Position numbers and translations under genes: made by a program. A DNA stretch of 64,000 bases, from assembly GCF_030160015.1 (NCBI RefSeq), contig NZ_BSNN01000008.1:1-64000 (forward strand). Direction: 5' to 3'. The DNA is from Amylibacter marinus. Lineage in GTDB: Bacteria > Pseudomonadota > Alphaproteobacteria > Rhodobacterales > Rhodobacteraceae. Positions 1 through 64,000 of the stretch are shown one piece after another. Position 1 is the stretch's first letter, and each line of letters starts with the position of its first letter. Below the pieces are notes generated by a model that worked only from the letters and a program-made list of their open reading frames with translations, did not search any database and was not told where the DNA came from.

Positions 1-31
1 TCTTGGTATGCGCCCACCAGCGCCAGAAACC

Positions 32-394
32 TTATTGGAGAAACCGCAAATTTGTGGAACTGAAATTGGGGGCTAGACAACAACAAGGTGCTGATACGTC
101 TTTTTGGTTTTTCTCAAAAAACAATGTACCCTCCTCTTTCAACGCAAACAATTCGGCATAGAGAGCTCGGTGCTCATTTTCAAAATCGGCATCGTCCAAC
201 TTGTCCTCTGGTAACATGCGCAGAGATGAGATTCTTGAAGCACAGTTGAGACAACGCTGACCCCATTCAAAAATATGTTTGTCGACTTCGACGCCTACAG
301 AACGTTCCGCGATTGAATTTGCTTGTCTGGCTATCATAATCGCGCCGTAGGCAAGTGCAGAGGTGGCAATAAGAGTAAGAATTTCGATAAGCAT
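32..394 (-). CDS. Small membrane-anchored protein, unknown function
   Basis: A 120-residue protein I do not recognise. Residues 1-24 form one hydrophobic N-terminal segment (LIEILTLIATSALAYGAIMI), so it is probably anchored in the inner membrane with a charged soluble tail. The tail has cysteines at about 48, 51 and three in a row near 103-105. The ATG at 394 has a plausible AGGAAC ribosome site. It starts 37 bases after the VirD4/HerA-like ATPase stop on the same strand, so the two are probably cotranscribed and it may be a membrane partner of that ATPase. That role is inferred from position only. Confidence 0.6.
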   Translation of the reverse strand: MLIEILTLIATSALAYGAIMIARQANSIAERSVGVEVDKHIFEWGQRCLNCASRISSLRMLPEDKLDDADFENEHRALYAELFALKEEGTLFFEKNQKDVSAPCCCLAPNFSSTNLRFLQ

Positions 395-430
395 GTTGTT
401 CCTGTTTTTTGATTTTGTTGTAGTGAGGTA

Positions 431-2479
431 TTACCAATACGGAGTCGGTTCATTTGGGTCTTCGGGTGGATCTTCCGCAATTTCCGTCTCTGACCCTAAA
501 TCCGAATAGTGGTTGGCATAGTCGCGGCGCATCTTTTCTTGCAGGGCCGTTCGTTGATCAGCACTCATCTGCTGCAAGGCTTCCAAAAAACCAAACGGGA
601 ACTGCAAAGGTACGGCCTGCTTTGTGGTTCCCCGAATGTGTGCAGCGAATGAGCCTTTAACTTGAGCTTCGATGAGGCTTGGTTCGCAATACATCTGGGA
701 CGCTAGTGTCCGTGCGTCCTTGGCCGACACCCCACCTGCAAACTTTATGGATGTGTTGGCAGCGAAGGCTTCTTGGAGAGATGAACTTAACTGCCCCATG
801 TACTGATGAGCCAAAACCATGCCGACATTGTATTTCCGTGCCTGCGAAAGGATGAGACCAACATTCCGGTCGAGATAGTCTGCGGCCTCGTCGATATACA
901 CCATCGTGGGCATTCGTTCGCTCTCAGGCAGAACAGCGCGTTCTTGTGCGGCTTGGGCAATCATTGCGATAAAGAAGCGGCCAAAGATTTCTGTACCGCT
1001 TTCCTTCAACAGGTCCTTGGCTGTGTTCACCAGAATGACCTTGCCAGCGTTCATTTCGTTGAAGAGATCAATTTTCGACTGAGGGTGCGAGAACATCCTT
1101 TCGAATGTTTGGTTCTCTAGAATTCCCCAAAGACGGCGCAATACTTGACGTTTCGTCTGTTCAAACTCGCGGGACGAAAATTCAGTTTCAAAGAAATGCT
1201 TGGCACTGCCTGAAAGTTTGGCGATGTCACCCGCAAACTTCACCTCAGCTCCCGGCTCCATCAGCTCTCTGAGCGTATGGATAGTTGCGTTGGGGATATG
1301 TAACATCAGACGCGTGACATAGCGAAAGATGACAGACTGTTTTTGCGTCATCTGAGCATCAAGTAAAGTTCCCAAAACAAAGTCGTAAAGCTCAAGGATG
1401 GAATTGGACAATCGTTCCCGCTCAAGAGGTCCATAGTCTGAAAGTCGATCCTGTCCTACGTCGAACAGGTTTAACGAAACAGGATATTCTACATCGGTCG
1501 GGTCAATAATGACGATGTGGTCATGCAAATCACCACCTTCAGCAAACACAGACAGATTTGAGATGTTGCGTATGAGGTCGCCTTGGCTATCGAGCACAAC
1601 AACTGAGCGTTCACTTCGGGTCACGGCCTCGATGTCTTGCGCGATCAAATATTGCAAAGTTTGGGTTTTACCATGACCCGAACCTGCAACAATATGGTGG
1701 TGTTCAAAACGGGTATCGTTTGGAATTTCAAAGTCCAAATGCCCACCGAAGACATCAGCTAAGGGTGTCCCACCCAGATATGTATGCACTAATTCATCAG
1801 CGTTTCGGATGTCTGACTTTGCCGCGTACTTTGGGGCGCGGGAAAAGATTTTAGGATCGTGAGGATTGCCACCGGAGGCTAGAATGAGTTTTGTCTCCAG
1901 CGTCGAACGTAAGGCTTCAAATACTAGTGGCTCATCCAAAACTTTGGCGAACGGTAAATCAGCGCAAGCATGTACTGTAGCCCCTAAGTCAGCAATGTGA
2001 TGAATGAGCTCGGAGCGCACCCGTATGCCACCCGAAGCCTTAGAATGCGGCACATCACCCCAAACGCAACTGAGCGCCTCGTAGCATAAATCTGCAAGCT
2101 GGGATTGGACTGCTTCGACTTGCCCTACAAGCATCGACTGCCGTTCGATTAGTTCTTTCAGCTCCCAAGTCTTGGTAATTGGCAAAGGTCGCTTGAAGTC
2201 AACATAGGGCAATTTGAAAAGGCTTTCGTAATCCAATAGCCCGAGAACCAAATTATTGACGTCTTCAACTTTCTGAACGTCATCAATGACACCCAAAGCT
2301 TCGATAACCGTTTCTGATATTTCTTTTGCAAAATTAATACGCTGGGCTTGCGAAAATATCCTTTCGGATTTTAGTTTAGCTTCTACATCTTTATACAACC
2401 TAACCAGCTCAAGATGTTCTGAGGGCTGCCCTATCCCATTGAGCATTGCATGCAAACGTGCCCCGAGGTGTAAGGGCAT
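431..2479 (-). CDS. VirD4/TraG-HerA-like P-loop ATPase
   Basis: A 682-residue ATPase of the FtsK/HerA superfamily, closest in layout to type IV coupling proteins. Walker A is GSGHGKTQ at about residues 266-273 and Walker B is MVYIDEAADYLD at about 525-536. The following QARKYNVGMVLAHQ stretch is typical of the TraD/TraG C-terminal ATPase. Membrane segments usual at the N terminus of VirD4 are missing; the first 260 residues look helical and soluble. An upstream start at 2560 would overlap the preceding gene by 80 bases, whereas ATG at 2479 begins one base after that gene's stop, so I chose it. No relaxase or mating-pair genes are visible, so conjugation is not implied; a DNA pump in a defence or island-specific system is equally possible. 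Confidence 0.8.
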   Translation of the reverse strand: MPLHLGARLHAMLNGIGQPSEHLELVRLYKDVEAKLKSERIFSQAQRINFAKEISETVIEALGVIDDVQKVEDVNNLVLGLLDYESLFKLPYVDFKRPLPITKTWELKELIERQSMLVGQVEAVQSQLADLCYEALSCVWGDVPHSKASGGIRVRSELIHHIADLGATVHACADLPFAKVLDEPLVFEALRSTLETKLILASGGNPHDPKIFSRAPKYAAKSDIRNADELVHTYLGGTPLADVFGGHLDFEIPNDTRFEHHHIVAGSGHGKTQTLQYLIAQDIEAVTRSERSVVVLDSQGDLIRNISNLSVFAEGGDLHDHIVIIDPTDVEYPVSLNLFDVGQDRLSDYGPLERERLSNSILELYDFVLGTLLDAQMTQKQSVIFRYVTRLMLHIPNATIHTLRELMEPGAEVKFAGDIAKLSGSAKHFFETEFSSREFEQTKRQVLRRLWGILENQTFERMFSHPQSKIDLFNEMNAGKVILVNTAKDLLKESGTEIFGRFFIAMIAQAAQERAVLPESERMPTMVYIDEAADYLDRNVGLILSQARKYNVGMVLAHQYMGQLSSSLQEAFAANTSIKFAGGVSAKDARTLASQMYCEPSLIEAQVKGSFAAHIRGTTKQAVPLQFPFGFLEALQQMSADQRTALQEKMRRDYANHYSDLGSETEIAEDPPEDPNEPTPYW

Positions 2480-2480
2480 T

Positions 2481-3002
2481 TTAAAGCATGGGTCCAGCAA
2501 GGATAAAGCGTTTGGCTTCTTCTGGCGGTAGAGGTTCAATCGGTTTGCTTTGAGTGCCACCCCAATGCTTTGCGCTTTCTACCACTTGGCGGAAATATCC
2601 GGTGATGGATTCCAAATGAGCTTCTCGTCTTGCAAGTTCGATGATTGAACGGCACTTAAAAATACGACCATGAATAAGATCGCTGACATAAATTGTTTCA
2701 CGCTTTTCATGGAAATATGCGTATCCGATGATCAATCCTAGTATGACGGATACGGTCATCGTTTGGGCTGTGCCTAAGCCAGCAACGATAGCTACTACCA
2801 CTGCACTCCCAAGAAATCCGAAGATACTGACGATCAACGAACGACGAATGAGTCCTGGCTGAATGGCTTCAACCAGGACAGCGTTATGCATTTTGTATTT
2901 CTCAATGAGATTTTGTTCTTCATCTGTTAGTTCAGCCTTAGCCCAAAGATTGAACGTAATGCGTCTTCCGGCTTTCTGTGACCGTTTGAATAATAAATTC
3001 AT
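2481..3002 (-). CDS. Two-TM membrane protein, unknown
   Basis: A 173-residue protein with two adjacent hydrophobic stretches at about residues 55-75 and 80-97, a basic N terminus (MNLLFKRSQKAGRR) and a soluble C-terminal half. No family is recognised. The stop codon is one base before the start of the VirD4/HerA-like ATPase, so the two genes are almost certainly translationally coupled. It may supply the membrane anchor that the ATPase lacks; this is inference from gene order. It starts downstream of the unusual dyad-rich spacer, which is therefore its likely control region. Confidence 0.65.
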   Translation of the reverse strand: MNLLFKRSQKAGRRITFNLWAKAELTDEEQNLIEKYKMHNAVLVEAIQPGLIRRSLIVSIFGFLGSAVVVAIVAGLGTAQTMTVSVILGLIIGYAYFHEKRETIYVSDLIHGRIFKCRSIIELARREAHLESITGYFRQVVESAKHWGGTQSKPIEPLPPEEAKRFILAGPML

Positions 3003-3013
3003 AAAATGATCTC

Positions 3014-3232
3014 CAATCTAAAAATATACCTTAGATTGAAACCAGAAGTGACCGCGCACGTCAAGAACATCAAAAGCGTCAAGTTGCATATACGGTTATA
3101 TGCTTCTTCATCATGAAATGATGAAGAAGTCACATTGGTGACCAAGACGAGAATGCGAAGGCTTAGTCACCAATGTGACGCGGTGTTTGCACATAGATTG
3201 AGGGGTAAAATGCATATATAGGGATATGCATT
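3014..3232. repeat. Array of nested inverted repeats in spacer
   Basis: Five dyads fill this spacer. (1) CAATCTAA 3014-3021 with TTAGATTG 3031-3038. (2) GCATATA 3086-3092 with TATATGC 3097-3103. (3) A perfect 12-bp hairpin, CTTCTTCATCAT 3103-3114, loop GAA, matching arm 3118-3129. (4) GTCACATTGGTGAC 3129-3142 and its exact reverse complement at 3166-3179. (5) AAAATGCATAT 3207-3217 with ATATGCATTTT 3224-3234. Dyads 2 and 5 share a TGCATATA-type half site and bracket 3 and 4. Neither flanking gene overlaps it. It could be a regulator-binding array, a structured RNA or an oriT-like site; sequence alone does not decide. Confidence 0.8.
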
Positions 3233-3247
3233 TTTAATGCACTTTCA

Positions 3248-6200
3248 TTAGCTTGAAAATGGCATCCAATAACTCGGGTCAAGAAACGATTTTGCTTTTC
3301 GTTTCCCGAACAATGCTTCACTCAAATCACGCTTAAGGTCACGGTCTACGTCAGCATTCGAATAGCTATTCCAAGCTGCCTCTAGCGCCGAGTTTGTGCC
3401 GTCTTGAGCAGCCACTTGGAAGTCTTTGAGTCTCGAATAGGTCATACCTGCAAAAATTCTTAAGGCCTTCGAATTCCCTCCTTCGAGCGCTGGTATCAGA
3501 AGATTCCTAAGAACATTATCCTTCTCGTTCTTGGATATCGAACTGCCAGTTTTCGCCACGTCTGACATTAGTCCGGGGCAAAGGCGCATGGCCTGTTCGA
3601 GAGAGTTTCCAGTCACCCCAGATATAGTTTCGCGCAACGTCCGCCAAATTTCTTCATGATACTTGTCGTCCATAGCGGTCAGCAGCGTATCGAGCGCCCC
3701 GTCACCAGCATCAAGCTCAATCTGTCCAGCTAACACACCTTTAATAACTTCTATGTACGGAGCTCGGAAAGTTCCGCCATCGAGCGTGCAGCCCGACGAC
3801 CCCAGTTTTTCGATGAGTACCTCTACTGTCGCGTCCATAGCCCTGATATGTTCGGGCCAAGCGCTCGAGTGTATGCCATGAAGCAGCTCGTCGACCTTAG
3901 CGTGCAAAGAATCCCATTGACGTGAACCGACTTGGTTGGTTGTCTTCAAGAATCCTAGGGGTAAGTCATCCAGTTCAAGTTTCTCAATCTCGTCCGTTTT
4001 GGCTCGCGCTGAATATTTGGTGAGCGCACTTGAAAGTGTATCGGTTGATAAGAGCTCGCGAAGGTAAGAAAAATGCCCCATTAGGCCGCTGAGCGTTAGG
4101 TACGGCGGCACCTCTCGCTCAAACATTTGGGCGACAACTTGACGAACAGCAATGTGGTCATGGTTTGCACTTCCGTATGATAGCCAGTGAGATGCACTGA
4201 AAGAATCTATCGCTTTCGCGGCGACGATGTCAGCTTGCGAGCTGGTTAGTTCTCCCTCGCCATTTAAGATGGCTTTGAACTCAACAAAGGCATCAGAACT
4301 GTCGGCGGGTCTAGTTCCATTGGGCAGTAACTTTGTGGGGGGAACAAGAGCTTCACCGAGCTTTTCCCTGCAGAGGAAAAACAGCAATGCTTGAGGCAAA
4401 TGACCTTTCTCGCCGTTAGACAGATTCTTGAAGAAATGGCCGTCGGCAAGCGCGTCGTCCACCTCAATCTCTGGACGCTTTTTTGTATCCACGTGCTGCC
4501 ATGTTAGCACAACAATATCAAGAAGATGCTTTACTCTCTCTTCGTCTAATTCTTCGCCTTTGCATTCTAACAAGCAGGCGTTCGCCAGCGACACCCATTC
4601 CTCATCGGTAAGGAGCTTGCACTCCTTGAACTGTTTGAGCGCGTTCAAGGCATTCGTTGGATACTTAGGAAACTCAGTTTCGAAATAATCAGCGTCAGCA
4701 TCTTCGCCAAACATTGAAGCGAAGGTTCTAGATATATTGGTTCTTGGGACTATCGCAGTGCCAAAGTCCGCCAGTTTGAAACCGCTCTCTGCAATGGAAG
4801 CGCTCAGGCCAAAAACAAAATCTGGCGACATGGGCAGTTTTTGACCGCGCAAAGACTTCCTCAAAGCATCGTGGCCGTTAAGGTCCGCCAGAGCCTCATC
4901 ACTCTCTGTTAGAAACTTGGAAACGTTCATGCCAGTGGAGTAGTTCGGGGTTTCCTGAGCGTTCACACTTTCCATGGCCGCTTTGGTGTAATTCTTGACA
5001 GTTGAATCTAGCGAACCGTTCGTTGCCAGTTTGAAAATGGGAATATATGCGAGGTGTTCTTCTTCCTCGACTGAGATGCTTTCAACTTTCTTGAAACCGT
5101 CAAGTAGTGCTCGAGTGATGTAGTCCTTTGCGTCTCCACTATAACTACGCAGCAGGTCCGAGGCGTTCCCAATGGACTGTTTCAAGTCACTCGTACTTGT
5201 CCATTCACCAATATTGTCTTGCAGAACGTCATCGACCCGATAGTCGAAGCCAGGCGCAGAGGAAATTTTGATCAAATCTTCCGCATTTTCAGAGATAAAT
5301 GCGGATGCAATTTCATCATCAAGCAGGATTTGAAAAGCCAGCTCCTCATCCACATTGAAAACCATCGCTGCGAGTTGCTCAGCGAGCTTTGGGTTCGCTG
5401 TCAGTCGAGTAATCTTGGCATTCAAGCCGTCCTCGCTATTGAGGATTGTGGGGTTGTTGGTCAGCCGATCTTGATGGGCGATGAATGCGGCAACTGTGGG
5501 AAGCTCGTACTTTCCATCCTGAAGTTCGTACAAGCTACTCAAGTCATTAACGAATGAAACGATTTGGCGCGGTGTCGTCACCCCACCTTCTACACGCAAT
5601 AGCTCGCAGAAAATTCGGTACGTTCTGAACCTATCGTCTGCTGACACCTGTTTAGGGAGCGCTTGCTCCAGCTTTTTAGCAAAAAATTCCCGTGCATTTG
5701 AAAGCACGGGTGGGGCCACAACAAGTATCTCATCGAACGTCTTTGAGAAGAGTTCACGCGATGCAAGACTGGTTAGGTCGCTTTCAGTCTCCGATTCATC
5801 GCCATCTTCGTTAACGTTGGCTTCAATGAGTTTGCGGTCGTAAGGAACGATTGCAGTTATGTCGGCATTTTTACCTGAGGCATGTTCTCCCTGCGTGCGC
5901 GAGAAAATTGACCGCACCAAGGCCCAATACTCTTTGATTTCTTTTTGAGGTAGCCTGTCGATGTTGTCTAAGACGACTACAACGCGGTCTGTCTTGGTCT
6001 GAACAACACTCAAAATTTCTCGAAGGGTCGAGTGAAATTCGTAGTCGTTCGGGTCAATTTCGCGGACTCTTTGAACAACTTTTTGGTCTTGATGCTGACG
6101 TGAACTGATAAGTAACAGTCTGGATATCGAAGTTCGGTAGCTTGACCACCATTTCTCATCTTTTTTTCGCTCAATGCGATATACGGCCAAAATAAGAGTT

Positions 6201-6775
6201 ATCGCCAAAAAACCGAGCAGGATGAGAAACGGTAAAGTTACTAGAAAACGCCATAAGCCTAAATCTGGGGCCTTGTTGACGGTGTCGAACGCGCTTTTCG
6301 CCCAGAAATAATACAAAGGAAGGAACGGCAAAAAAACCAATACGCATACCCCGTACCAATCGAGGATAGGTTGGTTATTGGTCTCGATTTCCTTTGTCTT
6401 GCCTTGAATTTGTTTTTCTATCTCCTTGAGCTGAGGCTTTTTCTTTGGGAAGCTCTGTTTGGCCCACGTTATGAAATGTTCTAAGTAGGACCTGCGGAAA
6501 CCAGAGCCCTGAGATTTCCAGATATCAAAGGTGAAAAAGTGGTACGTCTTCTTACCCTTGCCGTTTTGCTCTTCAAGTTTCCTTGCTGCCATCTCGACAA
6601 CACTGGATTTGCCGCTACCCCAAGAACCATCAAGGCCGATTGCACGGTCCCCGTCATCAAACTTGACGATTGCTCGAGACAGTGAATGTGCTGTCCGTTC
6701 ATGACCACCTCCGTGAAACAAGTCGGTCTTTGTCGGTTCATCTTGAATTATTTTTCTTATAACTTTTCTGCTCAT
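3248..6775 (-). CDS. KAP-family P-loop NTPase, membrane-associated
   Basis: A large protein of about 1175 residues. Walker A GSWGSGKSS lies at about residues 50-58, followed by FTFDIWKSQG. Two membrane segments at about 140-160 and 175-200 are inserted before Walker B (VVVVLDNIDRL, about 265-275). This order, with a transmembrane insert inside the NTPase domain, is the hallmark of KAP NTPases, a family that includes the phage-exclusion protein PifA. The C-terminal 850 residues match nothing I recognise and look helical and repeat-like. ATG at 6775 has AAGGCGAG just upstream; a TTG at 6808 is possible but has no such site. An anti-phage role is inferred from family and island context. Confidence 0.85.
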   Translation of the reverse strand: MSRKVIRKIIQDEPTKTDLFHGGGHERTAHSLSRAIVKFDDGDRAIGLDGSWGSGKSSVVEMAARKLEEQNGKGKKTYHFFTFDIWKSQGSGFRRSYLEHFITWAKQSFPKKKPQLKEIEKQIQGKTKEIETNNQPILDWYGVCVLVFLPFLPLYYFWAKSAFDTVNKAPDLGLWRFLVTLPFLILLGFLAITLILAVYRIERKKDEKWWSSYRTSISRLLLISSRQHQDQKVVQRVREIDPNDYEFHSTLREILSVVQTKTDRVVVVLDNIDRLPQKEIKEYWALVRSIFSRTQGEHASGKNADITAIVPYDRKLIEANVNEDGDESETESDLTSLASRELFSKTFDEILVVAPPVLSNAREFFAKKLEQALPKQVSADDRFRTYRIFCELLRVEGGVTTPRQIVSFVNDLSSLYELQDGKYELPTVAAFIAHQDRLTNNPTILNSEDGLNAKITRLTANPKLAEQLAAMVFNVDEELAFQILLDDEIASAFISENAEDLIKISSAPGFDYRVDDVLQDNIGEWTSTSDLKQSIGNASDLLRSYSGDAKDYITRALLDGFKKVESISVEEEEHLAYIPIFKLATNGSLDSTVKNYTKAAMESVNAQETPNYSTGMNVSKFLTESDEALADLNGHDALRKSLRGQKLPMSPDFVFGLSASIAESGFKLADFGTAIVPRTNISRTFASMFGEDADADYFETEFPKYPTNALNALKQFKECKLLTDEEWVSLANACLLECKGEELDEERVKHLLDIVVLTWQHVDTKKRPEIEVDDALADGHFFKNLSNGEKGHLPQALLFFLCREKLGEALVPPTKLLPNGTRPADSSDAFVEFKAILNGEGELTSSQADIVAAKAIDSFSASHWLSYGSANHDHIAVRQVVAQMFEREVPPYLTLSGLMGHFSYLRELLSTDTLSSALTKYSARAKTDEIEKLELDDLPLGFLKTTNQVGSRQWDSLHAKVDELLHGIHSSAWPEHIRAMDATVEVLIEKLGSSGCTLDGGTFRAPYIEVIKGVLAGQIELDAGDGALDTLLTAMDDKYHEEIWRTLRETISGVTGNSLEQAMRLCPGLMSDVAKTGSSISKNEKDNVLRNLLIPALEGGNSKALRIFAGMTYSRLKDFQVAAQDGTNSALEAAWNSYSNADVDRDLKRDLSEALFGKRKAKSFLDPSYWMPFSS

Positions 6776-6838
6776 AATCTCGCCTTGAAAAACACTTTGC
6801 TCTACCAATAATTGATTTCGCGCTTGAAATCACTCCCC

Positions 6839-6871
6839 AAAAGACGACCCTAGTGTTCACCTCGGGCCGTC
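6839..6871 (-). terminator. Terminator after the alpA remnant
   Basis: Read on the minus strand, GACGGCCC (6871-6864) pairs with GGGTCGTC (6850-6843), one G-U pair included, followed by TTTT at 6842-6839. A second small hairpin, CATGCT with AGCATG (6872-6890), lies just before it. The pair would end transcription from the GHKL gene and separate it from the KAP gene. The same two-hairpin layout follows the intact AlpA gene. Confidence 0.6.
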
Positions 6872-6930
6872 CATGCTCCAAAGAAGCATGTGGTTACTCT
6901 CGAACGAGTAAACGCTCTTCAAGCCATGCC
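6842..6930. repeat. Direct repeat copy A (alpA tail plus terminator)
   Basis: About 89 bases that align with 9345-9437 on the same strand. Shared blocks in order are GACGACCC (ACGACCC in copy B), TCGGGCCG, GCTCC, GGTTACTCTCG (6892-6902; 9398-9408), then a diverged stretch coding the AlpA C terminus on the minus strand. The copies differ at many positions and by small gaps, so this is an old or imported duplication. The two copies flank the GHKL gene and its small partner. Confidence 0.75.
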
Positions 6931-6947
6931 TAAACTTCACTCTCAAT
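6894..6947 (-). pseudogene. C-terminal remnant of an AlpA-like regulator
   Basis: Read on the minus strand this encodes IESEV-stop-AWLEERLLVRE-stop. It aligns residue by residue with the end of the intact AlpA gene at 9400-9579 (VEQEILDWLERRLLQRE). The internal TAG replaces the codon aligned with Leu in the intact copy. Only about 17 codons survive and they abut the stop codon of the GHKL gene at 6947, so the breakpoint is essentially at that stop. This is a recombination scar, not a gene. Confidence 0.7.
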
Positions 6948-8809
6948 TAAGCTGCATCTTCATTCTTAAACTTTTCAGACTTGATTAGTTCCTTGGCTAA
7001 CTTCCTCGCCTGATTAATGCTTTGCTTAAAATCATCCGCTGCAATGGAAAGCGATTCAGGGGTTGTTGCCCGATCTAAGTCATCGCTTGTCCAATCTTCC
7101 GCTCGCCGTTTGCTAATAGCAAAACATGCGGCCTTGCCAACTCGGTAGGCAAGTGAACGGCGTGCGACTTTCAGTATAACTTCGCGAACAAATTCCGGTT
7201 CAGCCAAATTGCGTAATTCTGGTTCTAGCTCGCCGGCCATACGATCAATCACAGAATAGAGTCCATTGATGAAAAGCGTTTGAGATTCTTTGTAGTAACG
7301 CCCAGCCCTTCCCTTGAGTTCTTTCTCGGCGATATCCTCTGGCTCAATTAGAATTTCAATTTCTGGCACTCTTTCAAGTGCAAGAGAAGATCTTGATGCC
7401 CGTGCACCATCAGGAGCTTTTCTCGCCTTATCCTTTTGTGCTCGTTGATTCCGTTCTGAACTATCCGCTGGATGATCGCTTATTTCCTCATGCAGCTCTA
7501 GTTTTTCAAAATCGTTGTCCACATTAGTACACTCCGTTGTATCAAAACCTTCTTCACTGTTTGACGAAGCAACGGCGGATTTATGATGAGATGGACGAAG
7601 GGTCGGCGTGGGCACACGAAATTCATCAAGAAGCTTCTGAAGGTCAGCTTGAATATCATCAAGCTTATCGTCGGACTTTGGTGATTCTGATTTGACAATG
7701 TCCTTCACCCAATCTGGCATCAACTCCCGTACATAGAACGCAAAATCGTTGGCTTCCATAGGTGAACGGTCGTTTGGCCAAGTCAGACCGTCTCGATATT
7801 GATTTGGCAAAGCAAGCTCGTCATCAATTTCTATTTCTACTGTGATTACCTTTGATCCGAATGGTACTCCAAATATCGGAGCAACCGCCGACCAACCTTT
7901 ACCTGTTTTCAAATCATAACGCTCCCCTTTGTGCACAATTGCACAAAATGTCGTCGAGGCTGTAGCGGGATTAGCTAAGGCACTAAGAGAGTGGCTGTAG
8001 TTTTTGTGCTTGGGATCATGGATGTAATGCACACATACGTCACCTTCTTTGATCCGTTCATGACGAGGCAGCTTCTCCAATACGCTTTCAAGCGTTTTCA
8101 ACTGGCGCGTTTTGCCTGTTTCATCCTTGCCACCTCCTTTTGTCATCGCAACATCAATTCGTACATCCAGTCCCTCTTTAAAGGATGCAAATCGTCTAAA
8201 AATATTGGATGTTATGTAACTGCGATCAACCTTTACCCCCAAACCGAGTGGGTAAACAACAGTGTCATGCTCGGGGCTTTCCCCAAATAAAACTACTTCC
8301 GTCCAATCGAATGTAACGTCAACGCCCTCTGCCGTTACTTGCTCAGTCACATCAAGGACAGTTTCAGATGATCCGTCTTGGAGTTCAAAATCGTATCGAA
8401 CATACGTACCTTCGTTGTCATCGAAGCCAATCGTAACCTCGTTCACTACACCGCTCTTACATGAACGATAGCGAATGCCATGCTTCGACATCGTCAAACC
8501 AGAGACCTTGGCACCAATACCAAAATTACCCTCTAGAGACATTTCTTTGTTAATGGAGGACGAAAGGTCTGTTGCCCGCCTTAGTTCTTCATCATCCATT
8601 CCAATACCAGTGTTCCAAAACGCCAATTTTTTCACGCCATCTATTACGACGGGATAAATCTTAACCTTGCGATCCCCCTCTGTAGCAGTTGCCGCGCTCT
8701 CCTCTGCATTCTTAAAAAACTCCCTTACAAGCGTACTCTTGGGCGCTTGATCAATTAAGCGGTTAATCAAAAAGCGTTCATCATTAATCTTTAGTGGCTC
8801 GGATGCCAT
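6947..8809 (-). CDS. GHKL (HSP90/MORC-like) ATPase
   Basis: A 620-residue ATP-binding protein with a Bergerat fold at the N terminus: N box with E30 and N34 (VREFFKNAEES), G1 box FWNTGIGM at about 64-71 and G2 box GNFGIGAK at 94-101. The usual DxGxG aspartate of G1 reads as Asn (NTGIG). The middle third is probably an S5-like transducer; residues about 400-460 are polar and low complexity, and the C-terminal 150 residues are charged and helical. It lacks histidine-kinase, MutL and gyrase features. It begins 8 bases after the small gene 8818-9054 and should be cotranscribed with it. The specific function is unknown; a defence role is inferred from the island. Confidence 0.8.
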   Translation of the reverse strand: MASEPLKINDERFLINRLIDQAPKSTLVREFFKNAEESAATATEGDRKVKIYPVVIDGVKKLAFWNTGIGMDDEELRRATDLSSSINKEMSLEGNFGIGAKVSGLTMSKHGIRYRSCKSGVVNEVTIGFDDNEGTYVRYDFELQDGSSETVLDVTEQVTAEGVDVTFDWTEVVLFGESPEHDTVVYPLGLGVKVDRSYITSNIFRRFASFKEGLDVRIDVAMTKGGGKDETGKTRQLKTLESVLEKLPRHERIKEGDVCVHYIHDPKHKNYSHSLSALANPATASTTFCAIVHKGERYDLKTGKGWSAVAPIFGVPFGSKVITVEIEIDDELALPNQYRDGLTWPNDRSPMEANDFAFYVRELMPDWVKDIVKSESPKSDDKLDDIQADLQKLLDEFRVPTPTLRPSHHKSAVASSNSEEGFDTTECTNVDNDFEKLELHEEISDHPADSSERNQRAQKDKARKAPDGARASRSSLALERVPEIEILIEPEDIAEKELKGRAGRYYKESQTLFINGLYSVIDRMAGELEPELRNLAEPEFVREVILKVARRSLAYRVGKAACFAISKRRAEDWTSDDLDRATTPESLSIAADDFKQSINQARKLAKELIKSEKFKNEDAA

Positions 8810-8817
8810 ACAATCAC

Positions 8818-9054
8818 CTATAATTTAAATTTATTGTCACCATTATTTTCAGTAGACGAGTTAAACTTGCGCTCAACTTCGCTAGTTGCATCGCGCAGCG
8901 CTTTAATCAATTTTTTGATGTCAGCGTCCGAGTATTCATATGCTCGGCGATTGGAAAGATTTCCAATTTTGCGAATTGCATCAAGCGCACTTTGCGCCCG
9001 ACCTTCCGCCAATCTTACAAATTTCTCTCTCTTTTCGCTTACAGAAACCACCAT
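8818..9054 (-). CDS. 78-residue charged helical protein, GHKL partner
   Basis: A short protein beginning MVVSVSEKREKFVRLAEG and rich in Lys, Arg and Glu, with a central IGNLSNRRAYEYSDADI stretch. I recall this kind of small protein next to ATPases and nucleases in variable islands, but it has no assigned function. The ATG at 9054 has AGGAGG three bases upstream; TTG at 9075 and ATG at 9072 lie before that site, so I placed the start at 9054. It is the first gene after the AT-rich promoter region and is followed at once by the GHKL ATPase, suggesting a two-gene module. DNA binding or regulation of the ATPase is a guess. Confidence 0.7.
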   Translation of the reverse strand: MVVSVSEKREKFVRLAEGRAQSALDAIRKIGNLSNRRAYEYSDADIKKLIKALRDATSEVERKFNSSTENNGDNKFKL

Positions 9055-9344
9055 ATACCTCCTGAAATTCATCAAATATTTTATAAATTAAAATCCAAAA
9101 ATATGCAACAAAGTTATAAATTTCTTTGAGATATTCATAAAATACGAGAATAAAAAACCGTATCACATTGTAAATTAAAAATTTTTAGAAACTATTTACA
9201 TTAATAATATGCTCTTTGAACTGACAGGTCGGTCCTTTGATTTAGTTCAACGATGTTCAAAATATAGCATTGTGTTTATGTCATAGAGATGATTCCAATC
9301 TCAACTAAACGCCATCAATGTTCACATTAATACATTTGAGTTGA
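9055..9344. promoter_or_regulatory. Very AT-rich spacer, promoter of the GHKL module
   Basis: No gene is visible here. The part from about 9076 to 9220 is strikingly AT-rich (long runs of A and T), unlike the flanking genes. It must hold the promoter for the leftward small gene and GHKL ATPase. I could not pick one convincing -35/-10 pair among many AT-rich candidates. AT-richness of this kind attracts H-NS-like silencers in other bacteria, and the region may be a target for AlpA or a xenogeneic silencer. Confidence 0.45.
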
Positions 9345-9437
9345 AGAACGACCCAACCTTTGATAGTCGGGCCGCCCCGCTCCGAAAGGAGCTTGCTGGT
9401 TACTCTCGTTGCAATAAGCGCCGTTCCAGCCAGTCCA
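9345..9437. repeat. Direct repeat copy B (alpA tail plus terminator)
   Basis: The intact partner of the repeat at 6842-6930. It covers the last codons and stop of AlpA (stop at 9402-9400) and its downstream hairpins: GGAGC/GCTCC arms at 9379-9392, and the arms at 9349-9354 and 9369-9374. The second stem has a G-U pair on the minus strand and only a weak T tail, so it is a poorer terminator than copy A. Confidence 0.7.
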
Positions 9438-9579
9438 ATATTTCCTGTTCAACCCATCCCACCCTGTTTGGACCCAGTTGTACCCGTTTAGGGAATAAAC
9501 CTGCCTTTTCCAGTCGTGCTATGTGTTGGGGCGAATATAAAACCAACTCTTTCAGCGCCTTCTTCGATAGTATCCTCAT
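9400..9579 (-). CDS. AlpA-family regulator
   Basis: A 59-residue helix-turn-helix protein (MRILSKKALKELVLYSPQHI at the start, GLFPKRVQLGPNRVGW in the middle, ILDWLERRLLQRE at the end), the standard layout of AlpA/prophage regulatory proteins. Family members activate excision or integrase genes in prophages and islands. ATG at 9579 has GGAG eight bases upstream; an in-frame start at 9621 lies before that site and would add a tail that does not resemble AlpA. It is divergent from the PKD-like gene and about 1 kb from the integrase. Confidence 0.8.
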   Translation of the reverse strand: MRILSKKALKELVLYSPQHIARLEKAGLFPKRVQLGPNRVGWVEQEILDWLERRLLQRE

Positions 9580-9737
9580 CACAATGTCTCCTATGTAAAT
9601 AGGAGCATCGCGATGCCCCAAGGGTTAAGCCTCGAGAACACATCCTTTCTATCATGGGTTGATTGAATTGAAAGCACTTAGTAGATTGAAGCTGCTAAGG
9701 AAAACGAAAATTTATAGCAATTTTAGGAAACATATAG

Positions 9738-10550
9738 ATGCCCAGTGAAGCCACTATACCAATTGTTACGGCAATTATTGGCGCTGTGGTTGGTGCGATA
9801 TTGGCATGGTTATTAGGCTTCGTCGATTTACGAACTTACCCGCCGAAGGCAATATTGTCTCCCTCAGGACTTGTGCCCATAGTAGCTGGTGAACTTGTAG
9901 AATTTAATGGTGCTAGTTCTAACGATCCACAGCAGCAGGATTTGGAATATCAATGGTCAGTTGCAGGCTCCAAAATTGATGAAACACACATCGCTTCATG
10001 CAAGTCAAAGAAACGAGAAATTTTAGAATGTAAATTTTTTAGACCGGGTACTTTTGGGGTAACGTTAAAGGTTACCAACGAAAAAGGGTTAACTGACTCA
10101 ACAAACAGTTCAGTTCAAATTTCGACATCAAGAGGGTACGCTGTACTGGTTCTAAATCGTGAGAACCCAAAAGAAAACAATCAACTACAACGCATTTTTT
10201 CAAAAGCAATCAACTGGCCAGAGGTTGTTGCCCTGGCTGACGGCGAAATTCTTGCCCTCTGGAATCCTGATAAAGAACAATTTATCTATGCAACAACTTT
10301 AAATCAAAACTTAGATGAAGCTGTTCAGCTCTTATCCAACTTACCTGAACCACACTCTGGAACATTAGTTATTACGAGATGGATGAGGCCTGCCGCAAAA
10401 ATGATTCAAGACCAGTTAGGCGAAATAGGCTTTAAGCTAGAGCTTGAAGATGCTCCGACAAGTAATATCCGCTCAATGAGCGTAGAAGATAGAAAATCTG
10501 GATTTGCGCATGTCGGTTCTTTGGAGGACATTCGGAGCTTTTTTGAATGA
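9738..10550 (+). CDS. Membrane-anchored PKD-domain protein, unknown
   Basis: A 270-residue protein. Residues about 5-28 form a membrane helix (IPIVTAIIGAVVGAILAWLL), and about 35-132 look like a PKD/Ig-like fold (VEFNGASSNDPQQQDLEYQW, then FRPGTFGVTLKVTNEKGL). The C-terminal 135 residues look alpha/beta and are not recognised. The ATG has AGGAAA upstream. It is the only rightward gene of the island, divergent from AlpA and convergent with the integrase (3-base gap). Its base composition is as AT-rich as the rest of the island. Surface sensing or adhesion is possible, but nothing here proves it. Confidence 0.6.
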   Translation: MPSEATIPIVTAIIGAVVGAILAWLLGFVDLRTYPPKAILSPSGLVPIVAGELVEFNGASSNDPQQQDLEYQWSVAGSKIDETHIASCKSKKREILECKFFRPGTFGVTLKVTNEKGLTDSTNSSVQISTSRGYAVLVLNRENPKENNQLQRIFSKAINWPEVVALADGEILALWNPDKEQFIYATTLNQNLDEAVQLLSNLPEPHSGTLVITRWMRPAAKMIQDQLGEIGFKLELEDAPTSNIRSMSVEDRKSGFAHVGSLEDIRSFFE

Positions 10551-10553
10551 ATT

Positions 10554-11675
10554 TCAAGAACCTATTGGGTGCACTAAATAGGCGTCATATTCTGAAACTG
10601 CGTGGCGCATTTCATCCATATATGAATGCCTGTTATAAACAGCCGCCACCCCACTAATCGTCCCCGAAACATGATTCAATAACTTCTCGGTAACATGAAT
10701 GGGTGTGCCGATCTTGGCATGCACTGTGGCAAATGTACGACGAAGGTCATGTAGGGTATACGGCTCAACATCCTCCAAACCTTCGTCAAAACGCTTCTTA
10801 TGCCAAGCCCACGTGGTAAACGGCTTTTCATAATCCGTGGCGGCAGGAAATAATAGATCACCTGTATCAGGCAATCGTGCAATTAATTCTTGCGCTAATG
10901 GCGACAATGGGAAGCGATGCTCTTTCTTGTTCTTGGCAAAACCATGTGGAAACACCATTTCGCCATCATTGATCCAAGATCGGCGGAACTGCCCTACTTC
11001 CGAACGTCGTTGACCGGTTAGTAAAAGCAATTGAACAATTGGGCCAAATGGAAACGGTGTTTCGATGGCTCGTAAGTAAACCTTCCGAAGTTCATCTTCG
11101 GATAGGACGCGGTCACGTTGAACCGAATTCTGCTTCATTGGTGGTACAACCGAGTGATCAATCAATCCGTGACGAACGCACCAATTCATCATAGTGCGAA
11201 TAGCGACATAGGCATGAGATTGTTCCGAAGGAGTAGAAGAAAGTTTGGAAATAACTTTCATCACCTGTTGGCGATCGACTTCTCGTATCTCACCTTTAAA
11301 CTTAAAGTGCTTGTTTAATAGGCGGCGATAGTCAGCAACAGTACGTGGTTTGTTACGGCTTTCGCAGTCAGTGAGAAAACGTGACTTCGCATCTTCGAAA
11401 GAAATCACCTGTCCCCGTGGCACAACAAGCTCCTCTTCCAACGCGTTAGCTGAAAGCAACTGTTTGGCTTGTTTTCGTGCATCAGAAAGTGAAAGCTCTG
11501 GGTAACGCCCCAAAGTCTTGCGTCTTCGTTTTTCTCCCAGCAATACGATATACGATTTACTACGCGTCGAACACCGAATGCCAAAATTGGGTGTTAGTTC
11601 ATCCCAATAGGTCACTTGCCCATTTTGAGACAAAGGTAACTTCTTCACAGCTAGATCAGTCAATCGAATACGCAT
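10554..11675 (-). CDS. int: Tyrosine recombinase (island integrase)
   Basis: A 373-residue phage/island integrase. An arm-type DNA-binding region with LGRYPELSLSDARKQAKQLL occupies residues 1-75, a core-binding domain about 92-175, and the catalytic domain the rest. Visible active-site residues are R223 (TGQRRSEV), H309 and R312 (TLHDLRRT), H335 (LLNHVSG) and the nucleophile Y347 (VYNRH). All are present, so the enzyme looks active. Its 5' end faces the tRNA-Cys fragment 140 bases away, the usual arrangement for an integrase next to its attachment site. Confidence 0.92.
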   Translation of the reverse strand: MRIRLTDLAVKKLPLSQNGQVTYWDELTPNFGIRCSTRSKSYIVLLGEKRRRKTLGRYPELSLSDARKQAKQLLSANALEEELVVPRGQVISFEDAKSRFLTDCESRNKPRTVADYRRLLNKHFKFKGEIREVDRQQVMKVISKLSSTPSEQSHAYVAIRTMMNWCVRHGLIDHSVVPPMKQNSVQRDRVLSEDELRKVYLRAIETPFPFGPIVQLLLLTGQRRSEVGQFRRSWINDGEMVFPHGFAKNKKEHRFPLSPLAQELIARLPDTGDLLFPAATDYEKPFTTWAWHKKRFDEGLEDVEPYTLHDLRRTFATVHAKIGTPIHVTEKLLNHVSGTISGVAAVYNRHSYMDEMRHAVSEYDAYLVHPIGS

Positions 11676-11815
11676 CTTAGGCTCATTTTAGGCTCAGAAA
11701 TCACATCCGTAATAGCGGTATCTTATGTTCAGCTATGTGCATGATTTTCATATTTATGTATATAAAATATATAGTTAAGTGAACATATGTTCAACAGTAA
11801 GTTCATACAGACACT

Positions 11816-11861
11816 GATTGCAAATCCGTGTACACCGGTTCGATTCCGGTACTCGCCTCCA
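11816..11861 (+). repeat. tRNA-Cys 3' fragment, putative right att repeat
   Basis: The sequence from 11816 reads as the 3' part of tRNA-Cys: anticodon loop TTGCAAA with anticodon GCA (11818-11824), T arm 11834-11850 (ACCGG TTCGATT CCGGT), acceptor strand ACTCGCC 11851-11857, and TCCA 11858-11861. No matching 5' acceptor strand GGCGAGT or D arm lies upstream, and the 5' anticodon arm (ACTGA) no longer pairs fully with TCCGT, so this is not a working tRNA. Integration into the 3' end of a tRNA gene leaves exactly such a copy at the far end of an island. The intact gene should lie to the left of the window. Confidence 0.8.
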
Positions 11862-12450
11862 ATAAAATCAGATCGTTAGGTATCTTTCGGCGTAACTATT
11901 TTTGATGACGTAATTGGACCGAATACTCCTTACCAATTAGCCCACGACCGCTTTAAATTTCTCTATTTTTTTGATGTACCTTACTCATTAAGACTACCAG
12001 TAATCAGGCTCCCTTGACTATTCAAATGCTCATGTTTGTCCCAAAGACGCTGACGCCTGATGGTTTGTAAATCGACAATTTCCGCTTTGGTTTTCACGCG
12101 GCATAACGTAGACATCATCCGTTTCTTCAGACCAATTGCGTGGTTATTACACGAAGCCCCGTTTTCTCGGGTTCCAAGACTGGCAGGAAGCTGACAAAAC
12201 ATAGCATGTAACTCGATCGCACGGGGTCACAACATGCGCTAAAAATTGATCGACCCCTTCACATTTTCAAGAACTTGTCTTCTGGTCGGTCGCCAGAAAT
12301 TCCAACCACATCCGCGCTGAAGATGTTTGTCGATATGACAAACGGCGTAGATAGAATTGGCGTTAATTTCATGGGAATTACCCCTTTAGAGTGATGTACG
12401 GACTTGGGGCTGAGCCGCCCTCTAGAATTCGGGCGACCCAGACAAGGGAT
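11862..12450. other. Spacer right of the island boundary
   Basis: No convincing gene in about 590 bases. A 73-codon frame on the minus strand (11981-12202) has no family resemblance or good ribosome site and is probably chance. A 37-codon frame at 12259-12372 is listed separately. The region is the chromosomal side of the island junction and may hold debris from past insertions. Confidence 0.4.
12259..12372 (-). CDS. Possible 37-residue secreted peptide or truncated gene start
   Basis: A short frame starting ATG at 12372, with AAAGGGG nine bases upstream. It reads MKLTPILSTPFVISTNIF, then SADVVGISGDRPEDKFLKM. It looks like a signal peptide with an Ala near residue 20 followed by the first residues of a mature protein, then TGA. 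It may be the truncated start of a lost exported protein. Support is only the ribosome site and the signal-like shape, so confidence is low. Confidence 0.25.
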   Translation of the reverse strand: MKLTPILSTPFVISTNIFSADVVGISGDRPEDKFLKM

Positions 12451-13284
12451 TTAGGACGCCGCTTTGATTTGCGCGACAGCTTCTTGCGTAGACCAAACAG
12501 CATTGGCCATGAAACGGAAATTGATTAGCGCAGCAAGGTAACCATCACCTTCGGGCAGCATCGCAGCAGCGGTCGCATCACGGACAACCGCCACTTCAAA
12601 ACCGTCTTCAAGCAGCTCACGCATATGAGATTCTGTACATAGGTTTGCTGACATACCTGCGAGGATCACCTGATCTACACCTTGCTTACGCAGTTGAAGT
12701 GACAGGTCATTGGTATCGTTGCCGTAAACCTTGTGTGGTGAAGTTACGATGGTCTTTCCATCGTTAATATACTGCTTGTACTGGGGCATCCAATCGGCGC
12801 CTGATCCTTCGAATCCGTCAAGATTCAGCGGGCCGGGGCGATCAAACATTCCGATTTTATGCATCAACTTTTCCAATGCGCCTTCAAATTTCCAACCGTG
12901 ATCGGTGGGATAGTAATAGTGCGGAGATACGGCGACGGTCATATTTGCCGCCTTGGCGGATTTAAACAGAGTCTCAATGTTCTCGACTGTGTTATGTTCC
13001 TCGACGCTGGCGCCGATCACGCCCCATGTCACACCATCTGGGTGCAGGAAATCGACCTGTGGATCAGTAACGACAAGTGCGGTGCGGCTCAGGTCTAGTT
13101 TCATATTTGATGGCGGAAGCGCGGGTTCCGCCGGCGGGGCATAGGGGTTGGCGGTTTGCGCCTGGGCAGAGGTTGTTGTCGCGGCCGCGGCGGCGGCGGT
13201 AACGGTCGTTGCCACACCGCCGCGCAGCGCGGCCCGCCGTGTTATCCGGCCATGATTGTGTTTTGGGTCATCGCATTGGCACAT
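12451..13284 (-). CDS. Tat-exported isochorismatase-family cysteine hydrolase
   Basis: A 277-residue protein with a twin-arginine signal (RITRRAALRGG, RR at 16-17, then an Ala-rich segment ending AQA at about 42). The mature part is an isochorismatase/nicotinamidase fold: D74 in VVTDPQVDF, K185 in SPHKVYG and C216 in MSANLCTES form the expected Asp-Lys-Cys triad. Most relatives act in the cytoplasm, so periplasmic export is less usual. The substrate cannot be told; amide hydrolysis is typical. It is divergent from an AraC regulator with about 125 bases between them, which probably contain both promoters and the operator. Confidence 0.85.
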   Translation of the reverse strand: MCQCDDPKHNHGRITRRAALRGGVATTVTAAAAAATTTSAQAQTANPYAPPAEPALPPSNMKLDLSRTALVVTDPQVDFLHPDGVTWGVIGASVEEHNTVENIETLFKSAKAANMTVAVSPHYYYPTDHGWKFEGALEKLMHKIGMFDRPGPLNLDGFEGSGADWMPQYKQYINDGKTIVTSPHKVYGNDTNDLSLQLRKQGVDQVILAGMSANLCTESHMRELLEDGFEVAVVRDATAAAMLPEGDGYLAALINFRFMANAVWSTQEAVAQIKAAS

Positions 13285-13409
13285 AATCTGTTCCTTTCAG
13301 TGTTTGTGTGATTTCAGGCTACAGCGCCCAATGTGCCTTTTTGTCTCGAATTCGTGCCCTTACTTAATATCTAGTGCCCATTCGTCCAAAAAGAGTTATA
13401 AAAGCGGTC

Positions 13410-14318
13410 ATGAGGTACGATTATATATTCGACGAGCTTGAGATTACGACCGATCCCTTCGCCCTATGCGAATTAAGTGGAGCGTGCACTTTGGGGATGG
13501 GGCAGGATACATCGGCGACTCTACACTATATATTGTCCGGCGATGGAGAGATCACATTCAAATCGCGCCCTCCACTGAAGGTCGCTCGCGGCTCGCTCGT
13601 CTTTGTACCGGCATTGCAAAAGCATAGCCTGAACAACTTTGGAACCGGTGGCGATCCTGTTCCAGATTGCAAGCCTGCCGAGATGAATCTATCCCGTTTG
13701 ATGGCGGGAACATGCGAAACGCACGCCGGGCAGATGACCGCTCTTTGCGCGCATGTCGGTGTGGGGCTGCGCGGTGTAAACGATATCATTGACCTAATCA
13801 AAGAACCGTTGGTGGAACATGTGTCGTCCTCCCACAATATGCGTCCAACCTTACAAATGTTGTTGCGAGAAGTGTCGCATCCGGGATTGGGAAGCCGCGC
13901 GATGATCAAGGCCTTGTTGACGCAATGCATGATCGCAATGCTGCGCGAACGCCTATCATCACAGGATGCTTCATTTCAATGGATGGCGGCCCTAGCCGAC
14001 CCATCTGTCTGGAATGCGCTGCGGTTGATGTTGGATAGGCCGGGTGACCCGCACACTGTCGAAAGCCTTGCAGACAGCGTACGAATGAGCCGATCTGCCT
14101 TTGCCAAGCGCTTTGCTGCCGCATATGGATCAGGCCCGATGGAGTTATTGCGAGAATTACGTATGCGCCGCGCTGGCGTCCTACTACGCGATACAGACCT
14201 TCCCGTGAAGCGTATTGCAGAGATGGTCGGCTTTGCATCCCGCAGTGCCTTCACCCGTGCCTTTGAGGGCCAAGCTGGGCTGTCTCCTCGAGCATTCAGA
14301 ACGGCACAACAATCCTAA
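13410..14318 (+). CDS. AraC-family regulator with cupin sensor
   Basis: A 302-residue protein: N-terminal cupin-like sensor (about 1-170, including YILSGDGEITFKSR), then two helix-turn-helix motifs of the AraC type (about 205-300; SLADSVRMSRSAFAKRFAAA and IAEMVGFASRSAFTRAFEG). I start it at ATG 13410; GTG at 13374 is also in frame. This subfamily often responds to small organic ligands or redox signals. It is divergent from the exported isochorismatase-like hydrolase and most likely controls it. Confidence 0.85.
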   Translation: MRYDYIFDELEITTDPFALCELSGACTLGMGQDTSATLHYILSGDGEITFKSRPPLKVARGSLVFVPALQKHSLNNFGTGGDPVPDCKPAEMNLSRLMAGTCETHAGQMTALCAHVGVGLRGVNDIIDLIKEPLVEHVSSSHNMRPTLQMLLREVSHPGLGSRAMIKALLTQCMIAMLRERLSSQDASFQWMAALADPSVWNALRLMLDRPGDPHTVESLADSVRMSRSAFAKRFAAAYGSGPMELLRELRMRRAGVLLRDTDLPVKRIAEMVGFASRSAFTRAFEGQAGLSPRAFRTAQQS

Positions 14319-14656
14319 ATGTTTAAGGCGTCGTCTGCGCTTTAGCGTCAAACCTTTCGGCATGGTTTTCTCTAGCCTTACGTCAAATCGGATTTTCACG
14401 AGAATCCAATGGCTTTGTGATCTCAGCCTGAAGGGGGATCGTGGAGAAATCATCATTTCACACACTAAAGGCAATCTCTTTATCTTTAATGTCACAAAAT
14501 TTAGCCGGATCGATTTTAGGCGAACAATTTGTCGCGCTAAATCCAGCGCGAGGCGCTAGAGCAATAGCCCCATTACCTCTCTAGTGAAGCAATGGGCGTT
14601 TCTGTGGATCGGTTTCTTCTATGATCAAAATCACCCTCAGCGCAGACACGCGAAAA
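14319..14656. other. Spacer, no gene seen
   Basis: About 340 bases between the convergent AraC gene and the secreted protein gene. Open frames here are short and overlap both strands without ribosome sites. A weak stem (CCCATT near 14570, AATGGG near 14590) could serve as a terminator for either gene. Confidence 0.35.
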
Positions 14657-15631
14657 TCACGGCTCAAGACTTGTGAAGCTGATGCTCTCGACACGCTTGT
14701 CTTGCCCAAAGACAATAACCGCATTCATGTGTGCAATATCTTGCACCCCCTCGGAGCAAACGAAGGCGCTGAATCTGTCCGCATCAGGTGCCGCACCCCT
14801 TGGAAGACCACCTAGTATCGCAATAACCTCGCCCCGCGTCAGACCAACCCGCAGCCCCGATGGCATGTCCCAAACCGGATCCGTGGCGCTCATCCCAATT
14901 ACAAGGTCATTCAGGATATCAATTTCCAAACCATGCGCGCTCACCCGGTTAATCTCGTGTCCATCCAACCGGAACAGCCCCGTTGGCTCGGGTGATCCAA
15001 GTTTGTGAAGTGTTGACCCGCGATCGCCCATCGCGATACCGCCAAACATAAATTCGGTTCCTGCCAAGCACCCGCCTGTCTCATCCAAAAACAAGATGGG
15101 TTCTGGGGGCACTACATCCCCTATCCAAGTTTTACTACGATCATCCCAGACCAGACCAGCAGCGTCCTTGGCATCATAGATTCCGCCGCCCCACCCATAG
15201 GTTACTGTGTCGGGAATGCATTCCAGCCTGCTTAGATTTTGGCCGTTCTGGGCTACATTGATCCAACCAAAGCGTCGGGGGCCAAGCGCCATCTCCTCTT
15301 CCGAAAACGGTCGATCAAATCCGCCAGCAACCTCATAACTGAAACCCTTGTTGTAGAAAGTGACCGTTTCACTGATCGCCTTACCTAAGCCCGACCATGG
15401 TTCAAAATCTACCTGTATCACGGTGTCTGACAAGACAAGATCAGGCGTTCCCGCGACCGGCCCGTAGCGATAGGTAGCGACCTGATCGTCAAAGCAAACA
15501 AAAACTTCGGTATTGCGCCCCTTGATCTGACAGGAGTTGAACACCTCTTGCCCCACCGGACAATCCGCCAACGCCACAGTGCCAAAAAGGCCAGCGAATC
15601 CGGCAAGATAAATTGTTAAATTTCGACCCAT
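14657..15631 (-). CDS. Secreted protein of unknown function
   Basis: A 324-residue protein with a signal peptide (MGRNLTIYLAGFAGLFGTVA, cleavage after ALA near 22). The mature part contains several cysteines (for example CPVGQ, SCQIKG, VCFDD, GCLAG, VCSEG) compatible with disulfides in the periplasm. The C-terminal third (SGLRVGLTRGEVIAILGGLP) resembles no domain I can name. ATG at 15631 has AAAGGG eight bases upstream; the longer frame to 15667 would precede that site. Neighbours on both sides are separated by long spacers, so context says little. Confidence 0.7.
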   Translation of the reverse strand: MGRNLTIYLAGFAGLFGTVALADCPVGQEVFNSCQIKGRNTEVFVCFDDQVATYRYGPVAGTPDLVLSDTVIQVDFEPWSGLGKAISETVTFYNKGFSYEVAGGFDRPFSEEEMALGPRRFGWINVAQNGQNLSRLECIPDTVTYGWGGGIYDAKDAAGLVWDDRSKTWIGDVVPPEPILFLDETGGCLAGTEFMFGGIAMGDRGSTLHKLGSPEPTGLFRLDGHEINRVSAHGLEIDILNDLVIGMSATDPVWDMPSGLRVGLTRGEVIAILGGLPRGAAPDADRFSAFVCSEGVQDIAHMNAVIVFGQDKRVESISFTSLEP

Positions 15632-16404
15632 ATTTTGGCCCTTTCGTAATATTATACTGCTCACCATTACGGTGTTGAAAAACCCACCAGAGGCGCTGGG
15701 AGACCATTAATAAATCAAGTTATACCGCCATTTCCGTTGCACCGGTATATGGGATCAATGCGGTTGCCATAAGCTTCCTCAGGCGATCATCTAAGGCACA
15801 TCAACGTGCAATGTCAAAACACCAAAATTCGGCCCAACGGGGCCTATGCGTCTCAAACCCACCTATCTAAACTATTTGTTGGTTTGGATGAATTTTCCCT
15901 GAAAACTCTGACATTTTTTGTGTCAAGAAGCCAAATGAGACCTGCTGTTGAGTTCACCTTGCCATTTCACCAGATCTTCGCTGGCGTCAGCCAAAGATAT
16001 GCCTCGGATTGCCAACGCGTATTTGGTTTCATCGGTTCACGAGTTTTACAACGCTGAATTTAGCTTCGATTGTTGCATCACTGGCTACTTCGCCTGACAT
16101 CTTCTACAAAGATGCTTTGGTGAAATCCGTCGATCCATTGTGCATGGTGCCTTGCGGAAAGGTCCTATACCGACCACACAAACAATAGTCTCGATTTGCA
16201 TTAGCGTTAATCCATTTCTCATCATCCCGAAATGCGATGATCGGAATTATCAACGTCAGCGGGTACCATTGCTACAAGCCCGAATGAAATAGTGGATCCT
16301 AGTTCTGGTAAAGCTAGGCCTGATTATCGTGTGAAAATTATCCACCCGCGCTTAGATCATGTGGAATCCATGACCACGAAGCGCGTTCGCTGCGTGGTTA
16401 AGAT
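15632..16404. other. Long spacer, probable gene debris
   Basis: About 770 bases without a supportable gene. Frames such as 15806-16057 on the plus strand have no family signal. On the minus strand near 15980-16050 a run reads IRGISLADASEDLVKWQGEL, which looks coding-like but is followed by stops. The stretch probably contains decayed genes. The maiA operator lies at its right end and is listed separately. Confidence 0.4.
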
Positions 16405-16426
16405 ATTTGTTGCAAATGCAACAAAT
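16405..16426. promoter_or_regulatory. Perfect palindromic operator upstream of maiA
   Basis: ATTTGTTGCA (16405-16414), spacer AA, then TGCAACAAAT (16417-16426): a 10-bp perfect inverted repeat ending 34 bases before the maiA start. The size and symmetry fit a dimeric MarR- or GntR-type repressor. No such regulator is adjacent; the LysR gene downstream is convergent. Confidence 0.6.
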
Positions 16427-16460
16427 ACAATAGAAAGATACGATACTACAGGAGGATAAC

Positions 16461-17078
16461 ATGACAGTACTGTATGATTATTGGCGCTCTTCAGCCAGCT
16501 ACCGTTTGCGCATCGCGCTTGGATTGGCACAAATGGAATGGGACACGGTTGTGGTGGATTTGTTAAGTGCGCAGCACACCGAACAGTCCTATTTATCCCG
16601 CAACCCACAGGGCATGGTTCCTACATTAGAAATTGACAGCGAAATGCTGACCCAATCTCTTGCGATTATAGAGTACCTTGACGAAACCCGCACTCTTGGC
16701 TTTTTGCCCAAAGACCCGCTGTCCAAGGCTCGGGTGCGGGCATTGTCTTATGCTATCGCAATGGACATTCATCCCATTTGCAACCTAAGCGTGGCCAAAT
16801 ACGCCCATCAGGCATCCGATGGAGCTATTCCCAATCCCCAATGGATGGGGCATTTCATCACCAAGGGGCTACGCGCCTACGAGGCGATGCTGGCACAGGG
16901 GCCCTATTCTTATGGGGCACAGATCACGATGGCTGATATTTGCCTGATGCCACAAATCTACAATGCCACTCGTTGGGAGATCGATCTAATCCCGATGCCA
17001 AAAATACGCGCGATCGCAGAACGTTTACAGAATATCCCTGCCTTCGCGCAGGCACATCCTGATAATTGCCCACGATAG
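16461..17078 (+). CDS. maiA: Maleylacetoacetate isomerase (GST zeta)
   Basis: A 205-residue zeta-class glutathione transferase. The N-terminal thioredoxin domain carries the signature SSASYRLRIAL (residues 10-20) with the catalytic serine, then NPQGMVPTLEI and the glutathione-contacting QSLAIIEYL. The helical C-terminal domain contains ADICLMPQIYNA. It converts maleylacetoacetate to fumarylacetoacetate in tyrosine and homogentisate breakdown. The usual neighbours hmgA and fahA are not in the window, so its partner genes lie elsewhere. A GGAGGA site precedes the ATG. Confidence 0.88.
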   Translation: MTVLYDYWRSSASYRLRIALGLAQMEWDTVVVDLLSAQHTEQSYLSRNPQGMVPTLEIDSEMLTQSLAIIEYLDETRTLGFLPKDPLSKARVRALSYAIAMDIHPICNLSVAKYAHQASDGAIPNPQWMGHFITKGLRAYEAMLAQGPYSYGAQITMADICLMPQIYNATRWEIDLIPMPKIRAIAERLQNIPAFAQAHPDNCPR

Positions 17079-17095
17079 GATGACGCATCCCTAGG

Positions 17096-17998
17096 CTACC
17101 CTTCGTTCAACATCTGTGATTTTCGTAAATGGTCGCGTGCAAAATCGACGAAGCTGCGCAGTTTGGCAGAGGCACGGCGCCCCTCTGGGTGCACCAGATG
17201 TATGGGCAGTGGATCTGGCTCGAATTCCCGTAGAACCGTTTCAAGCCTACCAGCCCTAAGGTCTGGGCCGATTTGATAAGAGAGCACACGCGCAAGCCCC
17301 CAGCCAGATTTCGCTATATCAATCGCCGCCGCGATGCTTGTTACCGCCAAGCGTGGGTGCAGGCGCACAGAGCCCTGATCCTTTGTACCAAAGCGCCACA
17401 CCGCTGTATCCGCAAGAGAGGAGGCCGCCACAATTTTGTGGTTTTGCAGATCACTTGGCGTTTTAGGGCGCCCATTGGCTTCAAAGTACTGTGCTGATCC
17501 GCAAATGACGCGACGCACAGACCCCACTCTCACGGCCGTCAATCCCGAAGAGGGCAATGCCCCAATGCGTACACCGATATCCACCCCCTCCTCTACCAAG
17601 TTAACAACCCGATCCAGCATCAATACATCCGCTGAAACATCCGGAAAACGATCCAGATAGGCCGCTAGAATTGGGGTTATATAAAGGCGCCCGAATTCAT
17701 TGGGGCAGGTAATGCGCAGGCGCCCCTTTGGTATAATCGCCGCGCCAGCTGCGGCGGCATCTGCCGCCTGCAACTGCGCCAAAATAGTACGCGCATCTTT
17801 TAGATAGGTTGCTCCGATATCGGTCAGTCTGACCTGCCGTGTGGTGCGGGTAAACAGGCGCACCCCCAGACGGGCCTCTAGGGCATTTATTCCGCGTGTG
17901 GCTGATGGCGCGCTTAGTCCAACGCTACGCGCTCCTGCTGCAAAACTTTGGGCCTCGCTTACGGCAACGAAAACCTCGAGTGATTGAATGCGATCCAT
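17096..17998 (-). CDS. LysR-family transcriptional regulator
   Basis: A 300-residue LysR regulator: winged helix at residues 1-60 (AGARSVGLSAPSATRGINALEARLGVRLFTRTTRQVRLTDIG region), then a periplasmic-binding-like effector domain of the subtype with VDIGVRIGALPSSGLTAVRVG. It is convergent with maiA, and its start faces the spacer with the DUF1348 remnant and the GST gene. It may control the GST and PNPOx-like genes; the target is not proven. Confidence 0.88.
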   Translation of the reverse strand: MDRIQSLEVFVAVSEAQSFAAGARSVGLSAPSATRGINALEARLGVRLFTRTTRQVRLTDIGATYLKDARTILAQLQAADAAAAGAAIIPKGRLRITCPNEFGRLYITPILAAYLDRFPDVSADVLMLDRVVNLVEEGVDIGVRIGALPSSGLTAVRVGSVRRVICGSAQYFEANGRPKTPSDLQNHKIVAASSLADTAVWRFGTKDQGSVRLHPRLAVTSIAAAIDIAKSGWGLARVLSYQIGPDLRAGRLETVLREFEPDPLPIHLVHPEGRRASAKLRSFVDFARDHLRKSQMLNEG

Positions 17999-18123
17999 GA
18001 TTGCCTACAAAATTCAAAATAATAAATTTCATATTTAACTCATTCCTTCATCAAATCAATCGCTCTAAGATCCGCTAGCGCCGCCACAGGATGTGTATTT
18101 CTTGAAGAAACCCGATAAGTGCA

Positions 18124-18300
18124 TTGGCGCTGCATATTCAAAGGACAGACAATGATAGACGCCAATGGTTTCGCGCCTATGGCAACGAAAACTGGATGCT
18201 TGATGACATGGGCCTAATGGAAGAGCGCCACGCAACTTACGCTCGCCTCTTGGGCCGCGCACAATTGATTTTCCAGCCTCAGCGCGCTGTGGCTATAGAA
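18124..18300 (+). pseudogene. Remnant of a DUF1348 (NTF2-like) gene
   Basis: In one frame the sequence reads RRQWFRAYGNENWMLDDMGLM, then EERHA. This closely follows the C-terminal signature of DUF1348 proteins ([20 protein letters not shown] as I recall it), followed by an LGR block as in that family but with about nine residues lost. No start, ribosome site or N-terminal two thirds remains. It is a decayed tail of a small NTF2-like protein. Confidence 0.4.
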
Positions 18301-18316
18301 CAAAGGATTCTAAACC

Positions 18317-18943
18317 ATGACCTCTGTAATCAAATTATATCGCAATGCGAAATCTGGGCATTGCCACCGCGTTCAGCTGATGATGGCCTTGCTGGAAATA
18401 CCCTATGAGACAATTGATTTGGATATGGAAAACGGGGCACACAAAAGGCCCGATTATCTAAAAATCAGCCCTTTTGGTAAGGTTCCGGCGATTGACGATG
18501 CTGGCTATACCCTATCGGATTCCAATGCAATTTTGGTTTATTTGGTGCAAACCTATGCCAAGGATAGCCACTGGATGCCCCAAGATGCCAAGACCGCGGC
18601 AGAGGTTCAGCGCTGGTTGACCATTGCCGCGCATAACGTCTTTTCTGGGCCCTGTACCGCGCGCCTTATTATGTTGTTTGGTGCTCCATTAGATCATGAG
18701 AAAGCCTGTAATACGTCAAATGACCTATTTGAAATCATGGAAAGACACTTAGCCGTTTCGGACTGGCTGGCGGCAGAAACAGCCACAATCGCAGATATTG
18801 CGAATTATAGCTATATTGCCCATGCGCCTGAGGGCGGCATAGATTTAGCCCCCTATACTAACATTCGCGCCTGGCTGGCACGAATAGAGGCATTGCCACG
18901 GTTTGTGGCCATGGCCACCTCGCCTATCCCCGCCAAAACATAG
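18317..18943 (+). CDS. Glutathione S-transferase family protein
   Basis: A 208-residue GST: thioredoxin-like N-terminal domain (YRNAKSGHCHRVQLMMALLE, SPFGKVPAIDDAGYTLSDSNAILVYL) and helical C-terminal domain with ETATIADIANYSYIAHAPEGG. The SGHCHR segment supplies Ser/Cys candidates near the active site. The substrate is unknown. The downstream PNPOx-like gene starts 13 bases after the stop, so the two form a unit. Confidence 0.85.
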   Translation: MTSVIKLYRNAKSGHCHRVQLMMALLEIPYETIDLDMENGAHKRPDYLKISPFGKVPAIDDAGYTLSDSNAILVYLVQTYAKDSHWMPQDAKTAAEVQRWLTIAAHNVFSGPCTARLIMLFGAPLDHEKACNTSNDLFEIMERHLAVSDWLAAETATIADIANYSYIAHAPEGGIDLAPYTNIRAWLARIEALPRFVAMATSPIPAKT

Positions 18944-18956
18944 GGGTTTCCTGCTA

Positions 18957-19913
18957 ATGTCAAAGGGTCTCAGAAACTTTCATCGTGGTGAGCGCGCGGT
19001 GCAACTGCGCGCCGAGGTCCCCGCTAAGTATAGCGAGATGGCATCCAGCGTTATTCGCACTGAAATGCCAGACCAACATCGCGGCTTTTTCGAAAGCCTG
19101 CCGGTTCTGTTCATGGGATTTGTGGATCATGGAGGGCGTGTTTGGGCCAGCCCCTTTATCGGCGGGGAAAACAGTATTCATAGCCCCTTGCCTGACCAAC
19201 TGAACATTGACGGCCTGCCTTTGCTGGTCGATGAACTGGGTCTAGATCTAACAGTCGGAGCCAAGGTTGGCGCCGTAGGTATTCAGCAGGATACCCGCAG
19301 GCGCAATAGGGTAAACGGAACGATCACCCAGCACACAAACAAAGGGTTGCTGATGCGGGTGGATCAAAGTTTCGGAAATTGCCCCAAGTATATTCAGCTA
19401 CGGCACCCAAAATGGAACGGCCCAACCAATCAGAAAATCACCAGCACGAAACTATCAAATCTAAATACCACCGCGAAAGCGATGATTGCTACCGCAGATA
19501 CCTTTATCATTGCCTCGCGGCATGCAGTTTTATCCGATGCCCCAACAGCGGGGGTGGATGCATCACACCGTGGCGGGCGGTCGGGATTTCTGAAGGTAGA
19601 TTCGGCTGGGGCCCTATCCTTCCCTGATTTTTCCGGAAATCGTTTTTTCAACACCCTTGGAAATATCGTCGATGATGGACGGGTGGGGATGTTCATACCA
19701 GATTTCGCCAGTGGCTCGGCACTTTTCATAACGGGGCGCGCCGTGATTGAGTGGGGCCGTGATCACGTCGCCGCCTTTAAGGGGGCCGAACGTTTGATAC
19801 ATGTAACACCAGAGGAAATTTGGTTGGCGCATGGCTTGGTTGTGGCCGGGGATGATACCGTAGAACCATCGCCCCATTTGCAAAGAACAGGCATATGGGA
19901 AGAGAAACATTGA
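18957..19913 (+). CDS. Pyridoxamine 5'-phosphate oxidase-family protein
   Basis: A 318-residue protein with a split-barrel FMN-binding fold. Features seen are MGFVDHGGRVWASPFIGG (about 60-77), NRVNGTI and, in the second half, FIASRHA, DASHRGGRSGFL and FSGNRFFNTLGNIVDDGRVGMFIPDF, typical of the flavin-binding barrel. It is longer than true PdxH (about 210 residues) and is a general flavin-binding member, not the vitamin B6 enzyme. ATG at 18957 follows the GST stop; the frame extends back to 18903 but would overlap GST. Probably cotranscribed with GST. Confidence 0.75.
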   Translation: MSKGLRNFHRGERAVQLRAEVPAKYSEMASSVIRTEMPDQHRGFFESLPVLFMGFVDHGGRVWASPFIGGENSIHSPLPDQLNIDGLPLLVDELGLDLTVGAKVGAVGIQQDTRRRNRVNGTITQHTNKGLLMRVDQSFGNCPKYIQLRHPKWNGPTNQKITSTKLSNLNTTAKAMIATADTFIIASRHAVLSDAPTAGVDASHRGGRSGFLKVDSAGALSFPDFSGNRFFNTLGNIVDDGRVGMFIPDFASGSALFITGRAVIEWGRDHVAAFKGAERLIHVTPEEIWLAHGLVVAGDDTVEPSPHLQRTGIWEEKH

Positions 19914-20003
19914 TCTGCAAACTCCCGATCAAAGAGATAATTCAAGCGCCATAGAGGAAACAGTACGGCCCTGTACGGCCTGCGCCTTGGCTTGAAACGG
20001 CGA

Positions 20004-20990
20004 CTAGAGCCGTATGGGTTCTCCGCTGCGCGCGGCCTGATCCGCCGCATCAGCCAATATCTGCGCGCGCAGGCCGTCTTCTCCGCTCGGTGTCATTTCC
20101 CCGCCGGACATTAGGACATCTACAAAATGAGTCAGTTCGGCGCGGTATGCCGCAGCGTAACGCTCCAGGAAGAAGGGCTGTGTTGCGGCCGTACGAAAAC
20201 CTGCACTGGTCGAGATTTCAACACTATGTTCGAGCATATTATCTGCGCGTAACATACCCTTGGCGCCGTGCACCTCGATGCGTTGATCATAGCCATAGGT
20301 GGCACGTCGGGAATTGCTGATCTGGCACAGTTTGCCACTGGGGGTTTTTAGAGTCACGACTGCTGTGTCAAAATCCCCAACAGCACCAATCTCTGGATCC
20401 ACTAAGCAAGATGCGGCGGCACTGAGTTCATTGGGTTCTTCGCCCAATAAAAACCGCGCCATATCCAAATCATGAATCATCATATCGCGGAAAATACCAC
20501 CCGAAGTTTTAATATAGCCAATTGGGGGCGGACTAGGATCGCGCGACAGGATCGTAACGATTTCTATATTGCCTATCACCTGATCGGCAATCTGACGTTG
20601 TAGATGCGCAAAGCTGGGATCAAAACGTCGGTTAAAGGCAGTCATAAACGGCACCGAAGCCATTTCGACAACCGCCAAACATTCGCGAATGCGCGCAACC
20701 GATAGATCAACTGGTTTTTCGCAAAAAATCGCCTTCCCCGCCGCCGCCGCCGCGTGGATCAGGTCGTAATGCGTGGTGGTTGGCGTGCCGATGATCACTG
20801 CATCTATCGCGGGATCGGCGATTATTTCATCCGAAGACATCACCTTGGCTGATGTTTGCGCCGCAAGGCTTTCTGCCGCTTTGGGTAAGAAATCTGAAAC
20901 CGCAGCGACCCGTGCGCCCGCAATATTGCGCAGGGTCTGCCCATGGACCTGTCCGATACGCCCACAGCCCAAGATGCCGATATTTATCAT
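20004..20990 (-). CDS. iolG: Inositol 2-dehydrogenase
   Basis: A 328-residue Gfo/Idh/MocA enzyme. NAD site GCGRIG at residues 8-13, EKP at 91-93 with the catalytic Lys, and D169/H173 in GGIFRDMMIHDLD, the expected acid-base pair of inositol dehydrogenases. It oxidises myo-inositol to scyllo-inosose, the first step of the pathway. It is the last gene of the leftward operon iolD-iolC-iolB-iolJ-iolG and overlaps the iolJ stop by 4 bases. Confidence 0.92.
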   Translation of the reverse strand: MINIGILGCGRIGQVHGQTLRNIAGARVAAVSDFLPKAAESLAAQTSAKVMSSDEIIADPAIDAVIIGTPTTTHYDLIHAAAAAGKAIFCEKPVDLSVARIRECLAVVEMASVPFMTAFNRRFDPSFAHLQRQIADQVIGNIEIVTILSRDPSPPPIGYIKTSGGIFRDMMIHDLDMARFLLGEEPNELSAAASCLVDPEIGAVGDFDTAVVTLKTPSGKLCQISNSRRATYGYDQRIEVHGAKGMLRADNMLEHSVEISTSAGFRTAATQPFFLERYAAAYRAELTHFVDVLMSGGEMTPSGEDGLRAQILADAADQAARSGEPIRL

Positions 20991-21820
20991 GACTTCCCCA
21001 ATAAATTTGCCAACACTTGGGCCGCGGCCTCTTCAGTTGGTTGTTGTGTTTCCCGTAGAATTGATACCCGATCAAAGCGTGATTGATCCGAATTTACCGC
21101 CCTGCGCAAGGCCTGCCCAAACGCCATGCGCAATTCTGTTCCGATGTTGAATTTACAGATGTTTGTCTGTTGCGCCAGTTTTTTGCGCTGGTGTGCTGGT
21201 ACGCCTGAACCACCGTGAATAACCAATGGCACATCGGTCTTGGATTGGATAGCAGCGATACGTGCCTCGTCTAATCCACCCTGTTGATCCTGTTGCAGAT
21301 GCACATTCCCCACCGAAATCGCCATGGCATCCACACCCGTTTCTGCGGCAAAAATGGCGGCCTCTTCTGGGTCTGTACCGGCCGAGGCCTCGCCATCCTC
21401 ATAGCCCACAAAGCCAATTTCACCCTCGCAAGAAATTCCGCCACTATGGGCCATTTCTACAATTTGGCGGGTCTGGGCGATATTCTCAGCCAGTGATTGG
21501 CGTGACCCGTCAAACATCAACGAGGTAAAGCCAGCATCCAGCGCAGCCGCGCATTCATCATAGGTATAGCCATGATCCAAATGAGCCACGACCGGTACGC
21601 CGGCCTCCTCGGCCAAATGCCGATACATTTTACCCAATATTGGCAGAGGGGTATGGGCGCGACAACTCGGCCCCGCCTGTAGAATTACTGGGCAATTTTC
21701 TCGCTCGGCGGCGGCTACATATGCGCGCATATCCTCCCAGCCTAGCGTCACTAGCCCGCCCACCGCATAGCCGCCCTTAAGGGCGGGTTGCAGGACATCC
21801 TTTAGCGTAACCAGCGCCAT
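20987..21820 (-). CDS. iolJ: Class II aldolase, likely 6-phospho-5-dehydro-2-deoxygluconate aldolase
   Basis: A 277-residue class II fructose-bisphosphate-type aldolase. Zinc ligands are visible in VVAHLDHGYTYDE (HLDHG), in the following EGEIGFVG and in LVIHGGSGVP. In the iol context it should split the phosphorylated sugar acid made by IolC into DHAP and malonate semialdehyde. The frame runs back to 21994, but ATG at 21820 overlaps the iolB stop by one base and gives the normal family length. Aldolases of this family cannot be assigned a substrate from sequence alone; the operon decides it. Confidence 0.82.
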   Translation of the reverse strand: MALVTLKDVLQPALKGGYAVGGLVTLGWEDMRAYVAAAERENCPVILQAGPSCRAHTPLPILGKMYRHLAEEAGVPVVAHLDHGYTYDECAAALDAGFTSLMFDGSRQSLAENIAQTRQIVEMAHSGGISCEGEIGFVGYEDGEASAGTDPEEAAIFAAETGVDAMAISVGNVHLQQDQQGGLDEARIAAIQSKTDVPLVIHGGSGVPAHQRKKLAQQTNICKFNIGTELRMAFGQALRRAVNSDQSRFDRVSILRETQQPTEEAAAQVLANLLGKS

Positions 21821-22662
21821 TACTTGAACTTCGCAATCATATCTTTGATACCCGGAATAGTTTCTACCTGATAGGCATGGCTGGGTTGGAAATACTGTAT
21901 TAACGAGCGCTGTGACAGACCACCAAGGATGGTGAAATAATACATCTGATACCCAGGCAAGACCGCGCAGGGATGATAGCCGGAGTCTAGACAAATCGTA
22001 GAGCCATCCACAATATGATAGGCATCACCCGCCACCCCGTCCTCACGTTGTAGCATCTGAACACCCGAACCATGATTGGGCTTAAAGCGGAAATTATAGG
22101 TTTCGTCATGGCGGGTCTCTTGGGGCAAGCGGTCTGTGTCATGCTTGTGACTGGGGAATCCCGACCAACCGCCCTCGCCTACTGTGAACAGCTCAGACAC
22201 CAACAAACGGCCCACCTGTCCATGGTATTTCGATCCCAATATATGCTTGATTTTACGGTGTGTTTTCGTATCGTCCGATCCGTACTGAACCAGATCCAGC
22301 TCATCCGAGCGCACCGCAAAGGCATCTAATACCTTATCATAGCGGGCACCGGCCACAAATATTTCGGCGTTATCGCTGGTGCATACCAGTGTTGCCCGCG
22401 CTGCGGTGGGCACATACACACCCTCCGGCTCGCCATCCCACACATCCTCTTTACGCAGTCCAAGACCTAACACCTTGAAGCCCTCGATATCCACATCAAC
22501 TGTGCCAGTGGCCGGTACGATGCAGGTTTCGTAGCCGGGTACTGCATACTCAAAAGCTTGGCCCTTGGTTAATTTTACGATATTGAAATAGTTCAAGGGA
22601 ACCGTGGCATCATCAATATCCACAATTGGCGAGTTATGGTTTTCAAATGGTGGAATATGCAT
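21820..22662 (-). CDS. iolB: 5-deoxy-glucuronate isomerase
   Basis: A 280-residue bicupin IolB. Motifs seen include GGWSGFPSHKHD (metal-binding His residues), HDETYNFRF and GYHPCAVLPGYQMYYF near the C terminus, all characteristic of this family. It isomerises 5-deoxy-glucuronate to 2-deoxy-5-keto-gluconate between IolD and IolC. AGGAAAAACC precedes the ATG, and it starts 8 bases after the iolC stop. Confidence 0.93.
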   Translation of the reverse strand: MHIPPFENHNSPIVDIDDATVPLNYFNIVKLTKGQAFEYAVPGYETCIVPATGTVDVDIEGFKVLGLGLRKEDVWDGEPEGVYVPTAARATLVCTSDNAEIFVAGARYDKVLDAFAVRSDELDLVQYGSDDTKTHRKIKHILGSKYHGQVGRLLVSELFTVGEGGWSGFPSHKHDTDRLPQETRHDETYNFRFKPNHGSGVQMLQREDGVAGDAYHIVDGSTICLDSGYHPCAVLPGYQMYYFTILGGLSQRSLIQYFQPSHAYQVETIPGIKDMIAKFK

Positions 22663-22670
22663 GGTTTTTC

Positions 22671-23654
22671 CTATGCTGACGTTGGGCCACTGTGATTGGC
22701 CAGAAATGTTTCAAGGGTTGCGGTATTGGCCATAGCAGGCGCACAGCCCGGTTGTGATACTGTGATTGATGCACAGGCAGAGCCACGCAAAATAGATGTC
22801 TGGATATCGTGACCATTGGCAATTGACGTTACAAACCCCGCCATAAAACTATCACCAGCACCGGTGGGTTTTAGCGCCTGAACAGGGTATATACCTGTGC
22901 GAATTTCACGCCCCTGCGCAAATGTTATCGCACCCTTGTTGCCCATTTTATAGACCACAATACGATCACCATCTTCGGCCAGTTCACGTGCCTTGTTTAA
23001 ACCATTTTCGACATCTCCCGCCATGAAGCCGAATTCCTCGTCATTGCCCACGATCATATCACTGGCCTCTGCGGCGCGGGACAGAACACTAGATGCCTCT
23101 GCCGCCGATGACCAAGAATAGGGGCGGTAGTCCACATCAAAAATCACAGGCACCCCTGCGGCGCGTGCCAGATCAAAGGCGTGGAATGTAGCGCTGCGTG
23201 AGGGTTGCGCCGCAAATACTGTTCCCGCGGTTATCAACGCGCCATAGCCTGCGTAATCGACAGCGGTCACATCCTCTTGGTTCATCTGAAAATCGGCGGC
23301 ACCATTGCGGTAGATCACTGATTGGTGGTCCTTGATGCGGGTTTCATAAACAGCCAATGAATTGCGATACTCGCCCGCGACAGGGGTCACATAGCGCGCA
23401 TCAACGCCATAATGTTCCAACTGGTGAACACAGTAGCGCCCGATGCTGTCATCCGACACCCGTGTAACCAGCGCCGCGCGACCACCCAGCTTGCAGATCC
23501 CAGCGGCGATATTGGCCGAAGATCCCCCAAGGGCGACCTGCATATACTGTGCAGTTTCGGTCGTGCTGCCTGGCGGATCAGGGAACAGATCCATGCCTGC
23601 GCGCCCTATAATTACGAAATTATTCGCCTTTATCCCATTCAGAAGACGCGACAT
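22671..23654 (-). CDS. iolC: 5-dehydro-2-deoxygluconokinase
   Basis: A 327-residue PfkB-family kinase: substrate side GRAGMDLFPDPPGS near residue 20, GGSSANIAAG at about 44-53, and the catalytic anion-hole motif PTGAGDSFMAGF at about 263-274. It phosphorylates 2-deoxy-5-keto-gluconate. The start is directly adjacent to the iolD stop, and its ribosome site (AAGGGGG) lies inside the iolD end, so the two are translationally coupled. Confidence 0.92.
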   Translation of the reverse strand: MSRLLNGIKANNFVIIGRAGMDLFPDPPGSTTETAQYMQVALGGSSANIAAGICKLGGRAALVTRVSDDSIGRYCVHQLEHYGVDARYVTPVAGEYRNSLAVYETRIKDHQSVIYRNGAADFQMNQEDVTAVDYAGYGALITAGTVFAAQPSRSATFHAFDLARAAGVPVIFDVDYRPYSWSSAAEASSVLSRAAEASDMIVGNDEEFGFMAGDVENGLNKARELAEDGDRIVVYKMGNKGAITFAQGREIRTGIYPVQALKPTGAGDSFMAGFVTSIANGHDIQTSILRGSACASITVSQPGCAPAMANTATLETFLANHSGPTSA

Positions 23655-25547
23655 TTACACCCCCTTGCGTTGGCGGCTACGGGTGGTTTCCCACTCTTCA
23701 TGCGCCTCGCTTACCCGCGCGCTGTTCGAGGTATGAGGGGTTCCGACCTCCCACCATGTATGGCCTTGCGTGGTCCAGCCTTCGTAGGGGTCTACTTGCA
23801 TAACAATCACATAGGTTTGATCCGCCGCTTTGGCGCGATTGAATGCCTCGCTCAGGTCACTGGGAGATTGAACCGTTTCGCTAAGCGCGCCCAAAGATCG
23901 GGCATGGGCTTCGAAATCAACCCGTGCCTGATTGGTGGCCGTGGGGGTATCAGAGATCAAATTATTAAAGCTCTCGTTTCCAGTATTGTTTTGCAATTTG
24001 TTGATCACCGCAAAGCCACCGTTGTCCAACACCAAAACGATCAATTTTTTCTGTGTTAGAACCGAAGAATAGATATCCGAATTCATCAGCAAATACGACC
24101 CATCCCCTGTGAAAACGATGGTGTCTTGGTCTGGTTCCTTCTCAGTCTGTGCAATGCGTGCACCCCATCCGCCGGCGATTTCGTATCCCATACAGGAAAA
24201 TCCGAATTCCACATCAACCGTGCCGATATCAAGCGTGCGCCAATTGGCCGTGACCTCGGCAGGTAATCCACCCGCCGCTGCCACAAGGCGATCACGCGGG
24301 TCGCAATGGGCGTTTACCACACCGATGGCCTGTGCATAAGAGGCAGGGCCATTACCTAACTGAGTATTTTGGGCCACATAGGCATCCCATTTCACCCGAA
24401 GAGATTTGGAAGAGGCAAGCCAAGCAGCAGGAGCTTGATGCTCACCCAGCGCCTGCCCCAGAGCGATCAGCCCCAATTTTGCGTCCCCGACTACCGTGGT
24501 GGACAAGTGTTTTGCCGCATCATGGCGAGCCGCATTCAACCCAATAATGCGAGCCTGTTTATCAAAAGCAGTCCAAGAGCCGGTGGTGAAATCCTGAAGC
24601 CGAGTTCCTACTGCTAAGATCACATCAGCCTGCTCGGCAATGGCATTTGCGCTGTCTGATCCAGTTACACCTAATGGGCCCATATTTAGTGGATCACTTG
24701 CCAGCATATTGGCCCGTCCTGCGATGGTTTCTACCACGGGAATTTGGTGGCGATGGGCAAATTCGCTCAGCTGCTGCACGGCACCTGAATATTGCACTCC
24801 GCCGCCCGCGATAATCATCGGGCGTTGCGCCGTTTTCAGCAGATCAATAGCGTCCGCTACCTCCTGTGCATCAGGGGCTTGGCGGCGAATACGATGGGTG
24901 CGCGGCGTGAAAAATTCCTCCGGATAGGAATAGGTCCAGCCCTGTACATCCTGCGGCAAGCCGATGAATACAGGGCCACAATCAGCTGGATCCAGCATCG
25001 TCGCCAGCGCCGCGGGCAGGCTATTTAACACCTGGGCCGGGTGGGTGATCCGATCCCAGAAACGGCTAACCGCCTTAAAAGCATCGTTCACCCCAAAGGT
25101 CGGGTCGCCGAAATGTTCCAGCTGTTGTAGAACCGGATCCGGCAGGCGCGTGTTAAATGTATCGCCGCACAGCATCAACATTGGCAAGCGGTTTGCATGG
25201 GCCAGCGCCGCACTGGTCAACAGGTTAGCCGTACCTGGACCCGCAGACGCGGTACAAAACATGAAACGACGGCGCAGATGGGCCTTGGCATAGGCCGCTG
25301 CTGCAAACCCCATGCCCTGTTCGTTTTGCCCTCTATACAGAGGCAAGGTCTCTTGATTTTCATAAAGCGCTTCACCCAAGCAGGTGACATTGCCATGGCC
25401 AAAGATACCAAACCCTCCCCCGCAGATACGGGTTTTTATGCCATCTATTTCGATGAACTGCGCGGATAGATAACGCACGATTGCCTGGGCAACGGTAAGT
25501 GTGATTGTTTTTTCTGATTGTCCCAAAATATTCCCCAAACTTGGCAT
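23655..25547 (-). CDS. iolD: 3D-(3,5/4)-trihydroxycyclohexane-1,2-dione hydrolase
   Basis: A thiamine-diphosphate enzyme of about 630 residues that opens the inositol ring. ThDP-binding features: YRGQNEQGMGFAAAAYAK with the activating Glu, GPGTANLLTSA, and VFTGDGSYLLMNSDIY with the metal-binding GDG. First gene of the iol operon. I start at ATG 25547; its ribosome site is weak, and a TTG seven codons later with GGGG upstream is an alternative. The operator-like palindrome at 25603-25616 lies 56 bases before the start. Confidence 0.92.
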   Translation of the reverse strand: MPSLGNILGQSEKTITLTVAQAIVRYLSAQFIEIDGIKTRICGGGFGIFGHGNVTCLGEALYENQETLPLYRGQNEQGMGFAAAAYAKAHLRRRFMFCTASAGPGTANLLTSAALAHANRLPMLMLCGDTFNTRLPDPVLQQLEHFGDPTFGVNDAFKAVSRFWDRITHPAQVLNSLPAALATMLDPADCGPVFIGLPQDVQGWTYSYPEEFFTPRTHRIRRQAPDAQEVADAIDLLKTAQRPMIIAGGGVQYSGAVQQLSEFAHRHQIPVVETIAGRANMLASDPLNMGPLGVTGSDSANAIAEQADVILAVGTRLQDFTTGSWTAFDKQARIIGLNAARHDAAKHLSTTVVGDAKLGLIALGQALGEHQAPAAWLASSKSLRVKWDAYVAQNTQLGNGPASYAQAIGVVNAHCDPRDRLVAAAGGLPAEVTANWRTLDIGTVDVEFGFSCMGYEIAGGWGARIAQTEKEPDQDTIVFTGDGSYLLMNSDIYSSVLTQKKLIVLVLDNGGFAVINKLQNNTGNESFNNLISDTPTATNQARVDFEAHARSLGALSETVQSPSDLSEAFNRAKAADQTYVIVMQVDPYEGWTTQGHTWWEVGTPHTSNSARVSEAHEEWETTRSRQRKGV

Positions 25548-25602
25548 AAAGGAGCGATTAACAGGCGGATGCCCTGATTTAGATATCCAGATTGCACCTA
25601 CA

Positions 25603-25616
25603 TGCAATCGGTTGCA
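25603..25616. promoter_or_regulatory. LacI-type operator before iolD
   Basis: TGCAATCGGTTGCA is one base off the perfect palindrome TGCAACCGGTTGCA found at 29088 and 38408. It lies 56-69 bases upstream of the iolD start, in the expected promoter zone. It is a likely target of the LacI regulator encoded at 41634-42632. Confidence 0.65.
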
Positions 25617-25715
25617 GAATTATGTTTCCCCGAAGATGTCTGGATCAATTCGACCAAATAGATTGGCTGACATCTTGGTATTGTGCCCACGCGCCCGATG
25701 CGCGCGTCATGGTTG

Positions 25716-25913
25716 TTAGTCTTCGTCGAGGTCGGCGTAATCAATGGTTGCAAAACGCCAGGCGCAAATCACCCCCACACCGATAAAAATAACCGCCCAC
25801 ATGGCCCGCCCTGTGGTCAACTCGAATATCCCCCAACAGATCAGGACTATCACTACCGAAATACGGGTAATAACCGGCTGAAAAAAGGGATGGTTTAGGT
25901 CGATCAATTTCAT
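25716..25913 (-). CDS. DUF3329-type small membrane protein
   Basis: A 65-residue protein with two membrane helices (about 17-35 and 38-54) between a LNHPFFQPVITR start and an acidic end (DYADLDED). The LNHPFF motif and size match DUF3329-type proteins that I recall trailing sugar ABC operons in alphaproteobacteria. Its start overlaps the stop of the ABC ATPase gene by 4 bases, so it belongs to the same transcript. The function is unknown; an accessory role in the transporter is inferred from position. Confidence 0.7.
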   Translation of the reverse strand: MKLIDLNHPFFQPVITRISVVIVLICWGIFELTTGRAMWAVIFIGVGVICAWRFATIDYADLDED

Positions 25914-26683
25914 GCAGCACCTTCGAATTGAGCGCCCGTTTTGGCGCCGGTAATATAGGCCACGACATCCTGCCCATCCGTTTCTTTTACATCCAGATCC
26001 GCGACCATGCGCCCCCTGCGAAAGACTATGATACGATCCACCAAATCGAACACTTGGCGCATATTGTGGCTGACCAAGATCAGGCTCTCGCCCTGTTCTT
26101 TCAGGGTGCGCACGATATTTTCAACCTGTGCAGTCTCTTGTACCCCAAGCGCGGCTGTTGGCTCGTCCATGATCGTCAGTTTGGAGGCAAATGTTGCGGT
26201 GCGGGCGATGGCCACACATTGACGCTGTCCGCCCGACATATTGGCAATGCTGTTGCGAATATTTGGGATTTTCACCCCCGTTTTCACCAACCCCGCCATG
26301 GTGGATTCGCGCATGGCCTTATAATCAAGTATACGAAACGGTCCTAAGAAATTCCATTTGGTGGCCTCGCGACCCAAAAACAAATTGTCAGGCACATTCA
26401 AATCATCGGCCAAGGCCAAGGTTTGAAAAACTGTTTCTATCCCTGCTTCTCGGGCATCTAATGGGCCTGCGAAGTTGACCTCTTGGCCATCAAAAATCAC
26501 AGTACCACGGGTGCGTTGCTCTACCCCAGTAATTTGACGTACAAATGTAGACTTCCCCGCGCCATTATCGCCCATGATAGCCACATGTTCGCCACGGCGC
26601 AGGATGAAATCTGCATCTTCCAATGCATGTACCCCGCCGTAATGTTTGGTTAGGCCTTTGGTCTCTAAAATAATTCCAGACAT
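25910..26683 (-). CDS. Sugar ABC transporter ATP-binding protein (inositol)
   Basis: A 257-residue ABC ATPase with Walker A GDNGAGKSTF, signature MSGGQRQ and Walker B LTIMDEPTAAL. It has a single ABC domain, unlike the double-domain RbsA/MglA type, as in several alphaproteobacterial inositol and fructose importers. GGAGGAAAAGAT precedes ATG 26683, which excludes the longer frame to 26752. It lies between the permease and the DUF3329 protein and energises the importer. Confidence 0.9.
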   Translation of the reverse strand: MSGIILETKGLTKHYGGVHALEDADFILRRGEHVAIMGDNGAGKSTFVRQITGVEQRTRGTVIFDGQEVNFAGPLDAREAGIETVFQTLALADDLNVPDNLFLGREATKWNFLGPFRILDYKAMRESTMAGLVKTGVKIPNIRNSIANMSGGQRQCVAIARTATFASKLTIMDEPTAALGVQETAQVENIVRTLKEQGESLILVSHNMRQVFDLVDRIIVFRRGRMVADLDVKETDGQDVVAYITGAKTGAQFEGAA

Positions 26684-26696
26684 ATCTTTTCCTCCT

Positions 26697-27770
26697 TCAG
26701 GCGCGGCGCGCGGCGCGTTGTTGTTGCCATTGATCCAGCGCAACCGCGCCAACGATGATACAGCCTAGAACCATTTCTTGGTAATAGGCCCCAAGACGTA
26801 GGAAGGTGAAGCCAGAGGTGATAACCCCGATGATCAAAGCCCCGATAACGGTGCCTATTATCGATCCACGCCCGCCAAAGAGCGACACCCCCCCGATTAC
26901 GGCCATCGCGATGGCATCCAATTCATATGAAAGCCCCATGCCGGATTGCGCAGTTAGGTTTTTCGAGGTGAGAATGACGGCAGACAATCCAGCCAGCATT
27001 CCAGCAATCGCATAGACCAGAACTAAGTGGCGCGGCACATTGATACCAGACATACGGGCCGCAGCCTCGTTTGAGCCAATGGCGTAGGTGTGTTTCCCAT
27101 AAACTGTGTAATTCATGATCAGATGAAACAGCACTGCAAGCGACAGGAATATTATTACAGGCATCATGCCAGCACCAATAACCGCATAGGAGTCGGTGGG
27201 AAAAGATACAGGTTTGCCACTGGACCACCACTGGGCTACACCGCGAGCAAAGAGCATCATACCCAGTGTAGCGATAAAGGGTGGGATACGTGAGAATGCC
27301 ACCAATATTCCATTTATCATCCCCGCAAGCAGACCACAGCCAAGCCCCACAAAAATAGGTACAATAACGGGTAAATCTAGAAAGGCCGGCCCAAAGATTG
27401 CCTTGGGATTTGGATTACCATTGACCACAGAAACCTGTGCAAAACTCATGGCGATCATGGCCGTGGCCCCAAGAACCGAACCAGAAGACAAATCAATTCC
27501 AGCGGTGATGATGACCTGGGTCACCCCCAAGGCGATAATCCCAACAATGGCCACCTGAATGATGATAATTCGCAAACGCTGTTCGTTAAAAATACTGTCA
27601 AAGCGATCTTTGGTATCAAAAAGCAGGCTTTGCCCCATGAAGATTGCGCCCAACACTTCGAAGATGATGACAATCAAAATCAGAGCGCCCAGAACATTCA
27701 GCTCGTTTGGCCATTGCCGTTTTGATTTATCATAGGTCAGGCCGCCTATTCCGTGGCTTGTATCTGACAT
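26697..27770 (-). CDS. Sugar ABC transporter permease (inositol)
   Basis: A 357-residue RbsC-type permease with 8-10 membrane helices and the family signatures VIITAGIDLSSGSVLGATAM and AIAMAVIGGVSLFGGRGSI. The cytoplasmic N terminus is about 40 residues. GGGAGTAGGCAA precedes ATG 27770. It starts about 70 bases after the binding-protein gene and continues to the ATPase: order binding protein, permease, ATPase, DUF3329. Inositol as substrate is inferred from the adjacent iol operon and shared operator. Confidence 0.9.
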   Translation of the reverse strand: MSDTSHGIGGLTYDKSKRQWPNELNVLGALILIVIIFEVLGAIFMGQSLLFDTKDRFDSIFNEQRLRIIIIQVAIVGIIALGVTQVIITAGIDLSSGSVLGATAMIAMSFAQVSVVNGNPNPKAIFGPAFLDLPVIVPIFVGLGCGLLAGMINGILVAFSRIPPFIATLGMMLFARGVAQWWSSGKPVSFPTDSYAVIGAGMMPVIIFLSLAVLFHLIMNYTVYGKHTYAIGSNEAAARMSGINVPRHLVLVYAIAGMLAGLSAVILTSKNLTAQSGMGLSYELDAIAMAVIGGVSLFGGRGSIIGTVIGALIIGVITSGFTFLRLGAYYQEMVLGCIIVGAVALDQWQQQRAARRA

Positions 27771-27840
27771 TTGCCTACTCCCGGTAAAATTCAATGTAGT
27801 GCAGAGCACCTATTGGGTGCTCTGCGTTTGTATTGGGTTC

Positions 27841-28779
27841 CTAGTTTAGGAAATCACCGATGTTTTCAGGTGTTACCAATTTGAAGGGAATAAACACCGT
27901 TTTATCAACAGCTTCGCCTTTTGCCAATTTCAACGCCGTATCGATTGAACCAACACCTTGGCCAGCCAAATCTTGGAATACAGTCACGTCCATATCGCCA
28001 GCTTGCATCGCCAGAAGCGCATCAGAGGTTGCATCGACACCGCCAACGACGACATCGTCCATCGAGATGCCAGCGGCCTTCATTGCCTGGATCGCACCAA
28101 TAGCCATTTCGTCATTGTTGCCAAATACAGCGTCAAACTCTTCGCCAGACGAAATCCAGTTGGTCATCAAATCTTGTGCTTTGTCACGAGACCATTCAGC
28201 AGTTTGTTCATCAATAAGGGTGATGAAGTTACACATATCCATACCGATAACATCATGGAAATCCTTGGTACGTTGAACGGCAGCTTGATTGGACAGCTGG
28301 CCCATCAACAGATAGGCTTTCGCGCCGCCTGATTTTCCCTGAGCACGCAGATCTTGGCACATACGGAAGGCGGCCAATGTGCCGGATTCGATTTCATTTG
28401 AAGCAACAAATGCCTGACCATCAGGCAGGGTATCCATGTTAATCGGCTGGCGGTTTACATAGACTAGCGGTACGCCTGCGGATGCAGCGGCAGCTGACAT
28501 GGCTTCTGTAGCGTTGGTATCCACAGCATTCACAATGATTGCATCCACACCAGAGGCGATGAAGTTATTGATCTGATCCAGCTGTTTTGCCACATCGTCT
28601 GTTGCGTCTTCGACCTGTAGGCTAACACCCTCTAAGGTATCAGCATAATCTGTCATGCCGTTACGCATAACGGTTAGGCCGTTATCGTCAAAACGGGCTA
28701 CAGACACCCCAATTTGTTCCGCCAAGGCCGCAGAACCTAAGAGCGCCGTAAGACCAGCGGCTACGAAAAATTTCTTCAT
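27841..28779 (-). CDS. Periplasmic sugar-binding protein (inositol)
   Basis: A 312-residue RbsB-type binding protein. A signal peptide (MKKFFVAAGLTALLGSAALA) is cut before EQIGVSV. Two alpha/beta lobes are seen with IVNAVDTNATEAM, VFGNNDEMAIGAIQAM and VGGVDATSDAL, typical of pentose and inositol binding proteins. GGAGGAATGAC precedes the ATG at 28779. It is the first recognised gene of the importer operon. Confidence 0.9.
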   Translation of the reverse strand: MKKFFVAAGLTALLGSAALAEQIGVSVARFDDNGLTVMRNGMTDYADTLEGVSLQVEDATDDVAKQLDQINNFIASGVDAIIVNAVDTNATEAMSAAAASAGVPLVYVNRQPINMDTLPDGQAFVASNEIESGTLAAFRMCQDLRAQGKSGGAKAYLLMGQLSNQAAVQRTKDFHDVIGMDMCNFITLIDEQTAEWSRDKAQDLMTNWISSGEEFDAVFGNNDEMAIGAIQAMKAAGISMDDVVVGGVDATSDALLAMQAGDMDVTVFQDLAGQGVGSIDTALKLAKGEAVDKTVFIPFKLVTPENIGDFLN

Positions 28780-29087
28780 GTCATTCCTCCACAATATGTG
28801 CCCGGCGCACGGTTGAATACCGGGGCCTCTTTTCGAGGCAGTCATCAGGTGGGCAAAGCCCAAGCTATCTTAGCCGTTCCTGGCGATTTCGATTGGTAAC
28901 CCAGCAAGATGCGTCAACCTCTTGGCGGGTGAATTCAGATTGGGTTTGTTTTTTTGAACCCGCAGCAATTGCCTCCAACATCTGCGAACTTGTTGGGGTC
29001 ATGGTTAATATTTCGCAAACCCGAAACATCAATTCCCCCCTTAAACCCAGTTGATTCGAGATAATCCTACGTGAGCCCAAGCAATAT
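28780..29087. promoter_or_regulatory. Long leader before the inositol importer operon
   Basis: About 310 bases lie between the operator and the binding-protein start. It contains a possible 54-codon frame (listed separately), a GCCTC/GAGGC hairpin at 28825-28839 and a GGGC-AAA-GCCC stem at 28850-28860. The length suggests a structured 5' leader or a small leader gene. Confidence 0.45.
28865..29029 (-). CDS. Possible 54-residue leader protein
   Basis: ATG at 29029 follows GGGGGGAATTG, a strong ribosome site. The frame encodes MFRVCEILTMTPTSSQMLEA and a charged C-terminal half, with no family resemblance. The operator at 29088-29101 lies 59-72 bases upstream, the same distance as at iolD, which suggests that transcription starts just before this frame. 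The peptide could be real or the ribosome site fortuitous. Confidence 0.3.
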   Translation of the reverse strand: MFRVCEILTMTPTSSQMLEAIAAGSKKQTQSEFTRQEVDASCWVTNRNRQERLR

Positions 29088-29101
29088 TGCAACCGGTTGC
29101 A
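29088..29101. promoter_or_regulatory. LacI-type operator before the inositol importer
   Basis: TGCAACCGGTTGCA, a perfect 14-bp palindrome with a central CG, the classic LacI-family form. It is shared with 38405-38422 and, with one mismatch, with 25603-25616. Confidence 0.75.
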
Positions 29102-29392
29102 TTATTGGTGGCACGCACTTGGATCCCACCAATCAAGCCAATTCCATATCTCACAACAGGTTTCATCACATTGGTGTCGAAAACTGGCACCAAAGATCAC
29201 TGGCACGAAAACGCCGGCAATGGTTTGAATTTTTTGGGAATTCATAAGCTTGCAACACCGCAATCCGCTGGATGGAATCCAGGGGTGGCCCCTGTGCGAC
29301 CTAGTATCGTCAATTGATGTGAAGACGAAAATTATATCTGTAATTTATCGGCACAGATTATAATAGCGGGCGAAATCTCTGCGTGATGCGCC
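29102..29392. other. Spacer between inositol and isethionate clusters
   Basis: About 290 bases with no gene seen. It marks the left junction of the isethionate cluster with the inositol regulon. No repeats or mobile-element ends were noticed. Confidence 0.4.
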
Positions 29393-30172
29393 CTAGTCTT
29401 CCTCCGTCAATAGGCTAGACAAGCGCGCGGCGGCAGCCTGAAGCTTGTCGACATGGCCCAGCGCCATTTCAAACGACACCCGCTGTGTTGGGGCGTGAAA
29501 AGACAATGTGGAAACCAAACGTTCGCCATCAACTTTTATCGGGACTGCAACCCCGACCATACCATCCATAAACTCGCCTGTATCTGTTGCATAACCTTGG
29601 GTGCGGATCTTCTGAATTTCGCGCACTAGCTTATCAGGGTCGGTTTGGGTTGCGTCGGTTTTGGCGTCTAGATCGGTGGATTTCACGTAATTGCGCAGAT
29701 GGCGTTGATCTAGACTGCTAAGGTACATTTTCCCACTGGCAGTACAATAAAAGGGGACGCGGGTGCCCACCGGCAATTGAATGCGCAGAGGCCATTTGCT
29801 TTCTACGCGATCCAGATAAATCATCGTGTCCCGATCTGGAATAGCGATATTACAAGTTTCGCCAATCTCCTCTGCCAGCTTGCCCAAGATCGCAGTGCGC
29901 GCCGTGCGGATGCGCAACGAAGAAAGGATACCTGTGGACATCTTACGCAGACGAAGGCCGGGGGAATACCCCCGGCCATCTATTTCTCGTTGAATAAACC
30001 CTTGCTCTTCTAGGGTGTTAAACAGGCGATGTATGGTGGGTTTAGGCAGGTTCAGCTCTTGATTAACCTCGGTTGGGGTCACCGGAACCCCTGCCCGTGC
30101 CATAGATTCCAAAACGATCAACAAGCGCAGATTTGTTGGGATAGCCCCCTCTGCTCCAGAACCTTCAACCAT
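29393..30172 (-). CDS. iseR: IclR-family regulator, likely isethionate regulator
   Basis: A 259-residue IclR protein: winged helix at about 15-75 (VPVTPTEVNQELNLPKPTIH, then RLFNTLEEQGFIQRE) and an effector domain with IPDRDTMIYLDRVES, GTRVPFYCTASGKMYL and GYATDTGEFMDGMVGVAVPI. It is the last gene of the leftward TRAP operon, 27 bases after the large permease. IclR regulators accompany isethionate gene sets (IseR), which fits this neighbourhood. GAGGCGAAT precedes the ATG. Confidence 0.78.
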   Translation of the reverse strand: MVEGSGAEGAIPTNLRLLIVLESMARAGVPVTPTEVNQELNLPKPTIHRLFNTLEEQGFIQREIDGRGYSPGLRLRKMSTGILSSLRIRTARTAILGKLAEEIGETCNIAIPDRDTMIYLDRVESKWPLRIQLPVGTRVPFYCTASGKMYLSSLDQRHLRNYVKSTDLDAKTDATQTDPDKLVREIQKIRTQGYATDTGEFMDGMVGVAVPIKVDGERLVSTLSFHAPTQRVSFEMALGHVDKLQAAAARLSSLLTEED

Positions 30173-30199
30173 ATTCGCCTCGTATCCATTTTACCAATA

Positions 30200-31561
30200 T
30201 TAGCCCGATGGAATTAGCATTGTCGAGAGCGCGGGCACAAGGGCTACAATGAACCAAACGCTGAGCAAGGCCAACAGATAAGGGATTGTATAGCGCAACA
30301 GCCGGAAATAAGGCACACCCGTCACACCCGAGGCCACATAAAGGTTAAGCCCATAAGGGGGTGTGATAAATCCGATAGATGCCCCGACCAAGAAGATCAC
30401 GCCAAACTGCACCGGCTCCACCCCAACGGAATGGGCGATAGGGGCCAAAATCGGCGCAAGGATAATGGTCACCGGGAGGCTCTCTAAAACCATGCCCGCC
30501 ACGAAAACGATCGCCATAGATGTGAACAGTATTGCGTAATACCCACCCATCCCTAGGACGAAGTTCCCGATGATTTCTTGGGCACCAAGAACCGACAGAA
30601 TTTGTTGCATCACCACTGAAACCGCGATCAAGGGCGCAAGAATGCCCGCGATCTGTGCAGAGCGCATAGTAATTGACGGAAGTTCACGTGGGCCAAACCC
30701 CTTGACCACCAGATACTCGCTGACGCTGCGTTCCTTGAAATCACGATCCTCGGATGGAGAACCCATCATCTTGAAAATCGGTAGGCTAACAAAGCCCACA
30801 ATGATACAGAACCCCACAGTTACACCAGCGGCCTCGGTTGGCGAGAATTTACCAGTGTAAATACCCCATAGCACCAATCCAATTGCGAAAAACCCTAGCC
30901 AAGCACCAACGGCAGTTTTCATCACACGGCCAAACTCCAGCTTGATCAGGTAGCCCCAGCCATTGCGTGTACAAATTACAAAAGCAACAAGCATCATCGC
31001 ACCTACCATCATTGCCCCAGGAATAATCCCAGCCACGAACAATTCGGAGATAGGCAAGTTCAACAGGAATCCGTACACGATAAAGATAATCGATGGGGGA
31101 ATGATAATCCCTACGGTTCCACCAGCGGCGGCAGTGGCCGCAGAGAAGCGTTCGTCATATCCGCCCTTGACCATTTCGGGATGCAGCATCGATCCGATAG
31201 TAGCAGTTGTGGCCGAATTTGAACCCGAGATCGCAGCGAACAATCCACAGGCCCCAAGGCTGGCCATGGCCAGACCTCCGCGCAACCAACCAAGGCAAGC
31301 ATAGGCAAAATCCGACAATCGGCGCGCGATGCCCGATCTGTTGATCAGATCCCCCGTTAGGATGAAAAGCGGCATGGCCAGCAAGGCAAAGCCATCGGTA
31401 AAAACATCCGCAAGCGCAGAACCTGTATTAATAAGCGGAAGGCCTAGCACGAAGCTCATGCCAATTACCCAATATCCGATCACCAAGAAAACCGGCACGC
31501 CGAGCATAAACAGCACGGTAACACCGATTGATAATAATGTGGTCCAAGATCCATCTGTCAT
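30200..31561 (-). CDS. iseM: TRAP transporter large permease (isethionate)
   Basis: A 453-residue DctM-type permease with about 12 membrane helices and the family motifs MPLFILTGDLINRSGIARRL, ISGSNSATTATIGSMLHPEM and GIIIPPSIIFIVYG. GAGGATAACG precedes ATG 31561; the longer frame to 31585 uses TTG and overlaps the previous gene. With the small permease and binding protein it forms a sodium-driven importer, and the adjacent iseJ-xsc genes indicate isethionate as substrate. Confidence 0.85.
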   Translation of the reverse strand: MTDGSWTTLLSIGVTVLFMLGVPVFLVIGYWVIGMSFVLGLPLINTGSALADVFTDGFALLAMPLFILTGDLINRSGIARRLSDFAYACLGWLRGGLAMASLGACGLFAAISGSNSATTATIGSMLHPEMVKGGYDERFSAATAAAGGTVGIIIPPSIIFIVYGFLLNLPISELFVAGIIPGAMMVGAMMLVAFVICTRNGWGYLIKLEFGRVMKTAVGAWLGFFAIGLVLWGIYTGKFSPTEAAGVTVGFCIIVGFVSLPIFKMMGSPSEDRDFKERSVSEYLVVKGFGPRELPSITMRSAQIAGILAPLIAVSVVMQQILSVLGAQEIIGNFVLGMGGYYAILFTSMAIVFVAGMVLESLPVTIILAPILAPIAHSVGVEPVQFGVIFLVGASIGFITPPYGLNLYVASGVTGVPYFRLLRYTIPYLLALLSVWFIVALVPALSTMLIPSG

Positions 31562-31571
31562 ATCGTTATCC

Positions 31572-32240
31572 TCAATCTGAACCAATTGCGACAGGCTTAA
31601 TCAGCACTTCACCGGCGCGTAGGTTTTTAAAATCAATCAACCAGTTTTCCATGGCCCGTGCGGTAACAAGCAAGAAGCTAATCGGAACCGATACAAGGAA
31701 CCACCACTGTAGGACATTGTCTGTTCCCAGTAGTATTTGGAAATTAGCGGCAGAATTTGCGGCCACTTGGGTAGACGTGACAATCACAATCCACGAGAAT
31801 CCAATCCACAAGATGGCATCCAGAGACAAGCATGTGAATTGCAACGGGCGCGGCATATTCATGCGAAACTCGGAGAACGATAGATGCGTGCGCAGCTTCA
31901 CGTTATAGGCACATCCTGCCCATGTCATAATCAGGAACAGGAACGGTGGCAAAGTGGTCGACCAAGGCGCCTGAACATTCAGAATAAATCTGCGAAAGAC
32001 TTCTACAAAGATAATAGCGCCTATCAGTAAGTAAGTCGAAACCATCACTGTGGATTCAAATTTGCGCTCGATCCAAGGTACATAGCGATAGATCGCCACG
32101 ATCAATGCACCCCCAAATAGGGTTGCAAATGCCCCGACCACCCATGCGGCATTGGTTTTAAGCGACTCGCTGATCATCCATGCATCATTCGATAGAACTG
32201 CGCTGAATATCTCTGCGATCTCGTTAGCAATAGTTGTCAT
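31572..32240 (-). CDS. iseL: TRAP transporter small permease (isethionate)
   Basis: A 222-residue DctQ-type protein with four to five membrane helices (about 35-55, 68-90, 105-120, 140-165, 180-200). It is longer than the usual 160-180 residues because of an extra N-terminal segment of about 50 residues. It lies between the binding protein and the large permease, 10 bases before the latter. Confidence 0.8.
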   Translation of the reverse strand: MTTIANEIAEIFSAVLSNDAWMISESLKTNAAWVVGAFATLFGGALIVAIYRYVPWIERKFESTVMVSTYLLIGAIIFVEVFRRFILNVQAPWSTTLPPFLFLIMTWAGCAYNVKLRTHLSFSEFRMNMPRPLQFTCLSLDAILWIGFSWIVIVTSTQVAANSAANFQILLGTDNVLQWWFLVSVPISFLLVTARAMENWLIDFKNLRAGEVLIKPVAIGSD

Positions 32241-32291
32241 AATCCGTCTCCTCCCTGAGACCGACCGTAGCGTAATACAGCTGTAAATAGA

Positions 32292-32325
32292 TTAAAAAAG
32301 CGACGGCAGGTCATAACCTGCCGTC
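32292..32325 (-). terminator. Attenuating terminator between iseK and iseL
   Basis: On the minus strand a perfect 10-bp stem (GACGGCAGGT, loop TATG, ACCTGCCGTC; 32325-32302) is followed by GCTTTTTT. It lies directly after the binding-protein gene and before the permeases, so it should raise binding-protein mRNA over permease mRNA, a common TRAP arrangement. Confidence 0.85.
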
Positions 32326-32336
32326 CTCCAAGGGGA

Positions 32337-33569
32337 TTAACCCTTCCACCAGCGACGTGGCTCCACGTTTTCTGGTTTCATATCCGCTGGCACTTCTCGT
32401 GCAATGCGGTGCAGTTCAGTATAGGTATCAAGCCCGCCAGCCCAGTTATTGAGCCGCTCGCGCCATTGCGCCCATGGCTCTGGATTGTATTCTGGCGAAC
32501 ACATTTCCTCGGCCATTTTGATTTGATCATCTGCTAGGAATGCTGGGCGTACATTGTGTTCATCGAACAATGTGCCAGGCATAACCGGATCAGAGAACCC
32601 TACGGTTTTAACCAAGGCTGCCTCGTTGGCGGCCTGTACATGCACCTGTGCCAGATAAGACGATTCCATAACCGCATCCTGCAAATGACCATCCAAGCTG
32701 TCGAAAACCTTGGCAGACATAGAGGTGTGCTCAGTACCACAGAAGAAACGCAGATCAACCGATTGCGAAACAACAGGTGACATATTGGCATATGCCACGG
32801 CTGACGCCCATGTTTCCGCGCCGTCGATCAAGCCAGTTTTCAGACCATCAAGCGTTTCTTCCCATGCAACAGGAACAGGGTTTAGGTTCAACAATTGCAT
32901 CGCGATACGACCCAATTGGGTGCCGGTCACGCGGTTTTTGGTGCCAAATAACTCTTCCAGTTTGGTAACTGTTGGTTTCTCTGCAAAGTTTTGGCCCATT
33001 TGCAGACCACGCAATTCACAATGGCTGAACAAGAATTTCAGACCGTGGCGTTTTTCCAACGGCTCGCGCAGAATCTTGTTAGATTCCGGGCTGTATAGGA
33101 AATGATATTGTGATGCACGCCCCGGGAATACATAGGCATAATCCAGCACGTTTAGATAGGGCGCACCGCCAGCAGAGTTTTGAGTAGAGGCTGCATAAAT
33201 GTCGACAATCCCGTTTTGGGTTTTCTCGACACAGGACAGCTGACCACAGATTTGATTATCGCCAATAAACTCTACGCGGATTTCGCCATCTGTGCGTTCC
33301 TCTAGATCGCGGGCAAATTCCAATGCACCAGCACGTTCAATCAACAAGTTGCGCGCATTAAACCCCGAGGCACCAAATTTCAGCGTGTGCTTTGCAGGTT
33401 TCTTGAACCGCTTGTCATAGGTCGATTCGGCCGCCGCCGCCAAGGACGGCAGTGTGGCAACACCAGCAACAGAACCGGCCGCCAACAATGTGGACGACAT
33501 CCCGTAAGTGCCCGTTAAGCGAAGTAAATCCCGCCGGGAAATCCCCGCTAGTTTATCTGAAACTTTCAT
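32337..33569 (-). CDS. iseK: TRAP transporter substrate-binding protein (isethionate)
   Basis: A 410-residue DctP protein with a twin-arginine signal (GISRRDLLRLTGTYG, then a hydrophobic stretch ending in AAAAE near 48). The mature part shows the DctP fold: LEFARDLEERTDGEIRVEFIG, a probable substrate-carboxylate/sulfonate Arg in the NRVTGTQLGRIAMQLL region, and LDGLKTGLIDGAETW. Export by Tat rather than Sec is less usual. GGAGGAATGC precedes the ATG. First gene of the leftward transporter operon, divergent from iseJ. Confidence 0.83.
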   Translation of the reverse strand: MKVSDKLAGISRRDLLRLTGTYGMSSTLLAAGSVAGVATLPSLAAAAESTYDKRFKKPAKHTLKFGASGFNARNLLIERAGALEFARDLEERTDGEIRVEFIGDNQICGQLSCVEKTQNGIVDIYAASTQNSAGGAPYLNVLDYAYVFPGRASQYHFLYSPESNKILREPLEKRHGLKFLFSHCELRGLQMGQNFAEKPTVTKLEELFGTKNRVTGTQLGRIAMQLLNLNPVPVAWEETLDGLKTGLIDGAETWASAVAYANMSPVVSQSVDLRFFCGTEHTSMSAKVFDSLDGHLQDAVMESSYLAQVHVQAANEAALVKTVGFSDPVMPGTLFDEHNVRPAFLADDQIKMAEEMCSPEYNPEPWAQWRERLNNWAGGLDTYTELHRIAREVPADMKPENVEPRRWWKG

Positions 33570-33624
33570 GCATTCCTCCTCTGCATAGTTTATTTTCTCA
33601 TTTTTGAGACTTGCAGTATCATTA

Positions 33625-33636
33625 ATAATCGATTAT
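33625..33636. promoter_or_regulatory. Palindrome between divergent iseK and iseJ
   Basis: ATAATCGATTAT is a perfect 12-bp palindrome, centrally placed in the 128-base divergent spacer. It is a reasonable site for the IclR regulator encoded in the same cluster. AT-rich palindromes of this size can arise by chance, so confidence is moderate. Confidence 0.45.
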
Positions 33637-33697
33637 CGTTAATTGCGCAAGAAAAACTTATTTTCAGCCAATATGCAGACGTCGAGGGAGCGAAGTA

Positions 33698-35311
33698 ATG
33701 CAATCAAGGAATACGGATTATATCGTGATCGGTGGCGGTTCTGCGGGCTGTGTTTTAGCGAATCGCCTTAGCGAAAGCCCAAAAAATAATGTAACCCTGC
33801 TAGAGGCGGGCCCGCGCGATTGGAATCCGTGGATTCATGTGCCGGTGGGGTATTTCAAAACTATGCATAACCCATCGGTGGACTGGTGTTATCGCACCGA
33901 ACCTGATTCAGGTTTGAATGGGAGATCTATCGATTGGCCCCGCGGTAAGGTCCTTGGCGGGTCATCTTCGTTGAACGGGTTGTTATATGTGCGTGGTCAA
34001 GCAGAAGATTATGACCGCTGGCGCCAAATGGGAAACCAAGGCTGGGGATGGGATGATGTTTTACCCCTCTTTAAACGTAGCGAAGACCAAGAACGCGGAG
34101 CAGATGAATATCACGCAACCGGCGGTGGGCTTTCGGTTTCGAATATGCGATTGCAACGCCCGATCTGCGATGCTTGGGTCGCGGCAGCGCAGGCGGCAGG
34201 ATATCCTTATAATCCCGATTACAATGGTAATCAGCAAGAAGGTGTTGGGTATTTCCAGCTCACGACCCGCAAGGGGAGGCGCTGCTCTTCGGCCGTCGCC
34301 TTTCTGAACCCTGCGCGAAAACGGCCCAACCTGAACATCATAACCAATGCACAGGTTCAAAAGATCCTCATCGAAGAAGGGCGCGCCACCGGGGTGATTT
34401 ACCAAGATAAGGCTGGACGTGATCATAGCCTTCAGGCCAATCGCGAGATTGTTCTCTCTTCGGGGGCATTGGGTTCACCGCAGGTTTTGATGCTATCTGG
34501 TATTGGTGACCCCGAGCATTTGAAAGAACACGGTATCGGTATTGTTGCCGATCTGCCCGCCGTTGGCAAAAACATGCAAGACCACCTTCAGGCGCGATTG
34601 GTATTTAAATGCAATGAACCCACCCTAAATGACGAGGTTCGCAGCGTATTTAATCAAGCCCGCATTGCCGCCAAGTACGCCCTGTTTCGCGCAGGCCCGA
34701 TGACCATGGCCGCCAGCTTGGCTGTTGGATTTATGAAAACCGGCCCGCATGTAGATACGCCAGATATTCAATTCCATGTACAACCGTGGTCGGCAGACAG
34801 CCCAGGCGAAGGTGTGCATCCCTTCTCGGCCTTTACCATGTCTGTATGCCAACTACGCCCAGAAAGCCGCGGTGAGCTAAAACTGAAAAGTGCAAACGCC
34901 AAGGATAAAATCAAGATACACCCCAACTACCTATCTACCGATCTGGATTGCCGCACACTTGTAGAAGGTGTGAAAATCGCCCGCAGAATCGCCCGTCATG
35001 CTCCGCTTGTAGGCAAAATTTCCGAAGAATTCCGCCCCACCAAGGAGCTGGATATAGATGATTACGAGGGCACATTGAATTGGGCGCGCAATCATTCCTC
35101 CTCGATTTATCACCCCACGGGTACCTGTAAAATGGGCACAGGGCCAAACACGGTGGTCGATGCGCGCCTGCGGGTTCATGGCATTCAAGGACTTCGGGTC
35201 GCCGATTGCTCGATCATGCCCGAGATCGTTTCAGGCAACACAAATGCCCCCGCAATAATGATTGGCGAAAAGGCCAGCCAGATGATTCTGGAGGATGCGG
35301 CAACCGCCTAA
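33698..35311 (+). CDS. iseJ: GMC oxidoreductase, likely isethionate dehydrogenase
   Basis: A 537-residue flavoprotein of the choline-dehydrogenase type. FAD site GGGSAGCVLANRL at about 12-24, GMC signature RGKVLGGSSSLNGLLYVRG, and GALGSPQVLMLSGIG. The catalytic His lies in HPTGTCKMG near the C terminus. In an operon with xsc and beside a TRAP importer and IclR gene, this matches IseJ, which oxidises isethionate to sulfoacetaldehyde. By sequence alone it could be another alcohol dehydrogenase; context makes isethionate the best guess. Confidence 0.82.
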   Translation: MQSRNTDYIVIGGGSAGCVLANRLSESPKNNVTLLEAGPRDWNPWIHVPVGYFKTMHNPSVDWCYRTEPDSGLNGRSIDWPRGKVLGGSSSLNGLLYVRGQAEDYDRWRQMGNQGWGWDDVLPLFKRSEDQERGADEYHATGGGLSVSNMRLQRPICDAWVAAAQAAGYPYNPDYNGNQQEGVGYFQLTTRKGRRCSSAVAFLNPARKRPNLNIITNAQVQKILIEEGRATGVIYQDKAGRDHSLQANREIVLSSGALGSPQVLMLSGIGDPEHLKEHGIGIVADLPAVGKNMQDHLQARLVFKCNEPTLNDEVRSVFNQARIAAKYALFRAGPMTMAASLAVGFMKTGPHVDTPDIQFHVQPWSADSPGEGVHPFSAFTMSVCQLRPESRGELKLKSANAKDKIKIHPNYLSTDLDCRTLVEGVKIARRIARHAPLVGKISEEFRPTKELDIDDYEGTLNWARNHSSSIYHPTGTCKMGTGPNTVVDARLRVHGIQGLRVADCSIMPEIVSGNTNAPAIMIGEKASQMILEDAATA

Positions 35312-35368
35312 TCCCCCGCAACGGTGCCGTGCATCTATTTAGTTAACCAGAGTATCAGGAGATCTCCG

Positions 35369-37150
35369 ATGAGAATGACAACAGAAGAAGCCTTTGTGAA
35401 GGTATTGCAAATGCATGGGATTGACCATGCATTTGGTATAATTGGATCGGCCATGATGCCGATCTCCGATTTATTCCCCGCCGCGGGGATCAAGTTCTTT
35501 GACTGTGCGCATGAATGTAATGCCGGTATGATGGCAGATGGATTTACCCGCGCATCGGGCGATATGTCTATGATGGTCGCCCAAAACGGCCCAGGCATTA
35601 CCAGCCTAGTCACCCCCATCAAAACCGCCTATTGGAACCACACCCCCCTATTGGTGGTTACACCTCAGGCCGCGAATAAAACCATTGGTCAAGGTGGTTT
35701 TCAAGAGGTCGAGCAAATGGCGCTGTTGGAGGATATGGTCGCCTACCAAGAAGAGGTACGTGATCCATCACGCATGGCTGAGGTTTTAAATCGGGTGATC
35801 CTACAGGCCAAGCGCGCTTCGGCCCCGGCACAGATCAATATACCACGCGATTTCTGGACCCAAGTGATCGATATCGAACTGCCGGCAGTAGTTGAATTTG
35901 AGCGCCCTGCTGGTGGCGAGCAGGCGGTTGCCGAGGCCGCAAGGTTGCTGTCTGGCGCCAAATTCCCTGTAATTTTGAATGGGGCTGGTGTGGTCTTGGG
36001 CGATGCTATTTCTGAATCGATGGCGCTTGCCGAGCGCTTGGATGCGCCAGTTTGTGTGGGCTATCAACACAACGATGCCTTCCCAGGCTCGCACCCGTTG
36101 TTTGCGGGGCCACTGGGCTACAATGGCTCGAAGGCCGGCATGGAGCTGATTTCCAAGGCAGATGTGGTCTTAGCACTAGGAACACGGCTGAACCCGTTTT
36201 CGACCCTGCCCGGCTATGGTATTGATTACTGGCCCAAAGATGCCAAAATCATTCAAGTAGACATCAACCCTGATCGCATTGGCCTGACCAAACCCGTAAC
36301 CGTAGGGATTGTAGGCGATGCCAAGAAAGTTGCCGGCGGCATTCTAGAGCAATTGGGCAATGACGCAGGGGATGCAGGGCGCAGTGCACGCAAAGAGACC
36401 ATCAGCACCACCAAATCAAGATGGGCCCAAGAACTAACCTCTATGGATCACGAAGATGATGATCCGGGCACCACGTGGAATGAACGCGCCCGCGGCCGAG
36501 AGCCACAAAAGATGAGCCCTCGTATGGCCTGGCGTGCCATTCAATCCGCACTGCCCAAAGACGCGATCATCTCGTCGGATATTGGCAACAACTGTGCGAT
36601 TGGTAATGCCTACCCATCCTTTGACGATACCCGCAAATATCTGGCCCCCGGCCTGTTCGGGCCTTGCGGATATGGGTTCCCTGCCATTTGTGGTGCCAAA
36701 ATTGCCTGCCCAGACACACCCGTGGTCGGCTTTGCGGGCGATGGGGCTTTCGGGATATCAATGAACGAGATGGTTTCAGTTCAGCGCGATGATTGGCCCG
36801 CGATCACCATGGTGATTTTCCGCAACTATCAATGGGGTGCTGAAAAGCGCAACACCACGCTGTGGTTCGACGATAACTTCGTGGGCACCGAATTGTCTAC
36901 CGAGGTGTCCTATGCGGGTATTGCAAAAGCCTGCGGTGTGGATGGTGTCGCGGTCACCTCTATGGAAGAACTGACCGACGAGTTGAACAAGGCAGTGACC
37001 CGCCAGATGAAGGAAGGCAAAACAACATTTATCGAAGTTCTGTTGAACCAAGAACTGGGCGAGCCATTCCGCCGTGATGCAATGACCAAGCCCGTCAGTG
37101 TTGCGGGTATCAACATTGCCGATCAAACGTCAAAACGCAATATTGCGTAA
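35369..37150 (+). CDS. xsc: Sulfoacetaldehyde acetyltransferase
   Basis: A 593-residue ThDP enzyme converting sulfoacetaldehyde and phosphate to sulfite and acetyl phosphate. Features: FDCAHECNAGMMADGFTRAS with the ThDP-activating Glu, QNGPGITSLVTPIKTAYWNH and VVGFAGDGAFGISMNEMVS. The RNYQWGAEKRNTTLWFDDNF segment is characteristic of Xsc and absent from acetolactate synthase. AGGAG precedes ATG 35369. It follows iseJ by 57 bases. A phosphate acetyltransferase gene, often next to xsc, is not in the window. Confidence 0.93.
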   Translation: MRMTTEEAFVKVLQMHGIDHAFGIIGSAMMPISDLFPAAGIKFFDCAHECNAGMMADGFTRASGDMSMMVAQNGPGITSLVTPIKTAYWNHTPLLVVTPQAANKTIGQGGFQEVEQMALLEDMVAYQEEVRDPSRMAEVLNRVILQAKRASAPAQINIPRDFWTQVIDIELPAVVEFERPAGGEQAVAEAARLLSGAKFPVILNGAGVVLGDAISESMALAERLDAPVCVGYQHNDAFPGSHPLFAGPLGYNGSKAGMELISKADVVLALGTRLNPFSTLPGYGIDYWPKDAKIIQVDINPDRIGLTKPVTVGIVGDAKKVAGGILEQLGNDAGDAGRSARKETISTTKSRWAQELTSMDHEDDDPGTTWNERARGREPQKMSPRMAWRAIQSALPKDAIISSDIGNNCAIGNAYPSFDDTRKYLAPGLFGPCGYGFPAICGAKIACPDTPVVGFAGDGAFGISMNEMVSVQRDDWPAITMVIFRNYQWGAEKRNTTLWFDDNFVGTELSTEVSYAGIAKACGVDGVAVTSMEELTDELNKAVTRQMKEGKTTFIEVLLNQELGEPFRRDAMTKPVSVAGINIADQTSKRNIA

Positions 37151-37188
37151 CAGACCCCTTTTCGGCGCCTCTGTGCTCCGCTAAGGCT

Positions 37189-37230
37189 AGCCCCCTCTTC
37201 TCTTCCCAAAAGCAGAGGGGGCTTCTTTTT
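37189..37230 (+). terminator. Rho-independent terminator after xsc
   Basis: AGCCCCCTCT (37189-37198) pairs perfectly with AGAGGGGGCT (37214-37223), followed by TCTTTTT. The stem lies just upstream of the ribosome site of the YeiH-type gene, so it probably attenuates read-through from xsc into the exporter. Confidence 0.85.
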
Positions 37231-37246
37231 GCCAAAAGGATATCAA

Positions 37247-38269
37247 ATGAGCGATCTTAGCACGAGAGTTTCAGAGTTTTACGGTGCGCATTGGCGTGGA
37301 TTTATGGTTTCGGTTGTGGTGGCTGTGGCGGCACAGTTTTTATCAGAACACTACGGTGCACCAGCGATGCTAATGGCGCTGCTGCTCGGGATCGCATTTC
37401 ATTTTCTAGCCGAGGACGCCGCCGGCGCCTGCAAGGCGGGGATAGATTTTACCGCCCGCACCGTTCTGCGCTTTGGTGTTGCGCTGTTGGGGGTACGCAT
37501 CAGTGTAGAGCTAATGGTTGGACTGGGGGCAAATTTGATCCTTGTTGTTGTTTTGGGCGTGATTTTCACCATTCTCTTTGGCCTATTGGCCGCGCGTTTG
37601 TTAAGGCGAGGCTGGCGCTTTGGGCTGCTAACAGGCGGATCTGTTGCCATCTGCGGCGCATCGGCGGCCATGGCGATATCGGCAGTATTGCCCAAAAACG
37701 AGCAATCAGAGCGCAACCTGATATTCACGGTGCTCAGCGTGACGGTATTGTCCACATTGGCAATGATCATCTATCCTATTTTAACCCAGACCTTTGATTT
37801 TAACGACGAGGTTGCGGGGGTATTCCTTGGGGGTACAATCCATGATGTGGCACAGGTCGTAGGGGCTGGATTTTCCATATCAAACGAGGCGGGCGAGGTT
37901 GCCACATTGGTCAAGCTGATCCGAGTGGCCATGCTGGCCCCGGTAGTTTTGGTAATCTCGATTTTGGTGCGCCGCTATGCGGAAGATACAGATAATATGG
38001 GCAAACGCCCGCCAATTCTACCGATGTTTGTGATTGGGTTCTTAGGCTTTGCCAGCTTGAATTCTCTGGGAATGATCCCTGCGGTTGTTGCGGATGGTAT
38101 GGCCAGCCTTTCGCGCTGGGCGCTATTGGTATCCATCGCCGCTGTAGGTATGAAAACATCTCTAAAGCGCATTCTAGAGGTTGGCGGTCAAGCCATTGCT
38201 ATGATCGTGCTCGAAACCCTATTCATCGCAATGTTCGTTTTGCTGGGGGTCCTGGCCTTCGGGCATTAA
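37247..38269 (+). CDS. YeiH-family putative sulfite/sulfate exporter
   Basis: A 340-residue membrane protein with 9-10 helices and the UPF0324/YeiH signatures LLTGGSVAICGASAAMAISA and GVFLGGTIHDVAQVVGAG. Members next to xsc are thought to export the sulfite released from sulfonates. AAAAGGA precedes ATG 37247; the frame start at 37229 lies inside the terminator tail. Its position directly after xsc supports sulfite export, although transport has not been shown for this protein. Confidence 0.82.
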   Translation: MSDLSTRVSEFYGAHWRGFMVSVVVAVAAQFLSEHYGAPAMLMALLLGIAFHFLAEDAAGACKAGIDFTARTVLRFGVALLGVRISVELMVGLGANLILVVVLGVIFTILFGLLAARLLRRGWRFGLLTGGSVAICGASAAMAISAVLPKNEQSERNLIFTVLSVTVLSTLAMIIYPILTQTFDFNDEVAGVFLGGTIHDVAQVVGAGFSISNEAGEVATLVKLIRVAMLAPVVLVISILVRRYAEDTDNMGKRPPILPMFVIGFLGFASLNSLGMIPAVVADGMASLSRWALLVSIAAVGMKTSLKRILEVGGQAIAMIVLETLFIAMFVLLGVLAFGH

Positions 38270-38404
38270 CCCCGATTTCGTGGAATTATTTTCGCGGGTT
38301 TGCGATGATTTTTGCTCACCCGATTTTTAATGGGCCAACAGAGGTAATCAACCTGCGGAAAATTTCAGATTGACCTGTACCCTAAAACCGCGTTAGATAA
38401 CCTC

Positions 38405-38422
38405 ATTGCAACCGGTTGCAAT
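38405..38422. promoter_or_regulatory. LacI-type operator before the second inositol operon
   Basis: ATTGCAACCGGTTGCAAT, a perfect 18-bp palindrome, 28-45 bases upstream of the dehydrogenase start at 38450. It has the same core as the operator at 29088-29101. The position over the probable transcription start suits repression. Confidence 0.8.
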
Positions 38423-38449
38423 TTTACATACATCGCGGGGGAGATCACT

Positions 38450-39553
38450 ATGCAGGATATCGGAATAGGCATCGTTGGCGGTGGTTATATGGGCAAGGCC
38501 CATGCGACGGCCTATGCGGCAGTAGGCAGCCTGTTTGAAACCAACCTGCGCCCACGCCTAGAAATGGTCTGCGCAACATCGGATGCTAGCGCAGAGAAAT
38601 ACCGCACCAAATTTGGCTTCAAGCGCGCGACCTCTAACTGGAATGAACTGGTCAACGACCCTGCGGTAGAGGCCGTGATCATCGCATCTCCGCAATCCAC
38701 CCACCTAGAAATCGCCAAGGCTGCCTTTGCCGCCGGCAAACCTGTTTTCTGCGAAAAACCATTGGGCGAAACCGTAGAGCAAAGCCGCGAAATGCTGGCC
38801 GCCGCACGGCAATCTGGCTGTATCCATATGGTTGGATTCAATTATATTCGCACTCCGGCATCCCAATATGCCCGCCAACTGATCGCCCAGGGGCGCATCG
38901 GGGATGTCACATGGTTTCGAGGTGAAAACACCGAAGATTTCCTGGCCGATGCCACCCTACCCGCCACTTGGCGCACCCAAGGTGCCGCAACGGGCACCAT
39001 GGGAGACTTAGCACCCCATATGATCAACGCCGCGCGCGCGCTGATTGGCCCAATAACTTCGCTGGTGGCCAGTGTTGAGACCATCCATGTAGATCGCCCT
39101 GGCGGTAAGGTAACCAATGATGATCAGGCGCAGATGATGTGTAGGTTTGAGAATGGGGCACAGGGGCACATGTTTTTCAGCCGCGTGGCGACGGGACGTA
39201 AAATGGGCTATGCCTATGAAATATACGGCACAAAAGGCGCTATCCGATTTGATCAAGAAGATCAGAACGCCCTACATTTATATACCATGGAAGGCCCAGA
39301 GGCCGAACGAGGGTTTCGCAAAATTCTAACCGGCCCCGCTCATCCGGATTACCTACCCTTCTGTCAGGGGCCGGGCCATGGAACTGGATATCAAGATCAG
39401 ATCATCATCGAGGCACATGACTTTCTACGCGCCATCGAAGAGGATCGCATCATCTGGCCAAGCTTTGAAGAGGGTATGGAAGTAAACCGCGTGGTCAAGG
39501 CCGCGCTCGAGTCCAGCGCCAAGGGTGCTTGGGTGAACATCAACGACTATTAG
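38450..39553 (+). CDS. Gfo/Idh/MocA-family dehydrogenase (inositol-type)
   Basis: A 367-residue NAD(P)-dependent dehydrogenase. Nucleotide site GGGYMGKAH near residues 10-18, CEKPLGE with the catalytic Lys, and TMGDLAPHMINAARALIG with the conserved Asp and His. It may oxidise scyllo-inositol or another inositol isomer, feeding the iol pathway. First gene of a three-gene rightward operon under the shared operator. GGGGGAGATC precedes the ATG. Confidence 0.85.
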   Translation: MQDIGIGIVGGGYMGKAHATAYAAVGSLFETNLRPRLEMVCATSDASAEKYRTKFGFKRATSNWNELVNDPAVEAVIIASPQSTHLEIAKAAFAAGKPVFCEKPLGETVEQSREMLAAARQSGCIHMVGFNYIRTPASQYARQLIAQGRIGDVTWFRGENTEDFLADATLPATWRTQGAATGTMGDLAPHMINAARALIGPITSLVASVETIHVDRPGGKVTNDDQAQMMCRFENGAQGHMFFSRVATGRKMGYAYEIYGTKGAIRFDQEDQNALHLYTMEGPEAERGFRKILTGPAHPDYLPFCQGPGHGTGYQDQIIIEAHDFLRAIEEDRIIWPSFEEGMEVNRVVKAALESSAKGAWVNINDY

Positions 39554-39567
39554 GACGAGAAAAACCT

Positions 39568-40455
39568 ATGATTAAAATCGGTAATGCCCCCTGTTCGTGG
39601 GGTGTGGAATTCGCGGATGATCCGCGTAATCCGGATTGGCGCACGGTTCTTGCAGAAAATGCCAAGGCTGGGTTCAATGGCATCGAACTGGGCCCCATTG
39701 GCTATATGCCCGAAAACCCAGACGCTCTGTCAGAAGCCCTGAATGCGTTTAACCAAGAGCTGGTTGGTGGGGTGATTTTTCAACCCTTCCATGATCCTAC
39801 CAAATGGGCGGACGTTATGGATGCATCAAAACGCACCTGCAAGGCCCTGCAGGCCCATGGTGCGCAAAATCTGGTGATCATCGACAGCATATCCGAGCGC
39901 CGCGCCCCGACCGCAGGACGTGCCAGCGAGGCAGAGCAAATGGATGACGCAGAATGGGCCGCATTTCGCGGTCGCATTGCCGAAGTTGCCCGCATTGGTG
40001 CCCAAGAATACGGGCTAACAGTTGGCATTCATGCCCATGCGGCTGGGTTCATCGATTTTGAACCAGAACTAGAGCGCTTGCTGGACGAGGTCGACAGCAG
40101 CATCCTGAACATCTGTTTTGATACCGGCCATCACTCCTATGCAGGATTTGACCCCGTAGCCTTTATGAAGCGCTACATCGCCCGCATCAGCTATATGCAT
40201 TTCAAGGACATTGCCCCCAAGGTAAAGGCCGAGGTGGTGGAAAAGCGCACCGACTTTTACGAGGCATGTGCACAGGGGATTTTTTGCAATCTTGGCGAGG
40301 GGGATGTGGATTTCCCTGCTGTGCGCCAAGTGTTGCTGGACAATAATTTTGAGGGCTGGTGCACTGTGGAACAGGATTGCGACCCCGCGGGGGATACATC
40401 CCCGATTGATGATGCAATCTTAAACCGTAAGTATCTAGAATCCATTGGTTTTTAA
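39568..40455 (+). CDS. TIM-barrel isomerase/dehydratase, IolE-like
   Basis: A 295-residue protein of the xylose-isomerase-like TIM-barrel superfamily. It begins IKIGNAPCSWGVEFADD and has GIHAHAAGFIDFEPELERLL, NICFDTGHHSYAG, ISYMHFKDIAPKV and WCTVEQDCDPAG, with the expected Glu, Asp, His, Glu metal ligands. By location it is the best candidate for myo-inosose-2 dehydratase (IolE), which the iolDCBJG operon lacks. The N terminus differs from the canonical IolE start (IAPIxW-NDD), so an isomerase role (IolI, IolO) is possible. ATG 39568 follows the previous stop by 14 bases. Confidence 0.7.
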   Translation: MIKIGNAPCSWGVEFADDPRNPDWRTVLAENAKAGFNGIELGPIGYMPENPDALSEALNAFNQELVGGVIFQPFHDPTKWADVMDASKRTCKALQAHGAQNLVIIDSISERRAPTAGRASEAEQMDDAEWAAFRGRIAEVARIGAQEYGLTVGIHAHAAGFIDFEPELERLLDEVDSSILNICFDTGHHSYAGFDPVAFMKRYIARISYMHFKDIAPKVKAEVVEKRTDFYEACAQGIFCNLGEGDVDFPAVRQVLLDNNFEGWCTVEQDCDPAGDTSPIDDAILNRKYLESIGF

Positions 40456-40467
40456 GGGAGAGAAACC

Positions 40468-41625
40468 ATGACTAAACTACGTTGGGGCATGATTGGCGGC
40501 GGCGAAGGTAGCCAAATCGGCCCAGCCCATCGTCTGGGATCTGGTCTGGATGGTCTGTTTGAATTTTGCGCAGGTGCCTTGGATCATCGTGCCGCCGAGG
40601 GGATCGATTACGGGCAGCGTTTGGGTCTGGGGGATCGCGCTTATGGCAGTTGGCAAGATATGCTGGCGGGCGAAAAGGCACGCGATGATCGCATCGATCT
40701 AGTAACCGTTGCCACCCCCAATTCTACGCATTTTGAAATAACCAAAGCCTTCTTGGAAGGAGGGTTTCATGTATTATGCGAAAAACCAATGACCATGACC
40801 GTGGAAGAAGGCGAAGAGATTGTTAGAGTTGCAGAGAGAACTGGCAATATCTGTGCAGTGAATTACGGGTATTCCGGCTATAGCCTTGTGCGCCATATGA
40901 AGGCGATGATCGCGCGCGGCGATATCGGCAAGGTGCGTCTGGTGAATGCAGAGTTTTCCCATGGTCACCACGCAGATGCATCGGATGCAGATAATCCCCG
41001 CGTTCGCTGGCGCTATGATCCCGCACAAGCAGGGGTCAGCGCGCAATTTGCTGATTGTGGCATCCATGCCCTACACATGGCTAGCTTTGTTACCGGCCAA
41101 GAGGTCACCAAGCTCTCTGCGGATACCATATCTTGCCTAGAGGGAAGAGAGCTCGAAGATGACGCTATGGTGAATTTTCGTATGGATGGAGGGGCAGTTG
41201 GCCGCCTATGGACATCCTCGATCGCCATAGGGCGTCAACATGGGCTTGGCATTCAGGTTTTTGGTGAAACAGGCGGTCTGCGTTGGTGCCAAGAGCAACC
41301 AAACCAACTGTTTTACATGCCTCTAAATCAACGCCTTCAGGTGATCGAACGCGGTGAGGCAAATCTATCGCCAGAGGCCGATCGCACCACACGCGTTACC
41401 ATCGGCCATGCCGAGGGAATGCCCCTAGCTTTTGCCAATATATACACTGATTTAGCCGAAGCGATTAGCGCACGTAAGGAGGGCCGTGCAATAGATCCTG
41501 CGGCAAATCTATACCCCAAGGCGCCCGATGGTCTGCGCTCAATGTCGGCTGTGGTTGCCGTAGCGCAATCCGGCCAAAACGAGGGCAAATGGTTGGATGC
41601 CCGCCCGCCTATGTTTAGAGAATAA
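40468..41625 (+). CDS. Gfo/Idh/MocA-family dehydrogenase
   Basis: A 385-residue dehydrogenase. GGGEGSQIGPAHR near residue 10, CEKPMTMT, and SAQFADCGIHALHMASFVTG with the conserved Asp and His. It is a different subfamily from the genes at 20004 and 38450, so the window has three inositol-cluster dehydrogenases. It ends the rightward operon and is convergent with the LacI gene 8 bases on. GGGAGAGAAACC precedes the ATG. The substrate is probably another inositol isomer or an inosose derivative. Confidence 0.83.
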   Translation: MTKLRWGMIGGGEGSQIGPAHRLGSGLDGLFEFCAGALDHRAAEGIDYGQRLGLGDRAYGSWQDMLAGEKARDDRIDLVTVATPNSTHFEITKAFLEGGFHVLCEKPMTMTVEEGEEIVRVAERTGNICAVNYGYSGYSLVRHMKAMIARGDIGKVRLVNAEFSHGHHADASDADNPRVRWRYDPAQAGVSAQFADCGIHALHMASFVTGQEVTKLSADTISCLEGRELEDDAMVNFRMDGGAVGRLWTSSIAIGRQHGLGIQVFGETGGLRWCQEQPNQLFYMPLNQRLQVIERGEANLSPEADRTTRVTIGHAEGMPLAFANIYTDLAEAISARKEGRAIDPAANLYPKAPDGLRSMSAVVAVAQSGQNEGKWLDARPPMFRE

Positions 41626-41633
41626 TCTAAAAT

Positions 41634-42632
41634 TTAGGGCGCGGGGCGCAGGGTCCCGCGCTCTACCAATGCGCACTTAAACAGATGCATCTGTGGCACG
41701 ATAGAATTATCTTTGGTTAGCGCATCAACGCGATCAATGGATGCGGCGATAATGCTCTCCAACGGGTTGCTGATGGTGGTCAGGTTGATGCTCTCCCAGC
41801 CCGCCATCGCCATATCGTTCAGCCCTATTATCCCCACATCGCGCGGCACCTCCAGCCCGGCATCCCCAAGAGCAGATAGCGCGCCGATAGACAGTACATC
41901 ATCCCCGCAGAAATAGGCATCAGCTGGCTCAGAACCCAGCAGGCGTTGCATCTCTGCGCGCCCTGCATCAAACGAATAGGCCTGAGCAAAACTCACGGTG
42001 AATTCAATCTGTGGGTGTTCCTTTAGGGCGCTTACGAATCCTGCCTCGCGGTCCATGGTAGAGGTTGCCTGCGCCGGCCCACCTAAGAATCCTAGGCGTG
42101 TATACCCCCGCGAGATCAAAGTATCCGCCGCTAACTTGCCTGCCGCAATGTTGTCGATACCAAGGATATCAACAGGCGGGTTTTCCCGGTGCCGCCCAAA
42201 TGAATGCACAACCGGCATGCCTGCATCACGAAATGCCGATGAAAACCCCGGCGGTAATGTAGAGGATGCCACAATCACCCCATCCACAGAATACTGTCGC
42301 AGCATTTGCACCGAGGCATCTGGATCCGTCCCATCGGTTAGATTAACCAACAGTGGGCGCAGGCCCCTTTCCTGCAAGCCACGCGTGAAGAGATCAAAGA
42401 CCTCTAGGAAAAACGGATTATGAAAGTTGTTTGAAACCAAGCCTATCATCTTGGTACGCCCTGTGGTCAACGACGAGGCCAATGCATTAGGGCGATATCC
42501 CAATTCAGCGGCGGCCTGCATAACCTTGGCACGTGTCTTGGCCGAAACGGATGCCCCCTCGGTAAAGGTACGTGATACCGCCGAGCGCGATACATCTGCC
42601 AGTTTTGCCACATCTTTTAGCGTAACCGCCAT
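41634..42632 (-). CDS. LacI-family regulator, likely of the inositol genes
   Basis: A 332-residue LacI repressor. DNA-binding domain at 1-60 (TLKDVAKLADVSRSAVSRTF, RPNALASSLTTGRT hinge), then a periplasmic-binding-like sensor with GLVSNNFHNPFFLEVFD, VDILGIDNIAAG and DAYFCGDDVLSIGAL. AGGAGAGCGC precedes ATG 42632; the longer frame to 42767 would overlap otnC. The palindrome TGCAACCGGTTGCA occurs at three inositol promoters and fits its family. It also lies on the same strand 125 bases after otnC, so control of the acid-sugar genes is an alternative. Confidence 0.85.
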   Translation of the reverse strand: MAVTLKDVAKLADVSRSAVSRTFTEGASVSAKTRAKVMQAAAELGYRPNALASSLTTGRTKMIGLVSNNFHNPFFLEVFDLFTRGLQERGLRPLLVNLTDGTDPDASVQMLRQYSVDGVIVASSTLPPGFSSAFRDAGMPVVHSFGRHRENPPVDILGIDNIAAGKLAADTLISRGYTRLGFLGGPAQATSTMDREAGFVSALKEHPQIEFTVSFAQAYSFDAGRAEMQRLLGSEPADAYFCGDDVLSIGALSALGDAGLEVPRDVGIIGLNDMAMAGWESINLTTISNPLESIIAASIDRVDALTKDNSIVPQMHLFKCALVERGTLRPAP

Positions 42633-42757
42633 GCGCTCTCCTATGGTTGCCCAAAAGCGTATCGCGAAAGCAGGATTTGTGCCATGCAAAAATGCGAAAA
42701 CAGTATATTTAACCCAGCTTTGATGATTTTTTCCCGCAACTGTGCGGTATTTAGGGG

Positions 42758-43405
42758 TCAACCCCACTGAACATCGAATTTCCGCACCAAAGACCGTATC
42801 TGGGGGTCGCTAAGCAAGCGCAGGTTGGCGCCGCGCGTAATCAGGGCAAGCTTTGCGGTCTCTTCCAGCTCTTCCATGGCAAAGATCGCCGCCTCTAGGG
42901 TTTTGCCAGCAACCACAGGGCCGTGATGCGCCAGCAACACAGCCGCATGTTTAGCCGCAACACCGCGCAGCGCATCACCCATTTGCGCATCGCCGGGCAA
43001 AAAGAACGGCAGTAATTTCACCTTGCCAACCCGCATCACCCCATAGGCCGTCAGTGCCGGCAACACATTGTCTTCATCAATTTCTGGCATCACCGAAAGC
43101 GCAACAGAATGTGTAGAATGCAAATGCACCACCGCACCCGTACCCCCGCGCGTGTCATAGAAGGCCCGATGAAGCGGCATCTCTTTGGTTGGGGCCTGGC
43201 CGGACAACAGCCGGCCATCGGTATCGAGATGCGCGATATTTTCCGGCTCAAGAAACCCCATAGAACTGCCCGTGGGGGTCACCAACAAACTGCCATCCGA
43301 AAGGCGCAGGGAGATATTGCCCGATGAGCCCCCCGTAAGACCGCGATCGAACAGCGACTTGGCCCATTTTGCTATGGTATCGCGTTTGGCGGTTATTTCG
43401 CTCAT
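42758..43405 (-). CDS. otnC: 3-oxo-tetronate 4-phosphate decarboxylase (class II aldolase family)
   Basis: A 215-residue aldolase-II/adducin-domain protein. GLTGGSSGNISLRL (phosphate-binding loop), TPTGSSMGFLEPENI, HLHSTHSVAL with two zinc-binding His, and HHGPVVAG with the third. Next to an OtnK-type kinase this is OtnC, giving DHAP and CO2 from a phosphorylated 3-oxo acid sugar. Its start overlaps the otnK stop by 4 bases. Confidence 0.85.
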   Translation of the reverse strand: MSEITAKRDTIAKWAKSLFDRGLTGGSSGNISLRLSDGSLLVTPTGSSMGFLEPENIAHLDTDGRLLSGQAPTKEMPLHRAFYDTRGGTGAVVHLHSTHSVALSVMPEIDEDNVLPALTAYGVMRVGKVKLLPFFLPGDAQMGDALRGVAAKHAAVLLAHHGPVVAGKTLEAAIFAMEELEETAKLALITRGANLRLLSDPQIRSLVRKFDVQWG

Positions 43406-44628
43406 TCTGTGCCTTTCAAGATATCCAGTGCCGATTGGAAGAAATCCTCTGCACCAAAATTTCCAGACTTTAGCGCAAGGGCCAAATTCAGATCCGGCAC
43501 CGATACTGCGGGCACACCTGCGGCAATACGCGGGCCAATTTCCAAGAGCTCTAGCCCAAGGCCGCGCGTGACCGCCCCCGAGGTCTCTCCCCCTGCCACG
43601 ACCAATCGTTCTATCCCGCGCTGTGCCAAGGCCTGTGCCAAGGATGCAAAAAAGTCATCAATCTTTCGAGCCACATTTTCACCGCCAAAGGTTTTCTGGG
43701 CGCTTTCCACATCCACCGGATCGGCCGATGAGTAAATTAAAGGAGGGGCTTCTTGGGCCATAACCCAATCACAAAGTGCGTCCAAATTATATCTATCGGC
43801 CATCAAATTGTCGACGATCAAACCAAGCGAGGGCGCCTGCTCTTTGTAACATTTGATCTGGGCACGGGTCGCGCGAGAACACGACCCCGAAAGAACGACG
43901 CCCTGCCCTTTTTGTCCCGAAAATATTGGGCAAGTACTTGTTTGTTCAAAATTTTCCGGAAGGCCCAGCGCAATCCCAGATGCGCCAACGATCAGTCTTC
44001 GCCCCTTTAGCGCGGGGGCGATGGCCCGCAGGTCAACATCACTAATTGCATCGATAATGACCATGGCTTTGGGGCCTTGTAGAACCGTTCGAATTTCCTC
44101 ACTCCCCTTCGATACCGTGGCATAGGGAATATGGGTTACATCCCAAGTCGTTTGTGCCTTTAGCACGCGGCGGATATCGGGATCAGTCATTGGGGTTAGA
44201 GGGTGATTTTGCATCCCGCTTTCATTTAACAAACGCCCCTGTACGAACAAATGCCCCTGAAAAAGCAGGCGCCCGTTTTCTGGGAAGGTAGGGCAGATCG
44301 CTACGCGGGTTTCGCCCACTTCATTCGCCAGCGCCTCGGCCACAGGGCCGATATTGCCACTAGGGGTAGAATCGAAGGTCGAGCAGACCTTGAAAATGAC
44401 CTGCTCGGCCCCCTGTTCGCGCAACCATCGACAGGCCTCTAGGGATTGTGCCACGGCCTGTTGCACAGGTTCCGTTCTGGATTTCAGGGCCACAACTCCT
44501 GCATCAACCTTGGGTGGGGGTTTGGACGGAATGCCATTGAATTGTGCCACCCGCATCCCTCCCTCGGAAAGAGTAAGCGCGATATCAGACGCACCGGTGA
44601 AATCATCCGCAATCACGCCGATTTTCAC
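43402..44628 (-). CDS. otnK: Four-carbon acid-sugar kinase (3-oxo-tetronate kinase)
   Basis: A 408-residue DUF1537-family kinase. Substrate-binding N-terminal domain GVIADDFTGASDIALTLSEG, and nucleotide-binding C-terminal domain with VVAGGETSGAVTRGLGL and the closing GPRIAAGVPAV block. It phosphorylates a 3-oxo-tetronate or a similar oxo-aldonate before OtnC. It overlaps both neighbours by 4 bases, showing tight coupling. The exact substrate is uncertain because this family also has oxo-isoapionate kinases. Confidence 0.83.
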   Translation of the reverse strand: MKIGVIADDFTGASDIALTLSEGGMRVAQFNGIPSKPPPKVDAGVVALKSRTEPVQQAVAQSLEACRWLREQGAEQVIFKVCSTFDSTPSGNIGPVAEALANEVGETRVAICPTFPENGRLLFQGHLFVQGRLLNESGMQNHPLTPMTDPDIRRVLKAQTTWDVTHIPYATVSKGSEEIRTVLQGPKAMVIIDAISDVDLRAIAPALKGRRLIVGASGIALGLPENFEQTSTCPIFSGQKGQGVVLSGSCSRATRAQIKCYKEQAPSLGLIVDNLMADRYNLDALCDWVMAQEAPPLIYSSADPVDVESAQKTFGGENVARKIDDFFASLAQALAQRGIERLVVAGGETSGAVTRGLGLELLEIGPRIAAGVPAVSVPDLNLALALKSGNFGAEDFFQSALDILKGTE

Positions 44629-45419
44629 GATGGAATCTCTTGATTGGGGCCTTGGTCTAGGCGGAATACAAATTCTGGGCCATCAACAGGAAAGTACTGC
44701 CGAACCAGCGGGTCATGGCCGGGGATGATCAGTTCCGGACGGCTGGCCAATTGATAGAGGCGCTCGAACCCTGCCAGCATCTCATCCATATCGGCCACAA
44801 TGGGGAACGGCTTTTTCTGTGTGAAATTTTCATAGTAGTGGGCGGCGTCAGAGGCCAAACACACCCAGCCCACATCGGTTAGCACCCGCACGGCTTGCAG
44901 TCCCTTAGAATGGCCACCGATGCAATGCACGCTTATGCCCTCTGTGATCTGGCCGTCGCCTTGATGGAAAACCACCTGCCCTGAATAGACCCGTTTTACG
45001 GCCTCGCAAATGTGATCCGCGGTGAAGGGTGCGCGCAGCGCATGATCGCACATGCACGCCCCCGTGGCAAAGGCCATCTCGGCCTCTTGCAGGTGCAATG
45101 TGGCATTTGGAAACAGGTGCAAACCACCGGCGTGATCGTAATGCAGGTGGGTGACAATGACCTGCGTGATATCTGTGGCCTGTAGGCCAATGCTGGCCAG
45201 CGCTTTGCGTGGGTCCATCTGAATGGGGCGCTGACGGGCCGTCGCCTCGGTAGCATCATAGCCTGTATCAACCAAGATCACCTGATCGTCTTTTCGCAAC
45301 ACCCAAATGAAATAATCCATATGATGGGGCGCATCATGATTGTCATCGATGATGAAGCTGTCGGCGCGGGTGCGGGCATTGCGCCCTGCGTATTTTAGCG
45401 CGTGGATTTTCCAGCTCAT
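44625..45419 (-). CDS. Metallo-beta-lactamase-fold hydrolase, lactonase-like
   Basis: A 264-residue MBL-fold protein resembling N-acyl homoserine lactonases: HLHYDHAGG with H91, H93, D95 and H96, GGHSKGLQAV with the next His, a bridging Asp in CLASDAAHYYENF and the last His in PELIIPGHDPLV. Within a sugar-acid operon it more likely opens an aldonolactone made by the Gfo/Idh enzyme than a quorum signal. It overlaps both neighbouring genes by 4 bases. Confidence 0.82.
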   Translation of the reverse strand: MSWKIHALKYAGRNARTRADSFIIDDNHDAPHHMDYFIWVLRKDDQVILVDTGYDATEATARQRPIQMDPRKALASIGLQATDITQVIVTHLHYDHAGGLHLFPNATLHLQEAEMAFATGACMCDHALRAPFTADHICEAVKRVYSGQVVFHQGDGQITEGISVHCIGGHSKGLQAVRVLTDVGWVCLASDAAHYYENFTQKKPFPIVADMDEMLAGFERLYQLASRPELIIPGHDPLVRQYFPVDGPEFVFRLDQGPNQEIPS

Positions 45420-45703
45420 TGCACCACCTGTGTATAGGTCGATATTTGTTTTTCTTCAATCATATCTGTTGCTATCCGATTGAACTCTAGAAAATGCGCG
45501 GTTTCTAGGTGGGTTTCAAACCCTGCCTTATCGTCATAGATTTCATATAGAAATACGGTCTCTGGGGTGTCTGAGTTTGCGCAAACATCGAATTGTTGAC
45601 AGGCCGCTTCGCCTCGCGATTGGCGGGCATTTTCGATTACAAGGGGCAAAAATGCCCCTTGATACTGTGGCTTGATGGTGAAGGTTACAATCACTGCATA
45701 CAT
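45416..45703 (-). CDS. Antibiotic-biosynthesis-monooxygenase-fold protein
   Basis: A 95-residue dimeric alpha-beta-barrel (ABM) protein: MYAVIVTFTIKPQYQGAFLP, then RGEAACQQFDVCANSDTPET, FLYEIYDDKAGFETHLETAHF. Proteins of this size include YgiN-type quinol monooxygenases and catabolic helpers with mutarotase-like roles. ATG 45703 has GGAG nine bases upstream; ATG 45718 lies before that site. It follows the TRAP permease and overlaps the MBL gene. Confidence 0.8.
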   Translation of the reverse strand: MYAVIVTFTIKPQYQGAFLPLVIENARQSRGEAACQQFDVCANSDTPETVFLYEIYDDKAGFETHLETAHFLEFNRIATDMIEEKQISTYTQVVQ

Positions 45704-45721
45704 TGACTTAGTCTCCATAAT

Positions 45722-47005
45722 TTATCGGAACAGCTCGACCATGGTCATTGAAACCGCTGGCACATAGGTAACCAACAGCAATGCACCGATTGCCGAAATA
45801 TACAATGGCGCCATGGCCCGCGCGATTGACAGCACACCAACCCCCGATATCCTAGAGGCTACATATAGCGTTGCCCCAACCGGCGGCGTAAACAGCCCAA
45901 CCGCAACATTACAGGTCATGATAACCCCAAGATGAACCGGATCCACCCCAAAGGCCTGTGCGGTAGGCAAAAACAGCGGTGCCGTTAGCAGGATTGCCGG
46001 AACCGGATCCAGAACCAGACCCAAGATCAACAAGACCACATTGACCAACAACAAGAATACCCACGGGCTGGACGACATATCCTGTACAAATCCCACAAGA
46101 ATTTGCGGCATTTGCTCTAAGGTAATTAGCCAACCCAAAACAGTGGTCGCACCAATCACCACCATAACTGTAGCACTCATAACAAAGGCATCGATCATCA
46201 ACTTTGGCAAATCGCGGATTTTGAAATCGCGGTAGACAAACATGGTAACAATCAATCCGTAGACCACCGCCAGCGCCGCCGCCTCGGTTGGGGTAACCCA
46301 TCCGCTGAAGATACCGCCCAAGATAAGGATCGGCATGAACAAGGCAGGTGCGGTGCCCACAAATGAGCGCCACAATTCCCCAGCGTCCGTCTTATACCCC
46401 CCAGGATCACAGCCGCTGGCCTTACCCACACGGTAACATACCGCCATAAAGAACAGCCCAAACAAGGCACCAGGGACCATACCGGCCAAAAATAAATCAG
46501 CAACAGATACGTTGCCCACAAAACCATAAATCAGCATGGGAATGGATGGCGGAATGATAATGCCAATAGTTCCTGCCGCCGCGACCAGACCCGCGGCAAA
46601 GGCAACGCTATAGCCTTGCTTGCCCATATTTTTAATCATCACCGATCCAATTGCTGCACTATCCGCAATGGCAGATCCTGATATTCCGCCAAAAATCATC
46701 GAGGCCCCAACAACGACCATGCCAAGCCCACCGGGCATGAACCCAAAGGCCGCCTTGGCAAAGCCGATAATGCGCAGACCGACGCCACCGCGACTCATCA
46801 ATTCGCCCGCAACAATAAACAAAGGGATCGCCAAAAAATGATTGGGTTCAACACCGCCTATGAAATTCAGGTATAGCGCCTGAAGAGGAAAACCCAAATC
46901 AAAGACAATGATAGGTAAAACCGCAGTCAACAAGATAGCCCAGACAAGAGGCACCCCCAAGAAAACCGTGGTTAGGAATACGAATACGACAAATAATAGG
47001 GTCAC
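45722..47005 (-). CDS. TRAP transporter large permease (acid sugar)
   Basis: A 427-residue DctM protein with about 12 helices and the motifs IPLFIVAGELMSRGGVGLRI, FGGISGSAIADSAAIGSVMI and GIIIPPSIPMLIYGFVG. It overlaps the small permease by 4 bases. Together with its partners it imports the substrate of the downstream enzymes, probably a sugar acid. Confidence 0.92.
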   Translation of the reverse strand: MTLLFVVFVFLTTVFLGVPLVWAILLTAVLPIIVFDLGFPLQALYLNFIGGVEPNHFLAIPLFIVAGELMSRGGVGLRIIGFAKAAFGFMPGGLGMVVVGASMIFGGISGSAIADSAAIGSVMIKNMGKQGYSVAFAAGLVAAAGTIGIIIPPSIPMLIYGFVGNVSVADLFLAGMVPGALFGLFFMAVCYRVGKASGCDPGGYKTDAGELWRSFVGTAPALFMPILILGGIFSGWVTPTEAAALAVVYGLIVTMFVYRDFKIRDLPKLMIDAFVMSATVMVVIGATTVLGWLITLEQMPQILVGFVQDMSSSPWVFLLLVNVVLLILGLVLDPVPAILLTAPLFLPTAQAFGVDPVHLGVIMTCNVAVGLFTPPVGATLYVASRISGVGVLSIARAMAPLYISAIGALLLVTYVPAVSMTMVELFR

Positions 47006-47541
47006 AGAAGCTCCTCCGCGTCAGCGCCATCAGTGTGATGCGGGCTTTGGGGATCGGGCATGTTGCGCAGATCCGTGTAAAAATTGTACAGGTGAAATAT
47101 CAAACTCAACGCAATTCCAACCGGCATAGAGGCGTATAACAGCCCGACAGGCCAATATAGTACGGTGGTTTTCTGCGCCCAAGTATGCTGTGAGATGCTA
47201 TAGCCCGTCACGATCAGACTAAGCAGTACGCCGACGATGATAATATCGATGGCAATACTGAGAACCCGTTGTCCCCTCTTTGGGATCAAGCTTTCGACAA
47301 TTTCGGTTACACGCATATGTGCACCGCGTGCCATGGCGGCAGCACAGCCCAAAAACGTGGTCCACAGTAGTAAGAATGCCGTAACTTCCAGCGACCATGC
47401 CAGATCAAATCCCGCAGCGCCGCGCAGGAATGCATTCACAAACACCAGTAAAACTATCGCACCACCGCCTAGAACAAGGCTGATATCAACCAGATTACTA
47501 AGCAGGCGTAAAGGCGCAGGATAGAGCGGTCGGTAATCCAT
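47002..47541 (-). CDS. TRAP transporter small permease (acid sugar)
   Basis: A 179-residue DctQ protein with four helices (about 20-40, 55-72, 95-115, 138-158) and the typical EVTAFLLLWTTFLGCAAAMARGAHMRV block. ATG 47541 has GGGAGA at a suitable distance; ATGs at 47544 and 47571 are alternatives. It lies between the binding protein and the large permease. Confidence 0.88.
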   Translation of the reverse strand: MDYRPLYPAPLRLLSNLVDISLVLGGGAIVLLVFVNAFLRGAAGFDLAWSLEVTAFLLLWTTFLGCAAAMARGAHMRVTEIVESLIPKRGQRVLSIAIDIIIVGVLLSLIVTGYSISQHTWAQKTTVLYWPVGLLYASMPVGIALSLIFHLYNFYTDLRNMPDPQSPHHTDGADAEELL

Positions 47542-47562
47542 CATATTCTCCCGATCGAATGA

Positions 47563-47580
47563 TCGGGGCAAATGCCCCGA
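47563..47580 (-). promoter_or_regulatory. Intercistronic hairpin after the TRAP binding-protein gene
   Basis: TCGGGGCA (47563-47570) and TGCCCCGA (47573-47580) form a strong stem with a very short loop just after the dctP stop, with no T tail. It could protect the upstream mRNA from 3' decay and raise binding-protein levels, as the terminator does in the isethionate operon. Confidence 0.6.
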
Positions 47581-47591
47581 CCAACATTTTA

Positions 47592-48584
47592 TTATTTTGC
47601 GTCGCGAATTGCCTTGGCATCAGCCAAAATGCCATCAACGGCTTCGCTGCCATAGACATCGCGCGCCTTGTCATAAACGCTGGCTACGGCATCGCGAAAC
47701 GGGCCAATTACCGGTGTATTCACCTTGGCACCAGCGGCGGTCATTTCCGCTAGCTGGCTTTCGACCGACCCCTTTACCAAATCGCGACTAAAGGCTGCGG
47801 ATTCCGCGGCGGCCTTCGATATTGCGGCCTTATCCTCGGCAGAGAACGATTGCCATGTTGCCTCAGCAACAGTTAGAGGCAGCGGGCTGTAAACGTGGCG
47901 CGTTAGGGTGATATTGGGGGCAACTTCGTAAAAGCGTAGTGATTTGATGGTATCAACGGGGTTTTCCTGCCCATCCACTGTGCCTTGTTGGATAGCCAGA
48001 TAAACGTCGGTGATCGGCATGACCACAGTTTGAAAGCCGATGGCCTCCATTGTCCAGCGGATCATATCATTTGGGTAAACCCGCATTTTGCGGCCCTCGG
48101 CATCTGCAGGAGAGTTTAGCTCCATACCCGTGGTATAGCTGCGAAATCCCGCCTCCCATGTAGATAGAACGCGAAATCCTTTTGCGGGTAGCTTGTCAAA
48201 TTCACCCTGCAACCATGCGGATTTATCATACAACTCCCAGCCCTGCTCGAATGTATCAACCAAAAATGGCATTGCGGTTAGATTCAGGGATGGCAGGTGC
48301 GTTGCATATGATCCAGTAGCGGAAACCGTAAAATCGATGCCGCCCAATTGCAATTGTTCGATCGCCTTTGGATCATTGGCCAGTTGCCCTGCGGGGAATA
48401 TACGCACCTCATGGCGACCATTGGTATACTCAGCTACCTTTTCTGCAAATATTTCCGCTGCGGCTTGACGAGACCCACCTGGATTATCGGTATGGCTGAA
48501 TTTCAAAACATCGGCCAGCGCGGCAGTGGTGCCCAGCGACGCGATTGCGACTGTTGCCAACAATTTAATTAGTGGTGTTTTCAT
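47592..48584 (-). CDS. TRAP transporter substrate-binding protein (acid sugar)
   Basis: A 330-residue DctP protein. Sec signal peptide MKTPLIKLLATVAIASLGTT ending AALA at about 24. Mature part: LKFSHTDNPGGSRQAAAEIF, NGRHEVRIFPAGQLANDPKA, and AIQQGTVDGQENPVDTI with the conserved substrate-binding region. DctP proteins of this subgroup commonly bind uronates and aldonates. GGGAGGTCATT precedes the ATG. First gene of the leftward operon, divergent from the LeuB-type dehydrogenase. Confidence 0.9.
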   Translation of the reverse strand: MKTPLIKLLATVAIASLGTTAALADVLKFSHTDNPGGSRQAAAEIFAEKVAEYTNGRHEVRIFPAGQLANDPKAIEQLQLGGIDFTVSATGSYATHLPSLNLTAMPFLVDTFEQGWELYDKSAWLQGEFDKLPAKGFRVLSTWEAGFRSYTTGMELNSPADAEGRKMRVYPNDMIRWTMEAIGFQTVVMPITDVYLAIQQGTVDGQENPVDTIKSLRFYEVAPNITLTRHVYSPLPLTVAEATWQSFSAEDKAAISKAAAESAAFSRDLVKGSVESQLAEMTAAGAKVNTPVIGPFRDAVASVYDKARDVYGSEAVDGILADAKAIRDAK

Positions 48585-48618
48585 AATGACCTCCCATGGT
48601 CTTCAATTTGTTATTGCA

Positions 48619-48642
48619 TTTTTTAACGTATACATTAAAAAA
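48619..48642. promoter_or_regulatory. GntR (FCD)-type operator between divergent operons
   Basis: TTTTTTAA, N, GTATAC, N, TTAAAAAA: a 24-bp dyad with only the two N positions unpaired. A central GTATAC is typical of FCD-subfamily GntR sites. It lies 34 bases before the TRAP operon and 78 bases before the dehydrogenase start, and the FCD-GntR gene is in the rightward operon. Confidence 0.7.
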
Positions 48643-48720
48643 GACACTGTCAACAAACTCATTATCCCCAAATCGCAACACCGCGCTTCAGGGGAACAAT
48701 TCACCAAGCTAGGGAACCCT

Positions 48721-49809
48721 ATGACACAAAAATTTAAGATCGCAGTCTTCGAAGGAGATGGTATTGGCCCAGAAATTATGGCCCCCACGGTTGCGATTCT
48801 GAAGAAATTTTCACAACTTCGTTCTGACTATACCTTTGAATTCAATACGGTTCCTGCGGGGGCCGCGCACTACGCCACAACTGGGGAATCGCTACCAGAG
48901 GCATCACTACAAACCGCCAAAGATTCTGATGCTATTCTGTTGTCGGCCATGGGATTACCATCCGTGCGCTATGAAGATGGTACCGAAATTTCTCCGCAGA
49001 TTGATCTGCGCAAGGAGCTGAATCTTTATGCGGGGGTGCGTCCTGTGCGTATTTCAAGGGGTCAGCGCACCCCCCTGAAATCAGAAGCCGAGGTTGATTT
49101 CATATTGATTCGGGAAAGCACAGAAGGGCTATTCCATTCCCAAGGCTCTGGCGAGGTCAGCGATACAGTTGCCCGCGAAACATTACAAATCAGCCGCGAA
49201 ACCTCTGAAAAGCTGTTTAAGTTTTCATTTGAGTTAGCCAGACTACGGCAAAAATCAGGTCGAGGCCAAGGCCGGGTTACCTGTGTTGATAAGGCCAATG
49301 TGTTCCGCGCCTTTGCCTTCTTTCGTGCTATTTTTGATGAGGAGGCCGCCCGATATCCCGAGCTGATCGCAGATCACGCCTATGTTGATGCGACCGCCCT
49401 GTGGATGGTAGAAAAGCCAGAATCCTTTGATGTGCTGGTCACGGAAAATATGTTTGGTGATATCCTGTCGGATCTTGGGGCTGGCTTAATGGGCGGACTT
49501 GGATTGGCACCTTCGGCAGATATTGGCGATACTGCCGCGGTTTTCCAGCCCTGCCATGGGTCTGCCCCAGATATCGCAGGCCAAGGCATCGCTAATCCCT
49601 TTGCCATGGTTTTATCTGCAGCGATGATGCTAGAGTGGCTGGGAATCAATCACAATCAGCCCACCATGGTTGGCGATGGAACGCTTTTGCGTCTGGCAGT
49701 CGAGGCGGTGGTCGCGCGCGGCGTATATACCACGCGCGATCTGGGCGGTTCTGCAAATACGGAACAGGCCTGTGCGGCGGTCCTTGAGCATATATTGGAA
49801 AGTCTATGA
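48721..49809 (+). CDS. Isopropylmalate/tartrate-type hydroxyacid dehydrogenase
   Basis: A 362-residue member of the beta-decarboxylating dehydrogenase family. FEGDGIGPEIMAPTV at the start, the substrate Arg residues in LRKELNLYAGVRPVR, IRESTEGLFHSQGSGE, VDKANVFRAFAFF with the catalytic Lys, VDATALWMVEKPESFDVLV, and FGDILSDLGAGLMGGLGLAPSA. It is not in a leu operon; here it should oxidise a 2-hydroxy acid sugar. ATG 48721 follows AGGGAA; the long upstream frame crosses the operator. It overlaps the next gene by 4 bases. Confidence 0.85.
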   Translation: MTQKFKIAVFEGDGIGPEIMAPTVAILKKFSQLRSDYTFEFNTVPAGAAHYATTGESLPEASLQTAKDSDAILLSAMGLPSVRYEDGTEISPQIDLRKELNLYAGVRPVRISRGQRTPLKSEAEVDFILIRESTEGLFHSQGSGEVSDTVARETLQISRETSEKLFKFSFELARLRQKSGRGQGRVTCVDKANVFRAFAFFRAIFDEEAARYPELIADHAYVDATALWMVEKPESFDVLVTENMFGDILSDLGAGLMGGLGLAPSADIGDTAAVFQPCHGSAPDIAGQGIANPFAMVLSAAMMLEWLGINHNQPTMVGDGTLLRLAVEAVVARGVYTTRDLGGSANTEQACAAVLEHILESL

Positions 49810-50822
49810 CTGTAAGACTACGCGTGGCCTGTTTGGGGGCTGGATATTTTAGTCAGTTTCATTACGAGGCTTGGGCGCGGATTGCGCGCGTAGAATTGGT
49901 TGGCGCCGCCAATCGAAACATCGCCAAGGCCGCGGCGACCGGCATTGCTGCCTTTGGCGATGTCCAGAGCATGGTTGAGGCGACCAAACCAGATTTATTG
50001 GATATCATTACCCCCCCAGAGACCCATCTAGCGGCAATTCGGGTGGCTATTCATGGAGGTATTAAAACCATCATTTGCCAGAAGCCATTCTGTCAAGATT
50101 TGGCCGAGGCCAAAGAGGCCATTGCCCTCGCACAAAACCATGGTGCGACCATCTTAATCCATGAGAATTTTCGGTTTCAGCCATGGTATCGGATGATGCG
50201 TCAGCACATAGATGCGGGCACCCTTGGGGATATTCAACAGATGACATTTCGAATGCGCACGGGCGATGGACAAGGCCCTGATGCCTATCTGGAACGCCAA
50301 CCATATTTTCAAAAAATGCCCCGCTTCTTGGTACATGAAACGGCGGTGCATTGGGTAGACACCTTTCGCTATCTGTTGGGCGATGCCACCACCGTCTATG
50401 CGGATTTGCGCAGACTGAACCCGGTGATTAGCGGCGAAGATGCTGGGATTATTTTGATGGATCACACATCGGGGGCGCGCTCTTGCTTTGATGGCAATCG
50501 TCACTTGGACCATCAATCGGATAACCACCGCCTAACCTTTGGCGAGGCCCTGCTAGAGGGTACCCAAGGCACACTCTCCCTAGCGGGGGATGGATCTCTA
50601 GAATTGCGAAAATTTGGCACGACCAAAGCCCAGCAAATACTGGCACCGCTCAGCTATGCGGGCTTTGCGGGGGATTGTGTCTTTGGCTTGCAAAATCATG
50701 TGGTTTCGGGTCTGTTAGATGGAACTGAATTAGAGAACCCCGCGCAAGAGTATCTGCGGGTCATCGAAATTGAAAATGCTATCTATACATCTGCTTTAGA
50801 AGGCAAAAAACTGGAGCTATAA
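49806..50822 (+). CDS. Gfo/Idh/MocA-family dehydrogenase
   Basis: A 338-residue oxidoreductase with nucleotide site GAGYFSQFH near residues 11-19 and FLVHETAVHWVDTFRYLLG with the conserved His and Asp. The usual EKP reads QKP (CQKPFCQD), so the Lys is kept but the Glu is changed. It probably oxidises a sugar to its lactone ahead of the MBL hydrolase encoded in the divergent operon. It starts by ATGA overlap with the previous gene. Confidence 0.82.
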   Translation: MTVRLRVACLGAGYFSQFHYEAWARIARVELVGAANRNIAKAAATGIAAFGDVQSMVEATKPDLLDIITPPETHLAAIRVAIHGGIKTIICQKPFCQDLAEAKEAIALAQNHGATILIHENFRFQPWYRMMRQHIDAGTLGDIQQMTFRMRTGDGQGPDAYLERQPYFQKMPRFLVHETAVHWVDTFRYLLGDATTVYADLRRLNPVISGEDAGIILMDHTSGARSCFDGNRHLDHQSDNHRLTFGEALLEGTQGTLSLAGDGSLELRKFGTTKAQQILAPLSYAGFAGDCVFGLQNHVVSGLLDGTELENPAQEYLRVIEIENAIYTSALEGKKLEL

Positions 50823-50825
50823 CAC

Positions 50826-51500
50826 GTGACCTCTTCTGTAAAATCTCAATCCAATTCCCAGAAAGCAGTTCAGGAATTAAGGTGTTTGATTTTCTCAGGC
50901 GAGCTGGCGGCCGGCACAGATCACCTAGAGGCAGAATTGGCCGCGAGACTAGGCATGTCACGCACCCCCGTGCGCGATGCGACCTTGATCCTTGCCTCCC
51001 AAGGTTTGCTGGAAGTGCGCCCCAGAAAAGGGGTACGCATACTAACGCTATCCGCTGATGACATGCATGAGATATACGAAGTTCTTACAGAGCTAGAGAG
51101 CCTATCCGCCGCCAGTGCCGCGCGTAAAAATTATGGCCCCAAAGACCTAGAGATGCTGGCAAAAACCGTAACAGATATGGAAACAGCATTAGCCGAAGAG
51201 GATCTCCAAGCATGGGCGAATGCAGACGAAGCGTTTCATAGCGAATTGGTGCGTCTTGGCGGCAACCGTCGCATCGCAAGTATTGTCGAGAACTTTAACG
51301 ATCAGGTGCGGCGCGCGCGCGCAATGACTTTGAAAATACGCCCAATGCCTCATCAATCCAGCAAGGATCACAGTGCCCTTTTCCAAGCGATAGCACGCGG
51401 CGATGCCACCGCCGCACATCAGATACACTGGCAACATCGCGATAGCGCCCGTCAATTGATCACCGGTCTGTTAGAACAGCTAGGCCTTAGGCATTTTTAG
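50826..51500 (+). CDS. GntR-family regulator, FCD subfamily
   Basis: A 224-residue regulator: winged helix at about 8-75 (ELAARLGMSRTPVRDATLIL, EVRPRKGVRIL) and an all-helical FCD ligand domain with DEAFHSELVRLGGNRRI and DHSALFQAIARGD. It starts with GTG four bases after the dehydrogenase stop, so it is cotranscribed. FCD regulators respond to sugar acids and other organic acids, and this one probably binds the GTATAC dyad at 48619-48642 and controls both divergent operons. Confidence 0.88.
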   Translation: MTSSVKSQSNSQKAVQELRCLIFSGELAAGTDHLEAELAARLGMSRTPVRDATLILASQGLLEVRPRKGVRILTLSADDMHEIYEVLTELESLSAASAARKNYGPKDLEMLAKTVTDMETALAEEDLQAWANADEAFHSELVRLGGNRRIASIVENFNDQVRRARAMTLKIRPMPHQSSKDHSALFQAIARGDATAAHQIHWQHRDSARQLITGLLEQLGLRHF

Positions 51501-52678
51501 CTTTGGCTGTCGCTCCGTTTTGGATTTCTAGTGCGCGCAGATAGGCGCAAATGGGTCAATGCGCCAGCACCGTATAACAGAATTACTACCGCAAAAACGC
51601 CCTCGTCCCCCATCCGCTCTAATACAAACAACAAAACAGGAGTCCCCAAATTCCCCATTTGCGCCATAGTGCCATTTGACAGTGCACGGTGATGCGCACT
51701 TTGGTTCAGCTCGGACACCGCCGCAAAACTCGCGCCTTGAACCAAGCCAAGACATGCAAAGACCGCGATCAACACCGCCTGCACATCTCCCCCCAGAAAA
51801 GCCATTCCCATCACTGCAGCGGATATTGCAAACCCCACTGCCGCAACCTGTACCGCACGCATAAACAACAGCAGGACAGAAACCACCCCCAACGCCACCG
51901 CAATCGTTAGAAGTGGCATCAGCAACACAATGAAAGAGGTATCTTGCCCTATCAACAGCCTTGGCATTAGCGCCAACAAGGCCACAAATGTAGCGGCATA
52001 GAACAGCCAACCGATCCCCGGCCCAAAAATACGGGTTTGCTGATAGGCTACTTTGTGATCTGCCCAGATTGCCTTTTGGGTCATGGGGGTATTGGGGCGC
52101 TTGATCTTCAGATCCAAATTGCGAAACCCAAAAAACACCACCAGAGCAAGCCCCGCCATAAATACCCCATGCCCAAACAATACCATGCCAAGACCAAACT
52201 CCTGTACAAGGGGTAATCCCAGCCACGCCATCAGCGCAAATGCTACACCGAAAAACGTGCTCCAGAGGGTCATGGTAACATGGCGTATTGAAGCAGGGCT
52301 AATCTGTGCCATCAATGTGGGGGCGACCACCACAACGATCAAGTGTGACACCCCTTCGAGCAGACGCAACAGGATCATAATGCCAAAACTAGGTAACAGG
52401 GATTGGCAAATCGAGGTAACCGCGCCAATGACCAGACCAATGACCAACAGGCGCTGATACCCGAATTGCGCGGCAAATACCCCGGCCGTTAAGCCAAAAA
52501 ATATTCCAATCAGGCTGATGATAGACAGCAGCCACCCCAACCCTGCCCCAACATCGGGATAGAGGGCGCGATAGCTCTCGAAAGGAACAGCGATTTTCGC
52601 AAACTGCAACGCCGCACCAATTCCCGCAAGCCACAGAAGGCCGACTAGAAAAATTGCGCGCGCGCGCCCATCACCCAT
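51497..52678 (-). CDS. MFS transporter
   Basis: A 393-residue major facilitator protein with about 12 membrane helices. The loop between helices 2 and 3 reads FAAQFGYQRLLVIGLVIGA, the equivalent of the MFS GxxxDRxGRR motif but degenerate; the central cytoplasmic loop has NLDLKIKRPNTPMTQK. The start at ATG 52678 lacks a clear ribosome site; TTG 52702 is possible. It overlaps the GntR stop by 4 bases in convergent fashion. The substrate is unknown; it could export or import an organic compound. Confidence 0.8.
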   Translation of the reverse strand: MGDGRARAIFLVGLLWLAGIGAALQFAKIAVPFESYRALYPDVGAGLGWLLSIISLIGIFFGLTAGVFAAQFGYQRLLVIGLVIGAVTSICQSLLPSFGIMILLRLLEGVSHLIVVVVAPTLMAQISPASIRHVTMTLWSTFFGVAFALMAWLGLPLVQEFGLGMVLFGHGVFMAGLALVVFFGFRNLDLKIKRPNTPMTQKAIWADHKVAYQQTRIFGPGIGWLFYAATFVALLALMPRLLIGQDTSFIVLLMPLLTIAVALGVVSVLLLFMRAVQVAAVGFAISAAVMGMAFLGGDVQAVLIAVFACLGLVQGASFAAVSELNQSAHHRALSNGTMAQMGNLGTPVLLFVLERMGDEGVFAVVILLYGAGALTHLRLSARTRNPKRSDSQS

Positions 52679-52730
52679 GGCCAGAGTGCCATAGCTTGGC
52701 AAAGGTGAACTGGCCTGCGAGGTTGGTCAT

Positions 52731-53753
52731 CTATGCGCCTTCAGAGACACCAGCCTCGGCAAATGTTGCCATGCCGGAATGACAGGCAATTGCGCCGCGC
52801 AGAACCCCCAGAGCAAGGGCTGCACCCGATCCTTCGCCCAACCTTAGTCCTAGGTTTAACATTGGTTCCTTGCCGAGCTGGGCCAACAACGCTGCATGGG
52901 CCTGTTCATTGGATTGGTGCCCTGCAACACAGTGATCAAGAGAGTTCTGAGCACTGTGTTGCAAACATGCCGCGGCCGCACAGCAGATAAACCCATCCAA
53001 AATCACTGGAATAGAATGGGCGCGCGCGGCAGCGATTGCGCCGACAATGGCCGCCAATTCTCGCCCACCTAAACAGCGTAGGGCCTCTAGGCCATTTTGT
53101 CTGGCGGATGGATTTGCCTCTAGCCCCGCCTCCACCACTTGGGCCTTGGTTGCAAGACCTGCGGCGTCTACCCCAGTACCTGCTCCGACCCAATCGTTGC
53201 CCACACCTCCATACAGCGCCAAGGCAATTGCCGCAGCAGAGGTGGTATTGCCGATACCCATCTCACCAGCAACAAAAACATCAGCCTCTGGATTCACAGC
53301 CTGCCAACCGGTCTGAATCGCGTAAATACAATCAGCCTCGCTCATGGCGGGGCCTTTGGTGAAGTCACCCGTTGGAGTATCTAGGTTCAAATCAATGGCG
53401 CTTATACTTGCACCGAATTCTTGGCAAAGCTGATTGATCGCGGCACCGCCATGACGGAAATTCGCAACCATCTGTGCGGTTACATCCGCTGGAAAGGCTG
53501 AAACCCCCTGTGCAGTAACCCCATGATTGCCAGCGAAAACCACCACCTGAGGATTGGTAATCCGCGGCGCAGCAACGCGGCGCCAAGAGGCAAACCAAAT
53601 TGCTAGATCCTCTAGCCTGCCAAGAGCCCCCGGCGGTTTGGTCAATTGCTCGTTTCGCTCTTTGGCAGCCAGAGCAACATCCGCATCAGCATTGGGTTGC
53701 CTGCCCAAAATATCGGCAAATTCCGCCAGCGAATTAAAGAGAGAAGAGTTCAT
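52731..53753 (-). CDS. cobT: Nicotinate-nucleotide--dimethylbenzimidazole phosphoribosyltransferase
   Basis: A 340-residue CobT/CobU enzyme making alpha-ribazole phosphate for the lower ligand of cobalamin. Motifs: TKPPGALGRLEDLAIWFA, FAGNHGVTAQGVSAFP, MVANFRHGGAAINQLC, GEMGIGNTTSAAAIA and the C-terminal AGVSEGA with the catalytic Glu. It is divergent from cobS, which uses its product after dephosphorylation. No cobalamin riboswitch fits in the 91-base divergent spacer. Confidence 0.94.
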   Translation of the reverse strand: MNSSLFNSLAEFADILGRQPNADADVALAAKERNEQLTKPPGALGRLEDLAIWFASWRRVAAPRITNPQVVVFAGNHGVTAQGVSAFPADVTAQMVANFRHGGAAINQLCQEFGASISAIDLNLDTPTGDFTKGPAMSEADCIYAIQTGWQAVNPEADVFVAGEMGIGNTTSAAAIALALYGGVGNDWVGAGTGVDAAGLATKAQVVEAGLEANPSARQNGLEALRCLGGRELAAIVGAIAAARAHSIPVILDGFICCAAAACLQHSAQNSLDHCVAGHQSNEQAHAALLAQLGKEPMLNLGLRLGEGSGAALALGVLRGAIACHSGMATFAEAGVSEGA

Positions 53754-53844
53754 TTTGGCACCCCGATGTAGGTTAAGGATAGTCTTGCAATGTCATATCG
53801 CCATTTAGTAAAAGGTGAAATCCTAAAAACGAAATGATTACCCA

Positions 53845-54609
53845 GTGAACGACGAAATTTCAGAACCGCTCTTTGAACTCCATGACATTTGGGCGGCATT
53901 TAGCATATTAACCCGTCTGCCAGTGCCGGTAGATCATACCCGCGCGGGTCTGCGCGCCAATAAGGCTGTCTGGGCCTATCCATTGGTGGGCGCTGGAATT
54001 GGGGCGATCGCAGCAGTGTTTGGTTATGCATTGCTGGCGTCATCCGTACCAGTTGAGTTCTGCGCGGCGATTTGTATTTTGGTCTTAATCGCGACCAGTG
54101 GCGCATTGCACGAGGATGGCTTGGCCGATTGCGCCGATGGGTTCTGGGGGGGGAATAGCACAGAGCGGCGTCTTGAGATCATGAAAGACAGCGCTATTGG
54201 TGCCTATGGCATGTTGGCCCTAATTGGTTTTTCGCTGGCGCAGTGGTCCGCGGTTGCACAGTTAATGCAAGAAAATATTTTTGCGTTGTTTATCGGGCTT
54301 GGCGCGATTAGCCGTCTACCGATGGTACTGGGGATGTGGATCATACCCAATGCGCGCGCAAATGGCATGTCAGCCAGCGTGGGAATGCCCAGCGCGCAAT
54401 CCGTACAATTGGCCACAGGACTAAGCATAATTATAGCGGTGATCTGTTTTGGCTGGCAGGGTATTTTTATTTGCACCGCGGCCCTGATTGCCGCGGGCGG
54501 ATTGTTTGCCTTGGCCGATAAAAAAATTGGCGGCCAAACGGGAGATGTGCTGGGAGCCAGTCAAAAATGCGCCGAATTAGGCGCATTTTTATGTATTTTC
54601 ATGTTATAG
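53845..54609 (+). CDS. cobS: Adenosylcobinamide-GDP ribazoletransferase
   Basis: A 254-residue membrane enzyme (CobS/CobV) that joins adenosylcobinamide-GDP and alpha-ribazole. About six helices, with the conserved ATSGALHEDGLADCADGFWGG region carrying the metal-binding acidic residues and ERRLEIMKDSAIGAYGM. It begins with GTG. Divergent from cobT, the usual Rhodobacterales arrangement. Confidence 0.93.
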   Translation: MNDEISEPLFELHDIWAAFSILTRLPVPVDHTRAGLRANKAVWAYPLVGAGIGAIAAVFGYALLASSVPVEFCAAICILVLIATSGALHEDGLADCADGFWGGNSTERRLEIMKDSAIGAYGMLALIGFSLAQWSAVAQLMQENIFALFIGLGAISRLPMVLGMWIIPNARANGMSASVGMPSAQSVQLATGLSIIIAVICFGWQGIFICTAALIAAGGLFALADKKIGGQTGDVLGASQKCAELGAFLCIFML

Positions 54610-54620
54610 GGCCACTTGCA

Positions 54621-55664
54621 TTATTCGGCCGCAATGGTTGCCTTGGCCTGTTTATAGGTCACCAAGCGGCGTTCTGCCTCGTCCCATAGGTTCAGCTTAA
54701 CACCTTGGATGCTCTCTTTGATCGTTAGGCGCTGAGCCTCTGCTAGAACGGGATGGTCACGCAGGATATCAGGCAGGCGGTAAAACGGAATGCGCGCATA
54801 GAGGTGGTGCACATGATGAATGGCAATATTCGCGCTAAACCAATTGAGAACACCAGGAAGAACGTAGTGAGAGCTGCCCTCTAGGGCCGCTTCGTGGATA
54901 TCCCAATCTTCTTCACGATCCCAATGGGTATCTTCGAACTGGTGCTGAACATAAAACAGCCAAACACCCAAGGACGCAGCGATGATGGTGCTGGGCAAGA
55001 AGATCAGCAACAGAGGCTCTAGCCCGCCAAAGTAATATATGGTGCCCAAAATCGCGGCGATCAATGCATTCGTACCCATAGCGCTGGTCCAATATTTGAT
55101 ACCCGCACCCATAAATCCAATCGGTAGGCGGTTTTGCAACAGGAACAGATAGCTGGGCGCAAGAATAAACAGTACGAAAGGGCTACGATACAGACGGTAC
55201 AACCATTGATCACGCCCAGATAATTCGCGGTATTCCCGCACTGTCAGCGTGTGGATGTCGCCCATGCCCTGACGTTCTAGATTGCCGGATGCAGAGTGGT
55301 GGATAGCATGTGAGCGACGCCAAACATCATAGGGGGTAACGGTCAAAATACCCAAAGCACGCCCGACCCAGTCTGCGACTTGGCGGTTTTCAAAGAACGA
55401 TGCGTGGCCACAATCATGTTGGATGGCAAACAGGCGCACAATTAGCCCGCCGATAACCACTGAAATTGCCAGTGTTAGCCAATAGGATACCGACAAAGCC
55501 CACCATGCCAAGGCCCACAGCGCTACAAACGGAAAGATTGTGACACAAAGCTCAAAAATACTACGGCCATAAGAGGGCGTACGATAGGTCGCTAGAACCT
55601 TAATCCATTCACGCGCGGATCTAACCCGATCTGCGTCATCGCTGGTTTCGAAAACTTTGTTCAT
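54621..55664 (-). CDS. Fatty acid desaturase
   Basis: A 347-residue integral membrane di-iron desaturase. Three histidine boxes are visible: HDCGH (with ASFF), HAIHHSASGNLERQ, and IHHVHHLYARIP, with two pairs of membrane helices between them. It probably desaturates membrane acyl chains or a hydrophobic carotenoid-like substrate; the HDCGH type acts on lipids. GGTGGGAGCAAT precedes ATG 55664, better than the ATG at 55685. It is convergent with cobS (11-base gap). Confidence 0.88.
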   Translation of the reverse strand: MNKVFETSDDADRVRSAREWIKVLATYRTPSYGRSIFELCVTIFPFVALWALAWWALSVSYWLTLAISVVIGGLIVRLFAIQHDCGHASFFENRQVADWVGRALGILTVTPYDVWRRSHAIHHSASGNLERQGMGDIHTLTVREYRELSGRDQWLYRLYRSPFVLFILAPSYLFLLQNRLPIGFMGAGIKYWTSAMGTNALIAAILGTIYYFGGLEPLLLIFLPSTIIAASLGVWLFYVQHQFEDTHWDREEDWDIHEAALEGSSHYVLPGVLNWFSANIAIHHVHHLYARIPFYRLPDILRDHPVLAEAQRLTIKESIQGVKLNLWDEAERRLVTYKQAKATIAAE

Positions 55665-55898
55665 ATTGCTCCCACCTTGCTTCATTCATTCACCGCGCTG
55701 CTAACATGTGCGGCCCGACGAGGGATTAGCCTGCCGGTATTTCTGCGCTCCTGTTTTTCACTTAATGCGGTCTGACGCAACGGAAGAGTTGATAAAACAC
55801 CAAGTTTTTGGCCCAAATTCTTGAATATTATCGGCACAAAGGTCTTTGACCTTCGTTCCATGCCACGCTAAACCCGCAGAAAATAAAGTGGTGCTAAA

Positions 55899-56525
55899 AT
55901 GAGCGAAGACCTTAATCCGCAAATCTATTTGATCACACCGCAGGTGGCGGAGCTGTCGTTTTATACAACAACCCTGCCATTGCTGCTGGATCAGGCCGAT
56001 ATATCATGTCTGCGATTAGGTTTAATCAGCAATGATGAAACCAGTATCAGTAAACATGCAGATGCCCTGCGCGAGGTTGGTCATGCGCGCGATATTTCGG
56101 TGGTAATCAACGACCACTATCGCTTGGTAGAGCCATTGGGTCTGGATGGTGTGCACCGTGTTGATGGCGCAAAATCTATACGCGATATTCGCGCCGAATT
56201 GGGCACCGAAGCGATTGTTGGCGCACATTGTGGGGTTTCAAAACACACTGGGATGAACGCGGGCGAAGCTGGGGCTGATTACATCTGCTTTGGCCCTGTG
56301 ATTGCAAATAACCTAAATGATGGTCAGATTGCAGAATACGAAACCTTTCATTGGTGGTCAGAATTCGTCGAATTACCTGTCATCGCCGAGGGGGGGCTAA
56401 CGCTTAGCGCTGTAGAGCAGCTAGCTCCTGTTGCGGATTTCTTTGCCTTAGGCGAAGAAATTTGGCAGGCAGGTGACGATGCGCCGGCGCTATTGGCGCA
56501 GTTTTCAGAGCGCCTTAACGGGTAG
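55899..56525 (+). CDS. thiE: Thiamine phosphate synthase-like protein
   Basis: A 208-residue TenI/ThiE TIM barrel. VVINDHYRLVEPLGLDGVHR corresponds to the pyrophosphate-binding INDR-DGVH motif, VGAHCGVSKHTGMNAGEAGAD to the phosphate loop, and VIAEGGLT to the closing loop. The usual GPVFPTxTK segment reads FGPVIANNLNDGQ, so pyrophosphate contacts differ. It stands alone, without thiC/thiG/thiM, and could be a paralogue with a shifted role. The 3' end overlaps olsA by 11 bases in convergent fashion. No TPP riboswitch is visible upstream. Confidence 0.72.
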   Translation: MSEDLNPQIYLITPQVAELSFYTTTLPLLLDQADISCLRLGLISNDETSISKHADALREVGHARDISVVINDHYRLVEPLGLDGVHRVDGAKSIRDIRAELGTEAIVGAHCGVSKHTGMNAGEAGADYICFGPVIANNLNDGQIAEYETFHWWSEFVELPVIAEGGLTLSAVEQLAPVADFFALGEEIWQAGDDAPALLAQFSERLNG

Positions 56526-57315
56526 TTAAGTCTTGGCGCACGATGGTTTCCGCCTGTTGGGCAAGCGCCTTGCGATCCTTGAAATCTGTGACCTTTAGCG
56601 GAGCGTGGAAGATGATTTCGACGCGACCTTGGCGCAGACTGCCGACAACCATAACAAAGGCCTCGACGAAATCCATATCCCCCCACCAACCATAGAAATC
56701 ATCGCGCTGACCGCGCGGCGACAGATAGTTCACGGTTACCGGTTGAATCCACGTAAGGGCTGCCAGCTCTGGTTCGAAAAAAGCGGCAAACAGCGTGGGC
56801 TTAAATGGCAGAACCCGCTTGCCATCGGTGCTGGTGCCCTCTGGGAAAAACAACAGTCGATCCCCCGAAGATATTCGATCCAAGAAAACCTGCTTTTGAA
56901 GGGCAGCATCGGTGCGCTTGCGCCGAATGAAAACCGTGCCAATCCCCCGCGCCAATGCACCCACAAGTGGCCAGCCCTCGACCTCGTCTTTTGAAACGAA
57001 ATAGATTTTCTGAACCGCATTCAACGTTAGAATATCAATCCAAGACCCATGATTTGCTACCACCGCACCAGCATGTTGCATGGGCGCACCACGACAAGAC
57101 ACCCTAAGGCCGATGATCCCTACAGAGATCCGACAGGCAACCCTAACGATGGATTGCGCTAGATTGCGCGCACCCAGCCTACGGGCCAGAAACATCGGGC
57201 CAAAAAGCCCAAAGATTACCACCGCCATAGCAACGACCCGCAGCCCAAGGGCCACCCAGCCAAGGGCCGTGGGGCGGCGCATTTCCGTACCTTCACTATT
57301 CCCCCATGAATGCAT
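56515..57315 (-). CDS. olsA: Lyso-ornithine lipid acyltransferase (PlsC family)
   Basis: A 266-residue 1-acyl-glycerol-phosphate-type acyltransferase: membrane segment at about 15-45, catalytic NHGSWID (variant of NHxxxxD), then ALARGIGTVFIRRKR and LLFFPEGTSTDGKRVLPFKP. Directly after olsB (start adjacent to its stop, TAGATG), so it should add the second acyl chain to make ornithine lipid. ATG 57315 has AGGGGG upstream; ATG 57282 is an alternative. Confidence 0.88.
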   Translation of the reverse strand: MHSWGNSEGTEMRRPTALGWVALGLRVVAMAVVIFGLFGPMFLARRLGARNLAQSIVRVACRISVGIIGLRVSCRGAPMQHAGAVVANHGSWIDILTLNAVQKIYFVSKDEVEGWPLVGALARGIGTVFIRRKRTDAALQKQVFLDRISSGDRLLFFPEGTSTDGKRVLPFKPTLFAAFFEPELAALTWIQPVTVNYLSPRGQRDDFYGWWGDMDFVEAFVMVVGSLRQGRVEIIFHAPLKVTDFKDRKALAQQAETIVRQDLTTR

Positions 57316-58089
57316 CTACCGCACCCCCTGCGAATACAGCTGTCTTTGTTTTGGGTTCATACGCTGAACATCCAGTAACAGGCAGACATCCAATGTATTA
57401 AAGGCCGTATCGACAAATGCCCCCTGCCCCACAAATCCGCCCAAGCGCAGATATGATTTAATCAGAGGCGGAATTTGCCCAAGGGCCTTTAGGCGGTCTA
57501 TTTGGTGTTTTTCGACCATATCCATCGCGACCGCGTTTTCACCGATGGCCTGTACCCGTAAGTCATCTGGTGCCAAATGATAGTGATGCAAATAAGATAA
57601 GGCCTGCGCATAGTCCCTTGGCTCGATCCCCGAGAAAGACGCTACCCCAAACAGAACATCAATTTCATTTTCCATAACAAATCTGGTGAGCGCCTGCCAA
57701 ATAAGGAACAGCGCAATGCCCCCGCGATGTTCGCGCGCAATACACGAGCGCCCCACCTCTAGCAACCGGCGCCCAGAACCAGTTAGTTTTTGAAGATCAT
57801 ACTCAGATCTTCCATAAAACCCCGCACCATTTCGCGCCTGTTGGTCGGTGATCAAACGATAGGCCCCCACCACATTCTTTCGCGGATCAGGACAGGTGGA
57901 ATCGATCAATATCAGGTGCTGGTAGTATTGATCGTAGGCATCAATCTCGATCTCTGCCGCATGGGCATCTTGGCCGACCTGCGCGCCTTTCTCTGCCACA
58001 AACACACGGTATCGCAGGCGCTGTGCCGCAGATATTTCCTCGACGGATTGCGCTATTTTCACACTGTACTGGGATTGTTGTAGTTTCAT
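57316..58089 (-). CDS. olsB: L-ornithine N-alpha-acyltransferase
   Basis: A 257-residue GNAT-type acyltransferase that forms lyso-ornithine lipid from ornithine and acyl-ACP. Motifs: AQRLRYRVFVAEKGAQVGQD, VVGAYRLITDQQA, LEVGRSCIAREHRGG, and VLFGVASFSGIEPRDYAQAL. Ornithine lipids replace phospholipids under phosphate limitation. A TTAA-N7-TTAA site covers the bases just upstream of the ATG. Confidence 0.92.
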   Translation of the reverse strand: MKLQQSQYSVKIAQSVEEISAAQRLRYRVFVAEKGAQVGQDAHAAEIEIDAYDQYYQHLILIDSTCPDPRKNVVGAYRLITDQQARNGAGFYGRSEYDLQKLTGSGRRLLEVGRSCIAREHRGGIALFLIWQALTRFVMENEIDVLFGVASFSGIEPRDYAQALSYLHHYHLAPDDLRVQAIGENAVAMDMVEKHQIDRLKALGQIPPLIKSYLRLGGFVGQGAFVDTAFNTLDVCLLLDVQRMNPKQRQLYSQGVR

Positions 58090-58090
58090 A

Positions 58091-58105
58091 TTAACCGTTT
58101 ATTAA
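58091..58105. promoter_or_regulatory. CtrA-like box upstream of olsB
   Basis: TTAACCGTTTATTAA matches the CtrA consensus TTAA-N7-TTAA exactly. It lies 2-16 bases upstream of the olsB start, where bound CtrA would block transcription or the ribosome site region. Expected chance frequency is about one per 65 kb, so this may be coincidence. Confidence 0.35.
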
Positions 58106-58163
58106 AAGTCATATCCTAGCGTTCTGCTACCTTGGATGTTCGGAAAAACAATTTGTCTTCCCG

Positions 58164-58343
58164 CTAGGGTTGTGTATCATTTACCAAAACCAATGAGACC
58201 TCGGCCCCGACAATGACAACCTTGCCCATTTCTTCAAAGTTCACCGTTATTTTACCTGCGATAACAGATTGCACTTGGCCCAGCCCCCAGTCCTGGCGTT
58301 GAGGGTTTCGAACCAAATCGCCGGGGGTTAAAAATTCATTCAC
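58164..58343 (-). CDS. DUF3553 small protein
   Basis: A 59-residue protein starting GTG at 58343: MNEFLTPGDLVRNPQRQDWG, LGQVQSVIAGKITVNFEEMG, KVVIVGAEVSLVLVNDTQP. The PG-x-x-VRxPxxxxWGxGQVQS start and KITVNFExxGKVVI core are the DUF3553 signature, a small SH3-like barrel common in alphaproteobacteria. It is too short for usual length cutoffs. Function unknown; relatives occur fused to UvrD-type helicases, suggesting nucleic-acid or polymerase contact. It lies between olsB and the divergent ChpT-like gene. Confidence 0.8.
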   Translation of the reverse strand: MNEFLTPGDLVRNPQRQDWGLGQVQSVIAGKITVNFEEMGKVVIVGAEVSLVLVNDTQP

Positions 58344-58366
58344 TGCTCTAGACCTTGGATTGCTTC

Positions 58367-58987
58367 ATGACACAATCATACACTAAAAATTCTGACATTG
58401 CATCGTTAATCACCTCTCGGATTTGCCATGATTTGGTCAATCCTCTGGGCGCTATTAATAACGGTTTAGAGCTAATGGAGCTGTCTGGAACCCCTATGAG
58501 CGAAGAGTACATGTTGCTGTGCGATAGCGTCAAAAACGCCAATGCACGGGTGAACTTTTTCCGCGTGGCCTTTGGGCCTGCACATAGTCAAGCCATGAGC
58601 AGCGCCCAGGTTCACACGTTGGTAGAGGATATGTTTTTGTCTGGGCGATGCCGCGTGAAATTAAACATCACCGGCGAACACCCGCGCGAACAAATCAAGA
58701 TGTTGTTTTTGATCATTCAATGCTGTGAGAATGCCCTACCGCGCGGAGGGGACATTTCAGCAGCGCACATGGATGGCAAATGGCGTGTCCGCGCTCGGGG
58801 GGCGCGTATTCAACGCGTTAACACCCTGTGGGATCATCTGGAAATGGGCGCCGATTCAGATATATCGGCGGCCGATATTCATTTTGCAATTGCCCGCGAG
58901 TACCTAGAATACACTGGCGCGCAATTGGCGGTCGAATTTCACGAAACCGAGGTTTCTATTCTCCTAACGGAGTCAATCCCTTCTTAA
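58367..58987 (+). CDS. chpT: ChpT-like histidine phosphotransferase
   Basis: A 206-residue protein with the dimerisation and phospho-acceptor helix [20 protein letters not shown] (H in HDxxxPL) followed by a degenerate HATPase-like domain lacking N and G boxes, as in ChpT. ChpT passes phosphate from CckA to CtrA and CpdR. ATG 58367 is the start; the frame extends to a TTG at 58355. The tail overlaps the convergent carbonic-anhydrase-like gene by 32 bases. Confidence 0.83.
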
Positions 58988-59489
58988 AGCGGCGATAATT
59001 GGCCTGATAGATCAATGCGCTTTGAGTAAGCCCGGCAATCTCCGATTCCGATAATGCGCGAGCAACCTTGCCCGGGGATCCCAAAACCAAGGATCCATCG
59101 GGGATTTCCTTGCCTTCTGTGATCATAGCACCTGCTCCAATTAGGCAATTTTTGCCGATTTTTGCACCGTTTAGAACCACAGCCCCCATGCCGATCAGAG
59201 AGTTATCCCCCACCTGAGCCCCATGCACGATCGCCCCATGCCCAACAGTACAGTTCCGTCCAAGACGCAACGGAAAACCAGGATCGGTGTGAAAGGTACA
59301 GTTTTCTTGCACATTGCTGCCAGCGCCTAGAGTAATCGGTTCGTTATCCCCGCGCAGAACGGATCCAAACCAAATCGAAACGCCTTGTTCCAGCTGTACA
59401 TTCCCCAGAACCGTGGCACTGGGGGCAATCCAATAATCCTGATTTTCTGGCAACGTCGGCGCAAGCCCATCCAATGCATAAAGTGTCAT
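58956..59489 (-). CDS. Gamma carbonic anhydrase-family protein
   Basis: A 177-residue left-handed beta-helix protein made of hexapeptide repeats ([20 protein letters not shown] to about residue 140), with metal-ligand candidates in CTFHTDPG and [11 protein letters not shown], then a C-terminal helix. Members include YrdA/PaaY-type proteins; activity as carbonic anhydrase varies. Its start overlaps the gmk stop by 4 bases, so it is cotranscribed with gmk. Confidence 0.88.
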
Positions 59490-60130
59490 TTTAAGGCCTC
59501 AAATTCGCTATCCAGTTTCTCTACATGTTGATGTAAATCATTGCGCCGCAAGCGTTTGGTGCGCTCAGCGATCAGGATCGACTTCAGTGTCTTGAATGAC
59601 CGCTGTAGATCGTCATTTACAATCAGATACTCATATTCTTTCCAGTGGCTGATTTCATCTTTGGACTTTTCCATCCGATAGGCCACAACATCATTCGCAT
59701 CCTGCCCACGCGCCACAAGGCGGCGTTCTAATTCCGCGATTGATGGAGGGAGGATAAAGATAGAAACCACATCCTTAGCCATGGCGGAATTCCGGATTTG
59801 CTCGCCGCCTTGCCAATCCACATCAAAAACCACATCTATCCCATGCGATACCGCCTGTTCAACCGGCTCCATCGGTGATCCATAGCTATTACCAAAAACC
59901 TGTGCGTGTTCCAGCATCCCGCCCCGATCCACTATCTCTTGGAATTCGGCCGGTGTTTTGAAATAATATTCGCGCCCCTCTATTTCGCCCGGGCGCGCGG
60001 ATCGCGTGGTAGCAGATACCGAGAACCGCAAGGACGGATCCCATTCCAACAACATGCGCGACAGGGTCGATTTTCCAGCGCCCGAGGGCGAAGACAAAAT
60101 GATAAGTAATCCGCGGCGACTGCTGGACAT
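59486..60130 (-). CDS. gmk: Guanylate kinase
   Basis: A 214-residue GMP kinase. P-loop [11 protein letters not shown] near residues 14-24, GMP-binding [19 protein letters not shown] and [10 protein letters not shown], and lid [12 protein letters not shown]. It converts GMP to GDP for nucleotide synthesis. GGAGTTCTCT precedes ATG 60130; the frame start at 60160 is less likely. Operon with the gamma carbonic anhydrase-like gene. Confidence 0.94.
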
Positions 60131-60395
60131 AGAGAACTCCGAGTGTAATTTGCAACTCATTTGATCGAATTACCCCGATAATTCAAGCCAAATCCCGAAA
60201 AAGCTCTGAGGCACATCGGCGGATTTCAGCTTTAACAAATTGAGAAAACTGACGAGTTTACAGATTGTTAACCAAGAACAAGTTAACCATACACTAACTC
60301 AACGGTCTCAATTTGATCTAAATTGTGGCAATAAAATGCCAGACTTCGCAATTTAGACACAACCCCGCACTTTCGAACGAGACTAGGAGTGAACA

Positions 60396-61079
60396 ATGCA
60401 ACGCCAACAGACGCGCCCCCCCCGCCCAACAGGAGATAATGTCATTTCGCTGTTCGATCAAAAACACTCTGCCCCCGAAGGGGTCTTAAATCAATTGTTC
60501 ACCTATTGGGAGCAACTACGCGATGGCCGCATGGCCCCCATTAGATCCGAGATTGATCCTCGCCGCATAAAGGGAACTCTACAACATACCTTTATTCTAG
60601 AGCGCGTGACACACGGTGCACCCAAGTTTCGATTGGCGGGAATCGAGGTTTGCGATCTGTTGGGGATGGAATTACGCGGGATGCCAGGACATGCGTTGTT
60701 TGATGATATCGATAGGGCACGCTTTAACGATATCCTGGAGGGTGTTTTACAGTCCCCTCATATTGCAGAATTACGTTTGCAGGGAAAATTAGCCGCCGAT
60801 CACATGGTGCGGGCCAAGATGATTTTGCTACCGCTTCAGGGCGATAAGGGCGAGTTGAATCGTGTACTAGGCGCAATCACCCTCGATCGAGAGCTAATGC
60901 GCCCGCCGGTGCGTTTTACCATCGAGCACAAAACCGTTACTCGAATTATCTCAGGCCAGAAAATTCCGGATTTCGCACGGGCAGAGCTGGCGTTCAATGA
61001 AAGTAGCACGCCCTTTAACCACCACCCTAAAAGGGCGCCCACAGCTGGTGAACGCCCGATTTTGAAACTGGTTGAATAA
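60396..61079 (+). CDS. PAS_5-domain protein
   Basis: A 227-residue protein with one PAS_5-type domain (about 35-160): YWEQLRDGRMAPIRSEIDPR, LQHTFILERV, FRLAGIEVCDLLGMELRGMP. It has no output domain. Such proteins are frequent in alphaproteobacteria and of unknown role, perhaps small-molecule or redox sensing. AGGAGTGAAC precedes the ATG. Two GTTAACC copies 15 bases apart (60267, 60282) lie about 110 bases upstream and may be a regulator site. Confidence 0.82.
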   Translation: MQRQQTRPPRPTGDNVISLFDQKHSAPEGVLNQLFTYWEQLRDGRMAPIRSEIDPRRIKGTLQHTFILERVTHGAPKFRLAGIEVCDLLGMELRGMPGHALFDDIDRARFNDILEGVLQSPHIAELRLQGKLAADHMVRAKMILLPLQGDKGELNRVLGAITLDRELMRPPVRFTIEHKTVTRIISGQKIPDFARAELAFNESSTPFNHHPKRAPTAGERPILKLVE

Positions 61080-61083
61080 CCGC

Positions 61084-62454
61084 TTAACTGGCTTTGCGTT
61101 GTGCTTCGCGGCGCGTTTCCAGTAGCTCTGCCACTAAGAATGCCAGTTCTAGAGACTGCGACGCATTCAGGCGAGGATCGCATGCAGTATGATACCGCGA
61201 GGACAGATCCTCGTCTGTTACCGCACGTACACCACCGGTACATTCGGTCACATCCTTACCAGTCATTTCAAAATGCACACCTCCAGGAACCGTTCCCTCG
61301 GCCGCATGCACAGCAAAGAACTCTTGGACTTCACGCAGGATGCTGTCGAACGGTCGCGTTTTATAGCCAGAGGCCGCCTTGATGGTATTGCCGTGCATCG
61401 CATCACAGGTCCATAGAACATTACGCCCCTCTGCCTGAACCGCCTGAACAAGTTTAGGCAGATGATCCCCTACATTACCCGCACCAAAACGCGCAATCAG
61501 GGTTAAGCGGCCCTCTTCGTTTTCCGGGTTCAGTCGATCAATCAAGCGCATCAAATCATCGGTGGAAATGCTTGGGCCACATTTCAATCCAATGGGATTT
61601 TGCACTCCACTACAGAATTCAACATGCGCACCATCAGGTTGGCGTGTGCGATCCCCAATCCAGATCATGTGACCTGATCCAGCGATTGGCACCCCTGTGG
61701 TGCTGTCAACGCGGGCCAAGGCCTCTTCGTATTCCAACAACAATGCCTCGTGAGAGGTATAGAAATCAACGGTGCGCAGGCTATCCGTGCTAGCTGAACT
61801 GATGCCAGCAGCGGTCATGAAATCCAACGCATCAGAGATACGGTTGGCCAAATCTTTGTACTTTTGAGCAGATCCTGCCGCATTGGCAAAGCCCATGTTC
61901 CATTGTTGTACATGGTGGATATCCGCATAACCACCCTGAGAGAATGCGCGCAACAAGTTCATCGATGCCGCCGATTGTGTATAGGCACGCAACATATTTG
62001 AAGGGTCTGGAATTCGAGCCTCTGGGGTGAAATCCAATTTGTTGATGATATCACCGCGGTAGCTGGGCAATTCCACGCCATCGATGGTTTCCGTTGGGGC
62101 AGAACGTGGTTTAGCAAATTGACCCGCAACGCGACCAATTTTCACCACCGGCACCTTGGCACCAAAGGTTAAAACCACAGCCATTTGTAACATTACCTTG
62201 TAGGTATCGCGCAACGTGTCCGCATCAAACTCATCAAAACTCTCGGCGCAATCGCCACCCTGTAGCAAGAACGCATCGCCACGTGCTGCAAGGGCAAGTT
62301 TGGCACGCAGAGCTCTGGCTTCGCCAGCAAAAACTAACGGTGGATAAGACGCCAGACGAGCTTCTACTGCGTTTAACGCTGCTTCGTCGGTATATTCTGG
62401 CATCTGGATCCGCTCTTTGCTGCGCCATCCTGATTTTGTCCAAGCCGTTGTCAT
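61084..62454 (-). CDS. Class II DAHP synthase (shikimate pathway)
   Basis: A 456-residue type II 3-deoxy-7-phosphoheptulonate synthase. Motifs: [62 protein letters not shown], and [10 protein letters not shown], with [18 protein letters not shown] near the C terminus. The metal-binding Cys, His, Glu and Asp of these motifs are present. First step of aromatic amino acid synthesis. Convergent with the PAS gene (4-base gap). Confidence 0.94.
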
Positions 62455-62633
62455 TTTCTGACTCCATAAATTTTATAAGAACCTAAGCTGTAAAACATGA
62501 TTCGTGATGAAACCAGCGCTTTTTCTAATCTATCCCCACATGAGCGTAGAACTTCGATGATTTTCTATTGAATTAGCGCCAAAGTGGCGTAAAGCTCGCC
62601 AAGTCCGATCAATAGTTCATCAAGGGTACAGCA

Positions 62634-63599
62634 ATGTCCGAGACTAAACCTAACAAACGTTTTGTATTTTTGTTGCTCGAGGAATTTTCTCAACTGCCTT
62701 TCACCTGTGCCGTAGAGACACTGCGCCATGCAAACCGCTATACTGGGCGGCTGATTTACGATTGGATATTAGTCGGAGAGACTGGGGAAACCGCGCGTGC
62801 ATCGAATACTATTTCGTTCAACCTGAACGCGGATCTTATTGAAACAAAACGCGATGATGTAATTGTGGTGTGCGGCGGGATCAACATAAAGGAGAACACC
62901 ACCGCGCCCGTTATAAACTGGCTGCGCAAAGAGGCACGCAAGGGTGTTCAGATTGGCGCGATTTGCACGGCCCCTTATGTCCTGGCCAAGGCGGGATTAC
63001 TGGATGGTAAGCGCTGTACCATCCACTGGGAAAACCTAGACAGCTTTCAAGAAGATTTCCCGGAGTTGGATCTGCAAAAGACCGTCTTTGCTGTGGATGG
63101 AAATCGTTTTACGGCCGCGGGCGGCGTATCTTCGATCGATCTGATGCTGTCGATCATTGGCACCGACATTAGCCAGGATGCATCGAATTGGGTTTCGGAT
63201 CAGCTGATTTACAATACCGCACGCACCGAGCGCGATGGTCAGCGCCTATCGATCCCAACCCGTATTGGTGTGCGCCACCCGAAGCTTGCGAATGTTATCA
63301 AAATGATGGAAGGCAATATCGAAGAGCCGATCTCGCCTTCGATGCTGGCCCAAGAGGTTGGCATGTCGACGCGGCAATTAGAACGTCTATTTCGCCGGTA
63401 CCTAGATCGCTCGCCCAAGAGATATTATATGGAATTGCGCCTGCAAAAGGCGCGCAACCTGTTGATGCAAACGGATATGACGGTGATCAATGTCGCCCTT
63501 GCCTGCGGATTTACCTCGCCTTCGCATTTTTCAAAATGCTATCGCGCGCAATATGACACCACCCCCTATCGTGAACGCGGCGGCCCGATTAGCGGCTGA
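62634..63599 (+). CDS. GlxA-type AraC regulator with DJ-1/PfpI-like domain
   Basis: A 321-residue regulator. N-terminal amidotransferase-like domain (about 8-190) with VQIGAICTAPYVLAKAGLLD, where the nucleophile-position Cys is kept, and AAGGVSSIDLMLSIIG. C-terminal AraC double helix-turn-helix: MLAQEVGMSTRQLERLFRRY and VALACGFTSPSHFSKCYRAQ. Relatives respond to choline, carnitine, glycine betaine or arginine derivatives. It overlaps the sugar-dehydrogenase gene by 11 bases in convergent fashion. Confidence 0.88.
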   Translation: MSETKPNKRFVFLLLEEFSQLPFTCAVETLRHANRYTGRLIYDWILVGETGETARASNTISFNLNADLIETKRDDVIVVCGGINIKENTTAPVINWLRKEARKGVQIGAICTAPYVLAKAGLLDGKRCTIHWENLDSFQEDFPELDLQKTVFAVDGNRFTAAGGVSSIDLMLSIIGTDISQDASNWVSDQLIYNTARTERDGQRLSIPTRIGVRHPKLANVIKMMEGNIEEPISPSMLAQEVGMSTRQLERLFRRYLDRSPKRYYMELRLQKARNLLMQTDMTVINVALACGFTSPSHFSKCYRAQYDTTPYRERGGPISG

Positions 63600-64000
63600 T
63601 CCGATAGGCCGCATTATCCCCAACGGATAAGAACCAAATAGATCCATCAGGTGCTTCGCGGATATCACGGATGCGATTGTAGTGATCCTGAAACAGGCGC
63701 TCTTTTTCTGACAACTCGTCCATCTCTAGGGCGCTGCGCGAAATCATATCAAATTTCAGCGAGCCTACAAAAATATCCCCCTGCCATTCGGGAAACATAT
63801 CGCCTTGATAAATCATCATTCCCGAGGGTGCGATTGAGGGGTCCCAAAACAGCATTGGTTGCTCGTGCCCAACCTTGTGTGTGCCTTCACCCACCTTTAG
63901 ACCGCTATAGTGACGCCCGTAGGAGATAACCGGCCAACCATAATCAAGACCAAACTTGGGTTGATTGATTTCATCACCTCCCTTTGGCCCATGCTCTACA
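63589..64000 (-). CDS. PQQ-dependent sugar dehydrogenase, 3' part
   Basis: Only the C-terminal 136 residues are in the window; the frame stays open to the right edge. It reads EHGPKGGDEINQPKFGLDYG, then WPVISYGRHYSG, SIAPSGMMIYQGDMFPEWQG, DIFVGSLKFDMISR and RDIREAPDGSIWFLS near the end. This is the closing blade region of the soluble aldose sugar dehydrogenase (YliI/Gdh-B) beta-propeller, normally periplasmic. The internal ATG at 63894 is not the real start. Confidence 0.85.
   Translation of the reverse strand, partial: VEHGPKGGDEINQPKFGLDYGWPVISYGRHYSGLKVGEGTHKVGHEQPMLFWDPSIAPSGMMIYQGDMFPEWQGDIFVGSLKFDMISRSALEMDELSEKERLFQDHYNRIRDIREAPDGSIWFLSVGDNAAYRISR

Follow-up and report, generated by a model that had tools for sequence, protein, structure and literature searches.

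A fragment of the alpA 3' end, carrying the last codons of the gene, its stop codon and two hairpins, lies behind the gene for a GHKL ATPase in Amylibacter marinus, and the intact alpA gene lies on the other side of that ATPase. Does this fragment record how cargo enters a genomic island? A first reading of the DNA, made from the letters alone (the sequence-only reading), took the fragment for a duplicate of the resident alpA end and proposed that cassettes enter by recombination at that end, leaving a scar each time. We address the question in the first 64 kb (1 to 64,000) of the 338,644-bp contig NZ_BSNN01000008.1 (C8), called the window below, and in relatives of AlpA from two sources: 248 family genomes, of which 15 gave a hit at E ≤ 1e-10, and a scan of 84,980 species genomes from which the best 80 of 192 relatives were kept.

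Layout of the Island at tRNA-Cys

Leftwards from a tRNA-Cys 3' fragment, on the minus strand, the island carries int, a divergent PKD gene, alpA and its hairpins, an 85-aa gene, GHKL, the repeat, KAP, o173, and HerA (table 1). The tRNA-Cys fragment recurs within a complete tRNA-Cys 3.1 kb from the start of contig C2 of the same genome, so the island probably continues onto C2 across an assembly gap; neither the 64-kb window nor L180 contains a complete tRNA. Given this contig join, which we infer, comparison places a direct repeat of the tRNA 3' end at both island ends, as expected of an integrative genomic island at a tRNA gene, and the tyrosine integrase, with two Pfam profiles over cut-off, agrees with this assignment. 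The intact AlpA copy belongs to PF05930 (36.7 bits against a cut-off of 21). We did not identify a match to o173 in Pfam or NCBIfam. The island is truncated by the start of the contig, and a second alpA island of the same genome (L003) lies at the right end of the same contig.

Table 1. Features of the Amylibacter marinus island, in window coordinates.
Feature	Position	Strand	Evidence
tRNA-Cys 3' fragment, island end (att)	11817..11861	+	45/45 nt recur at G000:C2:3141-3185
Tyrosine integrase	10554..11675	-	Over the Pfam cut-off: Phage_integrase (43.5 bits), Arm-DNA-bind_3 (34.9 bits)
PKD-domain protein, between int and alpA	9738..10550	+	Over the Pfam cut-off: PKD_4 (27.5 bits), PKD (27.0 bits)
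AlpA, intact reading frame; likely start 9579	9400..9621	-	Pfam Phage_AlpA 36.7 bits; nearest relative L098 for head and tail
H1 (9379-9392) and H2 (9345-9378) behind alpA	9345..9392	-	Fold z -4.5; R1 62.9 bits, copy in R1 training set
85-aa small partner, weakly DUF4145-like	8818..9075	-	Pfam below cut-off; relative adjoins GHKL relative in L096
GHKL (HATPase) protein, cargo	6947..8809	-	Under the Pfam cut-off: HATPase_c and HATPase_c_3 (E 3e-4 to 4e-4)
alpA' tail remnant, in-frame TAG and stop	6894..6938	-	90.6% to L100 across 96 nt including hairpins
H1' (6872-6890) and H2' (6843-6871) of remnant	6843..6890	-	Fold z -3.9; R1 67.9 bits, in training set
KAP NTPase, cargo, in slot between H2' and o173	3248..6808	-	Pfam KAP_NTPase 71.3 bits
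TGCATATCCCTATATATGCA, right-hand border of slot in this lineage	3211..3230	-	Chance expectation 0.01 at up to 3 mismatches
o173, backbone gene	2481..3002	-	Relatives behind alpA in 9 fetched loci
HerA/TraD-like ATPase, backbone	431..2560	-	Pfam TrwB_AAD_bind 21.9 bits, just above cut-off; 78.6% to L100

Two Copies of the alpA 3' End

The sequence-only reading had located both copies correctly. On the minus strand, the repeat spans about 6842-6938 and the intact 3' end 9345-9444, and the coordinates confirm that the GHKL ATPase and its 85-aa partner both lie between them. A local alignment of the two copies covers the tail, the stop codon, H1, and H2 with a score of 32, compared with a mean of 9.4 and a maximum of 17 in 2000 first-order Markov shuffles; a second scoring scheme gives 48 against a shuffle maximum of 29, and no other part of the 64 kb, in windows overlapping neither copy, scores above 13. 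The remnant is 73.1% identical to the 3' end of the window's own alpA (71-73% across measures; 48 nt at 71% in a repeat search of the window), which is far above the chance-level identity that would have undone the earlier proposal.

The remnant begins 8 bp after the GHKL stop codon and reads EV*AWLEERLLVRE*, with an in-frame TAG. It is thus an interrupted AlpA tail adjoining GHKL, as first described, although 14 codons and the stop can be aligned with confidence rather than the 17 codons initially counted. In addition to the TAG, decay is visible in the loop, which has changed from GTGCACA to GTGAACA, and H2' has one unpaired position besides this altered loop. The H1'-H2' pair is followed by TTTT.

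A Conserved Hairpin Pair at the End of alpA

We built a covariance model of the tail and hairpins (R1) from 20 sequences, both window copies included. R1 matches all 80 alpA loci at E ≤ 5e-6, and 78 of them at 47 bits or more (the L116 match is shortened); the exceptions are L101, which is cut by a contig end, and L102, a weak match. In 38 hairpin pairs, chosen by hand from 59 extracted, double changes affect 11 of the 17 base pairs, and the share of paired cells is 95.7%, compared with 91.5% in shuffles, none of 500 of which reached the observed value; when the partners are slid against each other, the pattern is lost. H2 shows the covariation expected of a hairpin: considered alone, 9 of its 11 pairs show double changes and 98.8% of its cells are paired. 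By eye, most loops have the form NTGCAN', with N and N' complementary (GTGCAC, TTGCAA, CTGCAG), and TGCAC itself occurs in 32 of the 79 called hairpins.

Both hairpins fold in both copies. The original description as a terminator fits only in part: the number of T residues in the 10 nt behind the called hairpin ranges from 0 to 7 over the 79 loci (the call missed H2 in a few), so not all of these hairpins need be intrinsic terminators, and we rejected plain intrinsic termination as their common role. We also rejected double-stranded DNA sites, given that H2 pairs vary via G-U far more often than via mismatches. Such variation suits a single strand, most simply mRNA, with single-stranded DNA a further candidate.

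Positions 9355-9615 of the window match Rfam RF02649 (Trans44) with 145.7 bits against a gathering cut-off of 108; the same search, carried to E 1, did not report the remnant. Four of six other loci searched match RF02649, and the remnant loci L081 and L083 do not. The printed RF02649 consensus encodes an AlpA-like frame of 61 codons, and the family model ends inside H2. As tabulated in the source, trans44 of Ruegeria pomeroyi is a 265-nt RNA detected by Northern blot (PMC4809877), with a "Yes" entry that we take as qRT-PCR validation (PMC4809877). The intact alpA module thus belongs to the Trans44 family, which is named an sRNA. We posit a short alpA mRNA whose 3' end lies at the hairpins.

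The alpA Module Borders a Variable Cargo Slot

To locate the end of nucleotide homology, we compared pairs of the 74 alpA loci that have at least 400 bp behind H2, out of 77 remaining after exclusion of L101, L102, and L116. In 1573 of the 2682 pairs homology ends within 15 bp of the end of H2, in 1077 it ends earlier, and in only 32 does it extend more than 15 bp beyond, 5 of these beyond 40 bp. On the upstream side, homology mostly stops 30-90 bp before alpA. Judged by these comparisons, the alpA module, ~300 bp long and ending at H2, is a general border. Of the 80 loci, 60 were scanned for tRNA genes, and 26 of these have a complete tRNA at a distance of 187-665 bp upstream, on the same strand and of many kinds; 31 of 117 loci, some of which overlap, contain an integrase like either of the two in this genome at E < 1e-20.

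The contents behind this border can be compared in the window and in every distinct locus where an o173 match follows alpA, nine in all; HerA islands without o173 were left out. The distance from H2 to o173 is 231-304 bp in L109, L136, and L158; L173 has 0.9 kb there, and the remaining six islands have 3.7-7.3 kb. The comparison thus delimits a cargo slot between H2 and o173 that is nearly empty in three of the ten islands, and among the filled slots of these ten we found no protein of at least 150 aa in common at E 1e-5. The window and L100 become homologous again at the 20-nt motif TGCATATCCCTATATATGCA, in both no more than about 15 bp from the point where the last cargo gene stops; in L109, with nothing in its slot, the motif stands about 40 bp behind the hairpins. 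We considered the motif as a right-hand border common to all islands and rejected this, given that at up to 1 mismatch it is restricted to the window, L100, and L109/L077 and the leader differs in the other o173 islands. In the place of KAP, L100 carries two other genes between its hairpins and o173, encoding proteins of 823 and 329 aa for which we found no Pfam match.

Counting this genome, GHKL occurs in 2 and KAP in 3 of 394 family genomes, and none of the relatives searched has the order GHKL-remnant-KAP; a fixed order in all relatives, which would have undone the earlier proposal, was thus not observed. R1 gives no match next to the relative of GHKL in L096 or that of KAP in L095; its score at L097 is 8.2 bits (E 0.46). 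Because these relatives lack the hairpins, the repeat is part of the island backbone rather than something that a cassette brings with it. In integrons, different cargo lies beside a conserved folding element, and each gene cassette carries a recombination site. Here, in contrast, the folding element is that of the backbone, and neither the GHKL of L096 nor the KAP of L095 has an R1 match beside it.

The proposal that cassettes enter at the alpA end is therefore partly borne out: cargo changes at the H2 border, in a slot on the same backbone, but a scar is not left each time. One could go further and see the 3' end of the alpA mRNA as an active joint, at which cargo is exchanged precisely between H2 and the o173 leader, across islands at different tRNA genes; tails between modules would record such exchanges, and whatever makes the joint would recognize the hairpin pair with its conserved TGCA loop in single-stranded form. 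We consider such a joint improbable.

Two Lineages Meeting at the Repeat

For lineage we compared 21 loci chosen from the 80, plus L003. The nearest alpA to the remnant is that of L100 (90.6% over 96 nt), followed by L115/L025 and L109/L077 (about 87%). The remnant is thus closer to the L100 alpA than to the alpA of its own island, at 73.1%, and therefore descends from a different alpA; duplication of the resident gene, as first proposed, is ruled out as the origin of the repeat. The intact alpA is nearest to L098 (head 88.6%, tail 80.4%), and its head is 78.8% identical to L100. The o173-HerA region of L100 is 71.6% identical to window positions 3234-430 over 2830 nt. The L100 integrase is 89% identical to that of L003, the other island of the A. 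marinus genome, and 46% identical to that of the window, and L100 and L003 have in common a tRNA fragment beside or upstream of int that is not tRNA-Cys (tRNA-Thr by eye).

The comparison assigns tRNA-Cys, int, alpA, and DUF4145-GHKL to one lineage and the alpA' tail, KAP, o173, and HerA to another. Because the remnant matches the L100 alpA and L100 also carries o173-HerA with different cargo, the window island seems to be a mosaic of parts of two islands, in which the alpA' tail with its two hairpins marks the seam between cargo modules. The seam is known from one assembly, and the genome of the same genus that was searched has no R1 match.

These lineages bear on a one-step origin of the repeat, modeled on elements that insert into tRNA 3' ends. 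A circular GHKL cassette could have inserted into the alpA 3' end, by site-specific or homologous (Campbell-type) recombination, bringing a new tail with hairpins and displacing the old tail, which would be the repeat. Such an insertion accounts in a single step for the geometry of a complete alpA, cargo and a second tail, and L123 has the same order of alpA, cargo, hairpin pair and older cargo. However, it predicts that the intact head matches the lineage of the remnant, and this prediction failed: the remnant is 89-91% identical to L100 and the head is closer to L098, so that interrupted head and displaced tail are not of one lineage. The ragged ends of remnants, the GHKL and KAP relatives without hairpins, and the att of the island integrase at tRNA-Cys also count against insertion, which we regard as unlikely.

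An assembly misjoin, at the alpA 3' ends, of two islands that this genome carries deserves mention given that the second alpA island lies at the right end of the same contig and the contig start cuts the window island. With the second alpA the remnant shares only 80.9% identity, poor ground for a misjoin, and its TAG and loop changes point to age; we consider such an artefact very improbable.

Seams of This Kind Are Rare

To count hairpins without alpA we used a hairpin-only covariance model (R2). In the 80 alpA loci, with roughly 436 kb of DNA downstream of alpA (a rough count), R2 finds one clear case of a further hairpin pair that lacks alpA (L123, 30.3 bits) and one weak case (L173, 19.5 bits). 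In L123, the extra pair lies 2.3 kb behind the intact alpA and ahead of a block with a NotI-family enzyme, Replic_Relax, and HerA. R2 performs poorly on the L100 lineage: it recovers 74 of the 80 alpA loci, scores the window remnant at 19.2 bits, leaves the window alpA unreported, and finds one of the three copies in the A. marinus genome, so the count may miss tail-less remnants of that lineage. A further weak R2 match lies at 11137-11204 of L089 (14.9 bits).

R1 gives 47 matches at E ≤ 0.01 in the 394 family genomes, 33 of them at E ≤ 2e-4. Four of the 33 have no alpA head: the window remnant, G294:C8 (hairpins only), G214:C6 (about eight codons), and G286:C21 (a decayed 3' half), and the 5' break points of these four differ. 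The remaining 29 include two damaged copies, G012 and G333, and one, G213:C25, that a contig start truncates. The one match examined of the 14 weaker ones, G364:C4, is coding sequence, and L085 (27.2 bits) was dropped since it also reads as coding sequence. A weak extra R1 match occurs at 19418-19528 (-) of L161 (19.8 bits). With one clear and one weak further seam in 80 loci and scattered break points, the notion of a scar left by every entry does not hold.

A Probable Fusion of Two Islands

We think it fairly likely that the island at tRNA-Cys is a fusion of two islands of different lineage, formed by accretion in tandem followed by deletion. The left part would comprise att, the integrase, the PKD gene, alpA with H1-H2, and DUF4145-GHKL. 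The right part would be the residue of a second island: alpA' without its 5' part (tail, stop, H1, and H2), the cargo slot, now occupied by KAP, and o173-HerA. The likeliest course is that both islands first stood in tandem and that a single deletion, running from just behind the GHKL stop codon into alpA', then removed the intervening DNA. The alpA module is the border piece that such islands share; it would encode a short alpA mRNA with 3' hairpins, and cargo starts just past H2.

We prefer accretion and loss because it fits the two lineages, the ragged break points, and the rarity of seams. Tandem alpA modules exist: in L036, 10.7 kb separate an alpA head from the intact alpA that follows it. 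Ragged remnants occur elsewhere, as hairpins only (L081 and L123), about 8 codons (L083), or a decayed 3' half (L084), and heads without a tail are present in L036 and L042. The decay of the remnant (TAG and changed loop) and the intact tRNA-Cys carrying the att repeat also support fusion. On the other hand, the tRNA fragment beside int is a different one in L100 and L003, so the second island is not expected at tRNA-Cys via its own integrase, which counts against simple tandem insertion at one att. Furthermore, we did not find the tandem state in this lineage, and fusion offers no account of the position of the seam within 8 bp of the GHKL stop codon. Three loci of one genome, L029, L030, and L031, have stretches of 3.6-3.9 kb that are 94-98% identical behind three different tRNA genes and that start 64-269 bp before alpA; heads and bodies therefore do get rejoined near alpA.

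Compatible with fusion, although unlikely in its own right, is a reading in which retention or capture of the remnant supplied a ready-made 3' end, H1'-H2' serving as transcript end and insulator of the GHKL operon with the alpA' tail as a passenger. The hairpins fold well (z -3.9) and are followed by TTTT, while the coding part carries a TAG; however, H2' has its unpaired position and changed loop, GHKL in L096 does without such hairpins, and the lineage of o173-HerA is left unaccounted for.

Relation to Known Islands and Significance

Fusion by accretion, with vestiges left behind, belongs to a known kind of event, and the sharp RNA-marked border is a new and testable detail. As outlined in PMC12458937, sequential integration at tRNA genes produces islands of stacked, distinct elements with vestiges of earlier recombinases. 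The window island is similar to these in its tRNA target, AlpA-like excisionase, stacking, vestiges, and mixed contents, and differs in that the vestiges described there are integrase fragments (PMC12458937), whereas its own vestige consists of an alpA tail and RNA hairpins, which also mark a cargo border. The int-alpA islands at Pseudomonas tmRNA, in the account given in PMC12595487, share the tyrosine integrase, alpA, variable cargo with defence genes, and the direct repeat of a structural RNA gene end; however, they have int and alpA at opposite ends with cargo between int and a shared region (PMC12595487), unlike the present islands, in which the alpA module adjoins int or the tRNA and cargo follows H2. 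With regard to phage satellites (PICI, PICMI), known by their helper-dependent induction and packaging, AlpA searches gave one relative in IMG/VR and one 37.5% match in phages; we found none in plasmids. A search for GHKL in viral contigs found none. A literature search, with subscription papers outside it, found no description of an alpA-hairpin cargo border or of alpA-tail seams.

The repeat is a good marker of a mosaic island, although not the scar of routine cassette entry. Our results suggest that Trans44, listed as an sRNA in Rfam, is at least in part an alpA mRNA. The end of the ~300-bp alpA module is a sharp cargo border, and a covariance model of it can locate cargo slots, nearly empty slots, and seams without prior knowledge of the cargo, offering a handle at the sequence level on stacking and cargo swapping in the islands of marine Alphaproteobacteria.

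Overlap of alpA with an annotated RNA family

The printed consensus of the Rfam family Trans44 (RF02649), described there as an "sRNA," encodes an AlpA-like protein. The alpA reading frame coincides with a Trans44 match in the window and likewise at four of the compared alpA loci (L167, L123, L003, and L109).

Additional alpA islands, partial copies, and cargo

The L003 locus is a second island of integrase, alpA, and hairpins in the window's own genome; it lies at the right end of the same contig, adjoins another tRNA fragment, and is followed by a gene of 730 aa on the opposite strand. In genome G055, three loci (L029, L030, and L031) share stretches of 3.6–3.9 kb that are 94–98% identical, begin just upstream of alpA, and are preceded by three different tRNA genes (Leu, Lys, and Phe). 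L036 carries an alpA head that lacks its tail; this head is 93% identical to an intact alpA that has the same orientation and lies 10.7 kb farther downstream. At L173, the covariance model of the hairpin pair (R2) weakly matches a second pair (19.5 bits) upstream of an intact alpA.

In the window, a strong inverted repeat lies between the KAP NTPase gene and the backbone gene o173; its Rfam match is at chance level only (22.9 bits against a cut-off of 65.3). The cargo slot of L149, between the second hairpin and o173, holds three opposite-strand genes that, judged by eye, resemble those of a type I restriction system.

Coordinates of the features described
Locus	Feature	Position	Strand
Window	Trans44/alpA overlap	9355-9615	-
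Window	Inverted repeat	3108-3199	
L003	Second island	G000:C8:318700-338644	
L036	Tail-less alpA head	3407-3648	
L036	Intact alpA	14094-14338	
L173	Second hairpin pair	5113-5167	
L149	Cargo slot	10250-15897
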